DNA of 64,000 nucleotides from Sphingomonas caseinilytica (GTDB lineage: Bacteria > Pseudomonadota > Alphaproteobacteria > Sphingomonadales > Sphingomonadaceae), in assembly GCF_023516455.1 (NCBI RefSeq), contig NZ_JAMGBA010000002.1, positions 644,501 through 708,500 on the forward strand. The letters run 5' to 3'. Position 1 is the stretch's first letter. Every line of letters starts with the position of its first letter. Under the pieces are notes generated by a model that searched no databases, was not told the origin of the DNA, and saw nothing but the letters and a program-made list of their open reading frames with translations. A program made the position numbers and the translations under genes. Shown in pieces: positions 1 through 64,000 of the stretch.

Positions 1-91
1 ATGACTGTCCCAAGCGGCGCGGTCGCGGTGGAACCGGGGGCGGCAAGCTTCGTTCGTTTCGGTAACGAAAATGGAGTTCAGGGAGTAAAAC

Positions 92-289
92 ATGGCTGAC
101 GAACATGATACCAACGACCGGGTGACCATCGTCGAGACCGACGGCGGCGGCGGAAGCGGCGGCGTACTGGCCGTGGTCCTCCTGGTGATTGTCGTCCTGG
201 TGCTGCTGTTCCTGTTCCGCGACCAACTCGGATTTGGCGGCGATACCGACATCAACATCCCGGACAAGGTTGAGGTGAACGTCAACTGA
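92..289 (+). CDS. Small single-pass membrane protein, function unknown
   Basis: A 65-residue protein. Residues 1-25 are acidic and end in a Gly-rich linker, residues about 25-43 form one strongly hydrophobic transmembrane helix (a run of V, L and I), and a short polar tail rich in Asp, Ile and Val follows. The ATG is preceded by GGGAG about 6 nt upstream, which supports the start. The C-terminal tail would lie on one side of the inner membrane; topology cannot be decided because there is only one Arg after the helix. A stem-loop at 327-356 lies 38 bp downstream and could end its transcript. I do not recognise the family; short proteins of this shape are common in sphingomonads. Real gene likely, function unknown. 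Confidence 0.6.
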   Translation: MADEHDTNDRVTIVETDGGGGSGGVLAVVLLVIVVLVLLFLFRDQLGFGGDTDINIPDKVEVNVN

Positions 290-326
290 CGTCTTAATTG
301 CTTGTCTTTGAAGAGACGCGTAACGA

Positions 327-356
327 CCCCCTCGCTTCACGGTGAAGTCGAGGGGG
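327..356 (+). terminator. Stem-loop that may be a terminator and overlaps the hmgA ribosome-binding site
   Basis: CCCCCTCG-CTTCAC (327-340) pairs with GTGAAG-T-CGAGGGGG (342-356) with a single bulged T; it is followed by only TTT. The right arm contains the GAGGGG that serves as the Shine-Dalgarno for a GTG at 362. It could terminate the gene at 92-289, or hide the hmgA ribosome-binding site when folded. The U-tract is weak, so the terminator role is uncertain. Confidence 0.55.
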
Positions 357-361
357 TTTGC

Positions 362-1663
362 GTGCCTGTGGCGAACGCGACGAACGAGATCCGATATCTG
401 ACCGGGTTCGGCGGTCATTTCGAAACCGAGGCGGTGCCAGGCGCATTGCCCAAGGGCCGCAACAGTCCGCAGCGGCCGGCCTTCGGCCTCTATGCCGAGC
501 AATTGTCCGGCAGCGCATTCACAGCGCCAAGGCATGAGAACCGGCGCAGCTGGCTCTATCGGATGCGGCCTACCGCCGATCATCGGCCCTTCAAGCCATA
601 TAGTGGCGGGCCAGCTCTGATCGCCGGAGCAGCGGAGGGGCCGATCGCGCCCAATCGCCTGCGTTGGGACCCGCCGTCCGACCTGCCGGAAGGCACGGAT
701 TTCGTCGACGGCCTTGTGACCATGCTGGTCAATCGCGATCCTTCCGAACTCACGGGCGTTTCGGTCCACTTGTATCGCGCGAACCGGTCGATGACTGGCC
801 GGGTGTTCATCGATGCCGACGGCGAGCTACTGATCATTCCGCAGTCGGGAACGCTTCGGATCTTCACCGAAATGGGCCGGTTGGAAGTGGCCGCGGGATG
901 GATTGCGCTGATCCCGAGGGGCGTTCGCTTCCGCGTCGAGATTGACGGCGAAGCGCGCGGCTATGTGGCTGAGAACCAGGGCGCGACCTTCCGCCTGCCG
1001 GAGCTTGGGCCGATCGGCTCCAACGGCCTCGCTAATGGCCGCGATTTCGAGACGCCTGTCGCTGCCTTTGAGGATGTCGACGCTCCGTGCGAGGTCATCC
1101 AGAAATATCAGGGTGCGTTGTGGTCGACGACGCTCGACCATAGCCCGCTGGATGTCGTTGCCTGGCACGGCAACCTCGCTCCGTGCCGCTACGAGCTCGC
1201 GCGCTTCAATACGATCGGAACGGTAAGCTTCGACCACCCCGATCCGTCGATTTTCACCGTTCTCACCAGTCCGAGCGAAACGCCGGGACGGGCCAATGCC
1301 GATTTCGTGATTTTCCCGCCGCGCTGGATGGTTGGTGAGGATACGTTCCGGCCACCATGGTTCCACCGTAACGTGATGAGCGAGGCGATGGGGCTTATCC
1401 ACGGCGAATATGACGCGAAGGCGGAAGGCTTCCAGCCGGGCGGCCTCAGCCTCCACAATCTGATGAGTGGGCACGGGCCCGACGTCGAAAGCTGGAAGGG
1501 TGCGAGCGCCGCCGAGCTGAAGCCCGTCAAGATAGAAGGGACGATGGCCTTCATGGTCGAGAGTTGCTGGCCATATCGGCCAACCCAATTTGCGCTGGAA
1601 CGGGCGCAGCAGGATTATGACCTGGCATGGGCCGATTTCCCGAAGGCGCAGCTTCCGAAATGA
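362..1663 (+). CDS. hmgA: Homogentisate 1,2-dioxygenase
   Basis: Opens the aromatic ring of homogentisate to maleylacetoacetate in tyrosine and phenylalanine breakdown; a cytoplasmic Fe(II) enzyme. The N-terminus [19 protein letters not shown] and the following [25 protein letters not shown]-type block are hallmark family sequences, and the C-terminal [14 protein letters not shown] and [11 protein letters not shown] segments carry the expected His and Glu iron ligands. From the GTG at 362 the protein has 433 residues, the usual family length. I prefer this start to an upstream TTG at 302 because GAGGGG sits 8 nt before it and the extra 20 residues would be unlike the family. The stop overlaps the fahA ATG (ATGA at 1660), so the two are translationally coupled. 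Confidence 0.95.
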
Positions 1664-2961
1664 CCTCGACGATCGACGAAACCCACAATCCGGACCTGCA
1701 AAGCTGGGTCGGCAGCGCGAACGGGCATATCGACTTTCCGATCCAGAACCTTCCGCTCGGCGTCTTCTCGGTAGGCTCGAAGGGTCCGCATATCGGCGTC
1801 GCGATCGGCGATTCGGTTCTGGACCTTCATGGCGTCGCCAATGCCGGGCTGCTGGATAGCCATTGGACGCTGGCGCTCAGCCTTGGATGCCTGAACGCCT
1901 GGTTTGCCCACGGTCCGGACGACAGCGCCAGCTTGCGCCGCCGCTTGTCGGAGCTCCTGTCGCAGGAAAGCAATCGCGCCAAGGTCGAGCCGCATCTCGT
2001 GGGCAGGGAGCGGGTGACCATGCACCTTCCCTGCACGATCGGCGACTACACCGACTTTTATGTCGGCATTCATCATGCGACCAATGTCGGGAAGCAGTTC
2101 CGCCCGGACAATCCGCTGCTTCCCAACTATAAATATGTGCCGATCGGCTATCACGGACGCGCCAGTTCGGTCCGCGTTTCAGGACACCAGGTGGTCCGCC
2201 CGAAGGGGCAGCGCAAGCCGCCGGACGCCGACGTGCCCGATTACGGGCCAAGCCGGCGGCTCGATTATGAGCTGGAGCTTGGAATCTTCATCGGGCGGGG
2301 CAACGAACTTGGAAGCCCAATCCCGATTGGCGACGCAGGAGGCCATATCGCGGGATATTGCCTGCTTAACGACTGGTCCGCGCGAGACCTTCAGGCGTGG
2401 GAATATCAGCCGCTCGGCCCCTTCCTGGCCAAGAACTTCCTGACCAGCATTTCGCCTTGGGTCGTCTCGCCCGAAGCGCTTGCGCCGTTCCGCCGGGCGA
2501 TGCCGCTGCGGCCGGAAGGAGACCCCGATCCGCTGCCCTATCTTTGGGACGAGTGCGACCAGCAGGCCGGCGGCCTTGGCATTGGCCTTGAAGTAAGCCT
2601 GCAGACCTCCGCGATGCGGGACGCCGGGATGGCGCCTCACCAGCTGAGCAAGGGCGAAGCTGCCGCCGCCATGTACTGGTCGGCGGCACAGATCGTCGCA
2701 CACCATTCGTCCAACGGCTGCAATCTCCAGCCCGGCGACCTGATCGGGACCGGCACGCTGTCCACCAGCTCTAGAGATGGTCTGGGTTCGCTCCTGGAAA
2801 TCAGCCAGGGCGGAAAGGCGCCGATCGAGCTGCCAAGCGGAGAGCAGCGCAGCTTTCTCGAAGACGGGGATGAATTGATCTTGGCGGCCCGCTGCGAGGC
2901 GGAGGGGGCCGTAACGATCGGCTTCGGAAGCTGCACCGGCAAGGTGGTGCCGGCCAACTGA
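1660..2961 (+). CDS. fahA: Fumarylacetoacetase
   Basis: Hydrolyses fumarylacetoacetate to fumarate and acetoacetate, the last step of the homogentisate pathway. The protein has 433 residues. It has the small N-terminal FAH_N domain (about 15-115) and the catalytic FAH domain, with [15 protein letters not shown] carrying the catalytic His, the metal-site [12 protein letters not shown] segment, and [25 protein letters not shown]. The start chosen is the ATG inside the ATGA overlap with hmgA; an in-frame ATG 33 nt upstream would only add residues read inside hmgA. The maleylacetoacetate isomerase (maiA) that normally acts between the two enzymes is not in the window. Confidence 0.95.
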
Positions 2962-3016
2962 TCAGGAACATAGGTCGTCACTTTTTCGTTGTGCGGGCGG
3001 AGAAGGGAGAACCCAT

Positions 3017-3379
3017 ATGTTTGCCCGCTCAACCCGGAAAACCAGTACATTGGTCGCGTTCGCGCTGGTGGCGTCCGCTAGTGGCGGTGCGTCCACTGCC
3101 GTTGCCCAGCAGGAAGGACAAATCGTCGTCCGTGGTGTCGCCCAAGGCACCAAAATGGTCCTTGTGAACTATCGCGACCTGAACCTGAATTTCGAAGCTC
3201 ATCGCGATGTTCTTTATGGGCGGGTCGGCGACGCGGTGCGGGAGGTTTGCAACTTTGACCAGGTAAGGGGGCCCGGAACCGACTATCGGGAATGTACCTC
3301 CAGGTCATGGACCGGCGTCATGCCGCAGATGTATCGGGCCTTCACCCAGCATTATCAGAGGGCGCAAGTTCGCCGTTAA
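3017..3379 (+). CDS. UrcA family secreted protein (first copy)
   Basis: A 120-residue protein with a cleavable signal peptide (about residues 1-30, ending AVAQ) and a small domain with the pattern VNYRDLNLNFEAHRDVLYGRVGDAVREVCNF, followed by a second Cys in DYRECTSRSW. This matches the UrcA family (an exported, two-Cys protein common in sphingomonads); its biochemical role is not known. The two conserved Cys probably form a disulfide in the periplasm. The ATG follows GAAGGGAGA closely. It is one of a tandem pair with the gene at 3634-4032, which shares the same core pattern, so they probably arose by duplication. Confidence 0.75.
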   Translation: MFARSTRKTSTLVAFALVASASGGASTAVAQQEGQIVVRGVAQGTKMVLVNYRDLNLNFEAHRDVLYGRVGDAVREVCNFDQVRGPGTDYRECTSRSWTGVMPQMYRAFTQHYQRAQVRR

Positions 3380-3633
3380 CCGGCGAGCGGATAACCAGAG
3401 TCGCGCGCGAATTTCTGCCACGTTTCCGGCCTGATCTCGAAAAATCGCGTTCGAAATATGAACGCCAGATGTCTCCGTTCGGCCATTGGTCGATGCTCCC
3501 CGGCGCTTCGACGCGACGAACGGCTCTTGCCGAAATCGAACCGTCATCCGGTCGAAGTCGCCGTGCAAACTACCAATATTAGAGGCATCTCCCGGTCACC
3601 TCTTCGTGACTGAAGATGAAAGGGAGAATTGAG

Positions 3634-4032
3634 ATGCTTAGCCGTGTTGCGCGGATTTCCGCAGCCGTTTTGTCAGGGGTCACGGCATCTCTTCTGGTAA
3701 CTGCTGCCACTGCACAGGCGGCACAAGAACGGCCGGTCGTCGTCTATGCCGATCGCCATGTGAACATTGAACGCGTACCCTATGGCGACCTTAATCTGGC
3801 CGCGTCGGCCGATCGGAAATCGCTGTATAGCCGCGTAGGAAGTGCGGTTCGCAACGTCTGCAATTTCGATTCAAGGGGCATTTCCGCCGATTATCGGACT
3901 TGCGCGTCACTTTCATGGGCGGACGCTCGCCCGCAGATCAACAAGGCGCTCGCGCAGGCCGACCAGATGGCCGCGCTTGGCCAGCCGGCCTTTGCGGCGG
4001 GCGCCATCACGATTAGCGCGCGTCTCCGCTAA
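3634..4032 (+). CDS. UrcA family secreted protein (second copy)
   Basis: A 132-residue paralogue of the upstream UrcA gene. It has a signal peptide (residues 1-29, ending AAQA) and the shared core VPYGDLNLAASADRKSLYSRV, then VRNVCNF and ADYRTCASLSW with the two conserved Cys. The start is placed at the second in-frame ATG because AGGGAGA lies 5-11 nt before it, whereas the ATG at 3616 has no ribosome-binding site. A strong hairpin with a T-tract follows 20 bp after the stop. About 250 bp without a gene separate the two copies, so each may have its own promoter. Function unknown beyond the family name. Confidence 0.75.
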   Translation: MLSRVARISAAVLSGVTASLLVTAATAQAAQERPVVVYADRHVNIERVPYGDLNLAASADRKSLYSRVGSAVRNVCNFDSRGISADYRTCASLSWADARPQINKALAQADQMAALGQPAFAAGAITISARLR

Positions 4033-4050
4033 TCTGACCGCCTGAGCCTG

Positions 4051-4086
4051 AACGCGCGGTGCCTGTCCGAGGCGCCGCGCGTTTTC
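4051..4086 (+). terminator. Rho-independent terminator after the second UrcA gene
   Basis: An 11-bp GC-rich stem (CGCGCGGTGCC against GGCGCCGCGCG, one T-G wobble) with a 7-nt loop is followed by TTTTC. It lies 19 bp past the stop codon at 4032. Confidence 0.8.
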
Positions 4087-4270
4087 GCATCCGGCACCGG
4101 CAATTTAAGTTTGTGAAAGCCGGTGAGTTTCGATTGCCGCATAATCAGGAAATCCCGCTCCTTCCCGGCGTCCCGAACGGGGAGGGGAGAGAGGGGTCAC
4201 GCGGCCAAACCCCCAAAATTGGACAGCTCTTGGCCGCGTGGCCTTTCTCACTGGAACTTGGGCGCGCCTC

Positions 4271-4672
4271 CTAGGCAGCGCCACGTTCGATATTGCGCTT
4301 CAGCGCGTCCGTCCCCTGCTGGACCAGCGGAAGCATCTGCTCGGCGAATTCATCCGGAAGGAAGTCCGCGATCCAGACGAATCGGCATCGCGCTTCACCC
4401 TCGGGTATCAATTGCATCGAGGCATTGTGATGCGTCATCGGTGTCCCGCTTATGACGGAATAGGCAAGGCGCCGCCGCTCATCGTTGATGTCGATAACGC
4501 GTTCGCGAACGACCATCCCGTTCGCGAAGGTTACGGTGCGGATGTCGCCATCGAGCCGTCCGTCAATCAGGACGTCAGCAAATAGCCGGTGAGCAAGGCT
4601 CACCTGCCGCAATGCCGACCAGGCACGATCCGCGCCTACATTGATGATCGTCTCATGCAGAAGGGAGGCCAT
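4271..4672 (-). CDS. SRPBCC-fold protein (polyketide cyclase/dehydrase-like)
   Basis: A 133-residue protein with the helix-grip pattern of SRPBCC proteins: an N-terminal strand with INVGADRAWSALRQVSLAHRLFADV, then GDIRTVTFANGMVVRERVIDINDERRRLAYSVI, and a C-terminal helix FLPDEFAEQMLPLVQQGTDALKRNIE. Such proteins bind a hydrophobic ligand or act as small cyclases or dehydratases, and neither can be read from the sequence. It is the last chromosomal gene before the tRNA-Thr remnant at 4813 and is probably core genome. It converges on the UrcA pair and their terminator. Ligand unknown. Confidence 0.75.
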   Translation of the reverse strand: MASLLHETIINVGADRAWSALRQVSLAHRLFADVLIDGRLDGDIRTVTFANGMVVRERVIDINDERRRLAYSVISGTPMTHHNASMQLIPEGEARCRFVWIADFLPDEFAEQMLPLVQQGTDALKRNIERGAA

Positions 4673-4812
4673 GCTCGACTCCGCGGAAAGAGGAATCTCC
4701 GGAAGAGCTTATCATTCGCCCGGTTTCAGTCTTCCGAGATTTGCCGCCCCTGCCGGTAGGGCAAGGGTGGCCAGTGGCCGCTGGATAGGCCGAGCAGGTG
4801 AACAATGTGAGG

Positions 4813-4857
4813 TGGTGCCGCTTAGGTGACTCGAACACCTGACCCCATCATTACGAA
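4813..4857 (-). repeat. Outermost tRNA-Thr(CGT) 3' fragment (attachment-site remnant)
   Basis: Forty-five nt from CCA back to the anticodon loop, matching the intact tRNA at 40 of 45 positions. All five differences are in the T-stem, which here is fully paired (AGGTG/CACCT). The rest of 4673-5070 holds no gene that I can support. Confidence 0.85.
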
Positions 4858-5043
4858 GGCAGGGGAAGCGTTTCGCAAAAAGCTAATAATTCAAGGACTT
4901 GGCATTACCATTCGGTGCGTCCCTTTGGCTTACCCAGCGACGACCCAAACGCGCCAAGTTTGCACGAAATCGCTTTGCCTAGCGAAAGTGCTTTGGGCCT
5001 ATCGCCGGCCGGAATCTGACCCCGTGCGGACCCACAAGCTCTT

Positions 5044-5074
5044 GTGTCCGCTTTCGAGCCATTCCGGTCATTAG
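5044..5074. repeat. Island palindromic repeat, copy 1
   Basis: Degenerate palindrome of the form TGTCCGCTTTCGAGCC then ATTCCGGTCATTAG. It ends inside the stop codon of the sensor kinase gene. Confidence 0.6.
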
Positions 5075-6636
5075 CGGCGGTGCGGCAGCTGCATGTGGAA
5101 GGTCGCACCACATCCATCGCCTGGCGAGACCCACAGTCGCCCACCATGCTCCTCGATGATGGTCCGGGAGAGCGATAGGCCCAAGCCAGTCCCGGTAGCT
5201 TTGGTCGTGAAAAACGGTTCAAAGATCTGCGCCATTCTATCCGGTGAAATGCCGGCGCCGGTATCGCTCACATCGAGCTGCACATTCTGTTCATCCAGCA
5301 GGACGGACCGGATGGCGATGTTCCGCGGTCGCCTGCGTGTCTGGACCATGGATTCGATCGCATTGGTGAGCAAGTTGATGAGGACCCGCTGAATCTGAAC
5401 TCTGTTAGCCAGAATTGGCGGCAAGCTATCATCCAGCGAAAGTTTCAGGGAGACTTTCCGGGCAGCAAGCTCCCTGTCCATTAGCGATGCGGTTTCACGG
5501 GCCAGATCATTCAGGCTGATTTCACTCCGCGTTCCCTCCTCTGTAACGAAAGTGGCCCGGACACTCTTGATGACATCGAACGTCCGCTCGCTGGAATCGG
5601 CAGCTTCATGCAACGATCGGATTGCCATTTTGGTGTCCGGCTCTGAGCGATTGAGCCAGCTCAGCGCGGTGGAAACGCTGAGCTTTGCTGCGACAAGCGG
5701 TTGCGCCACCTCATGGGCTATCGCTGCCGCAACGGCGTCCATCGAAATCAGTCGCGCGTCGCGCTCTCGATCCCGCGCCGCTGTCGACAAGGCAAGCCGC
5801 GCGTAAAGCCGATTGGACTCGGTAATCAGGGCCAGCATCACGATGAGGTTCGATACGAGCGTGAGAACCAGGAAGACGTAGGCGCCAAGGCTGAACCGTG
5901 ATTGCAGCGGGAGGTTCAGCAGCGACTGCGCCAGCCATGCGGACAGCGCGACCAGCAGCCACAGGTCTAGAACGGACCGCTCCTGCCGAAGCAGCATGAC
6001 CATCGCCGCGACCGTCCATGCAATCACCACGACGTTCACGGTGATCAGCGTGGACTGAATGACCTGGTTCTGATCGATGAAGAAGGACGGCAGCAGGTCG
6101 TGCCCAAGCGTTGCGAGCAACGTGACGAAGATCACGAGCGCGAATGAAATCAGCAGGCCTTGGACAATTCTTGCAGGAGGCCGTTCCGCCAGCGACCGGT
6201 CGGTCGCATCTGCCCGCTTGAGCCAGCCATAGAAGAAGACGGCAATCGGCACCGAGAGCCGCCATGCTACAGCGATCCAGCCTGTGGTGTTGACCTTGGC
6301 GCCAAGCAATCCGGCAGCGGAAAAGGCGCCGGGAAAGGTGAGCGCCCACGGGATGAGGAGCAACCCGCTGATGACATAGCCCGAAGCCAACACGGTCAGG
6401 GCGCGCGATCGAAAAACGACGGCCTGAGCGTAAAGGATGGCGGCACTAATCAAGTCGCAAACGAGCATTCCGGCGTCGAGCGCGGGGATGAGTCCAGGGA
6501 TCGCACCAACGTAGATATTATGTACCGGCGTAGCGACTATGAGGGTGATGAACACCAGGGCAACAATCGCCAGCCCGATCCGGATTTCTTGCCGGACCGG
6601 TGCAGTGTCGAACAACCCCAGCGTTTCCTGCGCCAC
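5071..6636 (-). CDS. Membrane sensor histidine kinase with MASE4-like sensor region
   Basis: A 521-residue protein. Residues about 15-275 hold roughly eight hydrophobic helices, which I take for a MASE4-type integral membrane sensor. A short coiled linker (276-300) is followed by an atypical H-box AAAIAHEVAQPL with the phospho-accepting His near residue 308, the N-box INLLTNAIESM (Asn about 425), the G1 box DTGAGI (Asp about 458), the F-box FEPFFTTK and G2 GTGLGLSLS. It should autophosphorylate and pass phosphate to a response regulator, but no regulator gene is adjacent, so it is an orphan kinase. It is the first gene inside the island and its stop codon lies in a palindromic repeat. The signal sensed is unknown. 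Confidence 0.85.
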   Translation of the reverse strand: MAQETLGLFDTAPVRQEIRIGLAIVALVFITLIVATPVHNIYVGAIPGLIPALDAGMLVCDLISAAILYAQAVVFRSRALTVLASGYVISGLLLIPWALTFPGAFSAAGLLGAKVNTTGWIAVAWRLSVPIAVFFYGWLKRADATDRSLAERPPARIVQGLLISFALVIFVTLLATLGHDLLPSFFIDQNQVIQSTLITVNVVVIAWTVAAMVMLLRQERSVLDLWLLVALSAWLAQSLLNLPLQSRFSLGAYVFLVLTLVSNLIVMLALITESNRLYARLALSTAARDRERDARLISMDAVAAAIAHEVAQPLVAAKLSVSTALSWLNRSEPDTKMAIRSLHEAADSSERTFDVIKSVRATFVTEEGTRSEISLNDLARETASLMDRELAARKVSLKLSLDDSLPPILANRVQIQRVLINLLTNAIESMVQTRRRPRNIAIRSVLLDEQNVQLDVSDTGAGISPDRMAQIFEPFFTTKATGTGLGLSLSRTIIEEHGGRLWVSPGDGCGATFHMQLPHRR

Positions 6637-6736
6637 TGACCTCCCCTTTGGGTTCCGAGCCTACCTATTGTCGCGCTGCAACCTAATCAAATCACGCCAA
6701 CGATTTGACGGATAGCGGACAACATAACTTGCAGCC

Positions 6737-6771
6737 AATGTCCGCTTTCCACCCAATGCGGTCATTAGCGG
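6737..6771. repeat. Island palindromic repeat, copy 2
   Basis: AATGTCCGCTTTCCACCC followed by AATGCGGTCATTAGCGG, the clearest copy of the family. It lies in the 383-bp stretch between the kinase and regulator genes, in which I see no other strong feature. Confidence 0.7.
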
Positions 6772-6779
6772 TTGAGAGA

Positions 6780-6893
6780 ATGCGGCGGTCAAAACGGCGT
6801 TCGAATCAAGATAAGAATCGACGGTTGCAGGGCTTCCTGTTCGGGGCCGGCTTTGGGATGGTCTTCACCGCGATCTTTTTCTTGCGACACTAG
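6780..6893 (+). CDS. Possible 37-residue membrane peptide
   Basis: A basic N-terminus (MRRSKRRSNQDKNRR) is followed by one hydrophobic helix (GFLFGAGFGMVFTAIFF). The reading frame continues upstream through the palindromic repeat, so only the part after 6780 is plausible. The Shine-Dalgarno is weak (GAGAG directly upstream). It could be a chance open frame. Confidence 0.25.
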   Translation: MRRSKRRSNQDKNRRLQGFLFGAGFGMVFTAIFFLRH

Positions 6894-7019
6894 GGTCAGA
6901 AGCGTCTGCCGGCAAATGGCCGAACAGTGGCTTCGTTTATCACGACAGGTAGGCAATTCGCAGGATTCGAGCATTGGCAGGCAGAAAGACAGGCGTCGGA
7001 CCGAATACTCGGATGGATC

Positions 7020-7709
7020 CTACTGGTTAGCGCTCCGTTCGGTGGGCGTTGCGACTGCGCTGATATGAGTAGAACCCCCAATCATCCCGGCCGCTTCGGT
7101 CAAATGAGCATCGGTTAACGCGCAGATCGATAATATGCGGCATGGCTCATCTCCAATGGCGATATAGGCGTGTCCCATCTCGCTATCGAAATAGACTGAA
7201 TCGCCCTTCTCCAGGCGCACCGGCGTGTACATATCGAGATGCAATTCGAGGGTTCCTTCGAGCACATAGACAAACTCCTCGCCCGCGTGCCGCATGAGTT
7301 CGTCATACTCTTCGATGCTCTTAGCAAAGACCTCTCCGACAATCGGAGTAATTCTCTTGTTCAGCAGTTCCGATGCCAGATAGAGAGAATTGCCCTTGGG
7401 ATTTTCGATCGACTGGCCATCTCCCGCACGGGCGACGCTACGGCGCGTCGCACTTTGGATTTTCGGCCCCTCTTTTGCTGTCGGGGAAATTAGCTCAGTC
7501 AAGTCGACGCTAAGGCCGTCGCTGATGCGTAAGAGTTTCTCGAGAGTCAGCGCCACCTTGCCATTTTCGATCTTCGACAAGGTCGAGACATTCATACCGG
7601 TCAAGTAACTGACATCTGCCAGGGTTAGGCCACGCTTTGCTCGCAAAGCCTTCAACGCCGCACCGGGGCGCGCTTGGACTTTACCTTTGTGGTCATCGCT
7701 AGCCATCAA
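7020..7709 (-). CDS. XRE-family regulator with C-terminal cupin domain
   Basis: A 229-residue protein. The helix-turn-helix is at about 17-71 (LKALRAKRGLTLADVSYLTGMNVSTLSKIENGKVALTLEKLLRISDGL), a linker spans 72-110, and a cupin_2 barrel at about 140-210 includes GEEFVYVLEGTLELHLDMY and LEKGDSVYFDSEMGHAY. This layout is common in repressors of amine and amino-acid catabolic genes in which the cupin senses a small ligand. It is co-oriented with, and 56 bp downstream of, the D-amino-acid dehydrogenase-like gene, so it probably regulates that gene and the divergent cluster that follows. The operator is not known; see the palindrome at 8955-8966. The ligand is inference. Confidence 0.85.
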   Translation of the reverse strand: MMASDDHKGKVQARPGAALKALRAKRGLTLADVSYLTGMNVSTLSKIENGKVALTLEKLLRISDGLSVDLTELISPTAKEGPKIQSATRRSVARAGDGQSIENPKGNSLYLASELLNKRITPIVGEVFAKSIEEYDELMRHAGEEFVYVLEGTLELHLDMYTPVRLEKGDSVYFDSEMGHAYIAIGDEPCRILSICALTDAHLTEAAGMIGGSTHISAVATPTERSANQ

Positions 7710-7765
7710 ATCTCCTATGACGCGAAACTAGTGTGCGCTGGTTGTCGGACCAAGGGTTTTCAATT

Positions 7766-8947
7766 TCAAAGAAAGTTTTTCCCTAGGGCGAGTTCTTGCT
7801 CGCTGGGCAAGCCCAACCTTTCAGGACTCATTTTTGAAACGTCGATCCCCAAATCGTGCAAGTCGTAGCCATCCGCTTTCCAGCTCGGGGATTCACTCAA
7901 AATCTGGCCGGCCGCGATCCTGCTCAAGGCCGGTGCGGTCTGAATCCCATAACCTCCAAGTGCAGCAAACCAGAAAAAGCTCGGTTGCAGGCGATCGAAA
8001 CCAATCACCGGCGACCTATCCTGGACGAATGACCTTAGGCCGGCCCATTTGCTAGCAATCCGCCTGACTTGAAGGGTTGTGGCCTGCTCCAGCCGATCAA
8101 CAGCTATGGCAATGTCGAGTTCGTCGGCTTGCGCGTCACATGGGTCCGTGAGGGTTTCATCGGCAGGCGAGAGTAGCAACATTCCGGCATCCGGCTTCAG
8201 ATAAAAATCCTCTTCCACGTTCACCAACATCGGCCAGTCGGCAGTATTGAGTCCGGTGGGTGCTTCGATCAAACAAGCCGTGCGTTTGAGCGGCTGGAGG
8301 CCGATATCCGTCGCCCCGGCGAGTAACCCAATTTCCCCCGCCCAGGCACCTGATGCGTTGACAATGATCTGTGCGCGGACTTCGGTATCCGCCATCCTTA
8401 TCCGCCAGCCCTGCGTATCTCGCTCTAGTCCGATGACCGGTGATGACATTGCGGCAATTCCGCCTCTCTGGCGGAAAAGGCGCAGATATCCCTGCTGAAG
8501 TTCATTGACATCTATATCCGCGGGACTGGTGGTCAGCGCCGCTCCAATCAGGACCTCCGGCCTGAGAATCGGACAAAGCGCCAATGCTTCTTTCAACGAT
8601 TGGAGTTCGACGTGACCGGCCTCTTTTGCAACCGCCACAAATTGATCAAACGCGCATTCTTGACCTTGGCGTGCGGTTAAAAGAACCCGCCGGGGCGTCA
8701 CCAAAGGGGCCGTCGCGAAGCCCAGCGGAGGTTTGTAAAAGAACTCGCGGCTCGCCCGTGTGAGTGCGCGGACCAACTCATTGCCATACGCCTCCGAAAA
8801 CACGGCAGCGGACCGGCCGGTCGAATGGTAGCCGGGATGGTCTTCCATCTCGAACAGCTGAACTTTCCTGTGTGCGGCTAGATGCGCGGCGATCGATGAG
8901 CCAGCAATACCGGCGCCGATAACGGCAATGTCCGGTTGGAATGTCAT
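7766..8947 (-). CDS. FAD-dependent D-amino-acid dehydrogenase, DauA-like
   Basis: A 393-residue FAD oxidoreductase of the DAO fold. The dinucleotide-binding GAGIAG is at residues 11-16, followed by the HPGYHSTGRSAAVFSEAYGN block that closely resembles D-arginine dehydrogenase (DauA) of Pseudomonas as I recall it. Further DauA-like stretches are DWPMLVNVEEDFYLKPDAGMLLLSPADE, the WAGLRSFVQDRSPVIG segment and GGYGIQTAPALSR. It would oxidise a D-amino acid to the 2-keto acid and ammonia, passing electrons to the respiratory chain. The start is the ATG at 8947, after GGTGGA; an upstream ATG at 9004 lacks a ribosome-binding site. It lies between the XRE-cupin gene and a divergent hydrolase. Substrate specificity cannot be read from the sequence. 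Confidence 0.85.
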   Translation of the reverse strand: MTFQPDIAVIGAGIAGSSIAAHLAAHRKVQLFEMEDHPGYHSTGRSAAVFSEAYGNELVRALTRASREFFYKPPLGFATAPLVTPRRVLLTARQGQECAFDQFVAVAKEAGHVELQSLKEALALCPILRPEVLIGAALTTSPADIDVNELQQGYLRLFRQRGGIAAMSSPVIGLERDTQGWRIRMADTEVRAQIIVNASGAWAGEIGLLAGATDIGLQPLKRTACLIEAPTGLNTADWPMLVNVEEDFYLKPDAGMLLLSPADETLTDPCDAQADELDIAIAVDRLEQATTLQVRRIASKWAGLRSFVQDRSPVIGFDRLQPSFFWFAALGGYGIQTAPALSRIAAGQILSESPSWKADGYDLHDLGIDVSKMSPERLGLPSEQELALGKNFL

Positions 8948-9258
8948 CAAGTTTCCACCGCGGTGGACCCGCAAGTATAAGGGCCATTCGGAATTGGCGT
9001 CCATATTGCAGGAGTATCGCTCCCGATTGGCAGACGCTGTTGGTCCACGAGATCAACAGAATTTCGATGGAGCAGCGGTGCAATGGAGCGATAGCTCGGC
9101 GGATTGGTGAATTGTGACACGTTGACTCGACAGCCCTCCGGAAAAAGCTTGTTCCTCGGGTGCGGGAAAATTTCAACAAAAATTGCTGGTTTAGAAAACT
9201 AATTGCGCGAAACGATATTCTAGTTAGATTTCTGCGGGTGATTAATTGGAAGAGATTG
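8948..9258. promoter_or_regulatory. Divergent intergenic region with a 12-bp perfect palindrome
   Basis: This 311-bp gap separates the divergent dehydrogenase and hydrolase genes, so it must hold at least two promoters. A perfect palindrome CCACCGCGGTGG sits at 8955-8966, 8 bp upstream of the dehydrogenase ATG. It is a candidate operator for the XRE-cupin protein, but it also supplies the Shine-Dalgarno, so it may act at translation. The right part (about 9165-9250) is AT-rich, as promoters in high-GC genomes often are. Confidence 0.45.
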
Positions 9259-10866
9259 ATGAAGCGCACTCAAGCAGATTTCTCGACGGCACTGGCCATT
9301 CTATTGACGTTCATTGCCGGTGCGCCGCCCGCGGTCGCGCAGGACATTCCGAGCCGCACGGCCGATGCCGCTCCCGCGGCTCCGATTGCCCCCGAGAAGA
9401 TCGACGACACCGTCGCGAGGGCGATGAAGGCGTTCAACGTTCCTGGCATGGCGGTAGCGATCGTCAAGGACGGCAAGCAACTCTTTGCCAAGGGGTATGG
9501 CGTCCGCCAAGCGGGGGCGGCCGGCCGCGTCGACGCAGAGACGATCTTCCAAATCGGTTCCAACACCAAGGCGGTCACCACTGCTGCTCTGGCTATTCTC
9601 GTGGACGAGGGGAAACTGCGTTGGGATGACAAGGTCATCGACCATCTCCCGCAATTCAGGATGTATGATCCCTACGTCACGCGCGAGTTTACCGTCCGCG
9701 ACCTTCTGACCCACCGCAGTGGCCTCGGCAAGGGTGCCGGGGATCTCATGTTCTTTCCTGCCACCGACATGAGCCGCGACGAGGTCATCCATGGTCTACG
9801 GTATCTTAAGCCGGTTTCGAGTTTCCGCGAGAAATTCGACTACGACAACCTGCTCTACCTGGTGGCAGGCCAGCTCATTCCAGCAGTGACCGGGCAATCA
9901 TGGGAAGATTTCGTGACCAAGCGCGTGTTTGCGCCACTCCAGATGACCGGATGCTCGGCTAGGTACGATCTCATCACGGACCGAAGCAATGTTGCTTCGC
10001 CGCATGTCGTGATTGACGGACAGGTCCAACCCATTCCCGTGGTGGACATGCGGGTGATCGGTCCGGCAGGTACAATCAACTGCAGCATTGCGGACATGTC
10101 CAAATGGCTCGCGGCTCAACTTGCTGGCGGCCTGGCGCCAAGCGGCCAACAGCTTTTCAGTGCCAAACGCGGCGAGGAAATGTGGGATGTTGTGACGCCG
10201 ACGCCGCTCAGCCCGATCCTTGCGGGCATGTATAATACGCATTTTTCCGGTTATGGCCTTGGCTGGGCCCTTAGCGATGCGCATGGATTCCGGCGCATCC
10301 ATCACACTGGCGGCGTCCTCGGCACCGTGACGTGGGTCAGTATGATCCCCGAACTCAATCTAGGCGTGCTGGTCTTTACCAATCAGCAGAACGAAGCAGC
10401 AATGGAAGCGGTGGGCGGCCAGATCCTGGATGCCTATTTGGGCGCAAAACCGAAGGATTGGGTTGCAATTGCCCAGGCCATGATGGCCCAACGCGCGGCG
10501 AGTGCTGCGAAAGTCGAGGCCGCGGCAGCAACAGTAGCGGCGAAAGCTGCACCGCCCTCCCTCCCGCTGGATGCCTATGCCGGAACCTATCATGATGCCT
10601 GGCGCGGCGACGCGACGGTCCGGCGCACCGGAAGCCAGCTTGTGCTAAAGTTTAGCCGAACCGCGAGCCTGGAGGGGTCGTTGACGCCTTACAACGGAAA
10701 CATCTTCATCGTTCGCTGGAATGACCGTAGTCTCGAGGCGGATGCCTTTGTCCGCTTCGAGCAGGGGTTCGACGGCAAAGTGACCGGCATGACCATGCGC
10801 GCGGTCTCGCCGGCCACCGACTTCAGTTTCGACTTCCAGGACTTGGACTTCAAAAAGAAGGACTAG
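9259..10866 (+). CDS. Secreted serine hydrolase, class C beta-lactamase / D-aminopeptidase family
   Basis: A 535-residue protein with a signal peptide (residues 1-28, ending AVAQ). The family S12 active-site motifs are present: SNTK at 101-104 (nucleophile Ser101), YDN at 195-197 and HTG at 349-351. A small beta-rich C-terminal domain (about 455-535, PLDAYAGTYHD onwards) resembles DUF3471. Relatives cleave D-amino-acid peptides or esters, or are penicillin-binding-like; it is unlikely to be a true resistance enzyme given this context. The start is taken at the ATG after GGAAGAG; a longer frame from 9160 would bury the signal peptide. Together with the divergent D-amino-acid dehydrogenase it may release D-residues in the periplasm (inference). 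Confidence 0.85.
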   Translation: MKRTQADFSTALAILLTFIAGAPPAVAQDIPSRTADAAPAAPIAPEKIDDTVARAMKAFNVPGMAVAIVKDGKQLFAKGYGVRQAGAAGRVDAETIFQIGSNTKAVTTAALAILVDEGKLRWDDKVIDHLPQFRMYDPYVTREFTVRDLLTHRSGLGKGAGDLMFFPATDMSRDEVIHGLRYLKPVSSFREKFDYDNLLYLVAGQLIPAVTGQSWEDFVTKRVFAPLQMTGCSARYDLITDRSNVASPHVVIDGQVQPIPVVDMRVIGPAGTINCSIADMSKWLAAQLAGGLAPSGQQLFSAKRGEEMWDVVTPTPLSPILAGMYNTHFSGYGLGWALSDAHGFRRIHHTGGVLGTVTWVSMIPELNLGVLVFTNQQNEAAMEAVGGQILDAYLGAKPKDWVAIAQAMMAQRAASAAKVEAAAATVAAKAAPPSLPLDAYAGTYHDAWRGDATVRRTGSQLVLKFSRTASLEGSLTPYNGNIFIVRWNDRSLEADAFVRFEQGFDGKVTGMTMRAVSPATDFSFDFQDLDFKKKD

Positions 10867-11040
10867 CCAGGTCCCGCTCGTCGACAAAGCTCCTGTTTCC
10901 CTAGCCGCGTCGACCAAAGCTGTTCGCGCTTCCGGTCAAACCGCTGGACGCATCGGCGGCCATCAAATTTCTTCGATCGAGAGGCCATGCCAGGTCAGGA
11001 CATCATTGGCCGCATAAAGCGTAGTGAAACTCTTTGCCGC

Positions 11041-11075
11041 TTGACAAGCAAATTTGTCCAGAACAGAAATAAAAG
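11041..11075 (+). promoter_or_regulatory. Possible promoter and operator upstream of the TonB receptor
   Basis: A perfect -35 hexamer TTGACA (11041-11046) is followed at long spacing (about 19 nt) by the AT-rich AAATAAAA. The inverted repeat GACAA-GCAAAT-TTGTC (11043-11058) overlaps the -35 box. No firm -10 box is visible, so this is tentative. Confidence 0.3.
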
Positions 11076-11122
11076 TCAGTTTTAGAAAAAAAATAGGCCA
11101 TGGCTCCCGGGGGAGGGGATAG

Positions 11123-13372
11123 ATGATGCGATTGTCACGATTTGGGTTCTTGATGGTGAGCGCCGCAACGTTAACCCTACTGCCTGGTCAGGCCTACGCT
11201 CAGACTGCAAGCGCGCCGGCAGAAACCGAGAATGCCGCCAAGCCTGACGATCAGGATGTCGCTCCGCCGGAAGACATCGTGGTGGTGGCAACTAAGCGGC
11301 CGGAGGCGGTCAGGGACATCTCAGGCTCGGTAACTGTGCAAACCGGCGAGCAGCTGGAAAAGCTGGGTGCCGACAGCATGGAAGACTATCTTACACGCAC
11401 ACCCGGCGTGGTCTTCAATGCTTCCACTCCCGGCCAAGGCAATGTGACCATTCGAGGCGTTTCCACCACAACCGGGTCAGAGGCTGGGCAGGCAACCACT
11501 GGTATCTTCATCAACGAAGTTCCGTTGACGGACCCTGCCTTTTCGCTTGGCACGCCTGACATCGATACTTTCGACGTCGACAATGTTGCGATTCTCCGCG
11601 GTCCTCAGGGCACATTGTTCGGTTCATCCTCGCTGGGCGGGGCCGTCAATTACCAGGCAGCCAAGCCGGATCTCGACCGCTGGGAAGCACATGGCCAGGC
11701 AACGCTCCGCGATACGCATGGTGGTGCCATGGGCGGCGCCGGCAAGATCATGCTCAACGCGCCGGTGGTCGACGGCAAACTCGGTATCAGGGGTGTCTTC
11801 GTCTATCGCGAGGACGGCGGATTTATTGACAATATCGGCACCGACAAAACCAACGTAAACCAAACAGTCACTAAAGGCGGTCGGATCCTCGTGACTTGGA
11901 AGCCTACTGATACCACCGACCTCAACTATCTTTATCTTGAGCAGCATCAAGACACCGACGATGATGGGTATCGGCAGGCCGACCTGGACGGCGGACTTCT
12001 GAAAAACACAGCTCTTTCCGAATTCTTCAAGCTCAAAACGCGCATTCATCAGTTGCGTGTCGACCAGGATCTTCCGATTGGAACGCTGACTGCAACTGCC
12101 ACGCGGCATAAAAAAAGCCGCAGCTTTGCGAGCGACTACAGTGTGGCCCTGAGCCCCGCCCTTTTTGGGCTCGCCCCTATTGCAAATTTTGGCGACGGGA
12201 CCAGCAAGGGTGACACGTTTGAAATACGGCTGGCTTCGGCCCCGGGGGGCAAATTCGACTACCTAATCGGCGCGATGTACGACGAAACGAAGATGAAGCA
12301 GGGACAGGAAATCATTGCCGTCGGCCTTGCTGATTTCCTTGACGTGTTTGGGCCATTCCTCGGACTGGATCCTAACATGGGCCAGCTGCTCGCTCCGAAC
12401 GACCTGCTGGTCAATGCCCAGTTTCCGGCCAAGGCAAGGGAAGTGGCGCTGTTTGGCGAGGGCTCATATCACTTCAGCGATCAGTGGAAGTTGACGTTGG
12501 GTGGTCGCTTGTTCGAACAGCGTTTGACCAATTCATCAGACGCATTCGGTACCTATGTACTGCTCACCGAAGGGACATATACGCTGTCCACCTCGGACAC
12601 GCGCAAATTTAACGGGTTCAGCCCAAAGGCGTCTGTTACCTGGACGCCTAACGACGATCTGATGGTTTATGCGCTGGCTTCCAAGGGCTACCGGTTCGGT
12701 GGCGCCAATCTGATCACGTTCGCGAACGTTCCAAAGTCCTTCGATAGCGATTCCCTTTGGAACTACGAGTTGGGTGCCCGCGCTGATCTATGGGACCGCA
12801 AACTGCTGCTCGATCTGACTGGCTTTTATGTTGATTGGACCGACATTCAGCTCAGGCGCCAGGCGTCTGGAGTCAATTTCGTCGATAATGCGGGGGATGC
12901 GCGGATCTTCGGCCTCGAAGCGAGTGCAACGTTGCGCCCGACCCGTGGCCTCAATCTTACTAGCAACGTCACCTACCTCGATGCGGAGCTGAGCAAGACG
13001 TTCGATCCCGATCCGTCGAATCCGACGGACACCGTTTTCCCGAAGGGAACGCGGCTGCCTGGCGCGGCCAAGTGGCAAATTTCCAATACCATTAGCTATG
13101 ATTTCGTAGACACGAAGTTTAACCCATCGATCCTGCTTTCGCATCGGTACATATCGAGCTCGCCAAGCCAGCTCGAGGCATCGACCAGCCAAGGCGGCTA
13201 CAGCCTGTTCGACGCGCGTGTAGGCGTCGACCTGGGCAAAGTTGGTGCCACACTGTTTGCTGAGAACATCAGCGACAAGCGCGGCGTTTCGACCAGTGTA
13301 GATAGTCCGCCAGTCCAGGAATATGTTGTCCGTCCCCGGACTGTCGGCGTGACATTCGACGTCAAGATCTAG
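11123..13372 (+). CDS. TonB-dependent outer-membrane receptor
   Basis: A 749-residue protein. It has a signal peptide (1-27, ending AYAQ), a TonB-box-like EDIVVVATKRPE (about 52-63), a plug domain (about 65-175, with TPGVVFNAS, NVTIRGVST, LRGPQGTLFGSSSLGGAVNY) and a long beta-barrel ending in RPRTVGVTFDVKI with a near-terminal aromatic, as expected for outer-membrane proteins. It takes up a ligand using proton-motive force through TonB-ExbBD, which is not in the window. GGGGAGGGGA sits just before the ATG. No siderophore or cobalamin genes are nearby; the neighbours suggest a peptide or amino-acid-containing ligand (inference). A hairpin follows its stop. Confidence 0.92.
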   Translation: MMRLSRFGFLMVSAATLTLLPGQAYAQTASAPAETENAAKPDDQDVAPPEDIVVVATKRPEAVRDISGSVTVQTGEQLEKLGADSMEDYLTRTPGVVFNASTPGQGNVTIRGVSTTTGSEAGQATTGIFINEVPLTDPAFSLGTPDIDTFDVDNVAILRGPQGTLFGSSSLGGAVNYQAAKPDLDRWEAHGQATLRDTHGGAMGGAGKIMLNAPVVDGKLGIRGVFVYREDGGFIDNIGTDKTNVNQTVTKGGRILVTWKPTDTTDLNYLYLEQHQDTDDDGYRQADLDGGLLKNTALSEFFKLKTRIHQLRVDQDLPIGTLTATATRHKKSRSFASDYSVALSPALFGLAPIANFGDGTSKGDTFEIRLASAPGGKFDYLIGAMYDETKMKQGQEIIAVGLADFLDVFGPFLGLDPNMGQLLAPNDLLVNAQFPAKAREVALFGEGSYHFSDQWKLTLGGRLFEQRLTNSSDAFGTYVLLTEGTYTLSTSDTRKFNGFSPKASVTWTPNDDLMVYALASKGYRFGGANLITFANVPKSFDSDSLWNYELGARADLWDRKLLLDLTGFYVDWTDIQLRRQASGVNFVDNAGDARIFGLEASATLRPTRGLNLTSNVTYLDAELSKTFDPDPSNPTDTVFPKGTRLPGAAKWQISNTISYDFVDTKFNPSILLSHRYISSSPSQLEASTSQGGYSLFDARVGVDLGKVGATLFAENISDKRGVSTSVDSPPVQEYVVRPRTVGVTFDVKI

Positions 13373-13381
13373 CTACATGGG

Positions 13382-13404
13382 GGTCCAGCCCGTCTGGCTG
13401 GACC
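13382..13404 (+). terminator. Hairpin after the TonB receptor gene
   Basis: A perfect 9-bp stem GGTCCAGCC / GGCTGGACC with a CGTCT loop lies 10 bp past the stop codon. No T-tract follows, so it may only stabilise the 3' end. Confidence 0.5.
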
Positions 13405-13585
13405 GCCACTCTTAACGTCCGTGAGCTAGCTCAGCTCGGAACCTGACAGAAGGACATCGTACATGCGGCAAACAGACCATGGCGCCCTCAAGCCAAGTGT
13501 GCCGGCGAATGGATTGATCGGTAATTCTCTCGCTAGCATGTCCTTCGATCAGGAATTCCGCGCGAAGCCGGGGCAGGAGAAAATC

Positions 13586-14665
13586 ATGCGCCGCCGGTTC
13601 GCCAGAATGATCGCCGGCTTGGCCGCCGCCACGGTTCTGGCAATCTCACCGGCGAATGCGCAACAATCCGTTCCGCAGACCACCACAATCGCGCCCCTCG
13701 TCGATCATCACGTTCATCTCGGAAGCGCCGCCCTGAGCGATCAGGTGGACGAAATGCAAAAGTTGGATCCATCTGCGTTTGAGCATCTATCCAAGGACAT
13801 TTTCAGCAGGCCAACACCGGCCGACGCCATCCATATCCTGGACGAAGCAGGCGTGAAGCGGGCCGTGCTCATTTCGACGGCCTACTTTTTCATGCTAACG
13901 CCTGATCCCGCGGAAGCGGCGCGCAAGATGCGTGAGGAAAACAGGTTCATCGTCGATACAGCGCTGTCCTCGAACGGGCGGCTGATTGCCTTCATTGCCG
14001 TCAACCCATTGGCTGCAAACGCCCGCGAAGAGCTCAAATACTGGGCAGGCAAGCCTGGCGTTAGCGGCATCAAGCTTCATTTGGGGGCGGCCGGCTTCAA
14101 GGCGAGCTCGCCCGAGCAGGTCGCCAAGTTGGCGACGTTCTTCACAGCGGCACAGGAAGCACATTTACCGCTACTCGTGCATCTTCGTGGTGGCGGCGCT
14201 TTTCCCAAGGCGGAAGTCGAGACCTTCATCGATAAGGTACTGTCCCAGGCGGGCGACCTTCCTGTCCAGATCGCCCATGGTGGCGGCTATGCGGGTGCGG
14301 ATCCCGCGACGATTGGATCGCTTGAGGCCTTTGACGAGGCGATCGCGCGCAAGGCTCCGGGCACCAAGAATCTGGTGTTCGACATTTCCGGGGTGGTTTT
14401 GCCGGAGGAAACGGCGAAGGCGCTCGGCAGTAGTGACGAGCAGCTGAAGACCTTTGTCGGGTTGATGCGCAAGATTGGAATCGAACGGTTCGTGATCGGT
14501 AGCGATTGGCCGGCTATCGGTCGCATCGCACCTTATTTCGCACTGATGCGCGAAAAGCTTCCGGTTACCGACGCCGAATGGGCGCAGCTCTGCAACAATC
14601 TTGCGCCGTATCTGAAGGCCACCGTCGCGAGCCCATCCCAAACCAACCTCCCAAGTAGTCATTGA
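13586..14665 (+). CDS. Exported amidohydrolase-2 family hydrolase
   Basis: A 359-residue TIM-barrel hydrolase. A Tat- or Sec-type signal peptide is at 1-27 (MRRRFARMIAGLAAATVLAISPANAQ). The metal-binding HxH is in LVDHHVHLG (about 40-48), further ligands are likely the His in LPLLVHLRGG and QIAHGGGY, and the catalytic Asp is in VIGSDWPAIGR. It hydrolyses or decarboxylates a small substrate in the periplasm; specificity is not evident. The start at 13586 follows AGGAGA 6 nt upstream and gives a proper signal peptide; an upstream ATG at 13463 would add 41 unlikely residues. It is followed after 11 bp by the dehydrogenase gene, so the two probably form an operon. Confidence 0.8.
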   Translation: MRRRFARMIAGLAAATVLAISPANAQQSVPQTTTIAPLVDHHVHLGSAALSDQVDEMQKLDPSAFEHLSKDIFSRPTPADAIHILDEAGVKRAVLISTAYFFMLTPDPAEAARKMREENRFIVDTALSSNGRLIAFIAVNPLAANAREELKYWAGKPGVSGIKLHLGAAGFKASSPEQVAKLATFFTAAQEAHLPLLVHLRGGGAFPKAEVETFIDKVLSQAGDLPVQIAHGGGYAGADPATIGSLEAFDEAIARKAPGTKNLVFDISGVVLPEETAKALGSSDEQLKTFVGLMRKIGIERFVIGSDWPAIGRIAPYFALMREKLPVTDAEWAQLCNNLAPYLKATVASPSQTNLPSSH

Positions 14666-14676
14666 GGGGAGGGTGG

Positions 14677-15792
14677 ATGCCAGTTTGGAACTCACGAGAA
14701 TTCGATGATCACGAGCAAGTTTGCTTTTTCTCTGATGCGGCGACTGGGTTGCGCGCCGTAGTTGCAATCCACTCAACGGCACTTGGTCCAGCTGCCGGTG
14801 GCACACGGTTCAAGCATTATGAGCATGACCAGCTTGCGTTGGACGATGCCCTCCGGCTCTCGAAGGCGATGTCTTACAAGTCGGCGTTGGCTGGCCTGCC
14901 TCTCGGCGGTGGGAAAGCGATTATCATCGGCGAGCCGACCAAGTTGAAAAACCGCCCACTCCTCCATGCCTTTGGCCGCTATATCGATCGGATTGGCCGG
15001 TATTTTGCGACAGGAGAGGACGTCGGCATGTCGGTCGCCGACATTGATACCGTCCATGAGGTGACGCCGTTCGTCGGTGGCACGTCGGCGGGAACAGGCG
15101 ATCCGTCAATTTATACTGCGATCGGAGTCATTCACGGTCTTCGTGCCGTAATGCAGCGTCAGTTTGACAGATCTGACTTCGATGGTGTGCGAATTGCAAT
15201 CCAAGGTCTGGGCGCCGTTGGCTGGGGTGTCGCCGAGCGGCTGCATCAGGCCGGAGCCAGGCTGGTTGTTGCCGATATTCGAGACGAGAAAGTTCGGGAG
15301 GCAGTCAATCGATTTGGCGCAGAAGCTTCGGACACGGCCGGAGTCCATGCAGCAGATGTCGACGTCTTTATGCCTTGTGCGCTGGGTGGGATTATCACCG
15401 AGCGCAGCGCGGGGGAGATTTCGGCCCGGGCCGTCGCAGGTGCCGCGAATAATCAGCTCGCTACGCCAGCCGCTGGTGACGCCCTGGCACGTCGCAGCAT
15501 CCTCTTTGCACCCGATTATGTAATCAATGCCGGCGGCATCATAAGCGGGCTGGAAGCTTTGGCCGATATGCCCGGTCGGATACGGCCTGCACTGGGACCC
15601 CTGGAAGAACGTCTTGCTGCTATTCATCAACGCTTGGCGAGCATATTTGAGCGCTCATCCAGGGACGGAACTACGCCGGAGGTAACCGCGGAGATTATGG
15701 CGCGCGAACTTATTACGCGCGCGGGATTGTCAGGGGCACGTCCTTCGGACGACTCTGTGTCGACCGTTGGAATGACCTCTAGCGTCAACTGA
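14677..15792 (+). CDS. Leu/Phe/Glu/Val-type amino-acid dehydrogenase
   Basis: A 371-residue NAD-dependent dehydrogenase of the leucine/phenylalanine dehydrogenase family. The N-terminal catalytic domain has ALGPAAGGTRF, the lysine motif LPLGGGKAIIIGEP with the substrate-binding Lys, and TGEDVGMSVADID. The Rossmann domain has IQGLGAVGWGVAERL, and the conserved PDYVINAGGIISG follows. It interconverts an L-amino acid and its 2-keto acid. In this cluster it could aminate the keto acid made by the D-amino-acid dehydrogenase, turning a D- into an L-amino acid (inference). The ATG at 14677 follows AGGGGAGGG; the upstream TTG frame overlaps the previous gene and is rejected. The next gene starts 11 bp later. 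Confidence 0.88.
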   Translation: MPVWNSREFDDHEQVCFFSDAATGLRAVVAIHSTALGPAAGGTRFKHYEHDQLALDDALRLSKAMSYKSALAGLPLGGGKAIIIGEPTKLKNRPLLHAFGRYIDRIGRYFATGEDVGMSVADIDTVHEVTPFVGGTSAGTGDPSIYTAIGVIHGLRAVMQRQFDRSDFDGVRIAIQGLGAVGWGVAERLHQAGARLVVADIRDEKVREAVNRFGAEASDTAGVHAADVDVFMPCALGGIITERSAGEISARAVAGAANNQLATPAAGDALARRSILFAPDYVINAGGIISGLEALADMPGRIRPALGPLEERLAAIHQRLASIFERSSRDGTTPEVTAEIMARELITRAGLSGARPSDDSVSTVGMTSSVN

Positions 15793-15802
15793 GGGGGCGA
15801 AC

Positions 15803-16693
15803 ATGCTGGCTGCTCTTCTGGTTCCGATCATCATCGCGAGCCTGTTTTACTGCGGCATCTTGATCCGTGCAGCCATTCAACGTGGCGCGGTTCCGGACAT
15901 TGAGGCAGTGGCCCTGGGCGCAATCACCAATTTCTTCGACACGCTTGGGATCGGGTCCTTCGCGCCCACAACGGCATGGCTTAAGTTCCGGGGCATGGTT
16001 GCCGACCGGCTCATTCCCTGCACGATGATCGTCGGGCATACCCCGCCGGCAATGTTGCAGGGGATCATCTTTTTGATCCTGCTTGGGGTGTTCGTCGATC
16101 CCGTCTTGCTGGTCGGGTGCGTCATTGCATTGCTGATCGGGGGACTGGTTGGGGCTCCGCTCGTCGCAGTGGTGCGCACCTGGATCATTCAGCTAGTTGT
16201 CGCTTTGGCCCTGGTAATTGCAGCTGTGCTTTATGTGATGGCAAACCTGGACCTTATGCCCGGCGGCGGGACAGCGACGTCGCTGCCACTGTCACTGATG
16301 ATCGTTGCCATCCTTGCGAATTTCGCATTTGGGGTTCTCCTAAATTTTGGCATTGGCAACTACGCGCCGACGCTGGTCATGCTCAGCCTGATGGGCATGG
16401 ACCCGCGGCTCTGCTTTCCAATTATGGCCGGCGGTGCCGCCCTTGCCGGAGCAGCAGCTAGCAGTCGGCATGTTTTTATCGGGGAGGTAGATTTGCGCAT
16501 TGCGACGGGTATTGCGCTTGGGGGCATTCCCGCTGTCCTTGTAGCGGCCTTCATTGTGCAAAGCATGCCGGTTGAAATGCTCCGTTGGTTGGTGATCATC
16601 GTCGTTCTTTATGCAGCGGCAGTTATGCTGAAATCCGCTGCTGCCGGGCGTCGAAATGAAAGGTCCGATCCGGCCCTTGCCGCCGCGGAATGA
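15803..16693 (+). CDS. TauE/SafE family membrane permease
   Basis: A 296-residue polytopic protein with about eight transmembrane helices and the duplicated TauE/SafE pattern: VALGAITNFFDTLGIGSFAPTTAWLKF in the first half and FAFGVLLNFGIGNYAPTLVMLSLMGMDPRLCFPIMAGG in the second. Family members export sulfite or organic anions, or take up small carboxylates. Here it is the last gene of the putative D-amino-acid cluster and starts 11 bp after the amino-acid dehydrogenase, so it may carry the substrate or a product such as a keto acid. The direction of transport is unknown. The gene ends shortly before an Hsp70 fragment, so the cluster's right border is near 16.7 kb. Confidence 0.85.
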   Translation: MLAALLVPIIIASLFYCGILIRAAIQRGAVPDIEAVALGAITNFFDTLGIGSFAPTTAWLKFRGMVADRLIPCTMIVGHTPPAMLQGIIFLILLGVFVDPVLLVGCVIALLIGGLVGAPLVAVVRTWIIQLVVALALVIAAVLYVMANLDLMPGGGTATSLPLSLMIVAILANFAFGVLLNFGIGNYAPTLVMLSLMGMDPRLCFPIMAGGAALAGAAASSRHVFIGEVDLRIATGIALGGIPAVLVAAFIVQSMPVEMLRWLVIIVVLYAAAVMLKSAAAGRRNERSDPALAAAE

Positions 16694-16771
16694 CTTCCGT
16701 CGGAACCTCACTGTAAGATGGTCGATGCAAGCGCCGGCGTTTGACTTCTACGGAGGGCAGCAATCCGATTT

Positions 16772-17078
16772 TCTGCCTTCGATCATTGCGCTCGTTTATG
16801 ACCTCGGCGGTGGTACGTTTGACGTAGCTCTCGTGAAAATCACTGAGGGCGAGCTGACGGTGGTTGATCACGAGGGGGACAATTACCTGGGCGGCTCGGA
16901 CTTCGATGCGCTGGTCGTCGAGATGTTGATCGTTCCGGAGATTTGTCGACGGGGCTCATTTTCCAATCTTCTTCAGCAAATGAAGAGTGAAAAGGGAAAG
17001 TATAATGCCCTCTGGTATCGCCTGCTTCATGCTGCTGAGATGGCGAAGGTAGAGTTGTCTACTAAAACGTCGGCCAGA
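16772..17078 (+). pseudogene. Hsp70-family ATPase fragment
   Basis: About 100 residues of an Hsp70-type nucleotide-binding domain can be read: VYDLGGGTFDVALVKI (the phosphate-2 loop), GDNYLGGSDFDALVVEMLI, and AAEMAKVELSTKTSA. Both the N-terminal phosphate-1 region and the rest of the protein are missing, and similarity stops near 17078 where the reading frame enters the 3' end of an opposing gene. It is therefore a remnant truncated on both sides, not a chaperone. The frame continues upstream to 16656 but that part is not Hsp70-like. The right break may mark where a mobile element carrying the integrase inserted or recombined. Confidence 0.75.
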
Positions 17079-17353
17079 CTATATCTGCCCTCGCCATCTA
17101 GTCGCCATCGGTGGCGCGCCGGGGCCCCGCCGGTGCCTTCGTTCAAGATGATCGCGACGTGGCGGTAGTCGAGCCCGATGCTTTTGAGTGCCCCGATGAT
17201 TTGGGCTCGGGTCGCAACACCTTCCTCTATGCATGCCCTTATCAGAACGATCGCGACGGCGTGCTTGTCTTTCGGCCAGCCACAAGCTGATTTCAGCCCG
17301 CGGAGACGTTCGAGAAATTCGCTCGATGGGCCACCCTCATGATCATTGGTCAT
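17027..17353 (-). CDS. Small mobile-element protein of unknown function
   Basis: A 108-residue protein with helical segments (SSEFLERLRGLKSACGWPKDKHAVAIVLIRACIEEGVATRAQIIGALKSIGLDYRHVAIILNEG) that could form a small winged or helix-turn-helix fold. The C-terminal 15-17 residues are read through the antisense of the Hsp70 fragment, so the original C-terminus has probably been replaced. The start at 17353 follows AGGAAGG; a longer frame from 17413 starts in a low-complexity A/T run. It lies downstream of the integrase on the same strand. I do not recognise the family. Confidence 0.5.
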   Translation of the reverse strand: MTNDHEGGPSSEFLERLRGLKSACGWPKDKHAVAIVLIRACIEEGVATRAQIIGALKSIGLDYRHVAIILNEGTGGAPARHRWRLDGEGRYSLADVLVDNSTFAISAA

Positions 17354-17416
17354 TGTTTGAACCTTCCTGAATCTTGGCCGCTCCCCCGCGAAAAAAAATA
17401 AAGGGGGCGGCAAATG

Positions 17417-17444
17417 CCCCGGACATCACTGAAGATGCCCGGGG
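17417..17444 (-). terminator. Hairpin downstream of the integrase gene
   Basis: CCCCGGGCATC pairs with GATGTCCGGGG (one mismatch, loop TTCAGT, read on the minus strand) 18 nt after the integrase stop, and CATTT follows. An eight-base T-run lies a further 20 nt on. Probable integrase terminator. Confidence 0.6.
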
Positions 17445-17462
17445 TTGAGTTGATGGGATTGA

Positions 17463-18620
17463 CTAAAGGCTAGCCATCTTCGCCGCTCCCGCCTCGACGG
17501 CGGCCAGCAAGCTTTCCTGGGTGAGGAAAGAGTACCTTTCGCTACTTTTCAGGTCGCGATGTCCGAGTAACTTGGACACCATGAAGAGCGAGGCGCCTGA
17601 GTTCACCAACCCGGAAGCGCAATGATGCCGGAGATCGTGAACCCGCAGGCCAGGTAAATGCGCCTCTCTCCTGGCCGTCTGCCAGGCTCTCTTAATGCTC
17701 ACAAAAGGCTTTCGCGTCTCTGGGTTCGGGACAAGGTAAGGACAGCCCTCGAACCGCTGCAGGGCCTTGATGACTGTGACCGCGGCACTGGCGAGCGGCA
17801 CGTGTCGTCCCTCACCATTTTTGGAGATCAAGATGTGCCAGGTCCTGCGCTCGAGATCGAATTGCTCCCAACGGCTGTGCAGCAGCTCGGACACGCGGGC
17901 GCCGGTCAGCATAAGCAAATGGATAATGGGCCTTAGCTGCGGGTTGGGTGAGCGTCCCGCGGCGACGAGGAGCCGCTCGACCTCGTCTGTCGACAGGTAC
18001 CGGCTTCTTCGGTTGTCGAAGGCGGGTCTGCGAACGGCTCGGACTGGGTTGCTTTCCCCGCCCGGCAGTTGCCACTCCCCAGCAAGTGCGAAGCTCTTGC
18101 CCATGACGACACGGATTTTCTCTGCCGTCGCCGGCTTGAGGCCTTCGGCCGCCGCCTTCTCAGCCAGCCATTTCGCGATGTCTTGAGATTTGATCTCGTC
18201 GAGCCGCATCCGGCCCCAACGTGGCAACAGGTGCTTTCGGATGATGCCCTCGGTGCTCCACCACGACCGTTGGTAGGTCTTCGCGTGGGCGATGTGCTGC
18301 TCCGCGAGCGAACCGTAAGTCGGAACGGCGCGCTTTGTCCGTTTGGTGGCCAGGGGATCGCCGCCTAGGACGACTTCGGAGCGCAGGCGCTTGGCGGCCT
18401 TCTGGGCCTCGGCGAACGTCGCGTCATTGAAGCCGGCGATGCGGCTCTGACGCTGGCGGCCCGACTGATCGAAGTAGCGGAGGTAGTATGTTTTCCCGCC
18501 GCTCCCGCGGACCTCCAGCACGAAGCCGGTTGTGATCGTATCCCAGTAATCGATCTTACGCTTGCCAGCTGGGCACGCGGCCGTGAGGCAGAAGGTGGCA
18601 TCGAGTTTAACTTTCGGCAT
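17463..18620 (-). CDS. Tyrosine-type site-specific integrase (P4-like)
   Basis: A 385-residue phage integrase. The N-terminal DUF4102-like domain (about 1-95: DTITTGFVLEVRGSGGKTYYLRYFDQSGRQRQSRIAG) and SAM-like core-binding domain (about 100-190) precede the catalytic domain with Arg242 (TGARVSELLHSRW), HDLRH at 328-332, His354 (LLGHRDLKSSERYS) and the nucleophile Tyr363. All catalytic residues are intact, so it may be active. The start follows AAGGAGA; an upstream frame to 18785 adds an unlikely N-terminus. P4-like integrases often target tRNA 3' ends, yet this one lies 9-12 kb from any tRNA-like sequence in the window. Whether it uses the tRNA-Thr site or the tRNA fragment at 25053 is unknown. 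Confidence 0.92.
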   Translation of the reverse strand: MPKVKLDATFCLTAACPAGKRKIDYWDTITTGFVLEVRGSGGKTYYLRYFDQSGRQRQSRIAGFNDATFAEAQKAAKRLRSEVVLGGDPLATKRTKRAVPTYGSLAEQHIAHAKTYQRSWWSTEGIIRKHLLPRWGRMRLDEIKSQDIAKWLAEKAAAEGLKPATAEKIRVVMGKSFALAGEWQLPGGESNPVRAVRRPAFDNRRSRYLSTDEVERLLVAAGRSPNPQLRPIIHLLMLTGARVSELLHSRWEQFDLERRTWHILISKNGEGRHVPLASAAVTVIKALQRFEGCPYLVPNPETRKPFVSIKRAWQTARREAHLPGLRVHDLRHHCASGLVNSGASLFMVSKLLGHRDLKSSERYSFLTQESLLAAVEAGAAKMASL

Positions 18621-18792
18621 GGGTAGTCTCCTTGAATCAGTTGACGGATGCCGCTCGCGCCAAGGCGAGCGACGGGTCCTGTTCGGTTGATGTGAAGTGA
18701 TGCCCGGCGCGGGCAGGTGGGCAGTTTTTGGGCAACGCAAAACGGAAAGCCGTTGCGTTTCAAGGCAGTAGCCACCGGTAGACACCGAGGGC

Positions 18793-18887
18793 GGTGGGGG
18801 GAGGTGGCACCGGTCTCGCCGAATTTCCGGCCGCTGTCCGCATCCTCGCGGCCCGATTTCGGCACCAACTGCTACCCTCCCCCCACC
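18793..18887. repeat. Inverted G-rich 12-mers beside the vapE-like gene
   Basis: GGTGGGGGGAGG at 18793-18804 faces its exact reverse complement at 18876-18887, just past the vapE-like stop. A third copy, in the same orientation as the second, lies at 20172-20183 near the start of that gene. Role unknown. Confidence 0.55.
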
Positions 18888-18893
18888 AGGAGG

Positions 18894-20204
18894 TTATTCA
18901 GGCTCGTCGAATTCAGCGGGATTGAATTGATTACGGAATTGAGATTTGAGCGGTATCCGCCACTTGTCACGCCCCTGGATGCGCTTGGGTGCGCCCAGGT
19001 AATCCCGGAGTACTGCTGCGCATTCCTTGCACTCCGTGTTGGTCGGTCGCTCGACCCCCAGCACAACGAGCAGTTGCCGCGGGATCATGGCTGGTAGATT
19101 GCCGTCCCTCGCACGGTCCAGGTCAAGCGCATCAAGAACCAAGTCCGCGACGGCGCTCACCGTTCGATGCGCGCGGTTTTCATAGTCAAGCGATGCCTCT
19201 TCATGGTCGTCGAGCCACCACTCTGCGCCCGCGTGCAACTCTTCGGCCAGTTGCGCGAACAGCTGTTGCGTGTCGACGGTGTGCCCGTGGTCAACATTGA
19301 TGACAGGCAAGACCCAGAAGCGCGAATTGCCCGTATCATCGGATAGGAAGTTTGCATGGTTTACCGTCGCCCCAAAGACGGTGCGGCGGGGAATCTCTGA
19401 CTCAGTGCGCGCATAAGGCCGACGCACCTTGTCGGATTCACGGGTCAGCACCCCTTTGATGCGCGCCACGTCCCTTTTCATGGCGCTGTCCAGCTCGCCA
19501 ATCTCGCAAATCCAGCAGCTGATGGCGCCTAGGATCGAGTCCTTGTCATGGGCGTCCATGTGATGATCGATCTTGATTGCCCAGGATTGCAGTTCAGGCG
19601 GAACGAGGGCTCGAAACCAGCTGGTTTTCCCAATGCCTTGCGGACCCTGGAGCGTCAGTACGCCACGGGATCGGAAGCCCGGCACTAAGGCCGCGGCAAC
19701 CGCACTGAGCAGCCACTTTCGAACAAGAATCTCTTTGAGGTGTCGGCAGCCGTGCTCGGCTAGTTCCAAGGTCGCGTAAATTTCGGGCAGGCGGTTCTTG
19801 CCGTCCCACGGCTTGCTTAGAATCCACTCTTCAATCGCGTTGTAAGGCTCACCGTTTGCAATCGTGTCTAGAAACAATTCCAAGTCGCCACGCGGAAGAC
19901 CATTGAGCGCTGCCAGGCTGAGGATCTGAGCCACCGCAGCACTGTCCGCATTATCGACAAGACCTTGCTCAAACCGCTCTGATTTGACGTGCAGTCGCTT
20001 GCGAATGACATCGTAGCGAACCCTGATGCCGTACTCGGTCAGCAAGTGTTTCAAGTTTTCAATTGTTAGTGGGCGTTGACCGTTTCGAACGAGGTGGGGG
20101 AAGGAGAGCGGATCGAGTGCATCCGGATTCTTCCAGTTAGAGCGATCAGGATTTGAGCGCTTTGCTGGCTCCCTCCCCCCACCGGCTTCGTCTTCATTTT
20201 CCAT
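18894..20204 (-). CDS. VapE/VirE-like P-loop protein of an integrated element
   Basis: A 436-residue protein resembling virulence-associated protein E, a primase/helicase-like replication ATPase of phages and satellites. A Walker A motif, GPQGIGKTS, is at about residues 187-195; the downstream ICEIGELDSAMKRDVARIKGVLTRESDKVRRPYARTESEIPRR block includes an acidic Walker B-like stretch and is typical of the family, as is FGATVNHANFLSDDTGNSRFWVLP. It may replicate the mobile element that also carries the adjacent integrase. The ATG at 20204 is chosen because a perfect palindrome occupies the region just upstream; a frame to 20300 is also open. Neither start has a clear ribosome-binding site, so the N-terminus is uncertain. 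Confidence 0.82.
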   Translation of the reverse strand: MENEDEAGGGREPAKRSNPDRSNWKNPDALDPLSFPHLVRNGQRPLTIENLKHLLTEYGIRVRYDVIRKRLHVKSERFEQGLVDNADSAAVAQILSLAALNGLPRGDLELFLDTIANGEPYNAIEEWILSKPWDGKNRLPEIYATLELAEHGCRHLKEILVRKWLLSAVAAALVPGFRSRGVLTLQGPQGIGKTSWFRALVPPELQSWAIKIDHHMDAHDKDSILGAISCWICEIGELDSAMKRDVARIKGVLTRESDKVRRPYARTESEIPRRTVFGATVNHANFLSDDTGNSRFWVLPVINVDHGHTVDTQQLFAQLAEELHAGAEWWLDDHEEASLDYENRAHRTVSAVADLVLDALDLDRARDGNLPAMIPRQLLVVLGVERPTNTECKECAAVLRDYLGAPKRIQGRDKWRIPLKSQFRNQFNPAEFDEPE

Positions 20205-20222
20205 GGTATTGCATTCTTTTTT

Positions 20223-20235
20223 CGCCAATTTGGCG
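20223..20235. promoter_or_regulatory. Palindrome upstream of the vapE-like gene
   Basis: CGCCAA-T-TTGGCG, flanked by TTC and GGAA, forms a 13-bp perfect palindrome 18 nt before the chosen ATG. Candidate operator of an element repressor. Confidence 0.4.
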
Positions 20236-20375
20236 GAAGAGCGGCGGGATCCGCTCGGATCGGAAAGCAAGTTGGGAAGACTGTTCTTCAGGACGCCCAT
20301 TTGGAACGCGTCACCTTGATCGCATAGTAAACGCGTACTGTGTGGTCAAGAACTAGGTGGCTATTCAGACCCCGT

Positions 20376-20999
20376 TTACTTAACTCTGACCAATACGTTG
20401 ATCTCAACGTAGCCAAGCGCTTCCAGGGGTATTTCTACGTTACTTCTAATGCTTCGAATCGCGTTCTCCTTTGCGGCCTGGACAATCGTTGCGCCCTGAG
20501 CCTGCTTGATGAAGGCTCGGCGAGCGGTCAGGTAGTTCGCCCTGGCCAGCTCATCGACCTGATCCTGGTCGAAGGTCAGCAATCCACCGTTGATGGTTCG
20601 CGCCGCCTCGGGCTGGAACGCAACATCACCGAGGACGAGGGGCGGCAGCATGACGGTGAGCAGCTGTCTCCTCTCGTCGTAAATTACATCCTCCACGGTC
20701 AGTCTTGATAGGTCGACGAAGTAGCCGACTTGGGCAGGGATGATCAGATCCTGCCGGCCGGTAAGGAACCACAGCTTCGCTCGCTCAACGCTGACTGCCG
20801 CTGATCCCTTGTAGGTGTAGACCAGCAGCTTGTTCTCGGCCCGCAAGCTCTCGACGGTTACGGCCAGTACGCGCCGTGTATCAGTCGTGAAGAAGCCCGC
20901 GCTTTTGACTTCAGTTTCGAGCAACTCGCGCGGGGCAATCGAGAAGCCGAACAGGCCGGCCGCGAGATGAGTGACGACCAGGAGTTTCCAGTGTTGCAT
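20376..20999 (-). CDS. DUF4230-like protein
   Basis: A 207-residue protein with one N-terminal hydrophobic segment (about 5-25, signal anchor or signal peptide) followed by a globular region: YKGSAAVSVERAKLWFLTGRQDLIIPAQVGYFVDLSRLTVEDVIYDERRQLLTVMLPPLVLG, matching my memory of DUF4230 proteins. The conserved pattern of a membrane-tethered domain that binds or senses something is known, the role is not. The start at 20999 follows GGGAG; the longer frame up to 21323 is a Ser-rich shadow of the next gene. The neighbour at 21010 is on the same strand, 10 bp away, so both are probably co-transcribed. Confidence 0.7.
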   Translation of the reverse strand: MQHWKLLVVTHLAAGLFGFSIAPRELLETEVKSAGFFTTDTRRVLAVTVESLRAENKLLVYTYKGSAAVSVERAKLWFLTGRQDLIIPAQVGYFVDLSRLTVEDVIYDERRQLLTVMLPPLVLGDVAFQPEAARTINGGLLTFDQDQVDELARANYLTARRAFIKQAQGATIVQAAKENAIRSIRSNVEIPLEALGYVEINVLVRVK

Positions 21000-21009
21000 G
21001 GCGTGCTCC

Positions 21010-21402
21010 CTAGTCGGCGTAGGCTTGACACAAGCGCAACAACTCGGGGTCGATGCCTGGCTCGTTCGGGACGAAGACGACATGGCCGTATCCGCTGTCG
21101 TCCATGATGAACACGAACTCGAAGCAGTGGCCGTGGTTGGCGATCCACTCCCAGCCTGGGCTGAACTCGGGATCCCCGAACAACCGGCCGTCGACCGGAT
21201 TGCGGAAGACCGAGAAGCCCAGTTCGCGTTCGAGTGAGTCCCGGCCGTCGCCGGGCTCAACAACGACGAACCGTGCGATCTCTGACAGGTCTTCGAACTC
21301 GGCGAGCTGGTCCCGGCGCTCAATCAGAAGCTGCTTCAGTCTAATGTCGAGTGGCGATGTAAGGACGCGCGAAAGCGACGCCCAATCCTGGACTGTGATC
21401 AT
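21010..21402 (-). CDS. Hypothetical protein
   Basis: A 130-residue soluble, acidic protein beginning MITVQDWASL. Trp- and Phe-rich stretches (GWEWIANHGHCFEFVFIMDDSGYGHVVFVPNEPGIDPELLRLCQAYA) suggest a compact alpha/beta domain, somewhat like small immunity or SMI1-type proteins, but I see no decisive motif. It is directly upstream of the DUF4230-like gene on the same strand and probably transcribed with it. The surrounding sequence is mobile-element debris. Function unknown. Confidence 0.65.
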   Translation of the reverse strand: MITVQDWASLSRVLTSPLDIRLKQLLIERRDQLAEFEDLSEIARFVVVEPGDGRDSLERELGFSVFRNPVDGRLFGDPEFSPGWEWIANHGHCFEFVFIMDDSGYGHVVFVPNEPGIDPELLRLCQAYAD

Positions 21403-21499
21403 ATCTATTTCCTGAGTTGAATGGCCCCGAAAGGGGGAAGCTCAGGCGAGCTCCTTATAAGATGCTCGATTTTGCGCGTTTTCTGACGGAGCAGCGGAA

Positions 21500-21755
21500 T
21501 CATAATCTGATGCTCGCGAAACTCTCTGCCGTCGATGTGCGTAGACGGGGCACCGAAGTTCTCGCTGCACGCCTTGCTCCATGCTGCGGCATCGCTCTTC
21601 ATCGAACAGGGTTGGTCACCAAAGAAGATTCAGAGGATGCTGGGGCATTCTCCATAACGAAGACCTATGACGTGTATGGTCATCTGTTCCACGATCCTGC
21701 GAAGGATGTTGATCTCATGGGAGAGACGGAGCGGGGATTGCTTGCGGCCGCCTAA
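21500..21755 (+). pseudogene. Degraded second tyrosine integrase, C-terminal remnant
   Basis: In one frame, from about 21500 to 21650, the sequence reads LPSMCVDGAPKFSLHALLH and on through AAASLFIEQGWSPKKIQRMLGHS; in the next frame it continues SITKTYDVYGHLFHDPAKDVDLMG and GLLAAA. Together these are the end of a tyrosine recombinase, split by a one-base deletion near 21650. The conserved HxxRH is HALLH, so a catalytic Arg has also been lost. The upstream two thirds are missing. A 112-residue open frame at 21417-21755 reads only the last part correctly. It differs in type from the intact integrase at 17463 and faces the other way, so a separate element once integrated here. Confidence 0.8.
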
Positions 21756-21801
21756 CTGAACAAAGTGGAGCGGGTGAGGCGACGCCAAGGAAGGCATAAC
21801 A

Positions 21802-22866
21802 GTGCGCGTTGAAGATGCTCGTGCCTTTGTTGAGGAGAAGGTGCTCTCGCCGGCACTGAACAGTCCTGGCGTGGCTGGCAAAGTCCGTGCGACCATCCAA
21901 AACACTCGATCCTGGCTTCCGCGCTTCGATCGGATCGGCGATCTCGTTGCTTACATGGACCGCTTCGAAGGCACGGCGGAAACCGAAGTCTACAAAGGCT
22001 TGAAGTCCGCGGGCCTGCTTACGTTCGAAGACATCCACGACGAATTCATGGCTACTTTTGGTAAGTTCGCATCGGAGCGAACGAGGCTAGACGACTTCGT
22101 GGTTGGTGAGCGCTACACGGGCAGCCAGCTGGTTATCTTCGCAGAACTCTATGACAACCGTAGCGGGGGCATTCTGCTGATAGGTGACCCGCCGCGGCCA
22201 CAGGCGGTCTTTGTGAAGGCAACGTTCACAGGCGGTAAGTATCCGAACACTTGGCTCTCCGAACCCGACCGGCTGAAATATTACCTGAAATCTCGCAGCG
22301 GTGTTTTCAACGAGTCCTACGTGGAGAACGCAGCGATAATCAGAAATCCTGATGTCCCTGTCTTTGTTTTCCATCGGACTGAAGAGAGGCAACCGTTCAC
22401 CTTTGCTGGGCAGTTTACGAGTGAGCGGGTCGTCAGTGAGGCTGACGGGTCGAAGTGGTTCGAGCTTGTGCGCTCCTCGATGATTTCGCCGACCAATCGC
22501 GTGGACGAGGGTGAGCTAAGACGCACCTTCGCTCAGAGGGTTGCAGTTGCTGAGAAGACGTCGAGAGAAGCGCGATTGGAGCGCTTGAAGAGGGCTCTTA
22601 AGCACCCGCCGCGAGTGACGACCACCGCCACTGCTTACATCCGCAATCCCGATGTCGTTGCGGAGGTGCTGTATCGAAGCAACGGCACATGTGAAGGATG
22701 CGGTTCCAACGCACCATTCGAGCGAAACTCAGATGGCTCACCGTATCTAGAGGTGCATCACAAAAAGCATCTCTCAGAGGGCGGTGAAGACACGGTCGAG
22801 AACGCCGTCGCCATCTGTCCGAACTGTCACCGACGCGAACATTTCGGTCCGCGTAATTGGCAGTAA
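21802..22866 (+). CDS. HNH endonuclease, McrA-like
   Basis: A 354-residue protein. The C-terminus (about 290-350) has a zinc-binding HNH nuclease: CEGCG, then LEVHHKKHLSEGGEDTVENAVAICPNCHRREHFG, containing the catalytic HH, the Asn and the second Cys pair. The N-terminal 250 residues, with DFVVGERYTGSQLVIFAELYDNRSGGILLIGDPP, look like a DNA- or modified-base-recognition domain, as in modification-dependent McrA-type enzymes. No methyltransferase gene is nearby, which fits a restriction enzyme that attacks modified DNA. The start is a GTG after AAGGCA. It is 47 bp after the dead integrase and faces the RES gene. Defence role is inference. Confidence 0.82.
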   Translation: MRVEDARAFVEEKVLSPALNSPGVAGKVRATIQNTRSWLPRFDRIGDLVAYMDRFEGTAETEVYKGLKSAGLLTFEDIHDEFMATFGKFASERTRLDDFVVGERYTGSQLVIFAELYDNRSGGILLIGDPPRPQAVFVKATFTGGKYPNTWLSEPDRLKYYLKSRSGVFNESYVENAAIIRNPDVPVFVFHRTEERQPFTFAGQFTSERVVSEADGSKWFELVRSSMISPTNRVDEGELRRTFAQRVAVAEKTSREARLERLKRALKHPPRVTTTATAYIRNPDVVAEVLYRSNGTCEGCGSNAPFERNSDGSPYLEVHHKKHLSEGGEDTVENAVAICPNCHRREHFGPRNWQ

Positions 22867-22883
22867 CGGTCGAAACCGACCAA

Positions 22884-24104
22884 TTATGGAGCGTCTGGCG
22901 CGCTCATCCTGAAGTGTTCAACTGCAACGAGTTGCAGCATTTCAGTGTCTTCGCCAGTAGGCTCCCCGTCGATGCACTGTTCGTTCTCGCAGAACAGCAC
23001 GAAGGCGTTTTCGCCGACTGCCCTTGAGCTTCGGTAGGCTATGCCATCGAGCCGCTGGTCCTCGATTTCGAAGACCCGCCGAAAGTATTCGGTGACAATC
23101 TGGGTCGGCACATACTCGACATGCTCCCTGCCGTCTCGTTCGATCGGCTTTGAAATGTCCTGGGCGAATGCATGGAGAAACCTCAGCGCGTGAACGAGGT
23201 AGTTCCGGTCTTCGTCGTAAATGCTCGGTATGTCAGGGAGATTCGCCAAGTCGAGGATGCGCAGGTCCCTGACCGGCTTAAAGGTGCCCGCAGAGACGAT
23301 CGGATTTTCGCTGATGTCCGGGTCGAATGTCTCCGCTAGTGCAGCCTGGATATTGAAGGCGCCATAGAACATGGGAACACCAGCCGGGCTCATCCGGTTA
23401 GACCGACTAGCAAATTCCGCAAGAGGCGAACCGAGCGTGGATGCGGTGGCGTGCTCATTCTCTGCGTCAAGCCTCACTCGGATCAATCTCTGGTCCGTCG
23501 TGATCGAGCTAATCAAACCATAATCGCCGAGCTTGCGAACGATGACGTCCGCAATAGTGTCCAGCATAGCGTGAGGCTTGATATCGGGACCAAAGTCGTG
23601 GTCCTCGGGTTCCGGCCGGAGAAAGAAGAACCGCGAGTGATGCTTGATCAGCTCTGTGAAGCGGTCCCAGCCGTCGCCAAGTCGGTCTCCCTCCGTGCCA
23701 ACATAGAAGTCGCGTGCCACCCAGCCGTTATCATCGATTGCATCGACAAGCGCTTCGACAACAGCTTCATTTTCGCTGACGCCGAGATCCCAGACTACCT
23801 CTGAATTATCACTGATGGACGCCTGGTAGCCCCCCTCGGCCGACACATACATGATGCCCTCGTCGTCGGGGTGGTTCCAGTAAAAGCGGACCCCATTCAT
23901 CACCTGTCCGAGGAATGCTTCGAAACTGGCCGCTATTGGGTTGTTAGCCTTGGCATCGCAGAAACTGCAGGTGTTGCTGGACGCTTCGTCCTCGATCCAC
24001 TGTTTCAACCAGTCATCGGAGACACAATTAGAGCAGATGTATCCTTCGGGGCGACCGTAGCCACGCTCCATCTCTTCCAACCACATCTGCTTGACGATGC
24101 CCAT
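22884..24104 (-). CDS. RES-domain protein with N-terminal HEPN/RES-N1-like region
   Basis: A 406-residue protein. Near the N-terminus two Cys pairs (CSNC and CSFC, about 25-51) form a probable zinc ribbon inside a HEPN/RES N-terminal region (about 15-140). The C-terminal RES domain (about 210-390) shows RMSPAGVPMFYGAFNIQAALAETF and the later EYVPTQIVTEYFRRVF. RES domains break down NAD+; in toxin-antitoxin pairs the toxin stops growth. This longer two-domain form lacks an adjacent Xre-type antitoxin, so it may be an autonomous effector, for instance in abortive infection. The start at 24104 has GGAG at the right distance; an earlier ATG directly abuts it. It converges on the HNH nuclease gene with a 17-bp gap. 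Confidence 0.8.
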   Translation of the reverse strand: MGIVKQMWLEEMERGYGRPEGYICSNCVSDDWLKQWIEDEASSNTCSFCDAKANNPIAASFEAFLGQVMNGVRFYWNHPDDEGIMYVSAEGGYQASISDNSEVVWDLGVSENEAVVEALVDAIDDNGWVARDFYVGTEGDRLGDGWDRFTELIKHHSRFFFLRPEPEDHDFGPDIKPHAMLDTIADVIVRKLGDYGLISSITTDQRLIRVRLDAENEHATASTLGSPLAEFASRSNRMSPAGVPMFYGAFNIQAALAETFDPDISENPIVSAGTFKPVRDLRILDLANLPDIPSIYDEDRNYLVHALRFLHAFAQDISKPIERDGREHVEYVPTQIVTEYFRRVFEIEDQRLDGIAYRSSRAVGENAFVLFCENEQCIDGEPTGEDTEMLQLVAVEHFRMSAPDAP

Positions 24105-24213
24105 CGTCATCTCCGTTAGTAACCCGAATGGCACTCACGTAGAGAACAGAGCGAGCATATCAACATCGGCCGCCTGACCGCGTCGATGCGGAGCGACGTC
24201 AATGTAGACGCGT

Positions 24214-24978
24214 CTACGTCGGCTCAAGCGGGTAAATCTCGTGGACGAACATCAACTGATCGGCGTTGTCGAGTTCCGCACGCACCATCACGCGCGCGTG
24301 GTAAACAAGCGGGAGGGGGTATTCGTTTGATATCTTCGCGGCGAATGTCCCACCTCCCTCGAGACGAAATACCTCGTAATCGACAGCGTCGCTTTCGATG
24401 AATTCGCCCAGATAATTGCGCGCGCCGCGCTTATCGCCAAGATTGGAGAAATCTTTTCTGCCCAGAGGCTCGCGACCAGCGGGAACCTCCTTTGCGTGAT
24501 CGGGTATCAACGTTTGGCTGAAGCCGCTCATGAATCGGGTGTCTACCGGCGCACGATCTCCACTCTTCCGCTTTTGTTCAACCGTCGTGATCGCCGGCAT
24601 TTCGTTCGAAGTTATCGTTACGGTCTTATCTTTCGTCACGATGGTGGCAGAGACCACACTGCTGTCGATGCTCATTGTTGCGACGGCTTCTGCGAGCCTG
24701 CCGCGTGGCTGCGTAAGCCGGTCAGAGATGTCCAAGCCAAGAGTAGCTATACTCGCAGCACCTCCGAGAGCTCCTAACCCCACGGCGATTTTGCCCCAAA
24801 GGCTACCCACGCCAAGCTCAATGACGCGAACCTCCGCGTCCGGTCCGAAGTGCCTCTTCAACCTGGCGATTCGCTCGAGTTCGGCCAGGAAGACTCCAAC
24901 TGGAGCGGGCGCGATGACGTCATTCGTCTCGAAGTAGAACCCGAGCTCGTTGTCGGCCAATATGACAGGAGTATGCAT
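24214..24978 (-). CDS. Hypothetical protein with Gly/Ala-rich hydrophobic segment
   Basis: The reading frame is open from 25209, but it first crosses the neighbouring gene and a tRNA fragment, so I take the ATG at 24978 (254 residues). No Shine-Dalgarno is visible there, so a start further upstream, or 5' truncation by the tRNA-fragment junction, is possible. Visible features are a hydrophobic stretch GKIAVGLGALGGAASIATLGLDI (about 55-77), which could be a membrane segment, a Thr/Ser-rich middle and an acidic C-terminal beta-rich part (EYPLPLVYHARVMVRAELDNADQLMFVHEIYP). I do not recognise the family. It follows the 562-residue gene on the same strand. Confidence 0.55.
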   Translation of the reverse strand: MHTPVILADNELGFYFETNDVIAPAPVGVFLAELERIARLKRHFGPDAEVRVIELGVGSLWGKIAVGLGALGGAASIATLGLDISDRLTQPRGRLAEAVATMSIDSSVVSATIVTKDKTVTITSNEMPAITTVEQKRKSGDRAPVDTRFMSGFSQTLIPDHAKEVPAGREPLGRKDFSNLGDKRGARNYLGEFIESDAVDYEVFRLEGGGTFAAKISNEYPLPLVYHARVMVRAELDNADQLMFVHEIYPLEPT

Positions 24979-25052
24979 CAGGAGGAAATGGCCGGATCTG
25001 AAGCGCTTTGCAATTTCAGCTCGAAAGCGAGCAAAGCTACGGTTCCGTTGGA

Positions 25053-25097
25053 ATGATAATCCGCGTGTCGGGGGTTCAAGTCGCTCCTCCGCTACCA
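25053..25097 (+). repeat. tRNA 3'-end fragment, a second kind of attachment-like remnant
   Basis: About 45 nt resembling the 3' half of a tRNA: an anticodon-arm 3' side (ATAATCCGCG), a T-arm GGGGG-TTCAAGT-CGCTC with one mismatch, acceptor strand CTCCGCT, A and CCA. The 5' half is absent. It is unlike the tRNA-Thr repeats, so it points to another element that used a different tRNA. I cannot name the tRNA with certainty. Confidence 0.65.
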
Positions 25098-25129
25098 ACG
25101 TCTCAAGGATTTTATAGCGACTCAGACAC

Positions 25130-26818
25130 TCAAAGTGCTTCCACAATCCTGTCGAAGGCCGATCTAACGTCAGCGACCAGCGATCGAAAATGGGCTGACA
25201 ATCTGCCATGCTCAGTTCGAGCAGCCCTTATGAGTTGCTGCCTCTCGCTTTCCGATGAATGGCCTTTCACTTTCGATCTAAGGTGATGGAGCGCCTTCAA
25301 AGGTTCGACAATGTCGATCGCGTCATCCTCATCGATCCCAACGCAGATTAGACATTCTTGCAGCAGTCGGACCGAACCCCATTGCTTATCGAAGGAGCGA
25401 TTAGCGTCTTTAAGGCGCTTCCGGAGCGACTTTGGTGAAAATCCTTCAACGACGAGTTGGTCTAAAGCGAGAATTGCGTTTGCCCATTCCTCGATAGACG
25501 TCGTGATGGGGTAATGGAGTGTGCTTGCCAGCCTCTGTCCTCGAACGAGCCACCATTCGGGCTTGAGGCCGTCGATCTTCTCGATCTCGTATTTGAGATC
25601 CATGACCGGATCCTCAATCGACGTGAATTTGCCGAGAATATCAGTTTCGAAGGCTCGCTTGGAAATGGGGCCTTTCGGCCATTCATTGAATGATTGCCAG
25701 TAGAGTTGCTCCTTGTAAGGAAGCATCGCGAGATCGCACAAATATGCGTGAACTTGGCCAGCTTCGTTCACGTCGTAGGATTTTAGATACCAGCTGGCTC
25801 GGCATTCAATCGAACGATGCTGCAGCGTATATTTTTCCGGATCTGCCTTGTATTTTTGAAGCACCTCCGGCCGGAAAAATGCTGGCGTTACCTGATAAGG
25901 CAACGGGGAATCCTTCTCAAAATAGCTGGCGAGGGCAGTGGGGGCGCAGGATACCTCCGCTAGACGGTTATTCTTTGCGTCGTGCGCTTTGAAGGTTGCA
26001 TACTCTTTACCTTCGTCGTTCCAGTCATGCCGGCTCTTTCGGACCAACATTTCCTGGGTGAGCAGGGGCCGACTAACCAACACTCCGTTGACGAAGCTGC
26101 ACTCCGATTGGACGCCCGAATGATGGTAAAGGTGTTCTCCGATGTGCTGTCCACGAGTGGGCTGATGCCAACCCCCAAATGCTTTCGGGCGATACCTCGT
26201 GAAGTCGAACCGTGTGACGAGCGCCATTTCGGTCACGGCCATGTAGCGATGAAGCTCATGGGCATTTATCGTCACGACTATGTCGCTCACTTTCCCGGTG
26301 TAGCGGCTTAAGTTGATCACGCGGATGATTGGCTCAATATCGCCATCTTCATTCAGTTTGCAGAATGCGCTCTCCTCATCGAGCCAATAAAGGTCGAGCG
26401 CCTGCACCAACTTTTGCGAGAGCTCTGTTCGGACTGGACCCTTATCCACACCATTGAAGTAGCGGCGAAAAACCAACTGTTCCCCTCCGCGCAAAGACTT
26501 GCAACTTGAGCTGTCCAGCGGCGCGGAAATATAAACACGTTCAGGCTCGCCACCGCCCCAGACATGGTCAATTACCCAGCCCCCGTCAGGGCCGGCGTGA
26601 GAGCGCTGCAAATCTTCCAAGTCGGGTGGCGTCACATTCGCGAGCGGAGCCAACATCGCATAGATCCAGGCTTGTCCGGCACCGGTGTAAAGTATGATGT
26701 CTTCGGATTGGGAATTGCCAACCACGTAGTCGACGGCGTCAGTCGCACCTTCAAGCCAAGCCTTATCCAGGTCAGCCGGCGGTATTGCGACCTTCAACAA
26801 GGCATCCAAGTCAAACAT
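25130..26818 (-). CDS. Conserved protein of unknown function with C-terminal HEPN-like motif
   Basis: A 562-residue soluble protein of a family that I recall from many bacteria only as hypothetical. A typical stretch is LPYQVTPAFFRPEVLQKYKADPEKY (about 315-340), followed by WYLKSYDVNEAGQVHAYLCDLAMLPYKEQLYWQSFNEWPKGPISKRAF. The last 130 residues look all-helical and include LHHLRSKVKGH, with Arg514 and His520 spaced like the RxxxxH motif of HEPN RNases or of abortive-infection proteins. This is suggestive, not proof. It lies next to a RES-domain gene and an HNH nuclease, so a defence role is possible. Codon use is less GC-biased by eye than in the flanks. The downstream gene follows after the tRNA fragment. 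Confidence 0.75.
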   Translation of the reverse strand: MFDLDALLKVAIPPADLDKAWLEGATDAVDYVVGNSQSEDIILYTGAGQAWIYAMLAPLANVTPPDLEDLQRSHAGPDGGWVIDHVWGGGEPERVYISAPLDSSSCKSLRGGEQLVFRRYFNGVDKGPVRTELSQKLVQALDLYWLDEESAFCKLNEDGDIEPIIRVINLSRYTGKVSDIVVTINAHELHRYMAVTEMALVTRFDFTRYRPKAFGGWHQPTRGQHIGEHLYHHSGVQSECSFVNGVLVSRPLLTQEMLVRKSRHDWNDEGKEYATFKAHDAKNNRLAEVSCAPTALASYFEKDSPLPYQVTPAFFRPEVLQKYKADPEKYTLQHRSIECRASWYLKSYDVNEAGQVHAYLCDLAMLPYKEQLYWQSFNEWPKGPISKRAFETDILGKFTSIEDPVMDLKYEIEKIDGLKPEWWLVRGQRLASTLHYPITTSIEEWANAILALDQLVVEGFSPKSLRKRLKDANRSFDKQWGSVRLLQECLICVGIDEDDAIDIVEPLKALHHLRSKVKGHSSESERQQLIRAARTEHGRLSAHFRSLVADVRSAFDRIVEAL

Positions 26819-26934
26819 GAAGAGAAATCCCTACCCGAACTACTGGGAGACTAGTTGGGCACGAACTTAATTTGCGTCAATTGAGCGATTTAGTGTTACG
26901 CCTCTGGGCACCTCACTGTTCAGCGAGCTTCGTT

Positions 26935-27147
26935 ATGGACTGGAACTCTGTGAAAGAGACCTACCCCGCGCCGAATGTGCGGGTGCTTATCGCTACCGAC
27001 GAAAATGAAGTTGGTGTGGGATATTGGGATCCTGACGCCGGATGGATGCTTGAAATTGAAATGGGTGAGACGGACATCGAGCCGCTCTACTGGATGGAGC
27101 TACCATTGCATCCCAGCCTCGCTGCCCAGGGCCAATCGCGCCATTAG
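26935..27147 (+). CDS. Small DUF551-like protein
   Basis: A 70-residue protein with the pattern MDWNSVKETYPAPNVRVLIATDENEVGVGYWDPDAGWMLEIEMG then DIEPLYWMELP, matching the short DUF551-type proteins often carried by phages and mobile elements. The start chosen is the ATG at 26935; 21 further in-frame residues upstream are unlike the family. The Shine-Dalgarno is weak. It is the last gene of unit A before the second tRNA-Thr fragment. Function unknown. Confidence 0.6.
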   Translation: MDWNSVKETYPAPNVRVLIATDENEVGVGYWDPDAGWMLEIEMGETDIEPLYWMELPLHPSLAAQGQSRH

Positions 27148-27194
27148 AGGCCGTCTGCTTGGTTCTCGCGATCCAGCTCGACCATTTTCCGGGC

Positions 27195-27227
27195 GACTAT
27201 CGCTTTCCACCCATACCGACCGTTAGG
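27195..27227. repeat. Island palindromic repeat, copy 3
   Basis: Divergent copy: CTATCGCTTTCCACCC followed by ATACCGACCGTTAGG. It lies 115 bp before the second tRNA-Thr fragment. Confidence 0.5.
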
Positions 27228-27341
27228 CTGCCGACCGCTGACGCCAACGCGTCCCAAACCTTACCCAAGCGCGAGGCACGCGTTTTAGGCACTTTGCGCA
27301 GGATGTCGTGGGACTGCCTTCTGAAAGGCACATAAAGAAGG

Positions 27342-27386
27342 TGGTGCCGCTTGGGGGACTCGAACCCACGACCCCATCATTACGAA
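27342..27386 (-). repeat. tRNA-Thr(CGT) 3' fragment between units A and B
   Basis: Identical over 45 nt to the 3' end of the intact tRNA-Thr at 34064-34108. About 75 bp after it resemble the 75 bp after the next fragment (32099-32175). The gap 27148-27490 otherwise holds only repeat copy 3. Confidence 0.9.
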
Positions 27387-27490
27387 ACTCATTGTTGTTT
27401 AAGTGCTTTCACAAGCTGCCGGCCGGTGTGAGCTTCTGAACGATCATTGGCAAGGCAGCGACAAATTTACTCAGCCAAAGCAGCTTTGGG

Positions 27491-27907
27491 TCACTTCACT
27501 AATAAGAAGACCGCAAGGATGGCGACGCTTGAGATGATCGACGTTGTCCATCCCATGGCTTTCGAGTGGCTCCACCCAGACGCCGCAATTGCGACTAAGA
27601 GACCAATTATTCCGATCGAGAAACTGATGCCCAGGAGAGGCCGGATTGCTGTGGTCGAACGTGCGGCGGTAGCAAGCGGCGCATCGGGGTGCGCAATTGC
27701 GACCAAGGCGCTCGAAGCCATCACTGCGACGATGAACGACACGGCGGCGACCGCCGATCCATGAGCGGCGACCAACGAGCCGCGCGATTTTCCCCCGACC
27801 GTGAGAAACAGCGCAAGCATCGTCGCAGCAAATCCTCCGAAGAAGGCGCTAACCGACCCCAGTTGCGTCGCAAGTGCCGTTAGATAGTCAGGATTTAGCG
27901 GCGTCAT
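27491..27907 (-). CDS. Four-helix membrane protein, function unknown
   Basis: A 138-residue protein with four predicted transmembrane segments (about 17-38, 50-72, 90-112 and 115-137) and almost no soluble part. The start follows AAGGGGA 9 nt upstream and replaces a longer frame from 27946. I do not recognise a family. It is the first gene of unit B, facing back toward the tRNA-Thr fragment. Confidence 0.6.
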   Translation of the reverse strand: MTPLNPDYLTALATQLGSVSAFFGGFAATMLALFLTVGGKSRGSLVAAHGSAVAAVSFIVAVMASSALVAIAHPDAPLATAARSTTAIRPLLGISFSIGIIGLLVAIAASGWSHSKAMGWTTSIISSVAILAVFLLVK

Positions 27908-27993
27908 GCCGTAGTCCCCTTCCTTGCTGAGCAACAAAGGTGCCACAGCATGCGCTGCGCTCAGCGGTTACGGGAGCGTAACAGACAGGCGCC

Positions 27994-28024
27994 TGTCTGC
28001 AATGGGTGGAAAGCGGTCATTACC
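27994..28024. repeat. Island palindromic repeat, copy 4
   Basis: TGTCTGCAATGGGTGGAAAGCGGTCATTAC, opposite in sense to copy 2. It lies between the four-helix protein gene and the DUF5985-like genes. Confidence 0.65.
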
Positions 28025-28062
28025 AAAGCCAGTCCGCGCCACCATCGTATGGTCTGGATACG

Positions 28063-28326
28063 CTAGCTGCTTGCGCGGCTGTTCTTTCGCCAAACTGCGA
28101 CCAAAATGATTAGAAAGGCCGCGAGCCGAAGGAGGTATAGCGGTGTCCTTTCCTCTACTGGAACATTTGAGAACGACAGCAAACCTTGGCTCAATCCAAG
28201 CAACCAGAATGAAGCAGTGAAGGCGAGGAACAGCTGGTCTCGGGTGCGCGTCCAAAACCGAAGGAAAAACAGTCCCGCCAGGCCAAATCCCATAACGGTG
28301 GCTCCCGAAAGAAATGCAACCAGCAT
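28063..28326 (-). CDS. DUF5985-like membrane protein (downstream copy)
   Basis: An 87-residue protein with three hydrophobic helices and the pattern GFGLAGLFFLRFWTRTRDQLFLAFTASFWLLGLSQGLLSF, which I associate with DUF5985 proteins. The start directly abuts the stop of the previous gene (28327), indicating translational coupling in a three-gene operon (28964 back to 28063). Function unknown; a paired subunit with the upstream copy seems likely because both have the same length and topology. Confidence 0.7.
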   Translation of the reverse strand: MLVAFLSGATVMGFGLAGLFFLRFWTRTRDQLFLAFTASFWLLGLSQGLLSFSNVPVEERTPLYLLRLAAFLIILVAVWRKNSRASS

Positions 28327-28599
28327 CTAGCTTTCCAAGTCCCAAATAAAGCCGAAGAGCAGGACCAGCACTGCACTGAGAGAAAAGGCCAGTCTGGGGA
28401 TCTGGAGATCCGATCCTGGCAGCACCAGCAGATCCACGATCACAGTCAGGTTGTTGGCAGCCAAGAGGCCGAAACAAAGACTGCTCCACAGCAATAGCCG
28501 GATGCCAGTGCGCATATAATTGCGGGCGAGCAGCAGCCCGCATGCGGCACTTGTGATGAAGCAAAGTGCGTAGACCGCAGGTTGCAGACCGGTGGCCAC
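28327..28599 (-). CDS. DUF5985-like membrane protein (upstream copy)
   Basis: A 90-residue protein with three hydrophobic helices. The segment LLLARNYMRTGIRLLLWSSLCFGLLAANNLTVIVDLL has the same layout as the downstream copy (FFLRFWTRTRDQLFLAF...), with aligned Arg-Thr-Arg/Gly positions, so the two are paralogues. Its start overlaps the stop of the helical-protein gene by one base. Function unknown. Confidence 0.7.
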   Translation of the reverse strand: MATGLQPAVYALCFITSAACGLLLARNYMRTGIRLLLWSSLCFGLLAANNLTVIVDLLVLPGSDLQIPRLAFSLSAVLVLLFGFIWDLES

Positions 28600-28964
28600 T
28601 AATCTCTCCCGATCTTGAACGAGCTGGCAAATGCAGAAAGGTTGGCTCCCCGAGAAACTATCAAGCGTCTAACGGCGTTAGGTTTCGTCGCGTAGAGACG
28701 CTGCGCTTCCTCGACAAGCTCGCCCAGATCCTGTGAAGCGGGGGCGTATCTTGCGCCTTTCGTATCGGAAAGGATGAGGCCAGCAGCGAAGAGATGGTCG
28801 ACGCTAGTCGCGACGATCGCGTCGCTCGCCCTCAACGCTGAAACCAAGGAATCATTTTGCCACGCCGTGGCAGCGTGTTCCTTTAGGAACAGCAACAACT
28901 CCAAGGTCCAGATCGACTTGAAATTATCAGTGATAAAGGAGGCCAAGTCACCGGCATGTGGCAT
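28599..28964 (-). CDS. Small helical protein, possible winged-helix, first gene of a membrane-protein operon
   Basis: A 121-residue soluble protein. Residues about 14-85 (SIWTLELLLFLKEHAATAWQNDSLVSALRASDAIVATSVDHLFAAGLILSDTKGARYAPAS) have the strand-helix layout of a winged helix-turn-helix of the MarR or PadR kind. It may be a regulator or an adaptor for the two membrane proteins it overlaps with. The ATG at 28964 is preferred to an in-frame TTG two codons earlier. A degenerate palindromic repeat (about 28991-29045) lies just upstream, which leaves little room for a promoter. Confidence 0.65.
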   Translation of the reverse strand: MPHAGDLASFITDNFKSIWTLELLLFLKEHAATAWQNDSLVSALRASDAIVATSVDHLFAAGLILSDTKGARYAPASQDLGELVEEAQRLYATKPNAVRRLIVSRGANLSAFASSFKIGRD

Positions 28965-29088
28965 GCTCAATCTATGGGCGAGCTATCCAACTACCGCAAT
29001 GGGTCGCAAGCGCTTATGCCCGGACTGGCTGGAAAGCGGACACTAGAATCGGCCATTATTGCTCTGGCAATCTGCCGACCGAGCGGCG

Positions 29089-30423
29089 ATGGTGAAACAG
29101 GTGGGCTCCTACCTATCTCCCCAGACCATAACGCTCATGGTGCTCGTTGCCGTGGTTGCGGCAATGATTTGGGACAAGCTTCGGTCTGATGTTGTTGCGC
29201 TGACAGGCGCAGCCGTGTTGCTGCTGACTGGGGTCGTTCGCCCGATCCAGGTGCAAGGAGCCTTCGCCAGCCCCGCGATTGTTACTCTGGCCTCGTTATT
29301 CGTGATTGCCTACGCAATGGAGCTGTCGGGACTCCTGGACGCCACCATTAAGGCGTTGGTAACGCTGTGTCGAAGAATTGGCCGTCTCGGGCTGTGGATC
29401 ATGATCGCGCTTGGGGGCGCCGCATCCGCATTTCTCAACAACACACCCATCGTGGTGCTGAGCGCGCCCGTCATTCGTGACGCCGCGAAGTCCCTTAACT
29501 TGTCACCCAAGCGGTTTCTAATCCCGCTCTCTTACGCGGCCGTGCTCGGTGGCGGCTGCACCCTGATCGGCACATCGACCAACTTGCTGGTCAACGACAT
29601 GGCCGCCGTGGCAGGCCAGCCAAAATTCAGCATTTTTGAGATTACGCCGGTCGGCGTTCCGATCGCGGTTGTCGGAGGACTCTATTTGCTGCTGTTCAGT
29701 CATCGACTGATCGGAAGTGGCCGAGACGAGACAAACGATTCCGATGAGACGTTCCGGATCGAGCAGGAACCGGGTCTTGCTGGTGGCCAAGTGGGATCGG
29801 CTCAAGCCTTCGGGCCCAGCCGCAAGCTGCAGCCGTTGAAGGCGCTCGCTTCCTTCGCCGTTTTCGTGGGAGTAATCGGACTCGCCGCGGTCAATGTCGC
29901 GCCGATCGCTGCGTGCGCTTTCGCCGGCGCCGTGCTGCTAATTCTCTTGCGGGTAGTCACGGCCGATGAGGCCTACAGTGGACTTCGTGCCGATGTGCTG
30001 ATGCTCATTGCTGGAATGCTCGTCCTGGGCATTGCTCTCGATGTTTCTGGTCTCGCCGCGATAGCCACGGACTCGTTGATTCAAACGCTCGACGGGTTGA
30101 GCCCGCTTCTGGCGCTGATCATCATTTACGGGGTGACACTCTTCGCGACCGAACTGCTGTCCAATGCAACGGTGGCGGTTCTGTTCACGCCGATCGCCGT
30201 GGCATTGGCGGAAGCTCTGCATGCCAGCCCCCGGCCATTTTTAGTGGCGGTGATGGCGGCCGGAAGCGCCGCCTTCGCGACGCCGTTCGGCTATCAGACC
30301 AATGCGCTCGTGTACCAGATGGGCCGCTATAATTATCTGGATTTCGTCAAATTCGGCCTTCCGCTCAACTTGCTTACGTGGGTAGCGGGCGTCATCGCGA
30401 TACAGGTGTATTTTCCTTTCTGA
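29089..30423 (+). CDS. SLC13/DASS-family ion-coupled anion permease
   Basis: A 444-residue protein with about 12 hydrophobic helices in two repeats. The helical-hairpin motifs LNNTPIVVLSAPVIRDAA and LGGGCTLIGTSTNLLVND in the first half and LSNATVAVLFTPIAVALAEAL and ATPFGYQTNALVYQMGRYNYLDFVKFGLPL in the second are signature SLC13 anion-binding loops (S-N-N-T and T-N pairs). It imports a di- or tricarboxylate or sulfate with sodium or protons; substrate unknown. The start is the ATG at 29089; a TTG 30 nt earlier is also open, and neither has a strong ribosome-binding site. It is followed by nhaA, so sodium supply could be shared (inference). Confidence 0.88.
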   Translation: MVKQVGSYLSPQTITLMVLVAVVAAMIWDKLRSDVVALTGAAVLLLTGVVRPIQVQGAFASPAIVTLASLFVIAYAMELSGLLDATIKALVTLCRRIGRLGLWIMIALGGAASAFLNNTPIVVLSAPVIRDAAKSLNLSPKRFLIPLSYAAVLGGGCTLIGTSTNLLVNDMAAVAGQPKFSIFEITPVGVPIAVVGGLYLLLFSHRLIGSGRDETNDSDETFRIEQEPGLAGGQVGSAQAFGPSRKLQPLKALASFAVFVGVIGLAAVNVAPIAACAFAGAVLLILLRVVTADEAYSGLRADVLMLIAGMLVLGIALDVSGLAAIATDSLIQTLDGLSPLLALIIIYGVTLFATELLSNATVAVLFTPIAVALAEALHASPRPFLVAVMAAGSAAFATPFGYQTNALVYQMGRYNYLDFVKFGLPLNLLTWVAGVIAIQVYFPF

Positions 30424-30445
30424 ATGACCGAGAAGCATCGACGCC

Positions 30446-30476
30446 ATGTCCGCAATGGGTGGAAGGCGGTCATTGC
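30446..30476. repeat. Island palindromic repeat, copy 5
   Basis: ATGTCCGCAATGGGTGGA followed by AGGCGGTCATTGC, in the 98-bp gap between the SLC13 and nhaA genes. Confidence 0.65.
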
Positions 30477-30521
30477 GGAGCAAGGCCTCGACCAAAGGAA
30501 AACGTCTAGCTACGCTCGGGC

Positions 30522-31736
30522 ATGGAAGTTGACCCTGTAAAGCAACGCCGTCTTGAAGCTTCGGCGGGCCTGCTGCTGATAACCACGGCCCTTTTGGCAC
30601 TTGTCGCCGCCAACTCGCCGCTGGCGAACTCCTACGAACATTTGCTGCATTGGGAGTTCGGTCCAACCATGCCCCGTTACGGCGTGATGAGTTTCCATGA
30701 ATGGATTGCCGACGGCCTTATGGCCGTATTTTTCTTGTTGGTGGGCATGGAGGTGAAGCGAGAATGGTTTGAAGGACGCCTTGCTACAGCTGAGGCGCGT
30801 CGACTCCCGATAGTAGCGGCAATCGCCGGCATGGCTCTACCAGCAGGTGTCTATCTCGCGGTGGTTGGGTTTGAGGGCGGTCTCCTCCGAGGCTGGGCGA
30901 TCCCCGCTGCTACCGACATAGCATTTGTGATTGGACTGCTCGCTCTGCTGGGGCCGCATGCCCCTGCTTCGCTCCGGCTGTTGCTTGTTACCTTGGCCAT
31001 CGTTGACGATATTGGTGCGGTCGTCATCATTGCCCTCGCCTATACAGACGGACTCAATGGAACAGCCTTGGGCGCTGCCGCTGGGGTAACCGGCATCATG
31101 GCATCTATGGGCCTCTTGGGCGTTCGCAAGCTCTGGCCCTTCCTGGTTGGATTTGGTGTCCTATGGTTGTTGATGCTGGCGAGCGGTGTTCATGCAACCA
31201 TCGCTGGCGTGTTGGCCGCGGCGACTATTCCGCTTGCTACGAAGGAAGCCCATTCGCCGCTCAAACACTTGGCGCACCTGATCCATCCTTGGGTGGTTTT
31301 CGGTATCGTGCCGGTGTTTGGATTTGTCAGCGCTGGAGTTCGCCTGGAAGGCGATTTTAGCGCGCTAGGCAACCCGGCTACCCTGGCCGTTCTATTGGGC
31401 CTTTTCCTTGGCAAGCAAATCGGGATTTTCGGAGCGGTTTACGGCTGTGCCAGATGGGGCATTTGTTCCAAGCCTGAGGGCGTGAGTTGGCCACAACTCT
31501 ATGGTGGAGCGCTCCTTTGCGGAGTCGGCTTCACGATGAGCCTGTTCATTGGAGCGTTGGCGTTCCCCGGCCGACCCGAGCTGATTGACGCAGCCAAAAT
31601 CGGCACTCTTGCGGGGTCGCTGGTTTCGGCGCTTTTGGGTTGCCTCGCATTGCGAATAGCATCCCCTATTCCGTTCCTTGCCGAGGACGACGCGGAGTAT
31701 GGAAAGGTATTCAGCCGCGAACATCGGGACGAGTGA
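30522..31736 (+). CDS. nhaA: Na+/H+ antiporter NhaA
   Basis: A 404-residue, 12-helix antiporter that expels sodium in exchange for protons at the inner membrane. Hallmarks: FFLLVGMEVKREWFEGRLA, GWAIPAATDIAFVIGLLALLG, the TLAIVDDIGAVVIIA segment with the two catalytic Asp residues, SGVHATIAGVLAA, and LGKQIGIFGAVY. Length and motifs are normal, so it should be functional. It is the last gene of unit B and is followed by a palindromic repeat and the 300-bp repeat that ends in a tRNA-Thr fragment. The start is the first ATG, with only a weak upstream purine stretch. Confidence 0.95.
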   Translation: MEVDPVKQRRLEASAGLLLITTALLALVAANSPLANSYEHLLHWEFGPTMPRYGVMSFHEWIADGLMAVFFLLVGMEVKREWFEGRLATAEARRLPIVAAIAGMALPAGVYLAVVGFEGGLLRGWAIPAATDIAFVIGLLALLGPHAPASLRLLLVTLAIVDDIGAVVIIALAYTDGLNGTALGAAAGVTGIMASMGLLGVRKLWPFLVGFGVLWLLMLASGVHATIAGVLAAATIPLATKEAHSPLKHLAHLIHPWVVFGIVPVFGFVSAGVRLEGDFSALGNPATLAVLLGLFLGKQIGIFGAVYGCARWGICSKPEGVSWPQLYGGALLCGVGFTMSLFIGALAFPGRPELIDAAKIGTLAGSLVSALLGCLALRIASPIPFLAEDDAEYGKVFSREHRDE

Positions 31737-31740
31737 CGTT

Positions 31741-32053
31741 ATGGCCAGTTTGGGTCGATTCCGGCCATTAGAAGGGCCCACGCTTAACCCACGCAGCTGA
31801 GCTTGATTTGCGGCCCTCCATCCTCGGTCGGCCGCTGTGAACTTGCGAACGAACGCAAACAAGCCAGTGGGTAAAGTCTTAAGCCAAAGGTGCTGTAACC
31901 TTTTGATTTTCGGTGACTAATACGAACGCGCGTTAGGTCAGTGACGACGGGCCTGTGGGATAACGCGCTTTTGGAAGGCAAAGAGTCCCACCAGAGCGGA
32001 AGGGCCTTCGCAAGGAAGGCTCTGATTTTGCTTGTGAAAGTGCTTAAAAAAGG
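31741..32053 (+). repeat. Long direct repeat, left copy, ending at the third tRNA-Thr fragment
   Basis: Homologous to 33751-34063, with shared blocks GGGTCGATTCCGG, CATTAGAAG, AACAAGCCAGTGGG, TGTGGGATAACG and CTTGTGAAAGTG in the same order. It begins with a copy of the palindromic repeat (31741-31773). No coding potential is seen in 31737-32285. Confidence 0.8.
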
Positions 32054-32098
32054 TGGTGCCGCTTGGGGGACTCGAACCCACGACCCCATCATTACGAA
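32054..32098 (-). repeat. tRNA-Thr(CGT) 3' fragment between units B and C
   Basis: Identical over 45 nt to the 3' end of the intact tRNA-Thr. The 75 bp that follow resemble those after the fragment at 27342, including TTTAAG-GCTTTC and GCCGGCC blocks. Confidence 0.9.
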
Positions 32099-32207
32099 AC
32101 TCATTGTTATTTAAGCGCTTTCGCAAGCAGCCGGCCGCAGGGAGCTTTTGAACGATCGTAAACTAGGCAGCCGGAAGATTCCGAAGGCACGGCCGCCCTC
32201 GAAAGCT

Positions 32208-32239
32208 AATGACCGCAATGGGTGGAAAACGGTCATTGG
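32208..32239. repeat. Island palindromic repeat, copy 6
   Basis: AATGACCGCAATGGGTGGA followed by AAACGGTCATTGG, about 45 bp upstream of the POT transporter gene. Confidence 0.65.
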
Positions 32240-32285
32240 CCGTGGACCCTATGGGTGGCGTTTGTCGCTAGGGTAGAACAGGCTT

Positions 32286-33725
32286 ATGCGTGTGACCCCG
32301 GGGAGGGAGAGCGCGGTGGCGATCGAGGAGATTGAGGCTGGTCCCGAGCCGCTTGTAGCGAGACCCAGGCTCGAGTTCCTTGGGCATCCCGTCGGCCTTC
32401 CCGTCATCGCCTTCACCGAAGCGTTCGAACGTTTCTCCTATTACGGCATGCAGACGCTGCTCGTGCTCTACATGGTTAAGGCGCTGCTGCTCCCGGGCCA
32501 TGTCGAGAATATCGCGGGGTTTGGCTGGTTCACCGCCGGGTTGAGCTGGATCTACGGGGCGCCGCCGACGACGCAGGCGCTGGCTTCGCACATTTTCGGC
32601 ACCTACACCGCACTGGTCTATTTCACGCCGATCTTCGGTGGCCTCGTTGCCGACGCCTGGCTCGGCAAGACGAGGACGGTCACGCTCGGCGCGCTGTTGA
32701 TGGCCGCCGGGCATTTCCTGATGGCGTTCGACGCATCGTTCCTGGTCGCACTGCTTTTGCTGGTGCTCGGGGTGGGGTGCCTCAAGGGCAATCTGGCCAG
32801 CCAGGTCGGCGCTCTCTACCCTCCCGGCGACGGCCGCGCGACCGACGCCTACCAGCTCTATTATATCGGCATCAGCGCGGGCGCCTTCTTCGCTCCGCTG
32901 GTTTGCGGATTTCTGGGCGAAGAGATCGACTGGCACTGGGGGTTCGGCGCCGCGGGAGTGGGCATGGTAATCGGCCTGGCGATCTACCTGTTCGGGCGCC
33001 ACCACCTGCCGCCGGAGCCGCGCCTGCTCCGCTCCGCCGCTGCGCAGCCGGTGCCGGCGATGACCCGGCGCGACTGGCAGGTCCTGATCCTGCTGGTCCT
33101 GCTGATCCCCGTGCTGGCGATGAGCGCACTCGGCAACCAGCAGATGTTCAACGCCTACCTGGTCTGGGCCGACCGGTCTTACGAGTTCATGATGTTCGGC
33201 CATCGCATGCCGACATCGTTCCTGGTGTCGTTCGATGCCGCGACGGGCGTGCTCACGCTGGCCGGAGCAGTGGCGTTCTGGCGCTGGTATGCGGGCCGCT
33301 GGCGGGAGCCCGACGATCTGACCAAGTTGATCATCGGCTGCCTGATCTCGTCATCCGGTTTCATCCTGGTGACGATCGTCGCCAGCCATCACGCCGCGAC
33401 CGGCGCGCGGCCCAGCCTGTGGATCGCCCTTTTGGTCAACACGCTCAACAATCTCGGCTTCGCCAATGTTTTTCCTGTCAGCCTTGCCCTCTATTCGCGA
33501 GCGGCCCCGCGGGCGATCACCGGGACCGTGATCGGCATCTATTACCTCTTCCTTTTCCTTGCCAACATCCTCGTCGGGATCGTCGGCGGGTGGCTCGACA
33601 TCATGCCGGCGGGGCAATTCTGGGGTATCCATGTCGCGGCCATCCTCAGCGCGGCAGCGATTTTCCTGGGCGTCAAGCTCCTGTTCGGCCGCCTGCTGCT
33701 GCAGCAACCTGGGCCGCAGTCGTAA
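32286..33725 (+). CDS. POT/PTR2-family proton-coupled oligopeptide transporter
   Basis: A 479-residue protein with about 12-14 helices. The family ExxERFxYY motif is EAFERFSYYG (about 46-55), and the conserved GGLVADAWLGKTRTVTLGA and FANVFPVSLALYSRAAPRA segments are present. It imports di- and tripeptides with protons. It is the only gene of unit C, and is flanked by palindromic repeats and tRNA-Thr fragments, so this module is one transporter plus its attachment sequences. GGGGAGGGAGA begins 14 nt inside the frame, which suggests that translation could start at the GTG at 32316 instead; I keep the longer ATG start. Peptide uptake would suit the D-peptide cluster in unit A. Confidence 0.9.
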   Translation: MRVTPGRESAVAIEEIEAGPEPLVARPRLEFLGHPVGLPVIAFTEAFERFSYYGMQTLLVLYMVKALLLPGHVENIAGFGWFTAGLSWIYGAPPTTQALASHIFGTYTALVYFTPIFGGLVADAWLGKTRTVTLGALLMAAGHFLMAFDASFLVALLLLVLGVGCLKGNLASQVGALYPPGDGRATDAYQLYYIGISAGAFFAPLVCGFLGEEIDWHWGFGAAGVGMVIGLAIYLFGRHHLPPEPRLLRSAAAQPVPAMTRRDWQVLILLVLLIPVLAMSALGNQQMFNAYLVWADRSYEFMMFGHRMPTSFLVSFDAATGVLTLAGAVAFWRWYAGRWREPDDLTKLIIGCLISSSGFILVTIVASHHAATGARPSLWIALLVNTLNNLGFANVFPVSLALYSRAAPRAITGTVIGIYYLFLFLANILVGIVGGWLDIMPAGQFWGIHVAAILSAAAIFLGVKLLFGRLLLQQPGPQS

Positions 33726-33750
33726 CGCAGGAGCTCATACTTGCCACCTA

Positions 33751-34063
33751 ATGACCGCAATGGGTCGATTCCGGTCATTAGAAGAGCCCAAGCTTTACCC
33801 AATTACGTGCACTTGGTTTTCGGCCTTTTGTCTGCGGCCAGCCGCTGAAGCTTGCGAAGGTGCAAAAACAAGCCAGTGGGAAATTCTCCACGCCAAGGCC
33901 TTTGTAACCCATTGGTTTCCTAGAGCTAATCCAAACGTTCGCTAGCTCGGTGACCGAAGGCTTGTGGGATAACGAACTTTCGAAAGCTTGGGATTGGCAT
34001 CGTGAGCCAAAGGGACCTCACAAGGAAGATCCTGAAATTGCTTGTGAAAGTGACTTAAAAAGG
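33751..34063 (+). repeat. Long direct repeat, right copy, ending at the intact tRNA-Thr
   Basis: Second copy of the repeat at 31741-32053. It starts with a palindromic repeat (33750-33781) and ends in CTTGTGAAAGTGACTTAAAA just before the tRNA CCA end. Nothing else is seen in 33726-34063. Confidence 0.8.
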
Positions 34064-34139
34064 TGGTGCCGCTTGGGGGACTCGAACCCACGACCCCATC
34101 ATTACGAATGATGTGCTCTACCAGCTGAGCTAAAGCGGC
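34064..34139 (-). tRNA. tRNA-Thr (anticodon CGT), island attachment site
   Basis: A 76-nt tRNA with encoded CCA. The acceptor GCCGCTT/AAGCGGC, D-arm GCTC/GAGC and anticodon stem CATCA/TGATG are paired, and loop TTCGTAA gives anticodon CGT. In the T-stem GTGGG/CCCCC, position 50-64 is a T-C mismatch, which the outermost remnant (4813) lacks. Its 3' 45 nt recur three times as island borders. Confidence 0.95.
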
Positions 34140-34329
34140 ATGGCCTGAATGGCTTGCGGATGCGCCCCTACACGGGCGGCAACGGCCCCGCAAGCCCGTC
34201 CCGACCCAGATCAACGGCCACGCCCCGGCATTGCGGCGCAGCGCCTAAACGTGGAGAATATGCTTAACGGTTTGGCAACCGTTTCCGTTGAAACTGGCAC
34301 TGAATCGGAGATTTGCGGGATTCTTGCGC

Positions 34330-35766
34330 GTGGACAGCTTTTCTGAATATCCCAGCGACTATGGCGGGCCGGCTGCAGCCGAGCCGCAGGCCGATGTTAC
34401 GCTCGAAATTGGGGGCGATGAACGCCGAATGCACGTCCGCGCCTACAACTATTGGTGTTCGCTGCTCGAGGGTCGCGACTATCCGTCGATTGAGGACCTG
34501 GAACCGGGCGACATCGAGGATTTCGGGCCGCATTCCGTATTGCTCGACTTCACCGAGGGCCGCGACAATCCGGCGACGCCCTATATCGGCACCGCGATTC
34601 GCGAGGAATGCGGGATCGGCGATGACATCAAGAGCATCGCCGACGTTCCCGGCCGGTCGCTGCTGTCGCGCCTGACCGACCATTATATGCAGATTATCGC
34701 CAACCGGGCCCCGGTCGGGTTCGAGGCGGAGTTCGTCAATCAGCGCGGTCGCAACATCTGCTATCGCGGCATCTTGATGCCGTTCAGCTCCGACGGCGAC
34801 ATGATCGATTTCATCTACGGCGTCATCAACTGGAAGGATTTGGGCGAGGGGGTCGCGGCTCCCCAGGTCGTACGGGCCGTGCTGCCCCCGATCGAAGCCG
34901 AATCCGACGAATTCCTGGACGAAGACGTGCTGGAGCTTGGCGCGGACGAAGCGCTGGAAACGGACAACGACGACACGCTCGAGCTGGTCGACCAGGTCCC
35001 CTTCGCGCCCGAGGCCGAGCGGGCAGCCGAATTTGAACCCGTTATGTCGGACGATCCGCTGGAAGCCGTAGAGGCGCCGGCTGCCGCTCCCCATCTCAGC
35101 TGGGAAGATGGTCCGCTGGCCGATCCAGAGCCGCTTGCCGAGACGGTTGACGAAAAGGAACTGGCAATAGAGCTGGATGCAGACGCCGGGTTGGCCGACC
35201 GTCTGTGGGCGGCTCGCGAAAGCGCCGAAGTCTGCAAGCAGGCCGATGGTCGCAGCCGCGTCGCCCTCTATCGGGCGCTGGCCATGGCCTATGATTTCGC
35301 CGTGGCATCGAAGCGGGTGCCGGAAGAATATGCGGAGATCCTCGACGACGCCGGCGTGAAGTCGCAGGCCCGTGCGCCGATGACGCCTATCGTCAAGCTC
35401 GTGTTCGGCGTCGAATACGACAAGACACGACTGACCGAGTTCGCCGCCGCTTTGAACTATGCCGAACGGCAAGGAATCGACTTTGGCGGGTTCCAGCAAT
35501 TCGTCGAAGAGGCCGAAGGCGGTTTGAAGGGTCTTGTCGCGGAGGAGCGCAAGGCTCGCCGGCCGGACAAGCCCGCGGAAGACAAGGTGGAAGCGGGCAA
35601 ATCCGCCCTTCGTTCGGCGCCGTCCATCGCGCTCGCCCAGCTTCCGACCAATCAGGAGTTCGCACTGGTGCTGACCCGCCGCAATGCGGACGGCGTGCAT
35701 GAAGTGGTCGAACTGGTTGCCGACAGTTCCATGCTGGAGCGGGCTCTGCGCCGCGCCGCCAACTAA
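34330..35766 (+). CDS. PAS-domain protein with acidic linker
   Basis: A 478-residue cytoplasmic protein. Residues about 25-160 fit a PAS-type domain (MHVRAYNYWCSLLEGRDYPSIEDLEPGDIEDFGPHSVLLDFTEG..., then FVNQRGRNICYRGILMPFSSDGDMIDFIYGVINWKD). A long acidic, low-complexity linker follows (about 175-305, rich in Glu, Asp, Ala and Pro), then a helical C-terminal region. No kinase, cyclase or DNA-binding domain is visible, so it is a sensor or scaffold of unknown output. The start is set at the GTG at 34330; a TTG at 34288 is also in frame and lies just after an AT-rich stretch. It is the first core gene right of the island. Confidence 0.75.
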   Translation: MDSFSEYPSDYGGPAAAEPQADVTLEIGGDERRMHVRAYNYWCSLLEGRDYPSIEDLEPGDIEDFGPHSVLLDFTEGRDNPATPYIGTAIREECGIGDDIKSIADVPGRSLLSRLTDHYMQIIANRAPVGFEAEFVNQRGRNICYRGILMPFSSDGDMIDFIYGVINWKDLGEGVAAPQVVRAVLPPIEAESDEFLDEDVLELGADEALETDNDDTLELVDQVPFAPEAERAAEFEPVMSDDPLEAVEAPAAAPHLSWEDGPLADPEPLAETVDEKELAIELDADAGLADRLWAARESAEVCKQADGRSRVALYRALAMAYDFAVASKRVPEEYAEILDDAGVKSQARAPMTPIVKLVFGVEYDKTRLTEFAAALNYAERQGIDFGGFQQFVEEAEGGLKGLVAEERKARRPDKPAEDKVEAGKSALRSAPSIALAQLPTNQEFALVLTRRNADGVHEVVELVADSSMLERALRRAAN

Positions 35767-35884
35767 GGCACCCGGCGCCACTTTCCTCCGCTGCAAGACC
35801 GCGAAAGGGCTTCGGGCTGTTGCCTTAACTGATCTGCGGGATTAGGCCGCGCTCAATCGCGGACATGCGGAGCAACAGCAAATC

Positions 35885-38800
35885 ATGACGGTAATCACGC
35901 GCGCGGAAGCGTCGACGGTCGACGCCTTGCAACAAGCGCTGATCGGCAACGCGCTTGCCGGCGAAATCGACGGTTTCAGCTCGAACGAACAGGAAGAGGC
36001 GGCGCGGTTCATCGCCGAGATCGCCTACAAGCGGCGCCGCGGCGAAGTCGCGATCCGGCTCGAGTCCACCGGCGGCGAAGCGAGCAGGCGCCGAATGCGC
36101 CTTGGCATCATCAACGACGACATGCCGTTCCTGGTCGACTCCGTCGCCAACGCAATTGCCGGACGACATCTCACCATCCACCGCTTGCTTCACCCGGTTG
36201 TCTGCGTCGACCGCGACGAGGGCGGCACGCTCCAGGCGCTGGAGCCGCTGTGCGACGACCGGGCTCGCCGCGAATCGATGATGTACATCGAACTGGATCG
36301 CACCGATGCACGTGGCCGGCGGGAGCTGGTCGAGGATCTTCATGCGGTGCTCGCCGACGTCCGCGCCGCCGTGCGCGACTGGCCGAAGATGCAGGCGCAG
36401 ATGAAGGCTGATGCGGGCAAGATCGAGGACCCCGAAGGAGGCGCCTTGCTCAACTGGTTCGCCGACGGCGCATTGACCTTGCTCGGCTATGAAGTCGAAC
36501 GCCCGGGCGAGGATTCTTCAAACACGCTTGGCATCTTTTCGATTCCCGGTGCGCCGACCGACAAGGGCGGTTCGGTTGGGGCGATCCGCTACTTCGAAGG
36601 CGGTGGAGCTGTTCCGCTGATGGCCAAGGCCGAGCGCCGTTCGACGGTTCATCGCCGCGTTCCGCTCGACCTGATCGTGGTCCCGATCCGCGAAGGCAAG
36701 AAGGTCACCGGGATCGGCGTCTATGCCGGCCTGTGGACCAGCCAGGCGCTGATCCAGCCCACCGAGGACGTGCCGCTGCTGCGCCGCCGCCTCAAGGAAC
36801 TGGACAAGGAATTCGGCTTCGATCCTCATGGCCACAGCGGCAAGGCGCTTCGCCATGCCGTCGCCTCCGTGCCCCGCGACCTTCTGGTAAACCTCAGCGA
36901 GGACAGCGGCCACGATCTTATTACCATGGCCATGTCGCTGGCCGATCGCCCGCGGCCGGCAATCCTTCTCGCACGAAGCATTCTCGGCGGGCATCTGTTT
37001 GCCTTCGTCTGGCTGCCGCGCGACGAACTCAATACCGAGCGGCGGCTTGCTGTTTCGGAGCTACTCGAGGAAGTGACCGGACGCGCCGTCACCAGCTGGG
37101 CGGTGGAGCTTGGCGAAGGCGATCTGGCGCTGGTTCGCTACACGCTGGATATCGAGCGTACTGATGAGACGCCCGACGTCAGTGAGCTGAACCGCAGGCT
37201 CGACGAAATGGTGCGCGGTTGGGAACCAGGAGTCGAAGAAGCGTTGATCGACCAGGTTGGTGCAGGTCGCGCTACGCGCCTCACGCTGACCTATGCGGGT
37301 CAATTCCCCGACTATTATCGCAACCGGACGACCGCCGAGGAAGCGGCACAGGACATTTTGCGCCTCAACCGCCTCAACGATGATGAAGAGCGCGACGCGC
37401 GCCTTCGTATCGAGAAGGTGGACGGCGAGGAGCATTTGCGTCTGAAGATGTACCGGCGCGGCGGCCTCATACCGCTGTCGGATGCCATTCCGGTGCTTGA
37501 GAATTTCGGCTTCCGGGTGCTCGCCGAGATTCCGATCCAGCTCGAGGGCGAGGTCGAGGCGCATATCCACGACTGTTTGCTGGAACTGGCGGACGGCGTG
37601 CCGCTCGGCGATGTCATGGCCCGTGCCGAGGTGATCGAGCAGGCCATCGCCGATGTACTTTCAGGCAAGAGCGAGAACGACGCGTTCAACCAGCTCGTCC
37701 TCTATGCCGGCCTGGAACCGCGCCCGGTCGTGTGGCTGCGCGCATGGTTCCGCTACATGCGCCAGACGGGCGTTGCGTTCAGCGTCGCCACCGTGGTCGA
37801 CGCCCTTCGGCGCGCCCCGAAGGCGGCGAGCGCGCTCGTAAGACTGTTCGCGGTTTCGCACGACCCCAAGGCCTCAAGCGGACGCGAAGCAGCAGTCAAG
37901 GACGCCGCGGCCAAGTTCGAAGATGCGCTGAAGGATGTACGCGGCATCGACGATGATCGCATCTTGCGCCAGATGCGCGCCGTCATCGGCGCGACGCTGC
38001 GCACCAACGCCTTTGCACCACAGGCAAGCGAAGCGCTGGCGTTCAAGATCGAATCCAAGTCCGTCCCGGGCCTTCCGGCGCCGGTGCCCTATCGCGAAAT
38101 CTGGGTCTACAGCCCGCGCGTCGAGGGCATACATCTGCGCGGCGGCCCGATCGCCCGCGGCGGGCTTCGCTGGTCCGACCGGCGCGACGACTTCCGGACC
38201 GAGATCCTCGGCCTGATGAAGGCACAGCTGGTCAAGAACGCAGTCATCGTGCCGACCGGTGCGAAGGGCGGCTTCTATGCCAAGCAGCTCCCCAACCCGG
38301 CAGTAGACCGCGATGGCTGGCTGGCCGAAGGTACCGAAAGCTACCGGATCTTCATCCGGTCTCTGCTGTCGGTGACCGACAATATCATCGAGGATAAGGT
38401 CGTTCATCCGTCGGACGTCGTCATCACCGACGGCGACGACCCCTATTTCGTCGTTGCGGCGGACAAGGGAACGGCCACTTTCTCCGACGTCGCCAATGCC
38501 ATCGCGCTCGACCGCAACTTCTGGCTGGGTGACGCTTTCGCCTCCGGCGGGTCCAACGGCTACGACCACAAGGCGATGGGCATCACCGCCAAGGGCGCGT
38601 GGATTTCCGTCCAGCGGCACTTCCTGGAGATGGGCATCGACGTTCAGTCTGAACCGGTGCGCGTCGCCGGCTGCGGCGACATGTCGGGCGACGTGTTCGG
38701 TAACGGCATGCTGCTCAGCAAGGCGATCAAGCTGGTCGCTGCGTTCGATCACCGCCACATCTTCATCGATCCCGATCCCGACCCGGCGAAGAGCTGGGAG

Positions 38801-40534
38801 GAGCGCGAGCGCATGTTCGCACTGCCGCGCTCGAGCTGGGACGATTACAACCGCAAGCTGATGTCGAAGGGCGGAATGATCGTCCCGCGCAGCCAGAAGT
38901 CGATCGAGCTCACCAAGGAAGCCAGAGCGGCGCTTGGGATCGAAGAGGCGACGATCGATCCGATCAGCCTTATTTCCGCGATCCTGAAGGCCCCGGTCGA
39001 CCTGCTGTGGTTCGGCGGCATCGGGACCTACATCAAGGCCAGTCACCAGACGCATGCGCAGGTCGGCGACCCGGCCAACGATGCGCTTCGCGTGGACGCC
39101 AGGGACGTCCGCGCCAAGGTCATCGGCGAAGGCGCGAACCTCGCGATCAACCAGCCGGCGCGGATCGAGTTCGCCACGTTCGGCGGACGCATCAACACCG
39201 ACTTCATCGACAATTCGGCGGGCGTCGATTGTTCGGACAATGAGGTCAACATCAAGATCCCGCTCAATCGCGAAATGCGTGAAGGCGGGCTCAAGGAAGA
39301 GACCCGCAACAAGCTGCTTTCCGAAATGACGGACGAGGTTGCCGAGCTGGTCCTCGAGGACAATCGACTCCAGTCGCTGGCGCTTTCCATCGCGGAATCG
39401 CGCGGCCCGGCCGGTATCCCGGGCTTCGTCCGGTCGATCGAGATGCTGGAATCGCTCGGTCGGCTCGATCGCAAGGTTGAAGGGCTGGAGAGCAGCGATG
39501 TCCTGCTCCGCCGGCGTGCCGATGGCCGCGGCCTTACCCGGCCGGAGTTGGCCGTCATCCTGTCGATGTCGAAGATGACATTGCAGGACGCGGCCGAGGA
39601 ACTGAAGCTAGCCGACGATCCGACGATGGACAGCGAACTGATGGCCGCCTTCCCGGCGCCGATGCAGAAGAAGCACGCCGACGCGATCCGCATCCATCGC
39701 CTGCGCCACCAGATCGTCGCCACGAAGGTCGCGAACCGGCTGGTCAATCGGCTGGGGCCGAGCCTGCCTCTCGACATGACCGAGGAAGAGGGTGTCGGCC
39801 TGCCGCAAGTGATCGTCGCGTTCCTGGTTGCCGAGCGGCTGCTCGACCTCAAGAGCCTTTGGTCGAAGATCGAACTGGCGCAGCTGCCCGAACCCAAGCG
39901 CATCGAACTGTTTGCGATCGCAGCCAAGACCATTCGCGCGCATATCGGCGACGTCATTCGCGCTGCCGCGGGTGACACGAGTGTCGCCCAGGTCTGCGAA
40001 TTGCTGAGGCCTGGCCTTGAGAAGGTCGGCGCCAAGACGGCGGGTCTGATCCGGGCCGAGGTCAAGGGAGAGTCGGCGGCTCGCCGTACGCAGCTGGCCG
40101 AACTTGGGGCGAGCAAGGACATCGTCGACCGCCTCGTCCGGCTTTACGAGCTGGATGGCGTGTTCGGAATTGCGGCCCTTGGCGCACGCAAGGAACTTGA
40201 CGAGCTTTCCGTCACCCGGGCCTACACCCGCCTTGGAGAGGTGTTGGGCATCGATTGGGCCCAGCAGCAGGTTGCGCGCTACACGCCAAACGACAATTGG
40301 GAGCGTTTGCTCGCGGCCGGGTTGATCCGCGATTTCGAGCAGCTTCGGATCGACTTCCTCGGTCGCACGCGCGGTGAGGAGCCGGACGAGAGTGTCGAGC
40401 GCTGGGTGGATCGCAATCCCAAGCGGATCGCGCAGTTCCGGGCACTTGTGGAGCGGGCGCGCATGGCCGGTACGGTAAGCGCGCCGATGCTGGCACAGAT
40501 CGCCAGCCAGGCAAGAATCCTGCTTTCCCGCTAG
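35885..40534 (+). CDS. NAD-specific glutamate dehydrogenase, large (GDH-180) type
   Basis: A 1549-residue enzyme that deaminates glutamate to 2-oxoglutarate and ammonia with NAD. The N-terminal 700 residues are ACT-like regulatory segments (FLVDSVANAIAGRHLTIHRLLHPV early on), and the catalytic part begins near residue 730 with REIWVYSPRVEGIHLRGGPIARGGLRWSDRRDDFRTEILGLMKAQLVKNAVIVPTGAKGGF, followed by GGSNGYDHKAMGITAKGAW and AGCGDMSGDVFGNGMLLS, all diagnostic of this class. The usual length is near 1600, so it is complete. It probably runs in the catabolic direction and would feed amino-acid carbon into the TCA cycle. Its stop codon overlaps the GTG of the ATP-grasp gene by one base. Confidence 0.95.
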   Translation: MTVITRAEASTVDALQQALIGNALAGEIDGFSSNEQEEAARFIAEIAYKRRRGEVAIRLESTGGEASRRRMRLGIINDDMPFLVDSVANAIAGRHLTIHRLLHPVVCVDRDEGGTLQALEPLCDDRARRESMMYIELDRTDARGRRELVEDLHAVLADVRAAVRDWPKMQAQMKADAGKIEDPEGGALLNWFADGALTLLGYEVERPGEDSSNTLGIFSIPGAPTDKGGSVGAIRYFEGGGAVPLMAKAERRSTVHRRVPLDLIVVPIREGKKVTGIGVYAGLWTSQALIQPTEDVPLLRRRLKELDKEFGFDPHGHSGKALRHAVASVPRDLLVNLSEDSGHDLITMAMSLADRPRPAILLARSILGGHLFAFVWLPRDELNTERRLAVSELLEEVTGRAVTSWAVELGEGDLALVRYTLDIERTDETPDVSELNRRLDEMVRGWEPGVEEALIDQVGAGRATRLTLTYAGQFPDYYRNRTTAEEAAQDILRLNRLNDDEERDARLRIEKVDGEEHLRLKMYRRGGLIPLSDAIPVLENFGFRVLAEIPIQLEGEVEAHIHDCLLELADGVPLGDVMARAEVIEQAIADVLSGKSENDAFNQLVLYAGLEPRPVVWLRAWFRYMRQTGVAFSVATVVDALRRAPKAASALVRLFAVSHDPKASSGREAAVKDAAAKFEDALKDVRGIDDDRILRQMRAVIGATLRTNAFAPQASEALAFKIESKSVPGLPAPVPYREIWVYSPRVEGIHLRGGPIARGGLRWSDRRDDFRTEILGLMKAQLVKNAVIVPTGAKGGFYAKQLPNPAVDRDGWLAEGTESYRIFIRSLLSVTDNIIEDKVVHPSDVVITDGDDPYFVVAADKGTATFSDVANAIALDRNFWLGDAFASGGSNGYDHKAMGITAKGAWISVQRHFLEMGIDVQSEPVRVAGCGDMSGDVFGNGMLLSKAIKLVAAFDHRHIFIDPDPDPAKSWEERERMFALPRSSWDDYNRKLMSKGGMIVPRSQKSIELTKEARAALGIEEATIDPISLISAILKAPVDLLWFGGIGTYIKASHQTHAQVGDPANDALRVDARDVRAKVIGEGANLAINQPARIEFATFGGRINTDFIDNSAGVDCSDNEVNIKIPLNREMREGGLKEETRNKLLSEMTDEVAELVLEDNRLQSLALSIAESRGPAGIPGFVRSIEMLESLGRLDRKVEGLESSDVLLRRRADGRGLTRPELAVILSMSKMTLQDAAEELKLADDPTMDSELMAAFPAPMQKKHADAIRIHRLRHQIVATKVANRLVNRLGPSLPLDMTEEEGVGLPQVIVAFLVAERLLDLKSLWSKIELAQLPEPKRIELFAIAAKTIRAHIGDVIRAAAGDTSVAQVCELLRPGLEKVGAKTAGLIRAEVKGESAARRTQLAELGASKDIVDRLVRLYELDGVFGIAALGARKELDELSVTRAYTRLGEVLGIDWAQQQVARYTPNDNWERLLAAGLIRDFEQLRIDFLGRTRGEEPDESVERWVDRNPKRIAQFRALVERARMAGTVSAPMLAQIASQARILLSR

Positions 40535-41385
40535 TGCGCGCCGCAATCTTGGTTCCCGCCCCGGATTATCCGGAGGAATGGGACTGGGCCTATGAGGTCG
40601 AGGCGGGCGTGTTGTTGCGCGCCGGCTTCTCGGTCGAAGCGCGTGACTGGACCAGCCCCGGCGACCTTGCCGGGTTCGACCTCGTCATGCCGCTGGTCGC
40701 CTGGGGATATCACCAGGATCCGCCGCGCTGGCACGCACTGCTCGATCGATTGGAGCGCGAGGCGGTCCCGACTCTCAACCCGGTACCGCTGCTTCGCTGG
40801 AACAGCGACAAGCGCTACCTTGCCGAGCTGGGCAACCAAGGCGTGGCAACGATCCCGACACGGCTGGTCGAGAAGCTCGATGAAGCTGCGATCGCGGACG
40901 CCCGGGCTGAATTTGGGGAACGGCTGGTTATCAAGCCGCCGGTCTCGGCATCCGCCTATGGAACCCACCTGCTTGAGTCAGACGACCCGGTTCCGCAGGA
41001 AGCTCTCGGCCAGCAGATGCTCGTGCAACCGTTCCTGAGCGCCGTTTCGAGCGAGGGCGAATATTCGATCATGCTGTTCGACGGAAGTTTCAGCCATTCG
41101 ATTGTGAAGCGCCCCAAGGCCGGCGATTATCGCGTCCAGCCCCATCTCGGCGGCACCGAGCTGCCATGCGAACCGCCCGCCGGGGCGATCGACCTTGCCC
41201 ATGCCGCCCTGGCCGCAGCGCCGGCGAAGGCCAGCTATGCCCGGGTCGACATGGTGCGCGACAATGAAGGCGAACTGGCGATCATCGAGCTTGAGCTGAT
41301 CGAGCCAGCCTTGTGGCTGCAGCATGCGCCGGACGGCGGCGCCTCATTCGCTGCTGCCATTCGTTCGGCCTTGCCGCAGAAATAG
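40534..41385 (+). CDS. ATP-grasp ligase-like protein
   Basis: A 283-residue protein with the ATP-grasp fold: an N-terminal pre-ATP-grasp region with LVMPLVAWGYHQDPPRW, then LVIKPPVSASAYGTHLLES (the phosphate-binding lysine loop), and a C-terminal RVDMVRDNEGELAIIELELIEPALWL with the acidic metal ligands. Relatives (RimK, glutathione synthetase, cycloserine-type ligases) join a carboxylate to an amine using ATP. The substrate is unknown. The start is a GTG overlapping the GDH stop, so it is translationally coupled to glutamate dehydrogenase; a glutamate-related substrate is possible but unproven. It converges on and overlaps the RHH gene by 42 bp. Confidence 0.8.
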   Translation: MRAAILVPAPDYPEEWDWAYEVEAGVLLRAGFSVEARDWTSPGDLAGFDLVMPLVAWGYHQDPPRWHALLDRLEREAVPTLNPVPLLRWNSDKRYLAELGNQGVATIPTRLVEKLDEAAIADARAEFGERLVIKPPVSASAYGTHLLESDDPVPQEALGQQMLVQPFLSAVSSEGEYSIMLFDGSFSHSIVKRPKAGDYRVQPHLGGTELPCEPPAGAIDLAHAALAAAPAKASYARVDMVRDNEGELAIIELELIEPALWLQHAPDGGASFAAAIRSALPQK

Positions 41386-41595
41386 CCACTGCCGAATTGC
41401 TGACGTCAGGTTTGGCGGCCCGCCAGGTGTTTCCAGCCGTTCGACGTCGATGCGGGCTATCAGCGCGTTCACCGGAAGGCGTTCGGCCTGAGAGGCGCGC
41501 TCCAACGCCGCCCAGAAGATCGGCTCCAGGCTGATCGAAGTTTCGTGGCCGGCAATGGTCACCGACCGTTTTGTCGGCGACCCCAACGCCATCAA
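41344..41595 (-). CDS. Ribbon-helix-helix domain protein
   Basis: An 83-residue protein with the RHH_4 pattern: KRSVTIAGHETSISLEPIFWAALERASQAERLPVNALIARIDVERLETPGGPPNLTSAIRQWLF, a strand followed by two helices. Such proteins are small DNA-binding regulators or are linked to metabolite sensing. The start overlaps the stop of the acetoacetyl-CoA reductase gene (41592) by 4 bp, so it is translated from the same mRNA. Target unknown. Confidence 0.75.
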   Translation of the reverse strand: MMALGSPTKRSVTIAGHETSISLEPIFWAALERASQAERLPVNALIARIDVERLETPGGPPNLTSAIRQWLFLRQGRTNGSSE

Positions 41596-42314
41596 TACAT
41601 GTGCTGCCCGCCGTTGATCGACAGCGTCGAGCCGGTAACGAAGCCGGCATTCTCATCGACCAGGAAGGCCACTCCCCGCGCAATTTCCTCGGCCTTGCCC
41701 AGCCGATTGACGGGGATCTTCGCGACGATCTTGGCGAGCACCTCGGGCGGAACCGCAGAGACCATATCCGTGTCGATATAGCCCGGCGCGATCGCGTTCA
41801 CCGTGACATTGTTGCGGGCACCTTCCTGAGCCAGCGCCTTGGTGAAGCCGTGAATACCGGATTTGGCCGCGGCATAGTTGACCTGGCCGTACTGGCCTGC
41901 CTGACCATTGATCGATCCGATGTTGACGATGCGGCCATAGCTGCGGCCTTGCATTCCTTCGAACACCGCCTTGGCCATGTTGAAACAACCGCCGAGGTTA
42001 GTGTCGATGACGTCCTGCCACTTTTGATGGTCCATCCGCTTCATGGTCGTGTCGCGGGTGATGCCGGCATTGTTGACCAATACGTCCACCGGACCGAGGT
42101 CGGCTTCGACCTTTTGGACGCCGGCCTGGCATGCCTCGAAGTCGGAAACGTCCCACTTGTAAGCGGCAATTCCGGTGCGTTCGGTGAATTCGCGCGCACG
42201 CTCGTCGTTGCCAGCATAGTTGGCCGCGACATTCATTCCCATGTTCTTGAGCGCAAGGCTGATTGCCTCGCCGATACCTCTCGTGCCTCCGGTTACGATC
42301 GCCACTCGCGCCAT
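41592..42314 (-). CDS. phbB: Acetoacetyl-CoA reductase (NADPH), PHB synthesis
   Basis: A 240-residue short-chain dehydrogenase. The cofactor loop is TGGTRGIGE (about 8-16), and the catalytic Ser-Tyr-Lys is in NIGSINGQAGQYGQVNYAAAKSG. The segments DTTMKRMDHQKWQDVIDTNLGGCFNMAKAV and VSAVPPEVLAKIVAKIPVNRLGKAEEIARGVAFLVDE closely match PhaB/PhbB reductases, which make 3-hydroxybutyryl-CoA for polyhydroxybutyrate. AGGAGAGA is upstream of the ATG. The PHA synthase and thiolase are not in this window. A relative, FabG, has the same fold, but the detailed sequence favours PhbB. It is the first gene of a two-gene unit with the RHH gene. Confidence 0.9.
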   Translation of the reverse strand: MARVAIVTGGTRGIGEAISLALKNMGMNVAANYAGNDERAREFTERTGIAAYKWDVSDFEACQAGVQKVEADLGPVDVLVNNAGITRDTTMKRMDHQKWQDVIDTNLGGCFNMAKAVFEGMQGRSYGRIVNIGSINGQAGQYGQVNYAAAKSGIHGFTKALAQEGARNNVTVNAIAPGYIDTDMVSAVPPEVLAKIVAKIPVNRLGKAEEIARGVAFLVDENAGFVTGSTLSINGGQHMY

Positions 42315-42352
42315 GACTCTCTCTCCTGACCTTTTGGTTTTGTTGATTTGCG

Positions 42353-43348
42353 TTAGGACGCCGGCCACCATCCGGCAAGTTCGCGGCGAATGAGCGCGTC
42401 GAGCATCTGCATCCCCTCGTCGCTGTCGTTCAGGCAATCGAGGCGGGCGAAGTCGGCTCCACCGGCCCCGATAAAGGTTTCGCGCCCGCGAATTCCAAGC
42501 TCCTCCAGCGTTTCGAGGCAGTCGGCCGAAAAGCCGGGCGTTGCGATCGCAACGCGCTTGACCCCTTGCGACGGGTAGGAGGCGAGCACCATGTCCGTTG
42601 CAGGCTGCAGCCATCGGGCACGTCCGAACCGCGACTGGAATGCGACATCGATCGGGAGGTCCAGCTGCCCGCCGAGCAAGTCCGCGGTGGCCTTGCACTG
42701 CTCATAATAGGGATCGCCCAGGGTTCGCGTACGCTCCGGCATGCCGTGGAAGCTGAGCAGCAATCGTTCAGGCTTGAATGCCAGCGCATCGAGCTGCCTT
42801 TGCAGGTTCTTCGCTAGCGCATCGATGTGCAGCCGGTCGTCGAAATAAGGCGGCAGGATCCGGATGGCAGGCTGCAAGCGCATCTTCGCCAGTTCGGCGA
42901 AGGCGGCATCCACGGCAGTGGCCGTCGTGGCGGCACAATATTGCGGATAGAGCGGCGCCAGAAGGATGCGATCGAAACCGTGATTGACCATCTGCGCAAT
43001 CGCAGGACCGATCGCCGGATTGCCGTAGCGCATCGCAAGGCCGACAAATACATCATCACCCAGGCGTTGCTGGAGCGCGTCCCTCTGCCGCTTGGAGATG
43101 GCCATGAGCGGCGAACCTTCATTGGTCCAGATCTGGCGATATGCCTCTGCCGACTTGGCCGGGCGCGTCCGCAAGATCACCCCGTGAAGGACCGGCTTCC
43201 AGAGTGTCGCGGGTATCTCGACTACGCGCGGGTCGGACAGGAATTCCGCTAGGTAGCGCCGGACCGCGCCGACATCCGGGGCGTCGGGCGTCCCCAGATT
43301 GACCAGCAGCACGCCGACGCTGGTGATGTCTTCCTTCTCGATCGTCAT
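42353..43348 (-). CDS. hemH: Ferrochelatase
   Basis: A 331-residue enzyme that inserts Fe(II) into protoporphyrin IX, the last step of heme synthesis. The signature LLSFHGMPERTRTLGDPYYEQC holds the catalytic His, with VGVLLVNLGTPDAP at the N-terminus and RYGNPAIGPAIAQM and VAFQSRFGRARWLQPATDMVLAS also conserved. The ATG overlaps the TGA of the upstream molybdopterin oxidoreductase (ATGA at 43345-43348), so the two are translationally coupled. It may act as a soluble or membrane-associated protein at the inner membrane. Confidence 0.95.
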   Translation of the reverse strand: MTIEKEDITSVGVLLVNLGTPDAPDVGAVRRYLAEFLSDPRVVEIPATLWKPVLHGVILRTRPAKSAEAYRQIWTNEGSPLMAISKRQRDALQQRLGDDVFVGLAMRYGNPAIGPAIAQMVNHGFDRILLAPLYPQYCAATTATAVDAAFAELAKMRLQPAIRILPPYFDDRLHIDALAKNLQRQLDALAFKPERLLLSFHGMPERTRTLGDPYYEQCKATADLLGGQLDLPIDVAFQSRFGRARWLQPATDMVLASYPSQGVKRVAIATPGFSADCLETLEELGIRGRETFIGAGGADFARLDCLNDSDEGMQMLDALIRRELAGWWPAS

Positions 43349-45474
43349 GGCGCGCTCATCGGATCGAACGGCAAATTGCGCAAGCGCCTGCCGGTTCCGG
43401 CCGCGATCGCATTGGCGACCGCGGGCGCAAGAACCGCCAGTCCCAGTCCGCTGACGCCGCCGGCGGGTTCGTCGCTTGGGACCAGCTCCACCTCGATCTT
43501 GGGAACGTCGTGCAGGCGCTCGAACCCTCGTCCGCGCATGGGGGTGGCTCGCGGCATGCCCGCCACATATTCCGGCGCGGGCACGACGGCGGCCGCCAGC
43601 GCCGCGAGCAATCCTCCCTCGATCTGCTGGCGAACCAGCCCCGGGTTGACGATCCGCCCGGCATCGACCGCTGCAACCAGCCGCGACACTTTGATGCGCT
43701 GATCGGCGCCGATCGTCGCTTCGGCAAGAAGGCCGATATGCGATCCGTAATGCGTGGCGCAGGCCAGACCCAGATTGCTGCCCGGAGCGCCTCCGTCCCA
43801 TCCGCCGATGGTTGCGGCCGCCATGATGGCCTTGGCGAGGCGAGGGGCACCCCCCAGCATTCCGATACGGAATGCCAGCGGTTCGGCGTGAAGTGCCCGC
43901 GCCAACTCGTCGATGAAACTTTCGGTCGCGAAGGTCAGCATCGCCTCTTCGCCGCCCCGCATATATCCGGTGCGGATTGGAACGTCGGAGGAAATGCCGT
44001 CCACGCGGACCGAGGGAAAATCATATGGCGGACTTGCGGCCACCAGTTTGACGCCCGAAGGCTTGCGTTCTTCGGCCCGAGCAATCGAAGCCTCCAGACC
44101 CGATGCGCCGACCAGCCTGGAGCTCCAGGCCGAAATTCGCCCATCGCCTGCCGGTAGCGCGGTCATGCGCATCAACATCGGTCCGCGCACGGCGTCATGG
44201 TTCTGCGCGGTTGCAGGGGCGAGAGACAGGCTGACCGGCCGCCCGCTATGCTTGGCCATTTCCACCGCGATCGTGATGGCCTCCAGACCGAAGCCACTGC
44301 CCGAACCATCTCCGATCGGCATTGGGTAAAGCTCGATGTCGCCTTCCGGCATCCCTGCGGCCGTTGCGGCGGCGGTGCGAGCAAGATCCGGAATTTGCGT
44401 CGCCGCCCATACTTCCAGCCGGCCGTTGGCAATGCGTGCCACGGCGGCGGGAGCCTCGAGGGAATGATGCGGCGTCGGGGCGGAATAATAGGTTGCGGCG
44501 AGCGGCGTCGAACCCTCCGTCGCTTGGCTATAGTCGCCCCGTTCGAACAGCGGCTCGACCTTGCCATTCGCCATCCGCTCGGTGAGCAGCGCGGCGATAT
44601 CGCCGGAATCCGTGCCTCCAAAGCGCGGCGCGGCGCGAGTCAGCGCCTTATCTGCCGCCCACCAGGTATGGCCGAGCGCTCCAAGCCATTGATCGCGAAC
44701 CATGAGGTCGACCAGTCCCTGCTGGCGCCTGCCATTCTCGCGCGAAAAACCGAGCAGCCGGCCGCCCGGCGGCGCCATCCTGACAGAGCCGTAAATCATT
44801 CGGGGAAGGCGAACGTCGGACGTGAAGCGGAAACTGCCGTCGGACTTTGCCGGAAGGTCAAGGCGAGGCAGCGCCTGTCCAACCAGTTTGCGGGCTTCCG
44901 CCAGCCGTAGGCTGGGACTGTCGGCCGGCCGAAGCCTTGCCGCATCCTCGGCAACCTCGCCAAATCCGACGCGCTTTCCTTCGTGAACGACGAAGCCGCC
45001 GTCAGTGTCGCATTCGCTCGAACGGACGCTCCAGCGCTCCGCCGCGGCTTCGCACAGCAAGATGCGAGCGGTCGCCGCGGCCTCGCGCAGCGGCTGTTCG
45101 AATGCCCGGACCGATGTTGAACCCGCCGTAACGCGGGTGGTCACATCGAAATCGCGGCCGATGATGCTGTTGAGATAAGCCGAGCCTCTCGGTGCCGGCT
45201 CGACAGCAATATTCTCCCACGCTGCACCCAGTTCGTCGGCCGCGATCTGCGCCAGCCCGGTCCAGATGCCCTGCCCGGTCTCGGTCTGCGGGACCGCGAC
45301 CGTGACACGTCCATCGGTCGCGATCCTGAGGAAGGATCCGAAGACCGGTTCCTTCGCCCTCGGCCGAAGCGGGCTTGCGTCACGCTTCGGCCAGGCCAGG
45401 AATGCGACAATCAGTCCGACGCCCGCGCCGCCGCCGATAAGCAGATTCCGGCGAGTGACTTTCGCCAGCTTCAC
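43345..45474 (-). CDS. Molybdopterin-binding oxidoreductase subunit, isoquinoline 1-oxidoreductase beta-like
   Basis: A 709-residue protein of the xanthine dehydrogenase family, large-subunit type. The N-terminus has a Tat-like signal or anchor (TRRNLLIGGGAGVGLIVAFLAW), then FLRIATDGRVTVAVPQTETGQGIWTGLAQIAADEL, a diagnostic isoquinoline 1-oxidoreductase beta segment; SGSGFGLEAITIAVEMAKHSGRPV and IRTGYMRGGEEAMLTFATESFIDELAR are also family-typical. It oxidises an aromatic N-heterocycle or aldehyde; substrate unknown. The 2Fe-2S small subunit normally encoded beside it is absent from the window, so it may be a single-subunit member or use a distant partner. It is coupled to hemH downstream. Confidence 0.85.
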   Translation of the reverse strand: MKLAKVTRRNLLIGGGAGVGLIVAFLAWPKRDASPLRPRAKEPVFGSFLRIATDGRVTVAVPQTETGQGIWTGLAQIAADELGAAWENIAVEPAPRGSAYLNSIIGRDFDVTTRVTAGSTSVRAFEQPLREAAATARILLCEAAAERWSVRSSECDTDGGFVVHEGKRVGFGEVAEDAARLRPADSPSLRLAEARKLVGQALPRLDLPAKSDGSFRFTSDVRLPRMIYGSVRMAPPGGRLLGFSRENGRRQQGLVDLMVRDQWLGALGHTWWAADKALTRAAPRFGGTDSGDIAALLTERMANGKVEPLFERGDYSQATEGSTPLAATYYSAPTPHHSLEAPAAVARIANGRLEVWAATQIPDLARTAAATAAGMPEGDIELYPMPIGDGSGSGFGLEAITIAVEMAKHSGRPVSLSLAPATAQNHDAVRGPMLMRMTALPAGDGRISAWSSRLVGASGLEASIARAEERKPSGVKLVAASPPYDFPSVRVDGISSDVPIRTGYMRGGEEAMLTFATESFIDELARALHAEPLAFRIGMLGGAPRLAKAIMAAATIGGWDGGAPGSNLGLACATHYGSHIGLLAEATIGADQRIKVSRLVAAVDAGRIVNPGLVRQQIEGGLLAALAAAVVPAPEYVAGMPRATPMRGRGFERLHDVPKIEVELVPSDEPAGGVSGLGLAVLAPAVANAIAAGTGRRLRNLPFDPMSAP

Positions 45475-45477
45475 CGG

Positions 45478-47148
45478 CTAGCCGGCATATTGCTGTTTCA
45501 GCATCACACGGTCGATCTTGCCGGTACCAAGCCGTGGAAGCGGCTCGTCCGAAAAGATCATGCGCGCGGGAATCTTGAACGCCGCAAGGCGGCCGTCGAG
45601 AAATTCTCGAAGCTCGTCCTCGGTGATGCTGCTGCCTTCGCGCCGGTGAAGGACGGCGACTGCTATCTCTCCCAGGCGCTCGTCGGGAACTCCGAATACG
45701 GCGACCTCGGCGATTCCCTCGCTTCCGTATATCGCGGCTTCGACCTCCGCCGCGGAGATATTCTCCCCGCCACGGATGATGATGTCTTTCTTGCGATCGA
45801 CGATGAACAGATAGCCTTCATCGTCCAGGTAGCCGATGTCGCCCGTCTTGAAATATCCATCCGGTGTGAAGGCCGCCGCGGTCGCTTCCGGATTTCTCCA
45901 ATAGCCCTTGATATTGGCGGCCGAACCGATGGCGATTTCACCGCGCTCGTTGGCGGGTAGGCGCAGATCGCCTTCGCCGAGAATGGCTATGTCGACAAAG
46001 GGGACCTGAGGACGTCCCGTCGAAGCCGGCTTGGCCGCGTAATTGCCCCAGAAGTTGCCGCAGCCGACGGCGTTGGTCTCTGTCAGGCCGTAACCGAGTG
46101 CGGGCTGCGTGGCCGGAAAGGCGTTGCGGAGTCGCTCGACATGGGCAACCGGGCGCGGCGCTCCGCCACCGGCGATGTCGGTCAATGTGCTGAGATCGTA
46201 ATTGTCCCGGTCCGGGTGGTTCATGAGCTCCAGGCTCATCGTTGGAACGCCGACGAAATAGGTGATCCGCTCTTTCTCGATCAGCCTTAGCGCCTCGCCC
46301 GCATCCCATTTGGGCATCAGGACCATGCCGCGGCAGATAACGAAGCTGTTCAGCATCACCGGCACCTCGCCGGTGACGTGAAACAGCGGGACGACGACCA
46401 GCGTCTTGAGCGGGTTCGGCGGCGGACGACCTTCGGATTCCAGGATTCCACGCAAGGTCATCAATGCCGTCGAATAGGCATAGACGCCGGTCGTCACCGC
46501 ACGATGCGTCGACACCGCGCCCTTGGCCTCCCCGGTCGAACCCGAGGTGAAGAGGATGGTCGCTTCGTCGTCCGGGGATACTTCGGGCAGCGCTATTTCA
46601 GCCGATCCCTCAGCGAGCAGCTCGAGAAAAGCTTCCGGCGTTCGCTTGTCGATCGCGATCGCATCGACCGAACAGGTCGCGCAGGTGGCGGCGATGCGCT
46701 GCGCCCTTGGCGCATCCGCAAGCACCAGCTTGGGCTCGGTAAGCTGGAGCGCATGTTCCAGTTCCTCCGGCTGCCACCAGCCGTTGAGCAGGGTTGCGAC
46801 CGCGCCTGTCTTCACGACCGCCATGTAGGACAGGATCCACGCCGGGCAGTTGCGCATTGCGATGCCGACCCGGTCGCCTTTCGAAATGCCCCGTGCAACG
46901 AGGCCGCGCGCCATCTGGTCAGACAGCTTATCCAGCTGGCCGAAGGTCAGCCGTTCCTCACCGGCGATGACCGCGTCGACACCGGCGTAGAGCGCGCAGA
47001 AAGTCTTGAAGAAGAGCGGCAGGGTCGCCGGAAAGTTGGCGACGATCGTCCGGCCGGCCTCGTCCTTGTCGAGGATGACCCGGCCACCCGGTCCGGTGAC
47101 GGCGGCCATTACCGCGTCATATTTCCGGTCAAGGTCAGTCAGAGCCAT
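45478..47148 (-). CDS. Class I adenylate-forming acyl-CoA synthetase
   Basis: A 556-residue AMP-binding enzyme that activates an acid to acyl-AMP and then acyl-CoA. Motifs: TILFTSGSTGEAKGAVSTHRA (ATP phosphate loop, about 190-210), GYGLTETNAVG, YFKTGDIGYLDDEGYLFIVDRKKDIIIRGGENISAAEVEAAIYG and the C-terminal catalytic Lys in LPRLGTGKIDRVMLKQQYAG. Substrate may be a medium- or long-chain fatty acid or an aromatic acid, which the sequence does not show. It is followed 3 bp later by the oxidoreductase gene on the same strand and is divergent from lgt, with a 65-bp gap that must hold both promoters. Confidence 0.9.
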   Translation of the reverse strand: MALTDLDRKYDAVMAAVTGPGGRVILDKDEAGRTIVANFPATLPLFFKTFCALYAGVDAVIAGEERLTFGQLDKLSDQMARGLVARGISKGDRVGIAMRNCPAWILSYMAVVKTGAVATLLNGWWQPEELEHALQLTEPKLVLADAPRAQRIAATCATCSVDAIAIDKRTPEAFLELLAEGSAEIALPEVSPDDEATILFTSGSTGEAKGAVSTHRAVTTGVYAYSTALMTLRGILESEGRPPPNPLKTLVVVPLFHVTGEVPVMLNSFVICRGMVLMPKWDAGEALRLIEKERITYFVGVPTMSLELMNHPDRDNYDLSTLTDIAGGGAPRPVAHVERLRNAFPATQPALGYGLTETNAVGCGNFWGNYAAKPASTGRPQVPFVDIAILGEGDLRLPANERGEIAIGSAANIKGYWRNPEATAAAFTPDGYFKTGDIGYLDDEGYLFIVDRKKDIIIRGGENISAAEVEAAIYGSEGIAEVAVFGVPDERLGEIAVAVLHRREGSSITEDELREFLDGRLAAFKIPARMIFSDEPLPRLGTGKIDRVMLKQQYAG

Positions 47149-47213
47149 TCGTCTCTCCTTGGACTTTTGTTGGGGCCACCCTATGAGGCAGCTTCAACAA
47201 GGGGAAGCCCAGT

Positions 47214-48104
47214 ATGAGTTTGATTGCAGCATTGGCCGCCAATTCGACTGCGATTGCGTTCCCCGATCTAGGTCTCTCGCCAATCGCGCTCGACCTCGGC
47301 TTCTTCCAACTTCGCTGGTACAGCCTCGCTTACCTTGCCGGCATCTTCATCGGCTATTGGTATCTACTCAAATTGCTGAAGCAGCCCGGCGCGCCGCTGG
47401 CTCGCCGCCATGCCGACGACCTGGTCTTCTATGCGGCGCTCGGCATCATTCTGGGTGGCCGTCTCGGCTATGTGCTGTTCTACAACCTGCCTTATTATCT
47501 CGATCGGCCGCTCGAGATACTGAAGCTGTGGGACGGCGGTATGAGCTTCCACGGCGGCGTCATCGGAACGTCGCTGGGCATCATCTACCTGTCGTGGAAG
47601 GAGAAGCTGCAATGGCTTCGGGTCCACGATTATGTCGCCTGCTGCGTGCCCTTCGGCCTGTTCTTCGGACGGATCGCCAATTTCGTGAACCAGGAGCTAT
47701 GGGGCGCGCCGACCGATGTGCCCTGGGCAGTCCGCTTCGTCGAATCCACGCCCTATGGCGCGGCGCTCGGACCTGCGCGTCATCCAAGCCAGCTCTACGA
47801 AGCCGGCCTCGAAGGCCTGCTGCTGTTCGCGATCCTCTGGGCCATGTTCTGGCACAGCAAGGCGCGCTATGAGCCGGGCAAGCTGGTTGGCGCCTTCATC
47901 TTCTTTTACGGAATCTTCCGCTTCGGGATCGAATTCATCCGCGAGCCGGATTCCCAGCTGGTCGAATTCGCCAACGCCACGGGCCTCCACATGGGGCAGT
48001 GGCTGACCGTCCCGATGATCCTTGGCGGGCTGTACCTGATGGCGACCGCCAAGAAGCGACGTGAGCGGGTGGAACCCATCGCCGGCTCCGCCAGCGTTGC
48101 CTGA
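47214..48104 (+). CDS. lgt: Prolipoprotein diacylglyceryl transferase
   Basis: A 296-residue inner-membrane enzyme with about seven helices that transfers diacylglyceryl to the lipobox Cys of prolipoproteins. The signature [26 protein letters not shown] and the later [13 protein letters not shown] block, plus [15 protein letters not shown], are strongly conserved in Lgt. It is the first gene of an overlapping four-gene run (lgt, MidA-like, GNAT, pgeF), which has no other promoter gap. The lipoprotein at 57460 is a likely client. Confidence 0.95.
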
Positions 48105-49083
48105 CACGCCGCTGGCGCGTGCGCTCGTCGAGCGCATCCGCAAGGAAGGACCGCTGACCGTCGAGGCCTATATGGAGGCCTGCAACGCTTATTATTACGC
48201 GACCCGGGACCCGCTGGGCTCCAGCGGGGATTTCGTCACCGCGCCGGAAATCCACCAGATGTTCGGAGAGCTCGTCGGCGCGGCGCTGGCCGATGTCTGG
48301 ATAAGGGCGGGAAAACCGGCGGACGCTGTTTATGTAGAGCTCGGTCCTGGTCGCGGCACATTGGCGAACGACGCGCTTCGGGTGCTGCGGCGGGCGGGTT
48401 TCGAGGGCGAGGTCCATCTAGTTGAGACGAGCCCTGCGCTGCGCGAGGCGCAGGCAAAACTGCTCCCCGAGGCAATTTTTCACGACGATCTGGCCACGCT
48501 GCCCGAGGCTCCGCTGCTGCTAGCCGCCAACGAATTCTTCGACGCCTTGCCCGTGCGGCAATTCATCGGGGAACGGGAACGTCATGTCATTCTCGCGGCC
48601 GGCGGCTTCGCCTTCGATCGCGACGGACCAATTGTCGAGCGCTCTCCGGCAAGGGTGGAAGTGGCCGATCAATTGGCCGGCCATATCGCCCGGAATGGAG
48701 GCGCGGCGATCATCATCGATTATGGCTATACCGAGGAAGAGGTCGGCGACACGCTGCAGGCGGTCCGGGGGCACCGTTTCTCCTACGTCCTCGACCATCC
48801 CGGCGAGCAGGACCTGACGGCGCATGTCGATTTCGCCTCGCTTGCCGATGCGGCGCGGCAGGCTGGTGCGACCCCAAGCCGGGCCGTCAGCCAGGGGACT
48901 TGGCTCGAAACGCTCGGCATCGCCGCCCGTGCAATGGCCTTGGCGGCGAAGAATCCGCAGGATACGGAAAGCATATCCGCCGCTCGGCGGCGTCTGTGCG
49001 ATGAGGGTGAAATGGGGCGACTTTTCAAGGTGTTGGCGATTCGCGTGCCGTCCTGGCCGGATGTGGCGGGGTTGGGGTCATGA
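48061..49083 (+). CDS. MidA/NDUFAF7-like SAM-dependent methyltransferase
   Basis: A 340-residue protein of the family of mitochondrial MidA/NDUFAF7 (arginine methylation during complex I assembly). Diagnostic segments: [24 protein letters not shown], the SAM-binding [34 protein letters not shown] and IIIDYGY. Bacterial members often sit beside lgt and pgeF, as here. The start is a GTG inside lgt (43-bp overlap); a later start would remove the conserved N-terminus. It overlaps the next gene by 4 bp. Confidence 0.88.
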
Positions 49084-49589
49084 CGGTCGCCTATCGCATG
49101 GCCACCCGAGACGATGCGACAGCGCTGTCCGAAATCGGCGCGCAGACCTTTACCGATACGTTCGGGCATCTCTACCAGCCCGAAGACTTGGAAATCTTTC
49201 TCCAGAATCATTCGCCCGCCAATTGGGTGAAGGAACTGGGCGATCCCGCCTTCAAAGTGCGGGTTGCCGAACGCGGCGGCCGGCTGGTCGGCTATGTGAA
49301 GCTAGGGCCGCCGCACCTGCCGTTCGAACCGCGCGGGGAAGCCGCGGAGCTACGCCAACTTTACGTCATCGAGGAAATGAAGGGGCAGGGCATCGCCCAT
49401 GAACTGATCCAATGGGCGATAGAGCGCTCGCGCGATCAGGGCGCGGACTTCCTCTATCTTTCCGTGTTCACCGAGAACCATCGCGCCCGGGCCTTCTACG
49501 AGAAATATGATTTCGAGCCCGAGGGCACCTACGCCTTCATGGTCGGCAATCATGCTGACGAGGACATTGTGATGAGACTCAAGCTGTGA
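49080..49589 (+). CDS. GNAT-family N-acetyltransferase
   Basis: A 169-residue acetyltransferase. The acetyl-CoA loop region is LRQLYVIEEMKGQGIAHELIQWAIERSRDQGADFLYLSVFTENHRARAFYEKYDFEPEG, with the expected pyrophosphate loop (EMKGQGIA) and the C-terminal FYEKYDF strand. Substrate unknown; some relatives act on spermidine or aminoglycosides, others on protein N-termini. The ATG lies in an ATGA overlap with the MidA-like gene and the stop overlaps pgeF, so the four are one transcription unit. Confidence 0.85.
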   Translation: MTVAYRMATRDDATALSEIGAQTFTDTFGHLYQPEDLEIFLQNHSPANWVKELGDPAFKVRVAERGGRLVGYVKLGPPHLPFEPRGEAAELRQLYVIEEMKGQGIAHELIQWAIERSRDQGADFLYLSVFTENHRARAFYEKYDFEPEGTYAFMVGNHADEDIVMRLKL

Positions 49590-50350
49590 GTCTCGACATC
49601 GTCCGATCAGGTCTGCTGGATGGCGTGGAGCACGGGTTTTTCGGACGCAAGGGTGGGGTGTCGAAGGGCGCGGTTGCCGGGCTGAACTGCGGGCTTGGTA
49701 GTGACGATGACCCAATTGCCGTCGAGACAAACCGAAGGCTGGCGGCGGATGCAATCCTTCCCGGCGCCCCGCTTGCCAGCGTCTATCAGATCCACTCTCC
49801 TACCGCAGTGATCGTTACCGAAGCGACGTCGAACGATGAGCGGCCGAAAGCCGACGCGCTGGTCACCGACCGGAAGGAGCTGCTGCTCGGCATTGTCACC
49901 GCCGACTGTGCCCCAGTGCTGCTGGCGGACGTCGAAGCGGGCGTTATCGCTGCCGCCCATGCCGGCTGGCGAGGTGCGACGGCTGGGGTAACCGACCAGG
50001 CGATCGCAGCGATGATTTCGCTCGGGGCAAAGGTCGAGCGTATTGCGGCAGCGGTCGGGCCATGCATCGCCAAGGCCAGCTACGAGGTCGACCATGACTT
50101 TGCCGAACGCATCATGGCCGACGATCCGGAAAATGACCGGTTCCTCGGCGAAGGACCGACCGGAAATCCGCATTTCGACCTGGAGGCCTATGTCGTCGCG
50201 CGCCTTGCCGCGGCCGGCGTTCGGCGGATCCAGGCGACGGGCCTCGACACCTACCAGCTCGAGGATCGCTACTTCAGCTATCGGCGGGCGACCCACCGCA
50301 TCGAACCAACTTATGGCCGGCAGCTGAGTTTGATTGGGCTGGCCAGCTAG
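49586..50350 (+). CDS. pgeF: Peptidoglycan editing factor PgeF, polyphenol oxidase-fold family
   Basis: A 254-residue protein of the YfiH/PgeF family, with the conserved metal-site stretch LGIVTADCAPVLLAD and IAAAHAGWRGATAGV holding the catalytic Cys and His, and VGPCIAKASYEVDHDF downstream. Known members remove misincorporated Ser or related residues from peptidoglycan precursors, while others act as laccase- or purine-nucleoside-related enzymes. The GTG start overlaps the previous stop (GTGA). The gene is the last of the lgt run. Confidence 0.9.
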   Translation: MSLDIVRSGLLDGVEHGFFGRKGGVSKGAVAGLNCGLGSDDDPIAVETNRRLAADAILPGAPLASVYQIHSPTAVIVTEATSNDERPKADALVTDRKELLLGIVTADCAPVLLADVEAGVIAAAHAGWRGATAGVTDQAIAAMISLGAKVERIAAAVGPCIAKASYEVDHDFAERIMADDPENDRFLGEGPTGNPHFDLEAYVVARLAAAGVRRIQATGLDTYQLEDRYFSYRRATHRIEPTYGRQLSLIGLAS

Positions 50351-50397
50351 CGCGCCGCTGCCCCAGCGGCTAATGCGCCGTCGCAAGGAGATTATCA

Positions 50398-51687
50398 GTG
50401 ACCGAGAGCCGCCGCCCCAAGGACGTCGAAACCCATATCGGCGATCATAAGCTTGATCCGTCGACCTTGATGATGGGCTATGGGTTCGATCCCGCGCTGA
50501 GCGAAGGTTCGCTGAAGCCGCCGATCTTCCTCACTTCGACCTTCGTTTTCGAAACGGCTGCTGACGGTAAGCGCTTCTTTGAAGGCATCACGAACAAACA
50601 TGGGTCTGGCGGCAAGGCCGAGGGGCTGGTCTATTCGCGCTTCAACGGTCCGAATGCAGAGATCCTCGAGGATCGGCTCAAGATCTGGGAAGATGCCGAG
50701 GCCGCTCTGACCTTCTCCAGCGGCATGACCGCGATCGCGATCCTGCTCCTGACCTTCGTACGCCCCGGCGACGTGGTCGTTCACTCCGGCCCGCTCTACG
50801 CCGCAACCGAAACCATCATCAACAAGATCCTGACGCAGTTCGGGGTCCACTATATCGACTTCCCGGCCGGCGCGACCCGCGAGGAGCTGGATGAGGTGAT
50901 GGCGAAGGCCAAGGCTAAGGGCCGCGTCGCGCTCATCTATCTCGAAAGCCCGGCCAACCCGACCAATGCCCTGGTCGACGTCGAGGCAGTCGCGGCCGCT
51001 CGTGCCGCGGCATTCGGCGGGGAAGCTGAACTGCCGCCGATCGCGATCGACAATACCTTCCTTGGTCCACTTTGGGCGAAGCCGCTGGCCGACGGCGCCG
51101 ATATCAGCGTCTACAGCCTTACCAAATATGCGGGCGGCCATAGTGATCTCGTCGCGGGCGGCCTGGTCGGCAAGCAGGCGCTGCTCGACAAGGTCCGGCT
51201 GATGCGCAACGTCATGGGCGGCATCTGCGATCCCAACACCGCCTGGATGCTGCTTCGAAGCCTCGAAACGCTCGAACTGCGCATGACCCGCGCCGGCGAG
51301 AGCGCGGAGAAGGTCTGCGAATATTTGCGCAACCACCCCAAGGTCGAAAAGGTCGGCTATCTCGGCTTCCTCGAGGCCGGGTCGCGGCAGGAGGACATCT
51401 ACAAGCGCCATTGCACCGGCGCCGGGTCGACCTTCTCCCTCTACCTGAAGGGCGGGGAGCGCGAGGCATTTGCCTTCCTTGATGCGCTCAAGATCGCCAA
51501 GCTGGCGGTCAGCCTGGGCGGCACCGAAACGCTTGCCTCGGCTCCTGCGGCAATGACCCACCTCTCCGTCCCCGAAGAGCGCAAGGCCGCGCTTGGGATC
51601 AGCGACAATCTTGTCAGGATTTCGATTGGTGTTGAAAAGGCGGAGGACCTGATCGCCGATTTCGAGAATGCGTTGAAGGCAGTCTAG
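50398..51687 (+). CDS. Cystathionine gamma-synthase-family PLP enzyme
   Basis: A 429-residue enzyme of the Cys/Met metabolism PLP family. SSGMTAIAILLLTFVRPGDVVV and the PLP lysine in SLTKYAGGHSDLVAGGLVGKQALLDKVR are signature, with EREAFAFLDALKIAKLAVSLGGTETLASAPAAMTH near the C-terminus. It may be a cystathionine gamma-synthase, gamma-lyase or methionine gamma-lyase; the sequence alone cannot decide. GTG start after AAGGAG at 7 nt. The mildly extended N-terminus (about 45 residues before the conserved LTSTFVFETA) is typical of the alphaproteobacterial subgroup. Confidence 0.85.
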   Translation: MTESRRPKDVETHIGDHKLDPSTLMMGYGFDPALSEGSLKPPIFLTSTFVFETAADGKRFFEGITNKHGSGGKAEGLVYSRFNGPNAEILEDRLKIWEDAEAALTFSSGMTAIAILLLTFVRPGDVVVHSGPLYAATETIINKILTQFGVHYIDFPAGATREELDEVMAKAKAKGRVALIYLESPANPTNALVDVEAVAAARAAAFGGEAELPPIAIDNTFLGPLWAKPLADGADISVYSLTKYAGGHSDLVAGGLVGKQALLDKVRLMRNVMGGICDPNTAWMLLRSLETLELRMTRAGESAEKVCEYLRNHPKVEKVGYLGFLEAGSRQEDIYKRHCTGAGSTFSLYLKGGEREAFAFLDALKIAKLAVSLGGTETLASAPAAMTHLSVPEERKAALGISDNLVRISIGVEKAEDLIADFENALKAV

Positions 51688-51698
51688 GGGGAGTCAGT

Positions 51699-51980
51699 AT
51701 GGCGCGTGAGGCCCGCGGGGAATGTCCGTCGTGCGGAATGCCAATTCCATTTTCCCGGACCATCAAGCGGCGCAGCGAACAATTTGAGTGCCAAGGATGC
51801 GGTACGACCTTGGTGCTGGCCAAGGTCAACATGCTGGTCCTGTTGCCGCTGATCGCGATCGCGCTGCTTGCATCAAAACTGGGTGGGTTCCTTGCGTTCG
51901 CTGCGATCCTCATGCTGATCGCGGTTGCGGACTGGAAATTGGCGAGAACTTGCATCGCCAATAGCGAAGACCGCTCCTAG
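51699..51980 (+). CDS. Zinc-ribbon membrane protein, function unknown
   Basis: A 93-residue protein. Two Cys pairs (CPSC at about 9-12 and CQGC at about 31-34) form a probable zinc ribbon at the N-terminus; two hydrophobic helices follow (about 45-65 and 67-85). It is probably an inner-membrane protein with the ribbon in the cytoplasm. It starts 11 bp after the PLP enzyme gene, so it may be co-transcribed, and overlaps by 4 bp the converging HAD gene. I do not recognise a named family. Confidence 0.65.
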   Translation: MAREARGECPSCGMPIPFSRTIKRRSEQFECQGCGTTLVLAKVNMLVLLPLIAIALLASKLGGFLAFAAILMLIAVADWKLARTCIANSEDRS

Positions 51981-52642
51981 CCCCAGTCCTCGCAGCGCCA
52001 ACCGCGCTCGTTGGCCAATCGCGCAAGCCGGTCGTGCGGGTTCACCGCGACCGGCTCGTCCGCCCATTCGAACGCCGGCTTGTCGCTGGCATGGTCCGAA
52101 TAGAAGCGGACATGGCCTCGCTCCAGCCCGCTTGAGGCGAGCCAGGCCTGGATCATCCGCAATTTCGCTGGCCCATAGCAATTCTCGCCGTCGATCTTGG
52201 CGTGGACCCGCTCGTCGAGGCCTAGGATCGAATTGGTCCCGATGCAGTCGTCGAAGCCCAGACGTTCGGCGATTTCGCGCGAATAGAAACGGTAGCTAGC
52301 TGTCGCCATTACCACCCGCCGGCCTTCGGCCTTGTCGTGCGCGATCGCTTGAACGGCGCCAGGGCGGATGTTTGACGACAGCATCTTTTCGGCAAAGCTC
52401 TCCACGAGCGGCTTCAACTCGCTCGGGTGGCGATTATGGCCCAGCAGCAGCCGGTGGTTGATTTCCTTGAGCTTCCCGCGATCGATCAGCTTCAGGACAT
52501 AGGCTAGCATCGACGCGACCACGAACGGCAACAACAGAAGCCGCAACGGCGCGCGCCGCATCGCGCAATGGATCAGGAACGGCGTGTAGGTTGCGCGCCG
52601 GGTTACCGTCCGGTCCATGTCGTAGATCGCAAGGTCCCTCAC
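51977..52642 (-). CDS. HAD-IB family phosphatase
   Basis: A 221-residue HAD hydrolase. The N-terminal DMDRT motif (DxD-type nucleophile, about 8-12) and the downstream MATASYRFYSREIAERLGF (motif II) and FYSDHASDKPAFEWADEPVAVNPHD (motif IV with the acidic pair) are those of phosphoserine-phosphatase-like HAD-IB members. It would remove phosphate from a small molecule. It overlaps by 4 bp the upstream nucleotidyltransferase gene, the middle of a three-gene operon. In this context it may dephosphorylate a phosphatidyl-alcohol phosphate or a sugar/alcohol phosphate (inference). Confidence 0.85.
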   Translation of the reverse strand: MRDLAIYDMDRTVTRRATYTPFLIHCAMRRAPLRLLLLPFVVASMLAYVLKLIDRGKLKEINHRLLLGHNRHPSELKPLVESFAEKMLSSNIRPGAVQAIAHDKAEGRRVVMATASYRFYSREIAERLGFDDCIGTNSILGLDERVHAKIDGENCYGPAKLRMIQAWLASSGLERGHVRFYSDHASDKPAFEWADEPVAVNPHDRLARLANERGWRCEDWG

Positions 52643-53406
52643 GCGCGGCCCTCGAGAATGGCGCTGACCAAAATGTGATCCGCAGGCTTGTCGACATCGA
52701 CAGCTGCCAGCGGGTCGGCAAGTTCAACCTTACGGATATCGAGCTCCAGTCGCTTTCCAACAGACGCCAAGGTTTGATCCAACGTTCGAAGCTTCAAAAC
52801 GGCACCCACGAACAGGGCCGGGCCGAGCGATGCAATCATCCGCCAGCCTTTCTTGCGATCCTGTTCGACCGATCGCCACAGAGCCACGGCCTTGGCGGCA
52901 TCGGCGCTTCCGAAGGCAAACAGGTTTGCGCCGGAATATGATCCGCGCCTGAAGCCAAGCCAGGTCCGTTTCGTATTCGGCAACCGCGCCATGAGAGGCC
53001 GCTTCTCGACCAGGCCGATCGCGAGCTCGGCGCCTTCCGCCTTTGCGCAAAAATCTGCGATCATTGCCGGCGACAGCAGCGCATGGTCGGCCGTGGTCAC
53101 CAACAGCGGAAAATGGGTTGCCGGGTTCGCCAGAATGGCTTCCAGTGTAGAGGCGATGGTATCGCCGGAAGCCGCGACCTTGAGCCGCGAATTGGCCGGC
53201 AGGACCTTGGCGATCCGATCCGGCTGTTGGGCCAGGACGCTCACCGCCAATATTTGCGGCGACAGCAGCAGGGCATTCACGGGCCGCGCAACCATCGGGA
53301 TCCCGCCGACCGGTATCAGTGCCTTGAGATCGGTCCCATGTTGCTCGGCAAACTTATCGCGGCCCGGCCTCGAACCGGCCAGAACGACGGCTGTCCAGCC
53401 CTTCAT
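52639..53406 (-). CDS. MobA-like nucleotidyltransferase
   Basis: A 255-residue nucleotidyltransferase. The N-terminal loop TAVVLAGSRPGRDKFAEQHGTDLKALIPVGGIPMVARPVNALL is the NTP-binding G-x-G-x-R/K signature, and VTTADHALLSPAMI supplies the metal-binding Asp. Members activate a sugar- or alcohol-phosphate with CTP or GTP. The start overlaps the stop of the phosphatidyltransferase gene (ATGA). Together these genes look like an activate-and-transfer pathway: the transferase makes a CDP-alcohol and the next enzyme attaches it to a lipid. Confidence 0.85.
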   Translation of the reverse strand: MKGWTAVVLAGSRPGRDKFAEQHGTDLKALIPVGGIPMVARPVNALLLSPQILAVSVLAQQPDRIAKVLPANSRLKVAASGDTIASTLEAILANPATHFPLLVTTADHALLSPAMIADFCAKAEGAELAIGLVEKRPLMARLPNTKRTWLGFRRGSYSGANLFAFGSADAAKAVALWRSVEQDRKKGWRMIASLGPALFVGAVLKLRTLDQTLASVGKRLELDIRKVELADPLAAVDVDKPADHILVSAILEGRA

Positions 53407-54530
53407 CCCAGCCAGCTCACGATCGGACGGCCGCGGTCTGCCCGGGCATTCGCCTGGGCCAGCCGGACGGCATGGAAGATCAGGGACAGGATCGTCCAAA
53501 GGGCGACAAGTTCGATCCCAAGATCGGGGAGGCCGAGTGCCAGGCAGAAGACGAGTATCACCATGTTGGGATTGCGGCGCGCGGTGATCAGGCGGAACTG
53601 GCTGTCGATCCGCCGCCAGACATGGATATGCATGCCGTAGCGGCGCATGAAGAGGCCTTCGATGACGCGCTGAGCGACATAGCCGAAGACGATCGCTCCG
53701 ATGATCAGCATCTCATAGACCGGCTCGAACGGGCGGCCATATAGCTTCAGCCCTTCCGCCCAGGCCCACCACCAGAAGGGCGGGTGGACGAGATCGACGC
53801 CGTGGTCGAAGATATTGCCCCATTTGGACGATTGGCCGGTGCAGCGCGCCAGCTTTCCGTCGACCGTATCGAGCACCATGAAGCCGAAGCCGGCCAGGAC
53901 TCCGGTCCAATACCAGGCGTTCCAGAACAGGACGAAGGCGGCAAGGCACAGCGCGGCGCCGATGCCCGTTACCATGTTAGGCGACATTCCGGCCTGGGCC
54001 GCCCAGCGGGTGAGATAGAATGCGAGCCGCCGCCACAGATAGAGCGTCAATATGTCGGTGACGCCCTTGTAGCTGGCGTCATAGGCGGCGCGTTCGGCCG
54101 GTTCGGGATTGGCCGGGTCGAGCCGCATGACAAAGGGCCGGTCCCGCTTCCGCAACTTCCTGTAGCTGACTTCCGCCGTGTCGGCGTCCAGCCGGTCGAG
54201 CGAACCTCCGTCATAGGTTCCGCCCGCCAGCATGGCCGAAATCACCGCTGCCGCATCGCCATCGGCAGGCACATGGGCCAGGACCGGGTGTCCGTCCTTG
54301 GTCAGCACCGCACCGGGCGAACGAGCGAGGGTGACCAGCCACTCGGGGTCCCAGGTCCAATTAAGGTCGGCGTAGATCGTGGTCCGGCCCGGCTGAGCCC
54401 CGTTCGCGGGTTCCACCCCGGCCTTTACTGCCAGCGCGCGCGCGCGATCGGCCGCGTCCATGCCGAACGCCCGGGCGGGATTGTCACCGACCGTTACGAA
54501 TAGCGGTTTTGCGTCAACAGCATTGGTCAT
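53403..54530 (-). CDS. CDP-alcohol phosphatidyltransferase with extra N-terminal domain
   Basis: A 375-residue protein. The C-terminal half (about 155-375) has about six membrane helices and the complete signature DG-x2-AR-x8-G-x3-D-x3-D at D224, G225, A228, R229, G238, D242 and D246. The N-terminal 150 residues (PLFVTVGDNPARAFGMDAADRARALAVKAGVEP...) look like a soluble alpha/beta domain, possibly a degenerate nucleotidyltransferase, as in fused inositol-phosphate enzymes of archaea. It would make a phosphodiester lipid at the inner membrane. The start at 54530 has only a weak ribosome-binding site; a frame to 54644 overlaps the divergent gene. First gene of the operon. Confidence 0.85.
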   Translation of the reverse strand: MTNAVDAKPLFVTVGDNPARAFGMDAADRARALAVKAGVEPANGAQPGRTTIYADLNWTWDPEWLVTLARSPGAVLTKDGHPVLAHVPADGDAAAVISAMLAGGTYDGGSLDRLDADTAEVSYRKLRKRDRPFVMRLDPANPEPAERAAYDASYKGVTDILTLYLWRRLAFYLTRWAAQAGMSPNMVTGIGAALCLAAFVLFWNAWYWTGVLAGFGFMVLDTVDGKLARCTGQSSKWGNIFDHGVDLVHPPFWWWAWAEGLKLYGRPFEPVYEMLIIGAIVFGYVAQRVIEGLFMRRYGMHIHVWRRIDSQFRLITARRNPNMVILVFCLALGLPDLGIELVALWTILSLIFHAVRLAQANARADRGRPIVSWLG

Positions 54531-54624
54531 TTCTGTTGCGCTATAGGACAAGAACCGCGGCAACAAAGTGGCAAGCTGAGACTGGGCTTGTGGCTTCCGG
54601 CGATTTCGAGCAGGTTCCCGGCCC

Positions 54625-55728
54625 ATGACGGCTGCGCCCACCACTGCCGATGCCGCACCAGATGCAAACGTTTACCGTTGCGTCGGATCGATCACTATTT
54701 CGCGTGCCGCTTCCACCCAGCGGGAGATCGATGCGGCGCCGGATCCGCTGGTCCTCGACCTCAGCGGAGTCGAGAAGATGGATACGGTGGGGGCGTGGGT
54801 CATCTATCGCGCCGTCCGCGACCGCGGTGCCAAGATCGTTGGCGCAAAGGGAGACGTGGCGGCGCTGATCGAGCGCGCGCCGGAATTTGACCACCCAGCG
54901 CAAGTTCGGCCCGAGGAACGGCCCGGCCATCTGCGGGTCATGGAAGAAATCGGCGGCTGGGTCGTCGAAGCCGGACAGACACTGGTCGGACTTGTTTCCT
55001 TCCTCGGGGCGGTACTGATCGGCTTTTACGACGTCATTCGCCACCCGAGGCGCATTCGGTGGACGGCGGTCATCTCTCGTTTCGATCTGGTTGGGGTCCG
55101 CGCGCTCGGAATCATCGGCCTGATGAGCTTCCTGATTGGAATCGTCGTCGGACAACAGGGGGCGGTTCAGCTCGAACAGTTCGGTGCCGAGATCTACACG
55201 ATAAACCTCATCGGCCGGATCACCGTTCGAGAACTTGGCACGCTTATGACGGCAATCATGGTCGCGGGCCGGTCCGGATCGGCCTTTGCCGCGCAACTCG
55301 GCACGATGAAGATCACCGAGGAAATCGATGCGATGCGAACGATCGGCGTTTCGCCGATCGAGGCACTGGTCCTGCCGCGAATGGCAGCTGCCGTCATCAT
55401 GATGCCGTTGCTCGCCTTCTACGCCATGCTGATGTCTCTATTGGGCGGCGGCATCTATGTCTGGGCGGACCTTGGAATTCCGCCACTGACCTTCATTCAA
55501 CGACTTCAGGAAGTGACCCCGCTCCGCGATCTTTGGGTGGGGCTGATCAAGGCCCCGGTATTCGGGTTCATTATCGCGCTAACCGGCTGCTTCCAGGGGA
55601 TGCAGGTTGAGGGCAATTCAGAAGAAGTCGGTACGCGAACCACCAATGCCGTCGTCCAGGCAATTTTCCTTGTGATCGTCATCGACGCCGTGTTCGCGGT
55701 CTTCTTTTCCCAGATCGGATGGATATGA
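54625..55728 (+). CDS. mlaE: MlaE-family lipid ABC transporter permease with STAS domain
   Basis: A 367-residue protein. Residues about 17-90 are a STAS-like domain (LVLDLSGVEKMDTVGAWVIYRAV), which in other species is the separate MlaB, here fused to the permease. The MlaE permease (about 125-367) has RFDLVGVRALGIIGLMSFLIGIVVGQQGAVQLEQFGAEIYTINLIGRITVRELGTLMTAIMVAGRSGSAFAAQLGTMKITEEIDAMRTIG, all typical. It forms the inner-membrane part of a phospholipid transporter between membranes. It is divergent from the CDP-alcohol operon with a 94-bp gap, and starts the mlaEFD-lipoprotein operon. Confidence 0.93.
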   Translation: MTAAPTTADAAPDANVYRCVGSITISRAASTQREIDAAPDPLVLDLSGVEKMDTVGAWVIYRAVRDRGAKIVGAKGDVAALIERAPEFDHPAQVRPEERPGHLRVMEEIGGWVVEAGQTLVGLVSFLGAVLIGFYDVIRHPRRIRWTAVISRFDLVGVRALGIIGLMSFLIGIVVGQQGAVQLEQFGAEIYTINLIGRITVRELGTLMTAIMVAGRSGSAFAAQLGTMKITEEIDAMRTIGVSPIEALVLPRMAAAVIMMPLLAFYAMLMSLLGGGIYVWADLGIPPLTFIQRLQEVTPLRDLWVGLIKAPVFGFIIALTGCFQGMQVEGNSEEVGTRTTNAVVQAIFLVIVIDAVFAVFFSQIGWI

Positions 55729-56504
55729 GCTCGGAAACGATCATCACGATCCGGGGGCTCAAGAACAGCTTCGGTGACCAGATAATCCACGACGACCTGG
55801 ACCTCGATGTTCGCCGAGGCGAAATCTTGGGGGTCGTGGGCGGATCGGGCACCGGCAAATCCGTACTGATGCGTTCGATCATCGGCCTTCAGATTCCCGA
55901 TGCCGGAGACGTTCAGGTCCTGAACGAGAATATGATCGGCCGCGAAGAGGATGAGGCGAAGAATATCCGGCGGCGCTGGGGCGTATTGTTCCAGAACGGC
56001 GCTTTGTTCTCGACGCTGACCGTGGCGGAGAATGTCGAGGTTCCGATCCGGGAATATTTCCCCTTCATCAAACCTCCGCTGCTGGACGAGATCGCAAGCT
56101 ACAAGATCGCGATGTCGGGGCTTCCGGCCAATGCCGGCCCGAAATTCCCGTCGGAACTATCGGGCGGGATGAGGAAACGCGCAGGCCTCGCAAGGGCCCT
56201 GGCGCTCGATCCCGAACTTCTGTTTCTTGACGAGCCGACTGCCGGGCTGGACCCGATCGGTGCGGCCGCGTTCGACGATTTGATCATGGCGCTGCAGAAA
56301 CGGCTGGAGCTAACGGTTTTCCTGATCACCCATGACCTTGATACCCTATGGGCGATCTGTGACCGGGTTGCGGTCCTCGCCGACAAAAAAGTGGTCGCTG
56401 TCGGAACGATTGAAGAATTGCTCGCCTTGGACCATCCTTGGATTCAAGAATATTTTAACGGGCCTCGCGGACGCGCCGCGGCTGCCGGGTTGAAGGGGCA
56501 CTAG
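55725..56504 (+). CDS. mlaF: MlaF-type ABC ATPase
   Basis: A 259-residue ATPase with Walker A GGSGTGKSV (about 38-46), the signature LSGGMRKRAGLARALALDPELLFLDEPTAGLDPIGAAAFDDLI including Walker B and D-loop, and the His switch in FLITHDLDTL. It powers MlaE. The ATG overlaps the mlaE stop (ATGA); a second ATG 6 nt upstream is also possible. The C-terminal tail is moderately conserved. Confidence 0.93.
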   Translation: MSSETIITIRGLKNSFGDQIIHDDLDLDVRRGEILGVVGGSGTGKSVLMRSIIGLQIPDAGDVQVLNENMIGREEDEAKNIRRRWGVLFQNGALFSTLTVAENVEVPIREYFPFIKPPLLDEIASYKIAMSGLPANAGPKFPSELSGGMRKRAGLARALALDPELLFLDEPTAGLDPIGAAAFDDLIMALQKRLELTVFLITHDLDTLWAICDRVAVLADKKVVAVGTIEELLALDHPWIQEYFNGPRGRAAAAGLKGH

Positions 56505-56509
56505 CGCCG

Positions 56510-57463
56510 ATGGAAACGCGTTCGAACTATGTACTCGTCGGAAGCGTCACGCTCGCGCTGCTGGTCGGCCTGTTGATCTTCATTGTTTGGCTCGCCGGCT
56601 TGTCGAACAAGGCGACCAAATGCTTCGACATCTACTTCAGTCAGGGCGTAGGCGGGCTCAACAAGGGGTCTTCCGTTAATTATCAAGGCGTCCCGGTCGG
56701 ACAGATCGAAAAGATCAGCCTGCTGCCTGACCGGCCGGAATTCGTCTGGGTCAGGATTCAGGTCGACTCCGAAACGCCGGTGCTTCAGGGCACCACCGCG
56801 CAGATCAAGGGCGTCGGCTTCACCGGCGTTAGCGAAATCGCGTTGGAAGGCGCGGTCAAGGGCGGCCAGCCGCTGACCCAGGTCGGTCCTCAGGGATGCC
56901 CGGTCGTTCCCGCCAGCTCCGGCGGGCTGGGAGCGCTACTGAACTCCGCTCCGGAACTGATCGACCGCATCCAGCGCCTGACCGAGCGACTGACCGAGCT
57001 TCTGTCCGACAGGAACCAGAACAGCATTTCCGACATCCTCGAGAATGTCGAAAAGACCACCGACGTGCTGGCGCAGCGCGCGCCCGACCTTGCCGACGCG
57101 ATCGGTGACGCGCGCATTGCCGCTCGCCAGGCTGGAATCACGGCGCAGCGGGTCGGATTGCTGGCGGACAGCACCAACCGCCTGGTCAACGAGCAGGGCA
57201 AGCCGGCGGCCGAGGATCTTCGCAAGGCGATTGCGGCGGTCCAGCGTTCGGCCGAAAATCTCGACGCAATGGTCGCCGACGCGCGGCCTGGCGTCCAGAA
57301 TTTCAGCAAGAACACATTGCCCGAAGTAAATCACCTGGTTCGCGATCTTCGCGAACTATCAACCTCCTTAAGGGGCTTTTCCGAACGCCTTGAGGGAGAG
57401 GGCATCGGCGGTGCCTTGGGTCCCGAGGAACTGCCTGACTACAAGCCGGGGAAGAAGCAATGA
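56510..57463 (+). CDS. mlaD: MlaD-type MCE-domain lipid-binding protein
   Basis: A 317-residue protein. One N-terminal helix (about 10-30) anchors it in the inner membrane; the MCE domain follows (about 38-120, with YFSQGVGGLNKGSSVNYQGVPVGQIEKI and TAQIKGVGFTGVSEIALEG). The remaining 180 residues are helical with heptad-like Leu/Ala spacing, perhaps the coiled-coil tunnel that spans the periplasm. It starts 6 bp after mlaF. Length is longer than the minimal E. coli MlaD, matching the alphaproteobacterial form. Confidence 0.92.
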   Translation: METRSNYVLVGSVTLALLVGLLIFIVWLAGLSNKATKCFDIYFSQGVGGLNKGSSVNYQGVPVGQIEKISLLPDRPEFVWVRIQVDSETPVLQGTTAQIKGVGFTGVSEIALEGAVKGGQPLTQVGPQGCPVVPASSGGLGALLNSAPELIDRIQRLTERLTELLSDRNQNSISDILENVEKTTDVLAQRAPDLADAIGDARIAARQAGITAQRVGLLADSTNRLVNEQGKPAAEDLRKAIAAVQRSAENLDAMVADARPGVQNFSKNTLPEVNHLVRDLRELSTSLRGFSERLEGEGIGGALGPEELPDYKPGKKQ

Positions 57464-58062
57464 GCCGAACGTTGCGTGTAGTGGCGCCGATTGCGCTGGC
57501 GCTCAGCCTGACCGGCTGCATGGGAGGATTGCTTGGCGGAGGCGAGACGCCGCCCTGGCTGCTGACCCTTACCCCTCAGGCGCCTGCTACGGAGAATGTC
57601 GTTCGCACGGCCGGACCCGGAGAAGCAGTGACGATCGCCGTGCCGGTCATTCCCAAGGAAATCCGGACGACCCGGGTTCCGGTTCACTCCGGGCCGATTG
57701 CCATCGCCTATGTCGAGGATCTGACCTGGGTCGACACGCCGGACCGTCTGTTCCAGGACCTCTTGAGCGAAACGGTTACCAGGATGACCAACCGCGTCGT
57801 CCTCGATCCCAACCAGGCTTCGCTCGATCCGGGCCTGACTATCACCGGCAATCTTACTCGCTTCGGCTATGACGAGCAGGAAGGCGCGGTGATCGTGCGT
57901 TACGATGCGGCGATGGCACGGGCTGGCGGGTCTGCGGTCACGACCCGGCGCTTCGAGGCCCGCGAACCGGCCGACGGTACTGCCGCCACGGTCGCGCCAG
58001 CGATAAACGCCGCCGCCAATCGGGTGGCCATGGAAGCCGCGCAGTGGGTTGCCGGCAGCTAA
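57460..58062 (+). CDS. ABC-transport auxiliary lipoprotein of the Mla system
   Basis: A 200-residue lipoprotein. The signal peptide ends at the lipobox LTGC (about 17-20), so Cys20 becomes lipidated, presumably by the lgt product. The rest matches the ABC-type transport auxiliary lipoprotein family (PqiC/YmbA-like): RVPVHSGPIAIAYVEDLTWVDTPDRLFQDLLSETVTRMTNRVVLDP. It probably links the MCE protein to the outer membrane. The ATG overlaps the mlaD stop (ATGA). It converges on pepN, 4 bp apart. Confidence 0.85.
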   Translation: MSRTLRVVAPIALALSLTGCMGGLLGGGETPPWLLTLTPQAPATENVVRTAGPGEAVTIAVPVIPKEIRTTRVPVHSGPIAIAYVEDLTWVDTPDRLFQDLLSETVTRMTNRVVLDPNQASLDPGLTITGNLTRFGYDEQEGAVIVRYDAAMARAGGSAVTTRRFEAREPADGTAATVAPAINAAANRVAMEAAQWVAGS

Positions 58063-58066
58063 GGAG

Positions 58067-60679
58067 CTAGCCGAGGCTTTTCGACGCCTGTTCGTAAACA
58101 TCCCGGGAAATTCCGGGCGTGGCGACAATGCGATCCAGTTCCGCCCGCATCAGGCCCGCTCGACCGGACTCGAACCGGCGCCAACGGCCCAGCGACGGCA
58201 CCTGACGGGCCGCGACCTGCGGATTCATCCGGTCAACCTCCAGGATCATGTCGGCCACGAAGCGATAGCCACGGCCGGACGGATGGTGGAAGGCCCACTG
58301 GTTGGCGGCGAAATTGCCGACCAGAGCCCGCCAGCGATTGGGATTGCGAATGCCGAAATCCTCGTGCCGGGCGAGCGCCTCGACCACATCGATCGTGTCG
58401 GTTCGCTGGGCAGCCGCCTGCAGCGCGAACCATTTGTCCAGAACCAGGCTGTCGTTCTTGTAGCGCTGGTAGAAGTCGGCAAAAGCGGCTTCGCGTTCAG
58501 GGCCCTCGAGGCTTGTCAGCACGGACAGTGCCCCCTGCCTGTCCGTCATATTGTCGGCACGGTCATATTGGGCCTTGGCCATGGCCAGCCCCCGATCGCG
58601 ATCGCCGCCGGCCAGAAGCCAAAGCGCAACTGTCTTGAGCTTACGAACACCCTTCGCCGAAGCCGACAAGTCATCGCCCGCGGCAATGGCGGATTGCGCC
58701 TGCGCCAGTTCGGAAGCGAGCTCGGATCCGATCGCCGTCCTGAGTGACTCGCGGCTGCGGTGGATCGCGTCGGGATCGACCAGATCCATCCGGTCGCCGA
58801 TCAGACCCTCGCTGGGCAGCAACAGCGCTTCACCCTTGAATGCCGGATCCAGCTCGTTCGAGCGCAAGGTACCGCGAATTGCCGCAACCACCGCCGACGG
58901 GTCCGCCGGTCCGCTTCGAGTTCCCTCGATCAGAGAGCGGTACATCAGCTCCTGGCAGGCCTCGTAGCGGGCGAATGGATTGGCATCGATTTCGGCCAGC
59001 TTCTCAAGGTCCCCGTCCTGCCGCTCGACGGCGAGCATGACGGGCGCGGAAAAATCGCGGTTGATCGACAGGAGCGGCGATTCGTCGATGCCGAAGAAGG
59101 AAATGCTCTCCTCATCGTCGTTCAGTAGGATGAGCCGCTCTTCGCCGACCGTGGCTCCGCTGTCCTTGCCGATCAGCGCGACGTTCAGCGGGATGACCAT
59201 TGGCTGTTTGTCGGCCTGCCCCGGGGTATTCGGAATGCGCTGGCGAAGCTTCAGAGTCGCGGATGCGGAGGTTGGATCATAATCCAGCTTTGCGGCGACC
59301 TGAGGCGTTCCGGCCTGACTGTACCAGAGGCGAAACTGGGAGAGGTCAACACCGCTCGCATCTTCCATCGCCTTGACGAAGTCCTCGCAAGTCACCGCCT
59401 GCCCGTCATGCCGGTCGAAATAGAGGTCGCTTCCTTTGCGAAAGGCCTCTTCGCCAAGGATCGTCCGCATCATCCGGATGACTTCGGCGCCCTTGTTGTA
59501 GACCGTCGCCGTGTAGAAATTGGTGATCTCGATATAGCTTTCCGGCCGGACCGGATGCGCCAGAGGACCGGCATCTTCCGGGAATTGGGCGGCGCGGAGC
59601 AGCCGGACGTCTTCGATCCGCTTGACCGCGGCCGAGCCCATGTCGGCCGAAAATCCTTGGTCGCGGAAAACGGTGAACCCTTCCTTCAGGCTCAGCTGGA
59701 ACCAGTCGCGGCACGTGACGCGGTCGCCCGACCAGTTGTGAAAATATTCGTGCGCAACGACACCAGCGATATTGTCAAAGTCGACATCGGTCGCGGTATC
59801 CTGATCGGCCAGGACGTAGCGCGAATTGAAGATGTTGAGGCCCTTGTTCTCCATCGCGCCGAAGTTGAAATCGTCGACAGCGACGATGTTGAACAGGTCG
59901 AGGTCATATTCCCGGCCATAGACGTCCTCGTCCCAGCGCATGGCTGCCTTCAGGCTGTCCATGGCGTGCGCGGTCTTGGGGAGGTCGCGCGTACGGACCC
60001 ATATGTTGAGCGCGACTTCGCGGCCGCTCATGGTGGTGAAGCGGTCGCTGTTGGCGGCAAGATCGCCCGCGACCATCGCAAACAAATAGCTCGGCTTGGG
60101 GAAGGGATCTTCCCACTTCGCCCAGTGACGCCCTACTTCACCGTCACCGCTGCCAATCAAATTGCCGTTCGCGAGAAGGATCGGGAAACGCGTCTTGTCG
60201 GCGCTCATCCGAACCGAATAGCGCGACAGTACGTCCGGGCGGTCCGGGTGAAATGTAATGCGGCGAAATCCTTCGCTCTCGCATTGGGTGCAGAGCAAAC
60301 CGCCGGAAGAATAAAGCCCCATCAGCTTGTTGTTCGCGGCGGGCGAAATTTCGATTTCGGTCTCGACCGTGGCGTCGTCGCCCTCCAGCTCAATGACCAG
60401 CGTGCCGCTGTCTAGGCTCCACGGCGCCTCCGCGCCATCGACACGGACGGCCAGCGGCTCCAGCCCTTCTCCGGCAAGCCGGATCGCCCGGTTGTGATCG
60501 CCATTGCGGACAAGCTTCAGCCTCGACCGCACCTTCGTCCGGTCCGGGTCCAGTTCAAACTCAAGCCTTACCTCGGGCACCAGCCAGTCGGGCGGGCGAT
60601 AATCCTTGCGGAAGATGGCGACATGCTCCGGAGCGGCCGGGGCTTCGGGATGGACAAGGACGTCGGTCATATCGACCAA
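58067..60679 (-). CDS. pepN: Aminopeptidase N (M1 family)
   Basis: An 870-residue zinc aminopeptidase that trims N-terminal residues from peptides in the cytoplasm. The GAMEN exopeptidase motif is in NFGAMENKGLNIF (about 276-288), and the zinc site HEYFHNWSGDRVTCRDWFQLSLKEGFTVFRDQ provides the HExxH and the third ligand Glu. Typical length is 870-890, so it is complete. The first ATG is used; another ATG lies three codons later. It is preceded by an EamA gene on the same strand, with only 1 bp between them. Confidence 0.95.
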   Translation of the reverse strand: MVDMTDVLVHPEAPAAPEHVAIFRKDYRPPDWLVPEVRLEFELDPDRTKVRSRLKLVRNGDHNRAIRLAGEGLEPLAVRVDGAEAPWSLDSGTLVIELEGDDATVETEIEISPAANNKLMGLYSSGGLLCTQCESEGFRRITFHPDRPDVLSRYSVRMSADKTRFPILLANGNLIGSGDGEVGRHWAKWEDPFPKPSYLFAMVAGDLAANSDRFTTMSGREVALNIWVRTRDLPKTAHAMDSLKAAMRWDEDVYGREYDLDLFNIVAVDDFNFGAMENKGLNIFNSRYVLADQDTATDVDFDNIAGVVAHEYFHNWSGDRVTCRDWFQLSLKEGFTVFRDQGFSADMGSAAVKRIEDVRLLRAAQFPEDAGPLAHPVRPESYIEITNFYTATVYNKGAEVIRMMRTILGEEAFRKGSDLYFDRHDGQAVTCEDFVKAMEDASGVDLSQFRLWYSQAGTPQVAAKLDYDPTSASATLKLRQRIPNTPGQADKQPMVIPLNVALIGKDSGATVGEERLILLNDDEESISFFGIDESPLLSINRDFSAPVMLAVERQDGDLEKLAEIDANPFARYEACQELMYRSLIEGTRSGPADPSAVVAAIRGTLRSNELDPAFKGEALLLPSEGLIGDRMDLVDPDAIHRSRESLRTAIGSELASELAQAQSAIAAGDDLSASAKGVRKLKTVALWLLAGGDRDRGLAMAKAQYDRADNMTDRQGALSVLTSLEGPEREAAFADFYQRYKNDSLVLDKWFALQAAAQRTDTIDVVEALARHEDFGIRNPNRWRALVGNFAANQWAFHHPSGRGYRFVADMILEVDRMNPQVAARQVPSLGRWRRFESGRAGLMRAELDRIVATPGISRDVYEQASKSLG

Positions 60680-60680
60680 G

Positions 60681-61625
60681 CTAGGCGGCGTCGGGCGCAG
60701 TCACAAGCGTGGGCCGGCGCCGCCGGGCGAGTGCCAGGAGCATTCCGCCGAGCGACAGGACCGCTCCGGCAATGGCGAGCGTGCTCCATTGGTAGTCCTC
60801 GAAGACGGTCGACAAGCTCATCGCGATGACGGGAACCAGCACGCTCGAATAGGCCGCCTTGCCGGGCCCAATCTTGCGAACGACCGGGAAATAAAGGGCG
60901 AAGCAGAGCACTGAACCGAATAGCGCCAGATAGATGACACCAGCCCAATAGCCGAGCCGGGCCTCGAACACCGGCGGTCCGGCAACGGCGAAGGCAAGGC
61001 AGATATCGATGACCGCTCCGATGGCCATGGACCATGCGAGCAGCGCGAGCAGCGGATGGCGCCGCGCTTCCTCACCAGCCTGGTAGACATTGGCGGACGA
61101 GGCTCCCAGCAGCCCTGCAAGGGTGAAGGCGAGACCGATTGCGATATCTCTCCCCGCCAGCGGACTGCTCCGCAATTCGTGGATGAATAGCAGTGCGACG
61201 CCGCCTACCGCGACCAGCCCTGCCCAGAGGAAGCGGGCGTTGGGCTTCTGGCCGAGGAAGGCCCAGGCCAGCAGGCTGTTGGGGATCAGGAGCAGCGCGA
61301 ACACCGTCGCGACGACGCCGGAGGTGATGAAGCGCTCGGCCATATAGACGCTGTTGAAGTTCAGGCTGAACTGGGTGACCCCGATGACCAGCGCCGCGAT
61401 CAGGCCGCCGCGGTCCATTTTCAGGGACTGGCCCTTCCATTTGGCGACGAGGGCCATGGCGATGGCGGCCAGGACGAAGCGGTAGGCGACCGACCATTGC
61501 GGCGGGACGCTTCCGATCTGGTCGCGAATGACGATCCATGTCGAACCCCAGACGCCGGTGAAAATGACGAACGGGATGATGATCGACGAGTCGAATCGCG
61601 TCGTTTCGGAGTTATCCCTATTCAC
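60681..61625 (-). CDS. EamA/DMT-family exporter
   Basis: A 314-residue, ten-helix transporter with two EamA repeats. VIFTGVWGSTWIVIRDQIGSVPPQWSVAYRFVLAAIAMAL opens the first repeat, and SLSTVFEDYQWSTLAIAGAVLSLGGMLLAL ends the second. It likely exports amino acids or other small metabolites. The start is a GTG overlapping the upstream stop (GTGA), so it is translated from the same mRNA as the threonine-aldolase-like enzyme; the amino-acid theme suggests it exports a related product (inference). Confidence 0.85.
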   Translation of the reverse strand: MNRDNSETTRFDSSIIIPFVIFTGVWGSTWIVIRDQIGSVPPQWSVAYRFVLAAIAMALVAKWKGQSLKMDRGGLIAALVIGVTQFSLNFNSVYMAERFITSGVVATVFALLLIPNSLLAWAFLGQKPNARFLWAGLVAVGGVALLFIHELRSSPLAGRDIAIGLAFTLAGLLGASSANVYQAGEEARRHPLLALLAWSMAIGAVIDICLAFAVAGPPVFEARLGYWAGVIYLALFGSVLCFALYFPVVRKIGPGKAAYSSVLVPVIAMSLSTVFEDYQWSTLAIAGAVLSLGGMLLALARRRRPTLVTAPDAA

Positions 61626-62626
61626 AAGGCTCGGATTGCGGCGGCGAGCTGCCCAACCGCTTCCATATTCTGGTCCCAGCTGGTCACGAACCGAACTTCG
61701 CCCGGCCCCCAGTCGTAGAAGTCATAGCCCTTGGCACGGAGCGAGGCTGCCTCTTCCGGGGTCATGCGGACGAACAATTCATTGGCCTCGACCGGGTAGA
61801 CCAGACGCTCGCTGCCCGCCGCTTCGGCCAGCGCCGCCGCAGCTGCATTGGCCGCCCGCGCATTGGTCAGCCAAAGGTCGTTCTCAAGCATCGCTAGAAT
61901 CTGCGCGGCCAGGTAGCGGCCCTTGGACTGCAGATGCCCGGCGCGCTTGCGAAGTCGCGGCACGACCTCGGCCTTGGCCGGGTCGAAGAAGACCAGTGCT
62001 TCCGCATTCATTCCGCCATTCTTGACGAAGCCGAACGACATGACATCGACCCCGGCTCGCCAGGTGAGATCGGCGGGGTCCGCGCCGGTGAAGGCGACGG
62101 CATTGGCGAAGCGCGCTCCATCCAGGTGGAAGCCAAGGCCGCGCCGCTTGGCGACTTCGCCAAGCGTGGCGACTTCGTCGGCGCGATAGCTCAGGCCATA
62201 TTCAGTGGCATTGGTGATCGACAGCGCCGAAGGCTGGACCTGGTGGACGTCGTCGCGAACACGCTCGCAGGCGTCATTGACGGTTTCCGGCGTCAGCTTG
62301 GCGCCTTGGCCCGGCAACAGCGTCAGCTTGGCGCCGTGGGTGAAGAAACCCGGTGCACCGGCTTCATCGACTTCGATATGCGCCATTTCGTGGCACAGGA
62401 TGGAGCCGTGCGGAGGGCAAAGCGCGGCGAGGCCGAGGCAGTTCGCTGCCGTCCCCGTCGATGCCCACAAGGCGCGGACCGACTTGCCGAACAAGTCGGA
62501 AAAGGCGCCATCGAGCCGCTCGGACCATTGATCGCCGTCATAAGCGGTGTCGAGGCGGTTTGCCGCAACCAGCGCTTCCATCACTTGCGGGCAGGCGGGT
62601 GCGGCATTGTCGGAGAAGAAGCGCAT
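61622..62626 (-). CDS. Low-specificity threonine aldolase / beta-eliminating lyase family
   Basis: A 334-residue PLP enzyme. The conserved SGTAANCL-type region appears as WASTGTAANCLGLAALCPPHGSILCHEMAHIEVDEAGAPGFFTHGAKL, GLGFHLDGARFANAV holds the cofactor-binding Asp, and the PLP lysine is in SFGFVKNGGMNAEAL. It would cleave threonine or a similar beta-hydroxy-amino acid to glycine and an aldehyde, though other eliminations are possible. Its stop overlaps the GTG of the EamA exporter. No clear Shine-Dalgarno is seen before the ATG. Confidence 0.85.
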   Translation of the reverse strand: MRFFSDNAAPACPQVMEALVAANRLDTAYDGDQWSERLDGAFSDLFGKSVRALWASTGTAANCLGLAALCPPHGSILCHEMAHIEVDEAGAPGFFTHGAKLTLLPGQGAKLTPETVNDACERVRDDVHQVQPSALSITNATEYGLSYRADEVATLGEVAKRRGLGFHLDGARFANAVAFTGADPADLTWRAGVDVMSFGFVKNGGMNAEALVFFDPAKAEVVPRLRKRAGHLQSKGRYLAAQILAMLENDLWLTNARAANAAAAALAEAAGSERLVYPVEANELFVRMTPEEAASLRAKGYDFYDWGPGEVRFVTSWDQNMEAVGQLAAAIRAL

Positions 62627-62733
62627 GGCGGCGACGAATGGCGGCGTGCGAGCGATGCGTCAATGTGAGGAAATACAATCCCTCCGGGGGATTTTCGTCC
62701 TCGCCAGTCCCCCGGACTGGCTGTGGGCGAAAA

Positions 62734-62808
<75 letters not shown>

Positions 62809-62899
62809 ATGTCGGAAGGACGGCGGCCTAATGGCGGCTCGCCGCCGGTCCGTCAACCCGCTTGCGTGGGGCATCGGTGAATATTAGCGGTTCGGGCCG

Positions 62900-63028
62900 A
62901 TGACGAAGGAAAACCCGGACAGGGCCGAGAGGCTGGCAGCGGCCCTGCGCGAGAATCTGAAGCGCCGGAAATCTCAGGCGCGCGACGCTCAACCGAATAA
63001 GGAAGCGACCCCGGCGGCCAAGGAATAG
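62900..63028 (+). CDS. Very small basic/acidic helical protein
   Basis: A 42-residue protein starting MTKENPDRAERLAAALRENLKRRKSQARD, an amphipathic charged helix followed by an Ala/Pro/Glu tail. I recall similar short sphingomonad proteins but no function. No strong ribosome-binding site is seen (CGGGCC just upstream). The 3' end overlaps the opposing gene by 40 bp. Too short for most gene callers. Confidence 0.5.
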   Translation: MTKENPDRAERLAAALRENLKRRKSQARDAQPNKEATPAAKE

Positions 63029-63147
63029 CCGAGGTCCAGCCCGCGGTTCACCGCGACACGCGGCCCGAGGAGGTAAAGGCAGGCCAGGGTCCAGCCCAGC
63101 GCCACCAAGCCTAGTGGTTTTGCGAGCACTCGCATTTTGCGGACCAT
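62989..63147 (-). CDS. Small single-pass membrane protein
   Basis: A 52-residue protein: a basic start (MVRKMRVLAKPLG), a hydrophobic helix (about 14-30) and a second weakly hydrophobic end. GGGGGA lies 8 nt before the ATG. A longer frame up to 63279 is antisense to the cupin gene region and is rejected. Function unknown. Confidence 0.5.
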   Translation of the reverse strand: MVRKMRVLAKPLGLVALGWTLACLYLLGPRVAVNRGLDLGYSLAAGVASLFG

Positions 63148-63175
63148 CTGTAATTCCCCCGACCAACAAGACCGC

Positions 63176-63574
63176 TCAGCGCGGCCGATGCTCCGTACCC
63201 TCGCCCGCAGTGATAAAAAGGGCAAGCGCCGAACCGTCGATATCCGCCGTATGCCAGGCGCCGGCGGGATTGATGGCATAGTCGCCAGGCCCGAGCGCGA
63301 CGCTTGCCTTGCTTCCGTCGGCCATTTCCTGATGCAAAATCATCGAACCCTCGATGCAGGCAACAACCTCGTCGCCGACCGGGTGCATCTCCCACATCGC
63401 CCAGCTTTCATCGAACCGGTAAAGGCTGACCAGCCTGCCTTCCCGACCATCCGCGGCAGCGCGACGGCCATATTCGTCATACCATTCCATCCCGGTGAAC
63501 TCGGGTTGGGCAACTGCCGTCGCCCCCAGGCCGAGATGGATGGGATAGGTGTAGAGAGACCTGGCAGCCGTCAT
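63176..63574 (-). CDS. Cupin-domain protein
   Basis: A 132-residue single-domain cupin. The metal-binding motif segments are WEMHPVGDEVVACIEGSMILHQEM (with one His and the Glu) and LGPGDYAINPAGAWHTADI (the second His). Members bind a metal and may act as small isomerases, dioxygenases or ligand sensors. An N-terminal extension of about 45 residues carries no clear motif. It may form a unit with the small membrane protein 28 bp downstream on the same strand. Confidence 0.75.
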   Translation of the reverse strand: MTAARSLYTYPIHLGLGATAVAQPEFTGMEWYDEYGRRAAADGREGRLVSLYRFDESWAMWEMHPVGDEVVACIEGSMILHQEMADGSKASVALGPGDYAINPAGAWHTADIDGSALALFITAGEGTEHRPR

Positions 63575-63625
63575 CGCCTTCCTCCTGAACGAACAGGGAA
63601 AGGTTAAGCCAGCGCCATCAGCCGG

Positions 63626-64000
63626 TCAAAGCGGTTCACAGGCTTTTTCAAGCCATTCACGGTCATCGCCTGATAGCTGGGGACCGATCAGCGCCAACAC
63701 CTGGGCGTGATAGTCATTGAGCCAATCGAGCTCCCGGTCCGACAGCATCGACTTGTCGATCAACTTCTTTTCGATCGGAACGAAGGTCAATGTCTCGAAC
63801 CCGAGCACTTCCTTGTCCGCGCCTGGTACGTCCTTCTCCACGACCAGCACCAGATTCTCGATCCGGATGCCATACTCGCCGGGCTTGTAGTAGCCCGGCT
63901 CGTTCGAAAGGATCATGCCGGGCTGAAGCGGTTCGTCGCCTCCGGATTGCGAGCTTCCGACCGGCGAGATCCGCTGTGGACCTTCGTGCACAGCCAGGAA
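63626..64000 (-). CDS. M24-family metallopeptidase (Xaa-Pro aminopeptidase-like), partial
   Basis: The C-terminal 124 residues of a creatinase/pita-bread-fold aminopeptidase, with the start beyond the window. FLAVHEGPQRISP carries a conserved His, GMILSNEPGYYKPGEYGIRIENLVLVVE includes the conserved Glu metal ligands (NEPGYY and RIEN), and the tail FETLTFVPIEKKLIDKSMLSDRELDWLNDYH is typical of PepP-like enzymes, which cut X-Pro bonds. Only the 3' end is visible. Confidence 0.85.
   Translation of the reverse strand, partial: FLAVHEGPQRISPVGSSQSGGDEPLQPGMILSNEPGYYKPGEYGIRIENLVLVVEKDVPGADKEVLGFETLTFVPIEKKLIDKSMLSDRELDWLNDYHAQVLALIGPQLSGDDREWLEKACEPL

Follow-up and report, generated by a model that had tools for sequence, protein, structure and literature searches.

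The seven contiguous genes at positions 7020-16693 of a 64,000-nucleotide stretch of the Sphingomonas caseinilytica genome (hereafter the window) raise two questions: do they form a pathway for D-amino acids or D-peptides, and would such a pathway end in the inversion of D-residues to their L-forms, as a first-pass annotation had proposed? All seven reading frames of that annotation are present (Table 1), and the gene families it named were recovered by domain matches, with the TauE-like protein falling just under the Pfam gathering score. We propose that the cluster is an XRE-cupin-controlled island module for peptides with neutral hydrophobic or aromatic D-amino acids. We give this reading a probability of about 0.7, an estimate that leaves the direction of the last step open.

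In the proposed scheme, the TonB receptor would import peptides and the S12 hydrolase, probably periplasmic, would free D-residues. Small peptides or amino acids would be taken inward by a permease, for which the POT symporter of the same island is a candidate. The DauA-like enzyme would convert D-amino acids to 2-oxo acids, and the ELFV dehydrogenase would interconvert a 2-oxo acid and an L-amino acid, the most useful direction here being reductive amination to the L-form. The regulator would repress its own operon and the divergent operon until substrate is sensed.

Table 1. Features of the window discussed in the text; likely gene starts were read from the reading frames and relatives.
Feature	Position	Strand	Likely start	Basis
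Far-end attachment repeat of island	4810..4857	.		48-nt tRNA-Thr 3'-end repeat, 90% vs other copies
XRE-cupin transcriptional regulator	7020..7709	-	ATG 7706	HTH_3 and Cupin_2; alignment with relatives
DauA-like FAD D-amino-acid dehydrogenase	7766..8947	-	8947	DAO-type; best PDB relatives are DauA entries
Divergent region between FAD/regulator and S12 transcription units	8948..9258	.		Gene layout
S12 serine hydrolase, probably exported	9259..10866	+	9259	Beta-lactamase and DUF3471 domains
TonB-dependent receptor, probable outer-membrane importer	11123..13372	+		Plug and barrel domains
Amidohydro_2 protein, probably exported, ACMSD/decarboxylase fold group	13586..14665	+	13586	Pfam; structure model
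ELFV-type L-amino-acid dehydrogenase	14677..15792	+	14677	Pfam and NCBIfam
TauE/SafE-like membrane protein	15803..16693	+		Pfam 31.6 bits vs gathering score 32.6
Tyrosine integrase of island	17463..18785	-		Phage_integrase and arm-binding domains
POT-family oligopeptide:H+ symporter, same composite island	32286..33725	+		TIGR00924 above cut-off
tRNA-Thr(CGT), island insertion site	34064..34139	-		ARAGORN; same tRNA at 6/6 same-genus loci examined

The island and its cargo

The cluster had been placed on an island, and this location holds. Copies of the tRNA-Thr(CGT) 3' end lie at 4810, 27339, 32051 and 34061 (ARAGORN tRNA call and repeat search), and one of the six same-genus genomes examined has an island-free tRNA-Thr site with both flanks joined. 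The element thus has the features of a tRNA-integrated genomic island, namely an integrase, repeats of the tRNA 3' end at either end and an unoccupied site in a relative. The copy at 4810 is 100% identical to the tRNA-Thr of two of these genomes (G246 and G212, over 45 and 46 nt), where the copy at 27339 reaches 89% and 86%, and the two copies fit the tRNA-Thr of the remaining four genomes about equally. The far-end repeat may therefore retain the ancestral tRNA-Thr 3' end. A DNA-level search, in which at most four candidates were scored per genome, found the cluster as a block in none of the other 70 of 71 same-genus genomes.

Given a composite island that has several att copies, and an exact seven-gene set seen at no other locus examined, the genes could be unrelated cargo brought together by accident. 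We consider this very improbable: the regulator, S12 hydrolase and receptor recur jointly in other genera, as does the FAD enzyme in fewer loci, and gaps of just 10-11 bp separate the amidohydrolase, dehydrogenase and permease genes.

The regulator has the HTH plus cupin architecture of XRE-cupin local repressors, and its target is probably the divergent region. That region contains short inverted repeats, none convincing as an operator, and a search for operator-like repeats there, in the gap preceding the receptor gene and upstream of the regulator gave short, unconvincing matches or none. From the gene layout, we infer that the cluster genes are co-regulated. The POT symporter possibly serves the cluster as an inner-membrane peptide importer; a POT gene is present in 19 of 55 related XRE-cupin regulator loci.

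The S12 hydrolase, with the motifs SNTK, YDN and HTG in its sequence, is a probable D-residue peptidase. Assignments as a class C beta-lactamase (81.5 bits vs 415), as AmpH (89.4 of 266 bits) and by the NCBIfam D-aminopeptidase model, which matched weakly (52.8 of 443 bits), were rejected. An S12 homologue on a Xanthomonas sacchari plasmid has no D-amino-acid genes nearby.

A role of the amidohydrolase in the D-residue release suggested in the first pass found no support, its fold group being rich in decarboxylases. The structure model (pLDDT 87.8) matched decarboxylases, ACMSD and others with Z scores of 20.3-23.8, so close together that no function follows, and sequence searches of the PDB gave no match up to E 0.1. 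Homologues (E up to 1e-10) occur in six of the 396 genomes of the order, including this one. Neither the amidohydrolase nor the TauE-like protein has a place in the proposed scheme.

The two dehydrogenases

The FAD enzyme is homologous over its full length to DauA (3nyc; E 1.4e-86, residues 23-397 of 412 aligned), the best family among solved structures at E about 1e-86, followed by the next at 3.8e-9. ThiO, sarcosine oxidase-type enzymes and MnmC were rejected as its identity, all scoring far below cut-off. Against the seven DauA active-site residues listed in the available portion of PMC11193025, the window enzyme keeps five (R222, E246, Y249, R305 and Y53) and has Val at both the E87 and H48 positions. 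The pair that contacts the guanidinium group is thus broken, E246 being kept and E87 replaced, and differs from that of a strict D-arginine dehydrogenase. R222, Y249 and R305, which presumably act in carboxylate binding and catalysis, are kept in all 31 rows of the FAD-enzyme alignment. Because Val occupies the position of the arginine-binding Glu87, neutral hydrophobic D-amino acids are likelier substrates than D-Arg, and they are probably the substrates of this enzyme. D-arginine as the main substrate was rejected given the loss of E87; an acidic residue stands there in none of the 28 non-self rows, some of which are the same gene in overlapping loci.

A tree was built from 25 FAD-enzyme rows, with three self rows excluded along with four whose gene also appears in a longer locus. 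In it, the window enzyme groups with that of L134 (100/99) and next with that of L107 (99/97). The tree does not show the six regulator-linked enzymes as one clade; the fork that encloses them (87/91) also includes L110.

The dehydrogenase encoded downstream shares both ELFV domains and the equivalents of K68 and K80 with Leu, Phe and Trp dehydrogenases (PDB 6acf, 1c1d, 5b37). It differs at the four LeuDH specificity positions given in the available text of PMC2723916, having A, G, I and G at L40, A113, V291 and V294, and so lacks the pocket residues of a leucine dehydrogenase. The pocket is changed and probably larger. In PheDH, the residue matching LeuDH A113 is Gly. The enzyme is probably NAD(H)-dependent; an Asp at the NAD site is a mark of NAD use. 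Identity with the tryptophan dehydrogenase ScyB was rejected (299.4 bits against an NCBIfam equivalog cut-off of 600). Elsewhere, the same genome encodes another ELFV dehydrogenase with 44% identity (L006; L113). No paper in the open-licence literature joined four of the five Leu/Phe/Trp dehydrogenase terms.

Related loci and the direction of the last step

The role in D-amino-acid or D-peptide use put forward in the first pass is well supported by sequence and neighbourhoods. A DgcN-, DgcA-, D-acylase-like or DauA-like FAD gene is present in 47 of the 55 related XRE-cupin regulator loci of the order, a non-independent set with many orthologous clusters in which L134, L145, L155 and L166 also supplied query sequences for the count, versus one of 72 control loci. 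The 55 loci contain a TonB receptor in 45 cases, an S12 gene in 44, a DgcA-like gene in 43 and a DgcN-like gene in 36, the DgcN and DgcA matches lying below the NCBIfam cut-offs. The FAD gene is found in two, the near dehydrogenase in two and both together in none. The closest related cluster (G327) encodes S12, XRE-cupin and FAD proteins 74%, 58% and 56% identical to those of the window, and also a second S12 protein, DUF819, a DgcA-like protein, a TonB receptor, a D-acylase-like protein, a transporter and a keto-acid oxidoreductase (IOR); the G327 receptor 54% identical to the window receptor has XRE-cupin and IOR genes nearby. The window cluster is a variant of a gene neighbourhood common in related bacteria. 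In open-licence literature, no paper joined D-amino acid dehydrogenase and TonB-dependent uptake in Sphingomonas, and no sign of the cluster appeared in the available parts of PMC7431475 and PMC3400609 or in the titles and abstract openings of PMC4030968 and PMC8042158.

Such a cluster could instead be dedicated to a single natural product with D-residues, either a linear or a nonribosomal peptide, in the way that the mlr genes serve microcystin. In L109 and L135 an MlrC-like protein is encoded next to the FAD enzyme, and in L108 within its cluster; all three loci also have the regulator and receptor (micro_ase_MlrC, 345 bits with L109, cut-off 999). M19 dipeptidases and S12 proteins recur across the regulator loci. 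Against this, Pfam and NCBIfam profiles found no MlrC family match in any of the seven window genes, and sequence does not reveal the substrate; we regard such dedication as unlikely.

Within the general scavenging module, the proposed re-amination of the keto acid to the L-form is possible. Inversion from the D-amino acid through the keto acid to the L-amino acid is plausible because neither the fused IOR family nor PF02423, the family of DauB (OCD/mu-crystallin), gave a match in the genome, which does have the Phe/Tyr-homogentisate route (HPD, HGO and FAH present, a PhhA-like match below cut-off). The cluster thus differs from a dauBAR operon, whose DauB-type partner has no match in this genome. 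We put forward tentatively, at somewhat less than even odds, that the cluster is a mobile pair of dehydrogenases that inverts hydrophobic and aromatic amino acids from D to L, in which a neutral-pocket DauA-like enzyme and an enlarged-pocket ELFV enzyme fill the place of DgcN and DgcA. The DgcN and DgcA of the sister clusters would then invert acidic D-amino acids, so that the genome would have a separate inversion module for each side-chain class, one of them, the second, on a transferable island.

Loci of the near dehydrogenase subfamily point in part the other way. Six of the eight have the XRE-cupin regulator (vs 0 of 72 other loci kept), and three of the eight encode a further enzyme in the same locus as the dehydrogenase, an IOR in L007 and L014 and a TPP-dependent enzyme in L013, which suggests deamination and oxidation of L-amino acids there. 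Convergent catabolism would require no inversion: in mixed D/L hydrophobic peptides, D-residues would be oxidised by the FAD enzyme and L-residues by the ELFV enzyme, both yielding one 2-oxo acid. Its removal would fall to TauE-like export or to housekeeping enzymes, either HPD in the case of the tyrosine keto acid or a branched-chain keto-acid dehydrogenase. The same IOR stands beside each dehydrogenase in relatives (near the FAD enzyme in L107 and L134), an IOR occurs in 7 of 72 loci of ordinary ELFV enzymes, and HPD is encoded in this genome; the missing fused IOR family and the ELFV dehydrogenase already encoded elsewhere count against it. This route, too, we rate a little below an even chance. 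Our estimate for the module as a whole spans both directions, and the ratings of inversion and convergent catabolism divide its last step.

Comparison with known systems

The results tie a regulator-receptor-S12 neighbourhood of many Sphingomonadales to the use of D-amino acids, which is a route to recycle cell-wall and nonribosomal peptide material. PsdR of Pseudomonas is an XRE-cupin repressor that locally represses neighbouring uptake and metabolic genes (PMC7901475, available part), and the window regulator is alike in domain architecture, as judged from its sequence. The Sphingomonadales XRE-cupin clusters with DgcN-/DgcA-like genes, including a second cluster in the same genome whose matches lie below cut-off (L166) and one on a Sphingobium yanoikuyae plasmid (L200), share with the window the regulator type, S12 hydrolases and a TonB receptor. 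In contrast, Pfam and NCBIfam profiles found no DgcN, DgcA or D-acylase among the seven window genes, which have the pair of DauA-like enzyme and ELFV dehydrogenase instead. This suggests that the clusters swap stereo-inverting enzymes by side chain.

In P. aeruginosa, DauA and an L-arginine dehydrogenase form a two-enzyme conversion of D-Arg to L-Arg (PMC11193025, available part). The window likewise encodes a DauA homologue and an L-amino-acid dehydrogenase, and the same inversion logic could apply; its partner enzyme belongs instead to the ELFV family, Val replaces both E87 and H48, and genes for peptide import and hydrolysis are added. If inversion is correct, the module would be a natural counterpart of biocatalytic multi-enzyme deracemisation cascades, with predictions at the level of single residues.

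The gene cluster and its island

All seven reading frames that the first-pass annotation had claimed are present and placed as described, as judged from the sequence and from Pfam and NCBIfam families: an XRE-cupin regulator, a DAO-type FAD enzyme, an S12 beta-lactamase-like hydrolase with DUF3471, a TonB-dependent receptor, an Amidohydro_2 protein, an ELFV dehydrogenase, and a TauE-like permease, for which the match is marginal. The genes of the FAD enzyme and the regulator run leftward and likely form one operon; those of S12, receptor, amidohydrolase, dehydrogenase and permease are oriented to the right, with spacings of 10-11 bp between the last three given the start codons as read here. 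The 311-bp gap between the divergent units would be the natural control region.

Features of the window in and around the island
Feature	Position	Remark
Genes of homogentisate 1,2-dioxygenase (HGO) and fumarylacetoacetase (FAH)	302-2961	left of the island, both above cut-off
Small gene	4271-4672	
tRNA-Thr 3'-end copy	4810	48 nt; 90% like the other copies
Gene cluster	7020-16693	seven genes
Frame similar to inner Hsp70/DnaK part	16656-17168	between permease and integrase; probably a fragment
Tyrosine integrase	17463-18785	
HEPN/RES-domain protein	22884-24134	adjoins an HNH protein; possible toxin- or defence-type gene
tRNA-Thr 3'-end copy	27339	48 nt
tRNA-Thr 3'-end copy	32051	48 nt
Island segments	27339-34108	divided by the two copies at 27339 and 32051
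tRNA-Thr(CGT)	34064-34139	
Repeats, 26-33 nt	5045, 6739, 27990, 28987, 29013, 30443, 32206, 33748	both orientations; outer parts of the island

Over 45 nt in G246 and 46 nt in G212, both genomes of the genus, the tRNA-Thr is identical to the leftmost copy (4810); its identity to the 27339 copy is 89% and 86%, respectively. In these two genomes this is the pattern expected from an integration that displaced the ancestral tRNA 3' end; in G145, G234, G223 and G249, both copies match about equally. G223 shows an island-free order, with the window's gene right of the tRNA, the tRNA, UrcA2, FAH and HGO consecutive and 90 bp from the tRNA end to the UrcA2 match; the window's UrcA1 and small gene have no match at that site. 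About 4.8 kb separates the tRNA from an UrcA-like match in G246, and the left flank has no match in the stretches fetched around the tRNA of G212, G145, G234 and G249. In a DNA search of 71 genus genomes, including the window's own, with at most four candidates scored in each, the whole cluster block was found in the own genome only, and 56 others gave partial matches, mostly to the permease, S12 and dehydrogenase genes.

The island segments carry a CitMHS/DASS-type transporter with NhaA, and a POT peptide transporter, and are possibly tandem integrations. We read the 26-33 nt repeats as one related family. In G212 (loci L155, L202), a DgcN-type cluster adjoins the tRNA-Thr that carries the island in the window, its S12 gene lying about 1.9 kb away.

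Enzymes of the cluster

Among solved structures, those closest to the FAD enzyme belong to DauA, at E 1.4e-86 and 8.9e-86; the next family follows at 3.8e-9. The DauA residues Y53, R222, E246, Y249 and R305 are kept, and H48 and E87 are each replaced by Val. R222, Y249 and R305 are invariant, and position 87 is never acidic, in a 31-row alignment in which three rows are self and several represent one gene from overlapping loci. At residue level, a hydrophobic or aromatic side chain is predicted for the substrate. Since 193 of 199 genomes of the family have a match to such an enzyme, the FAD gene alone carries little meaning; in the FAD tree its nearest kin are from L134, then L107, both regulator-linked loci.

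Among the loci of the best 80 of 211 dehydrogenase relatives, 8 hold dehydrogenases of a near subfamily (58-68% identity) and 72 hold ordinary ones (<50%). An XRE-cupin regulator occurs in 6/8 near vs 0/72 ordinary loci, the near set including two loci from one MAG (L008, L009) and several short ones. Leucine dehydrogenase specificity positions are reported as L40, A113, V291 and V294, of which 113 and 291 are described as conserved in LeuDH and mutated in PheDH (PMC2723916). In the window enzyme these positions are A, G, I and G, from which bulkier, possibly aromatic, substrates are predicted. Position 113 is Gly in all eight near loci (the other 80 alignment rows: 74 Ala, 5 Gly, 1 gap); ordinary dehydrogenases, too, often have Ala at 40 and Ile at 291. 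Near loci also encode IOR-family keto-acid oxidoreductases (L007, 1468 bits; L014), a TPP-dependent enzyme (L013), DUF885 proteins, an alpha/beta hydrolase and amino-acid permeases.

The amidohydrolase has a signal-like N-terminus, and H43, H45, H166, H200, H232 and D308 are invariant across eight relatives. Its model (pLDDT 87.8) matches the Amidohydro_2 fold group, which includes decarboxylases, ACMSD, LigJ and LigY; no peptidase role is assignable to it.

Regulator neighbourhoods

A profile from seven regulators (E <= 1e-20) gave 88 hits in 64 of 396 genomes of the order, and the 58 strongest, the window's own apart, were fetched in 55 stretches of 3.3-20 kb, one from the own genome. Neighbours at E <= 1e-20 were TonB receptor (45), S12 (44), DgcA-like (43), L7x transporter (37), DgcN-like (36), D-acylase-like (21), POT (19), M19 dipeptidase (17), and FAD, IOR, MlrC and near dehydrogenase (2 each), counts in which L134, L145, L155 and L166 match themselves, having supplied some queries. 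The window-type amidohydrolase was found in 0/55 at this threshold. Any of DgcN, DgcA, D-acylase or FAD occurs in 47/55 regulator loci vs 1/72 control (ordinary-dehydrogenase) loci; the controls held DgcN 1, DgcA 1, TonB receptor 2, IOR 7 and, at E <= 1e-20, no S12. The DgcN and DgcA identities are NCBIfam best hits below cut-off (447/480; 369/400 and 314/400), as is the own genome's DgcA-like protein (356 of 400 bits).

The closest related cluster is in G327 (same order, different family). One locus of that genome encodes S12 (74%), a second S12, DUF819, DgcA-like, TonB receptor, D-acylase-like, regulator (58%), a transporter, IOR and FAD enzyme (56%); another encodes an ELFV enzyme (33%), IOR, amidohydrolase, receptor (54%), alpha/beta hydrolase and regulator. 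In our reading the window cluster resembles a mixture of both kinds, minus IOR.

A second XRE-cupin cluster of the own genome (L166, contig C4, 5-18.5 kb) carries DgcN-like, DgcA-like and D-acylase-like genes, two S12, POT and a TonB receptor. A Sphingobium yanoikuyae plasmid is annotated in the order XRE regulator, serine hydrolase, dipeptide epimerase, TonB receptor, DUF1611, hypothetical, serine hydrolase, dipeptidase; the S12 gene of a Xanthomonas sacchari plasmid lacks neighbours of this kind. The clusters of L108, L109 and L135 combine MlrC-like proteins with a regulator, a TonB receptor and DauA-like FAD enzymes, which hints at action of the MlrC-like proteins on D-residue peptides. A membrane-like protein of about 380-410 aa with a GGGYATGRE stretch recurs in L007, L013, L134, L172 and other loci, and is present in 37/55 regulator loci; two members scanned (L007, L172) had no Pfam or NCBIfam match, and these proteins are a candidate family of amino-acid transporters.

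Fate of the keto acid and known systems

Neither the fused IOR family nor PF02423, the family of DauB, has a match in the own genome. This genome encodes HPD (430 bits, above cut-off), a PhhA-like protein (251.9 of 264.75 bits), and HGO and FAH about 1.8 kb from the island's end repeat, so that L-Phe and L-Tyr, once made, could be degraded. Together these observations favour reductive amination by the cluster dehydrogenase in this genome, without proving it. The task of this dehydrogenase could be shared by a second ELFV enzyme (44% identity), encoded elsewhere in the genome.

The likely theme of the cluster is the use of D-amino-acid-containing peptides. Inversion, the most interesting possibility, is about as likely as convergent catabolism. 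Among known systems, the XRE-cupin protein PsdR is described as controlling peptide uptake and a dipeptidase, and XRE-cupin proteins as local repressors (PMC7901475); a TonB receptor adjoining a D-aminoacylase gene was noted previously (PMC3400609). For acidic D-amino acids and their amides, dgcN is presented as the key gene of a pathway that racemises them irreversibly (PMC12363236), and DgcN-DgcA is reported to convert D-Glu to L-Glu (PMC10845958).
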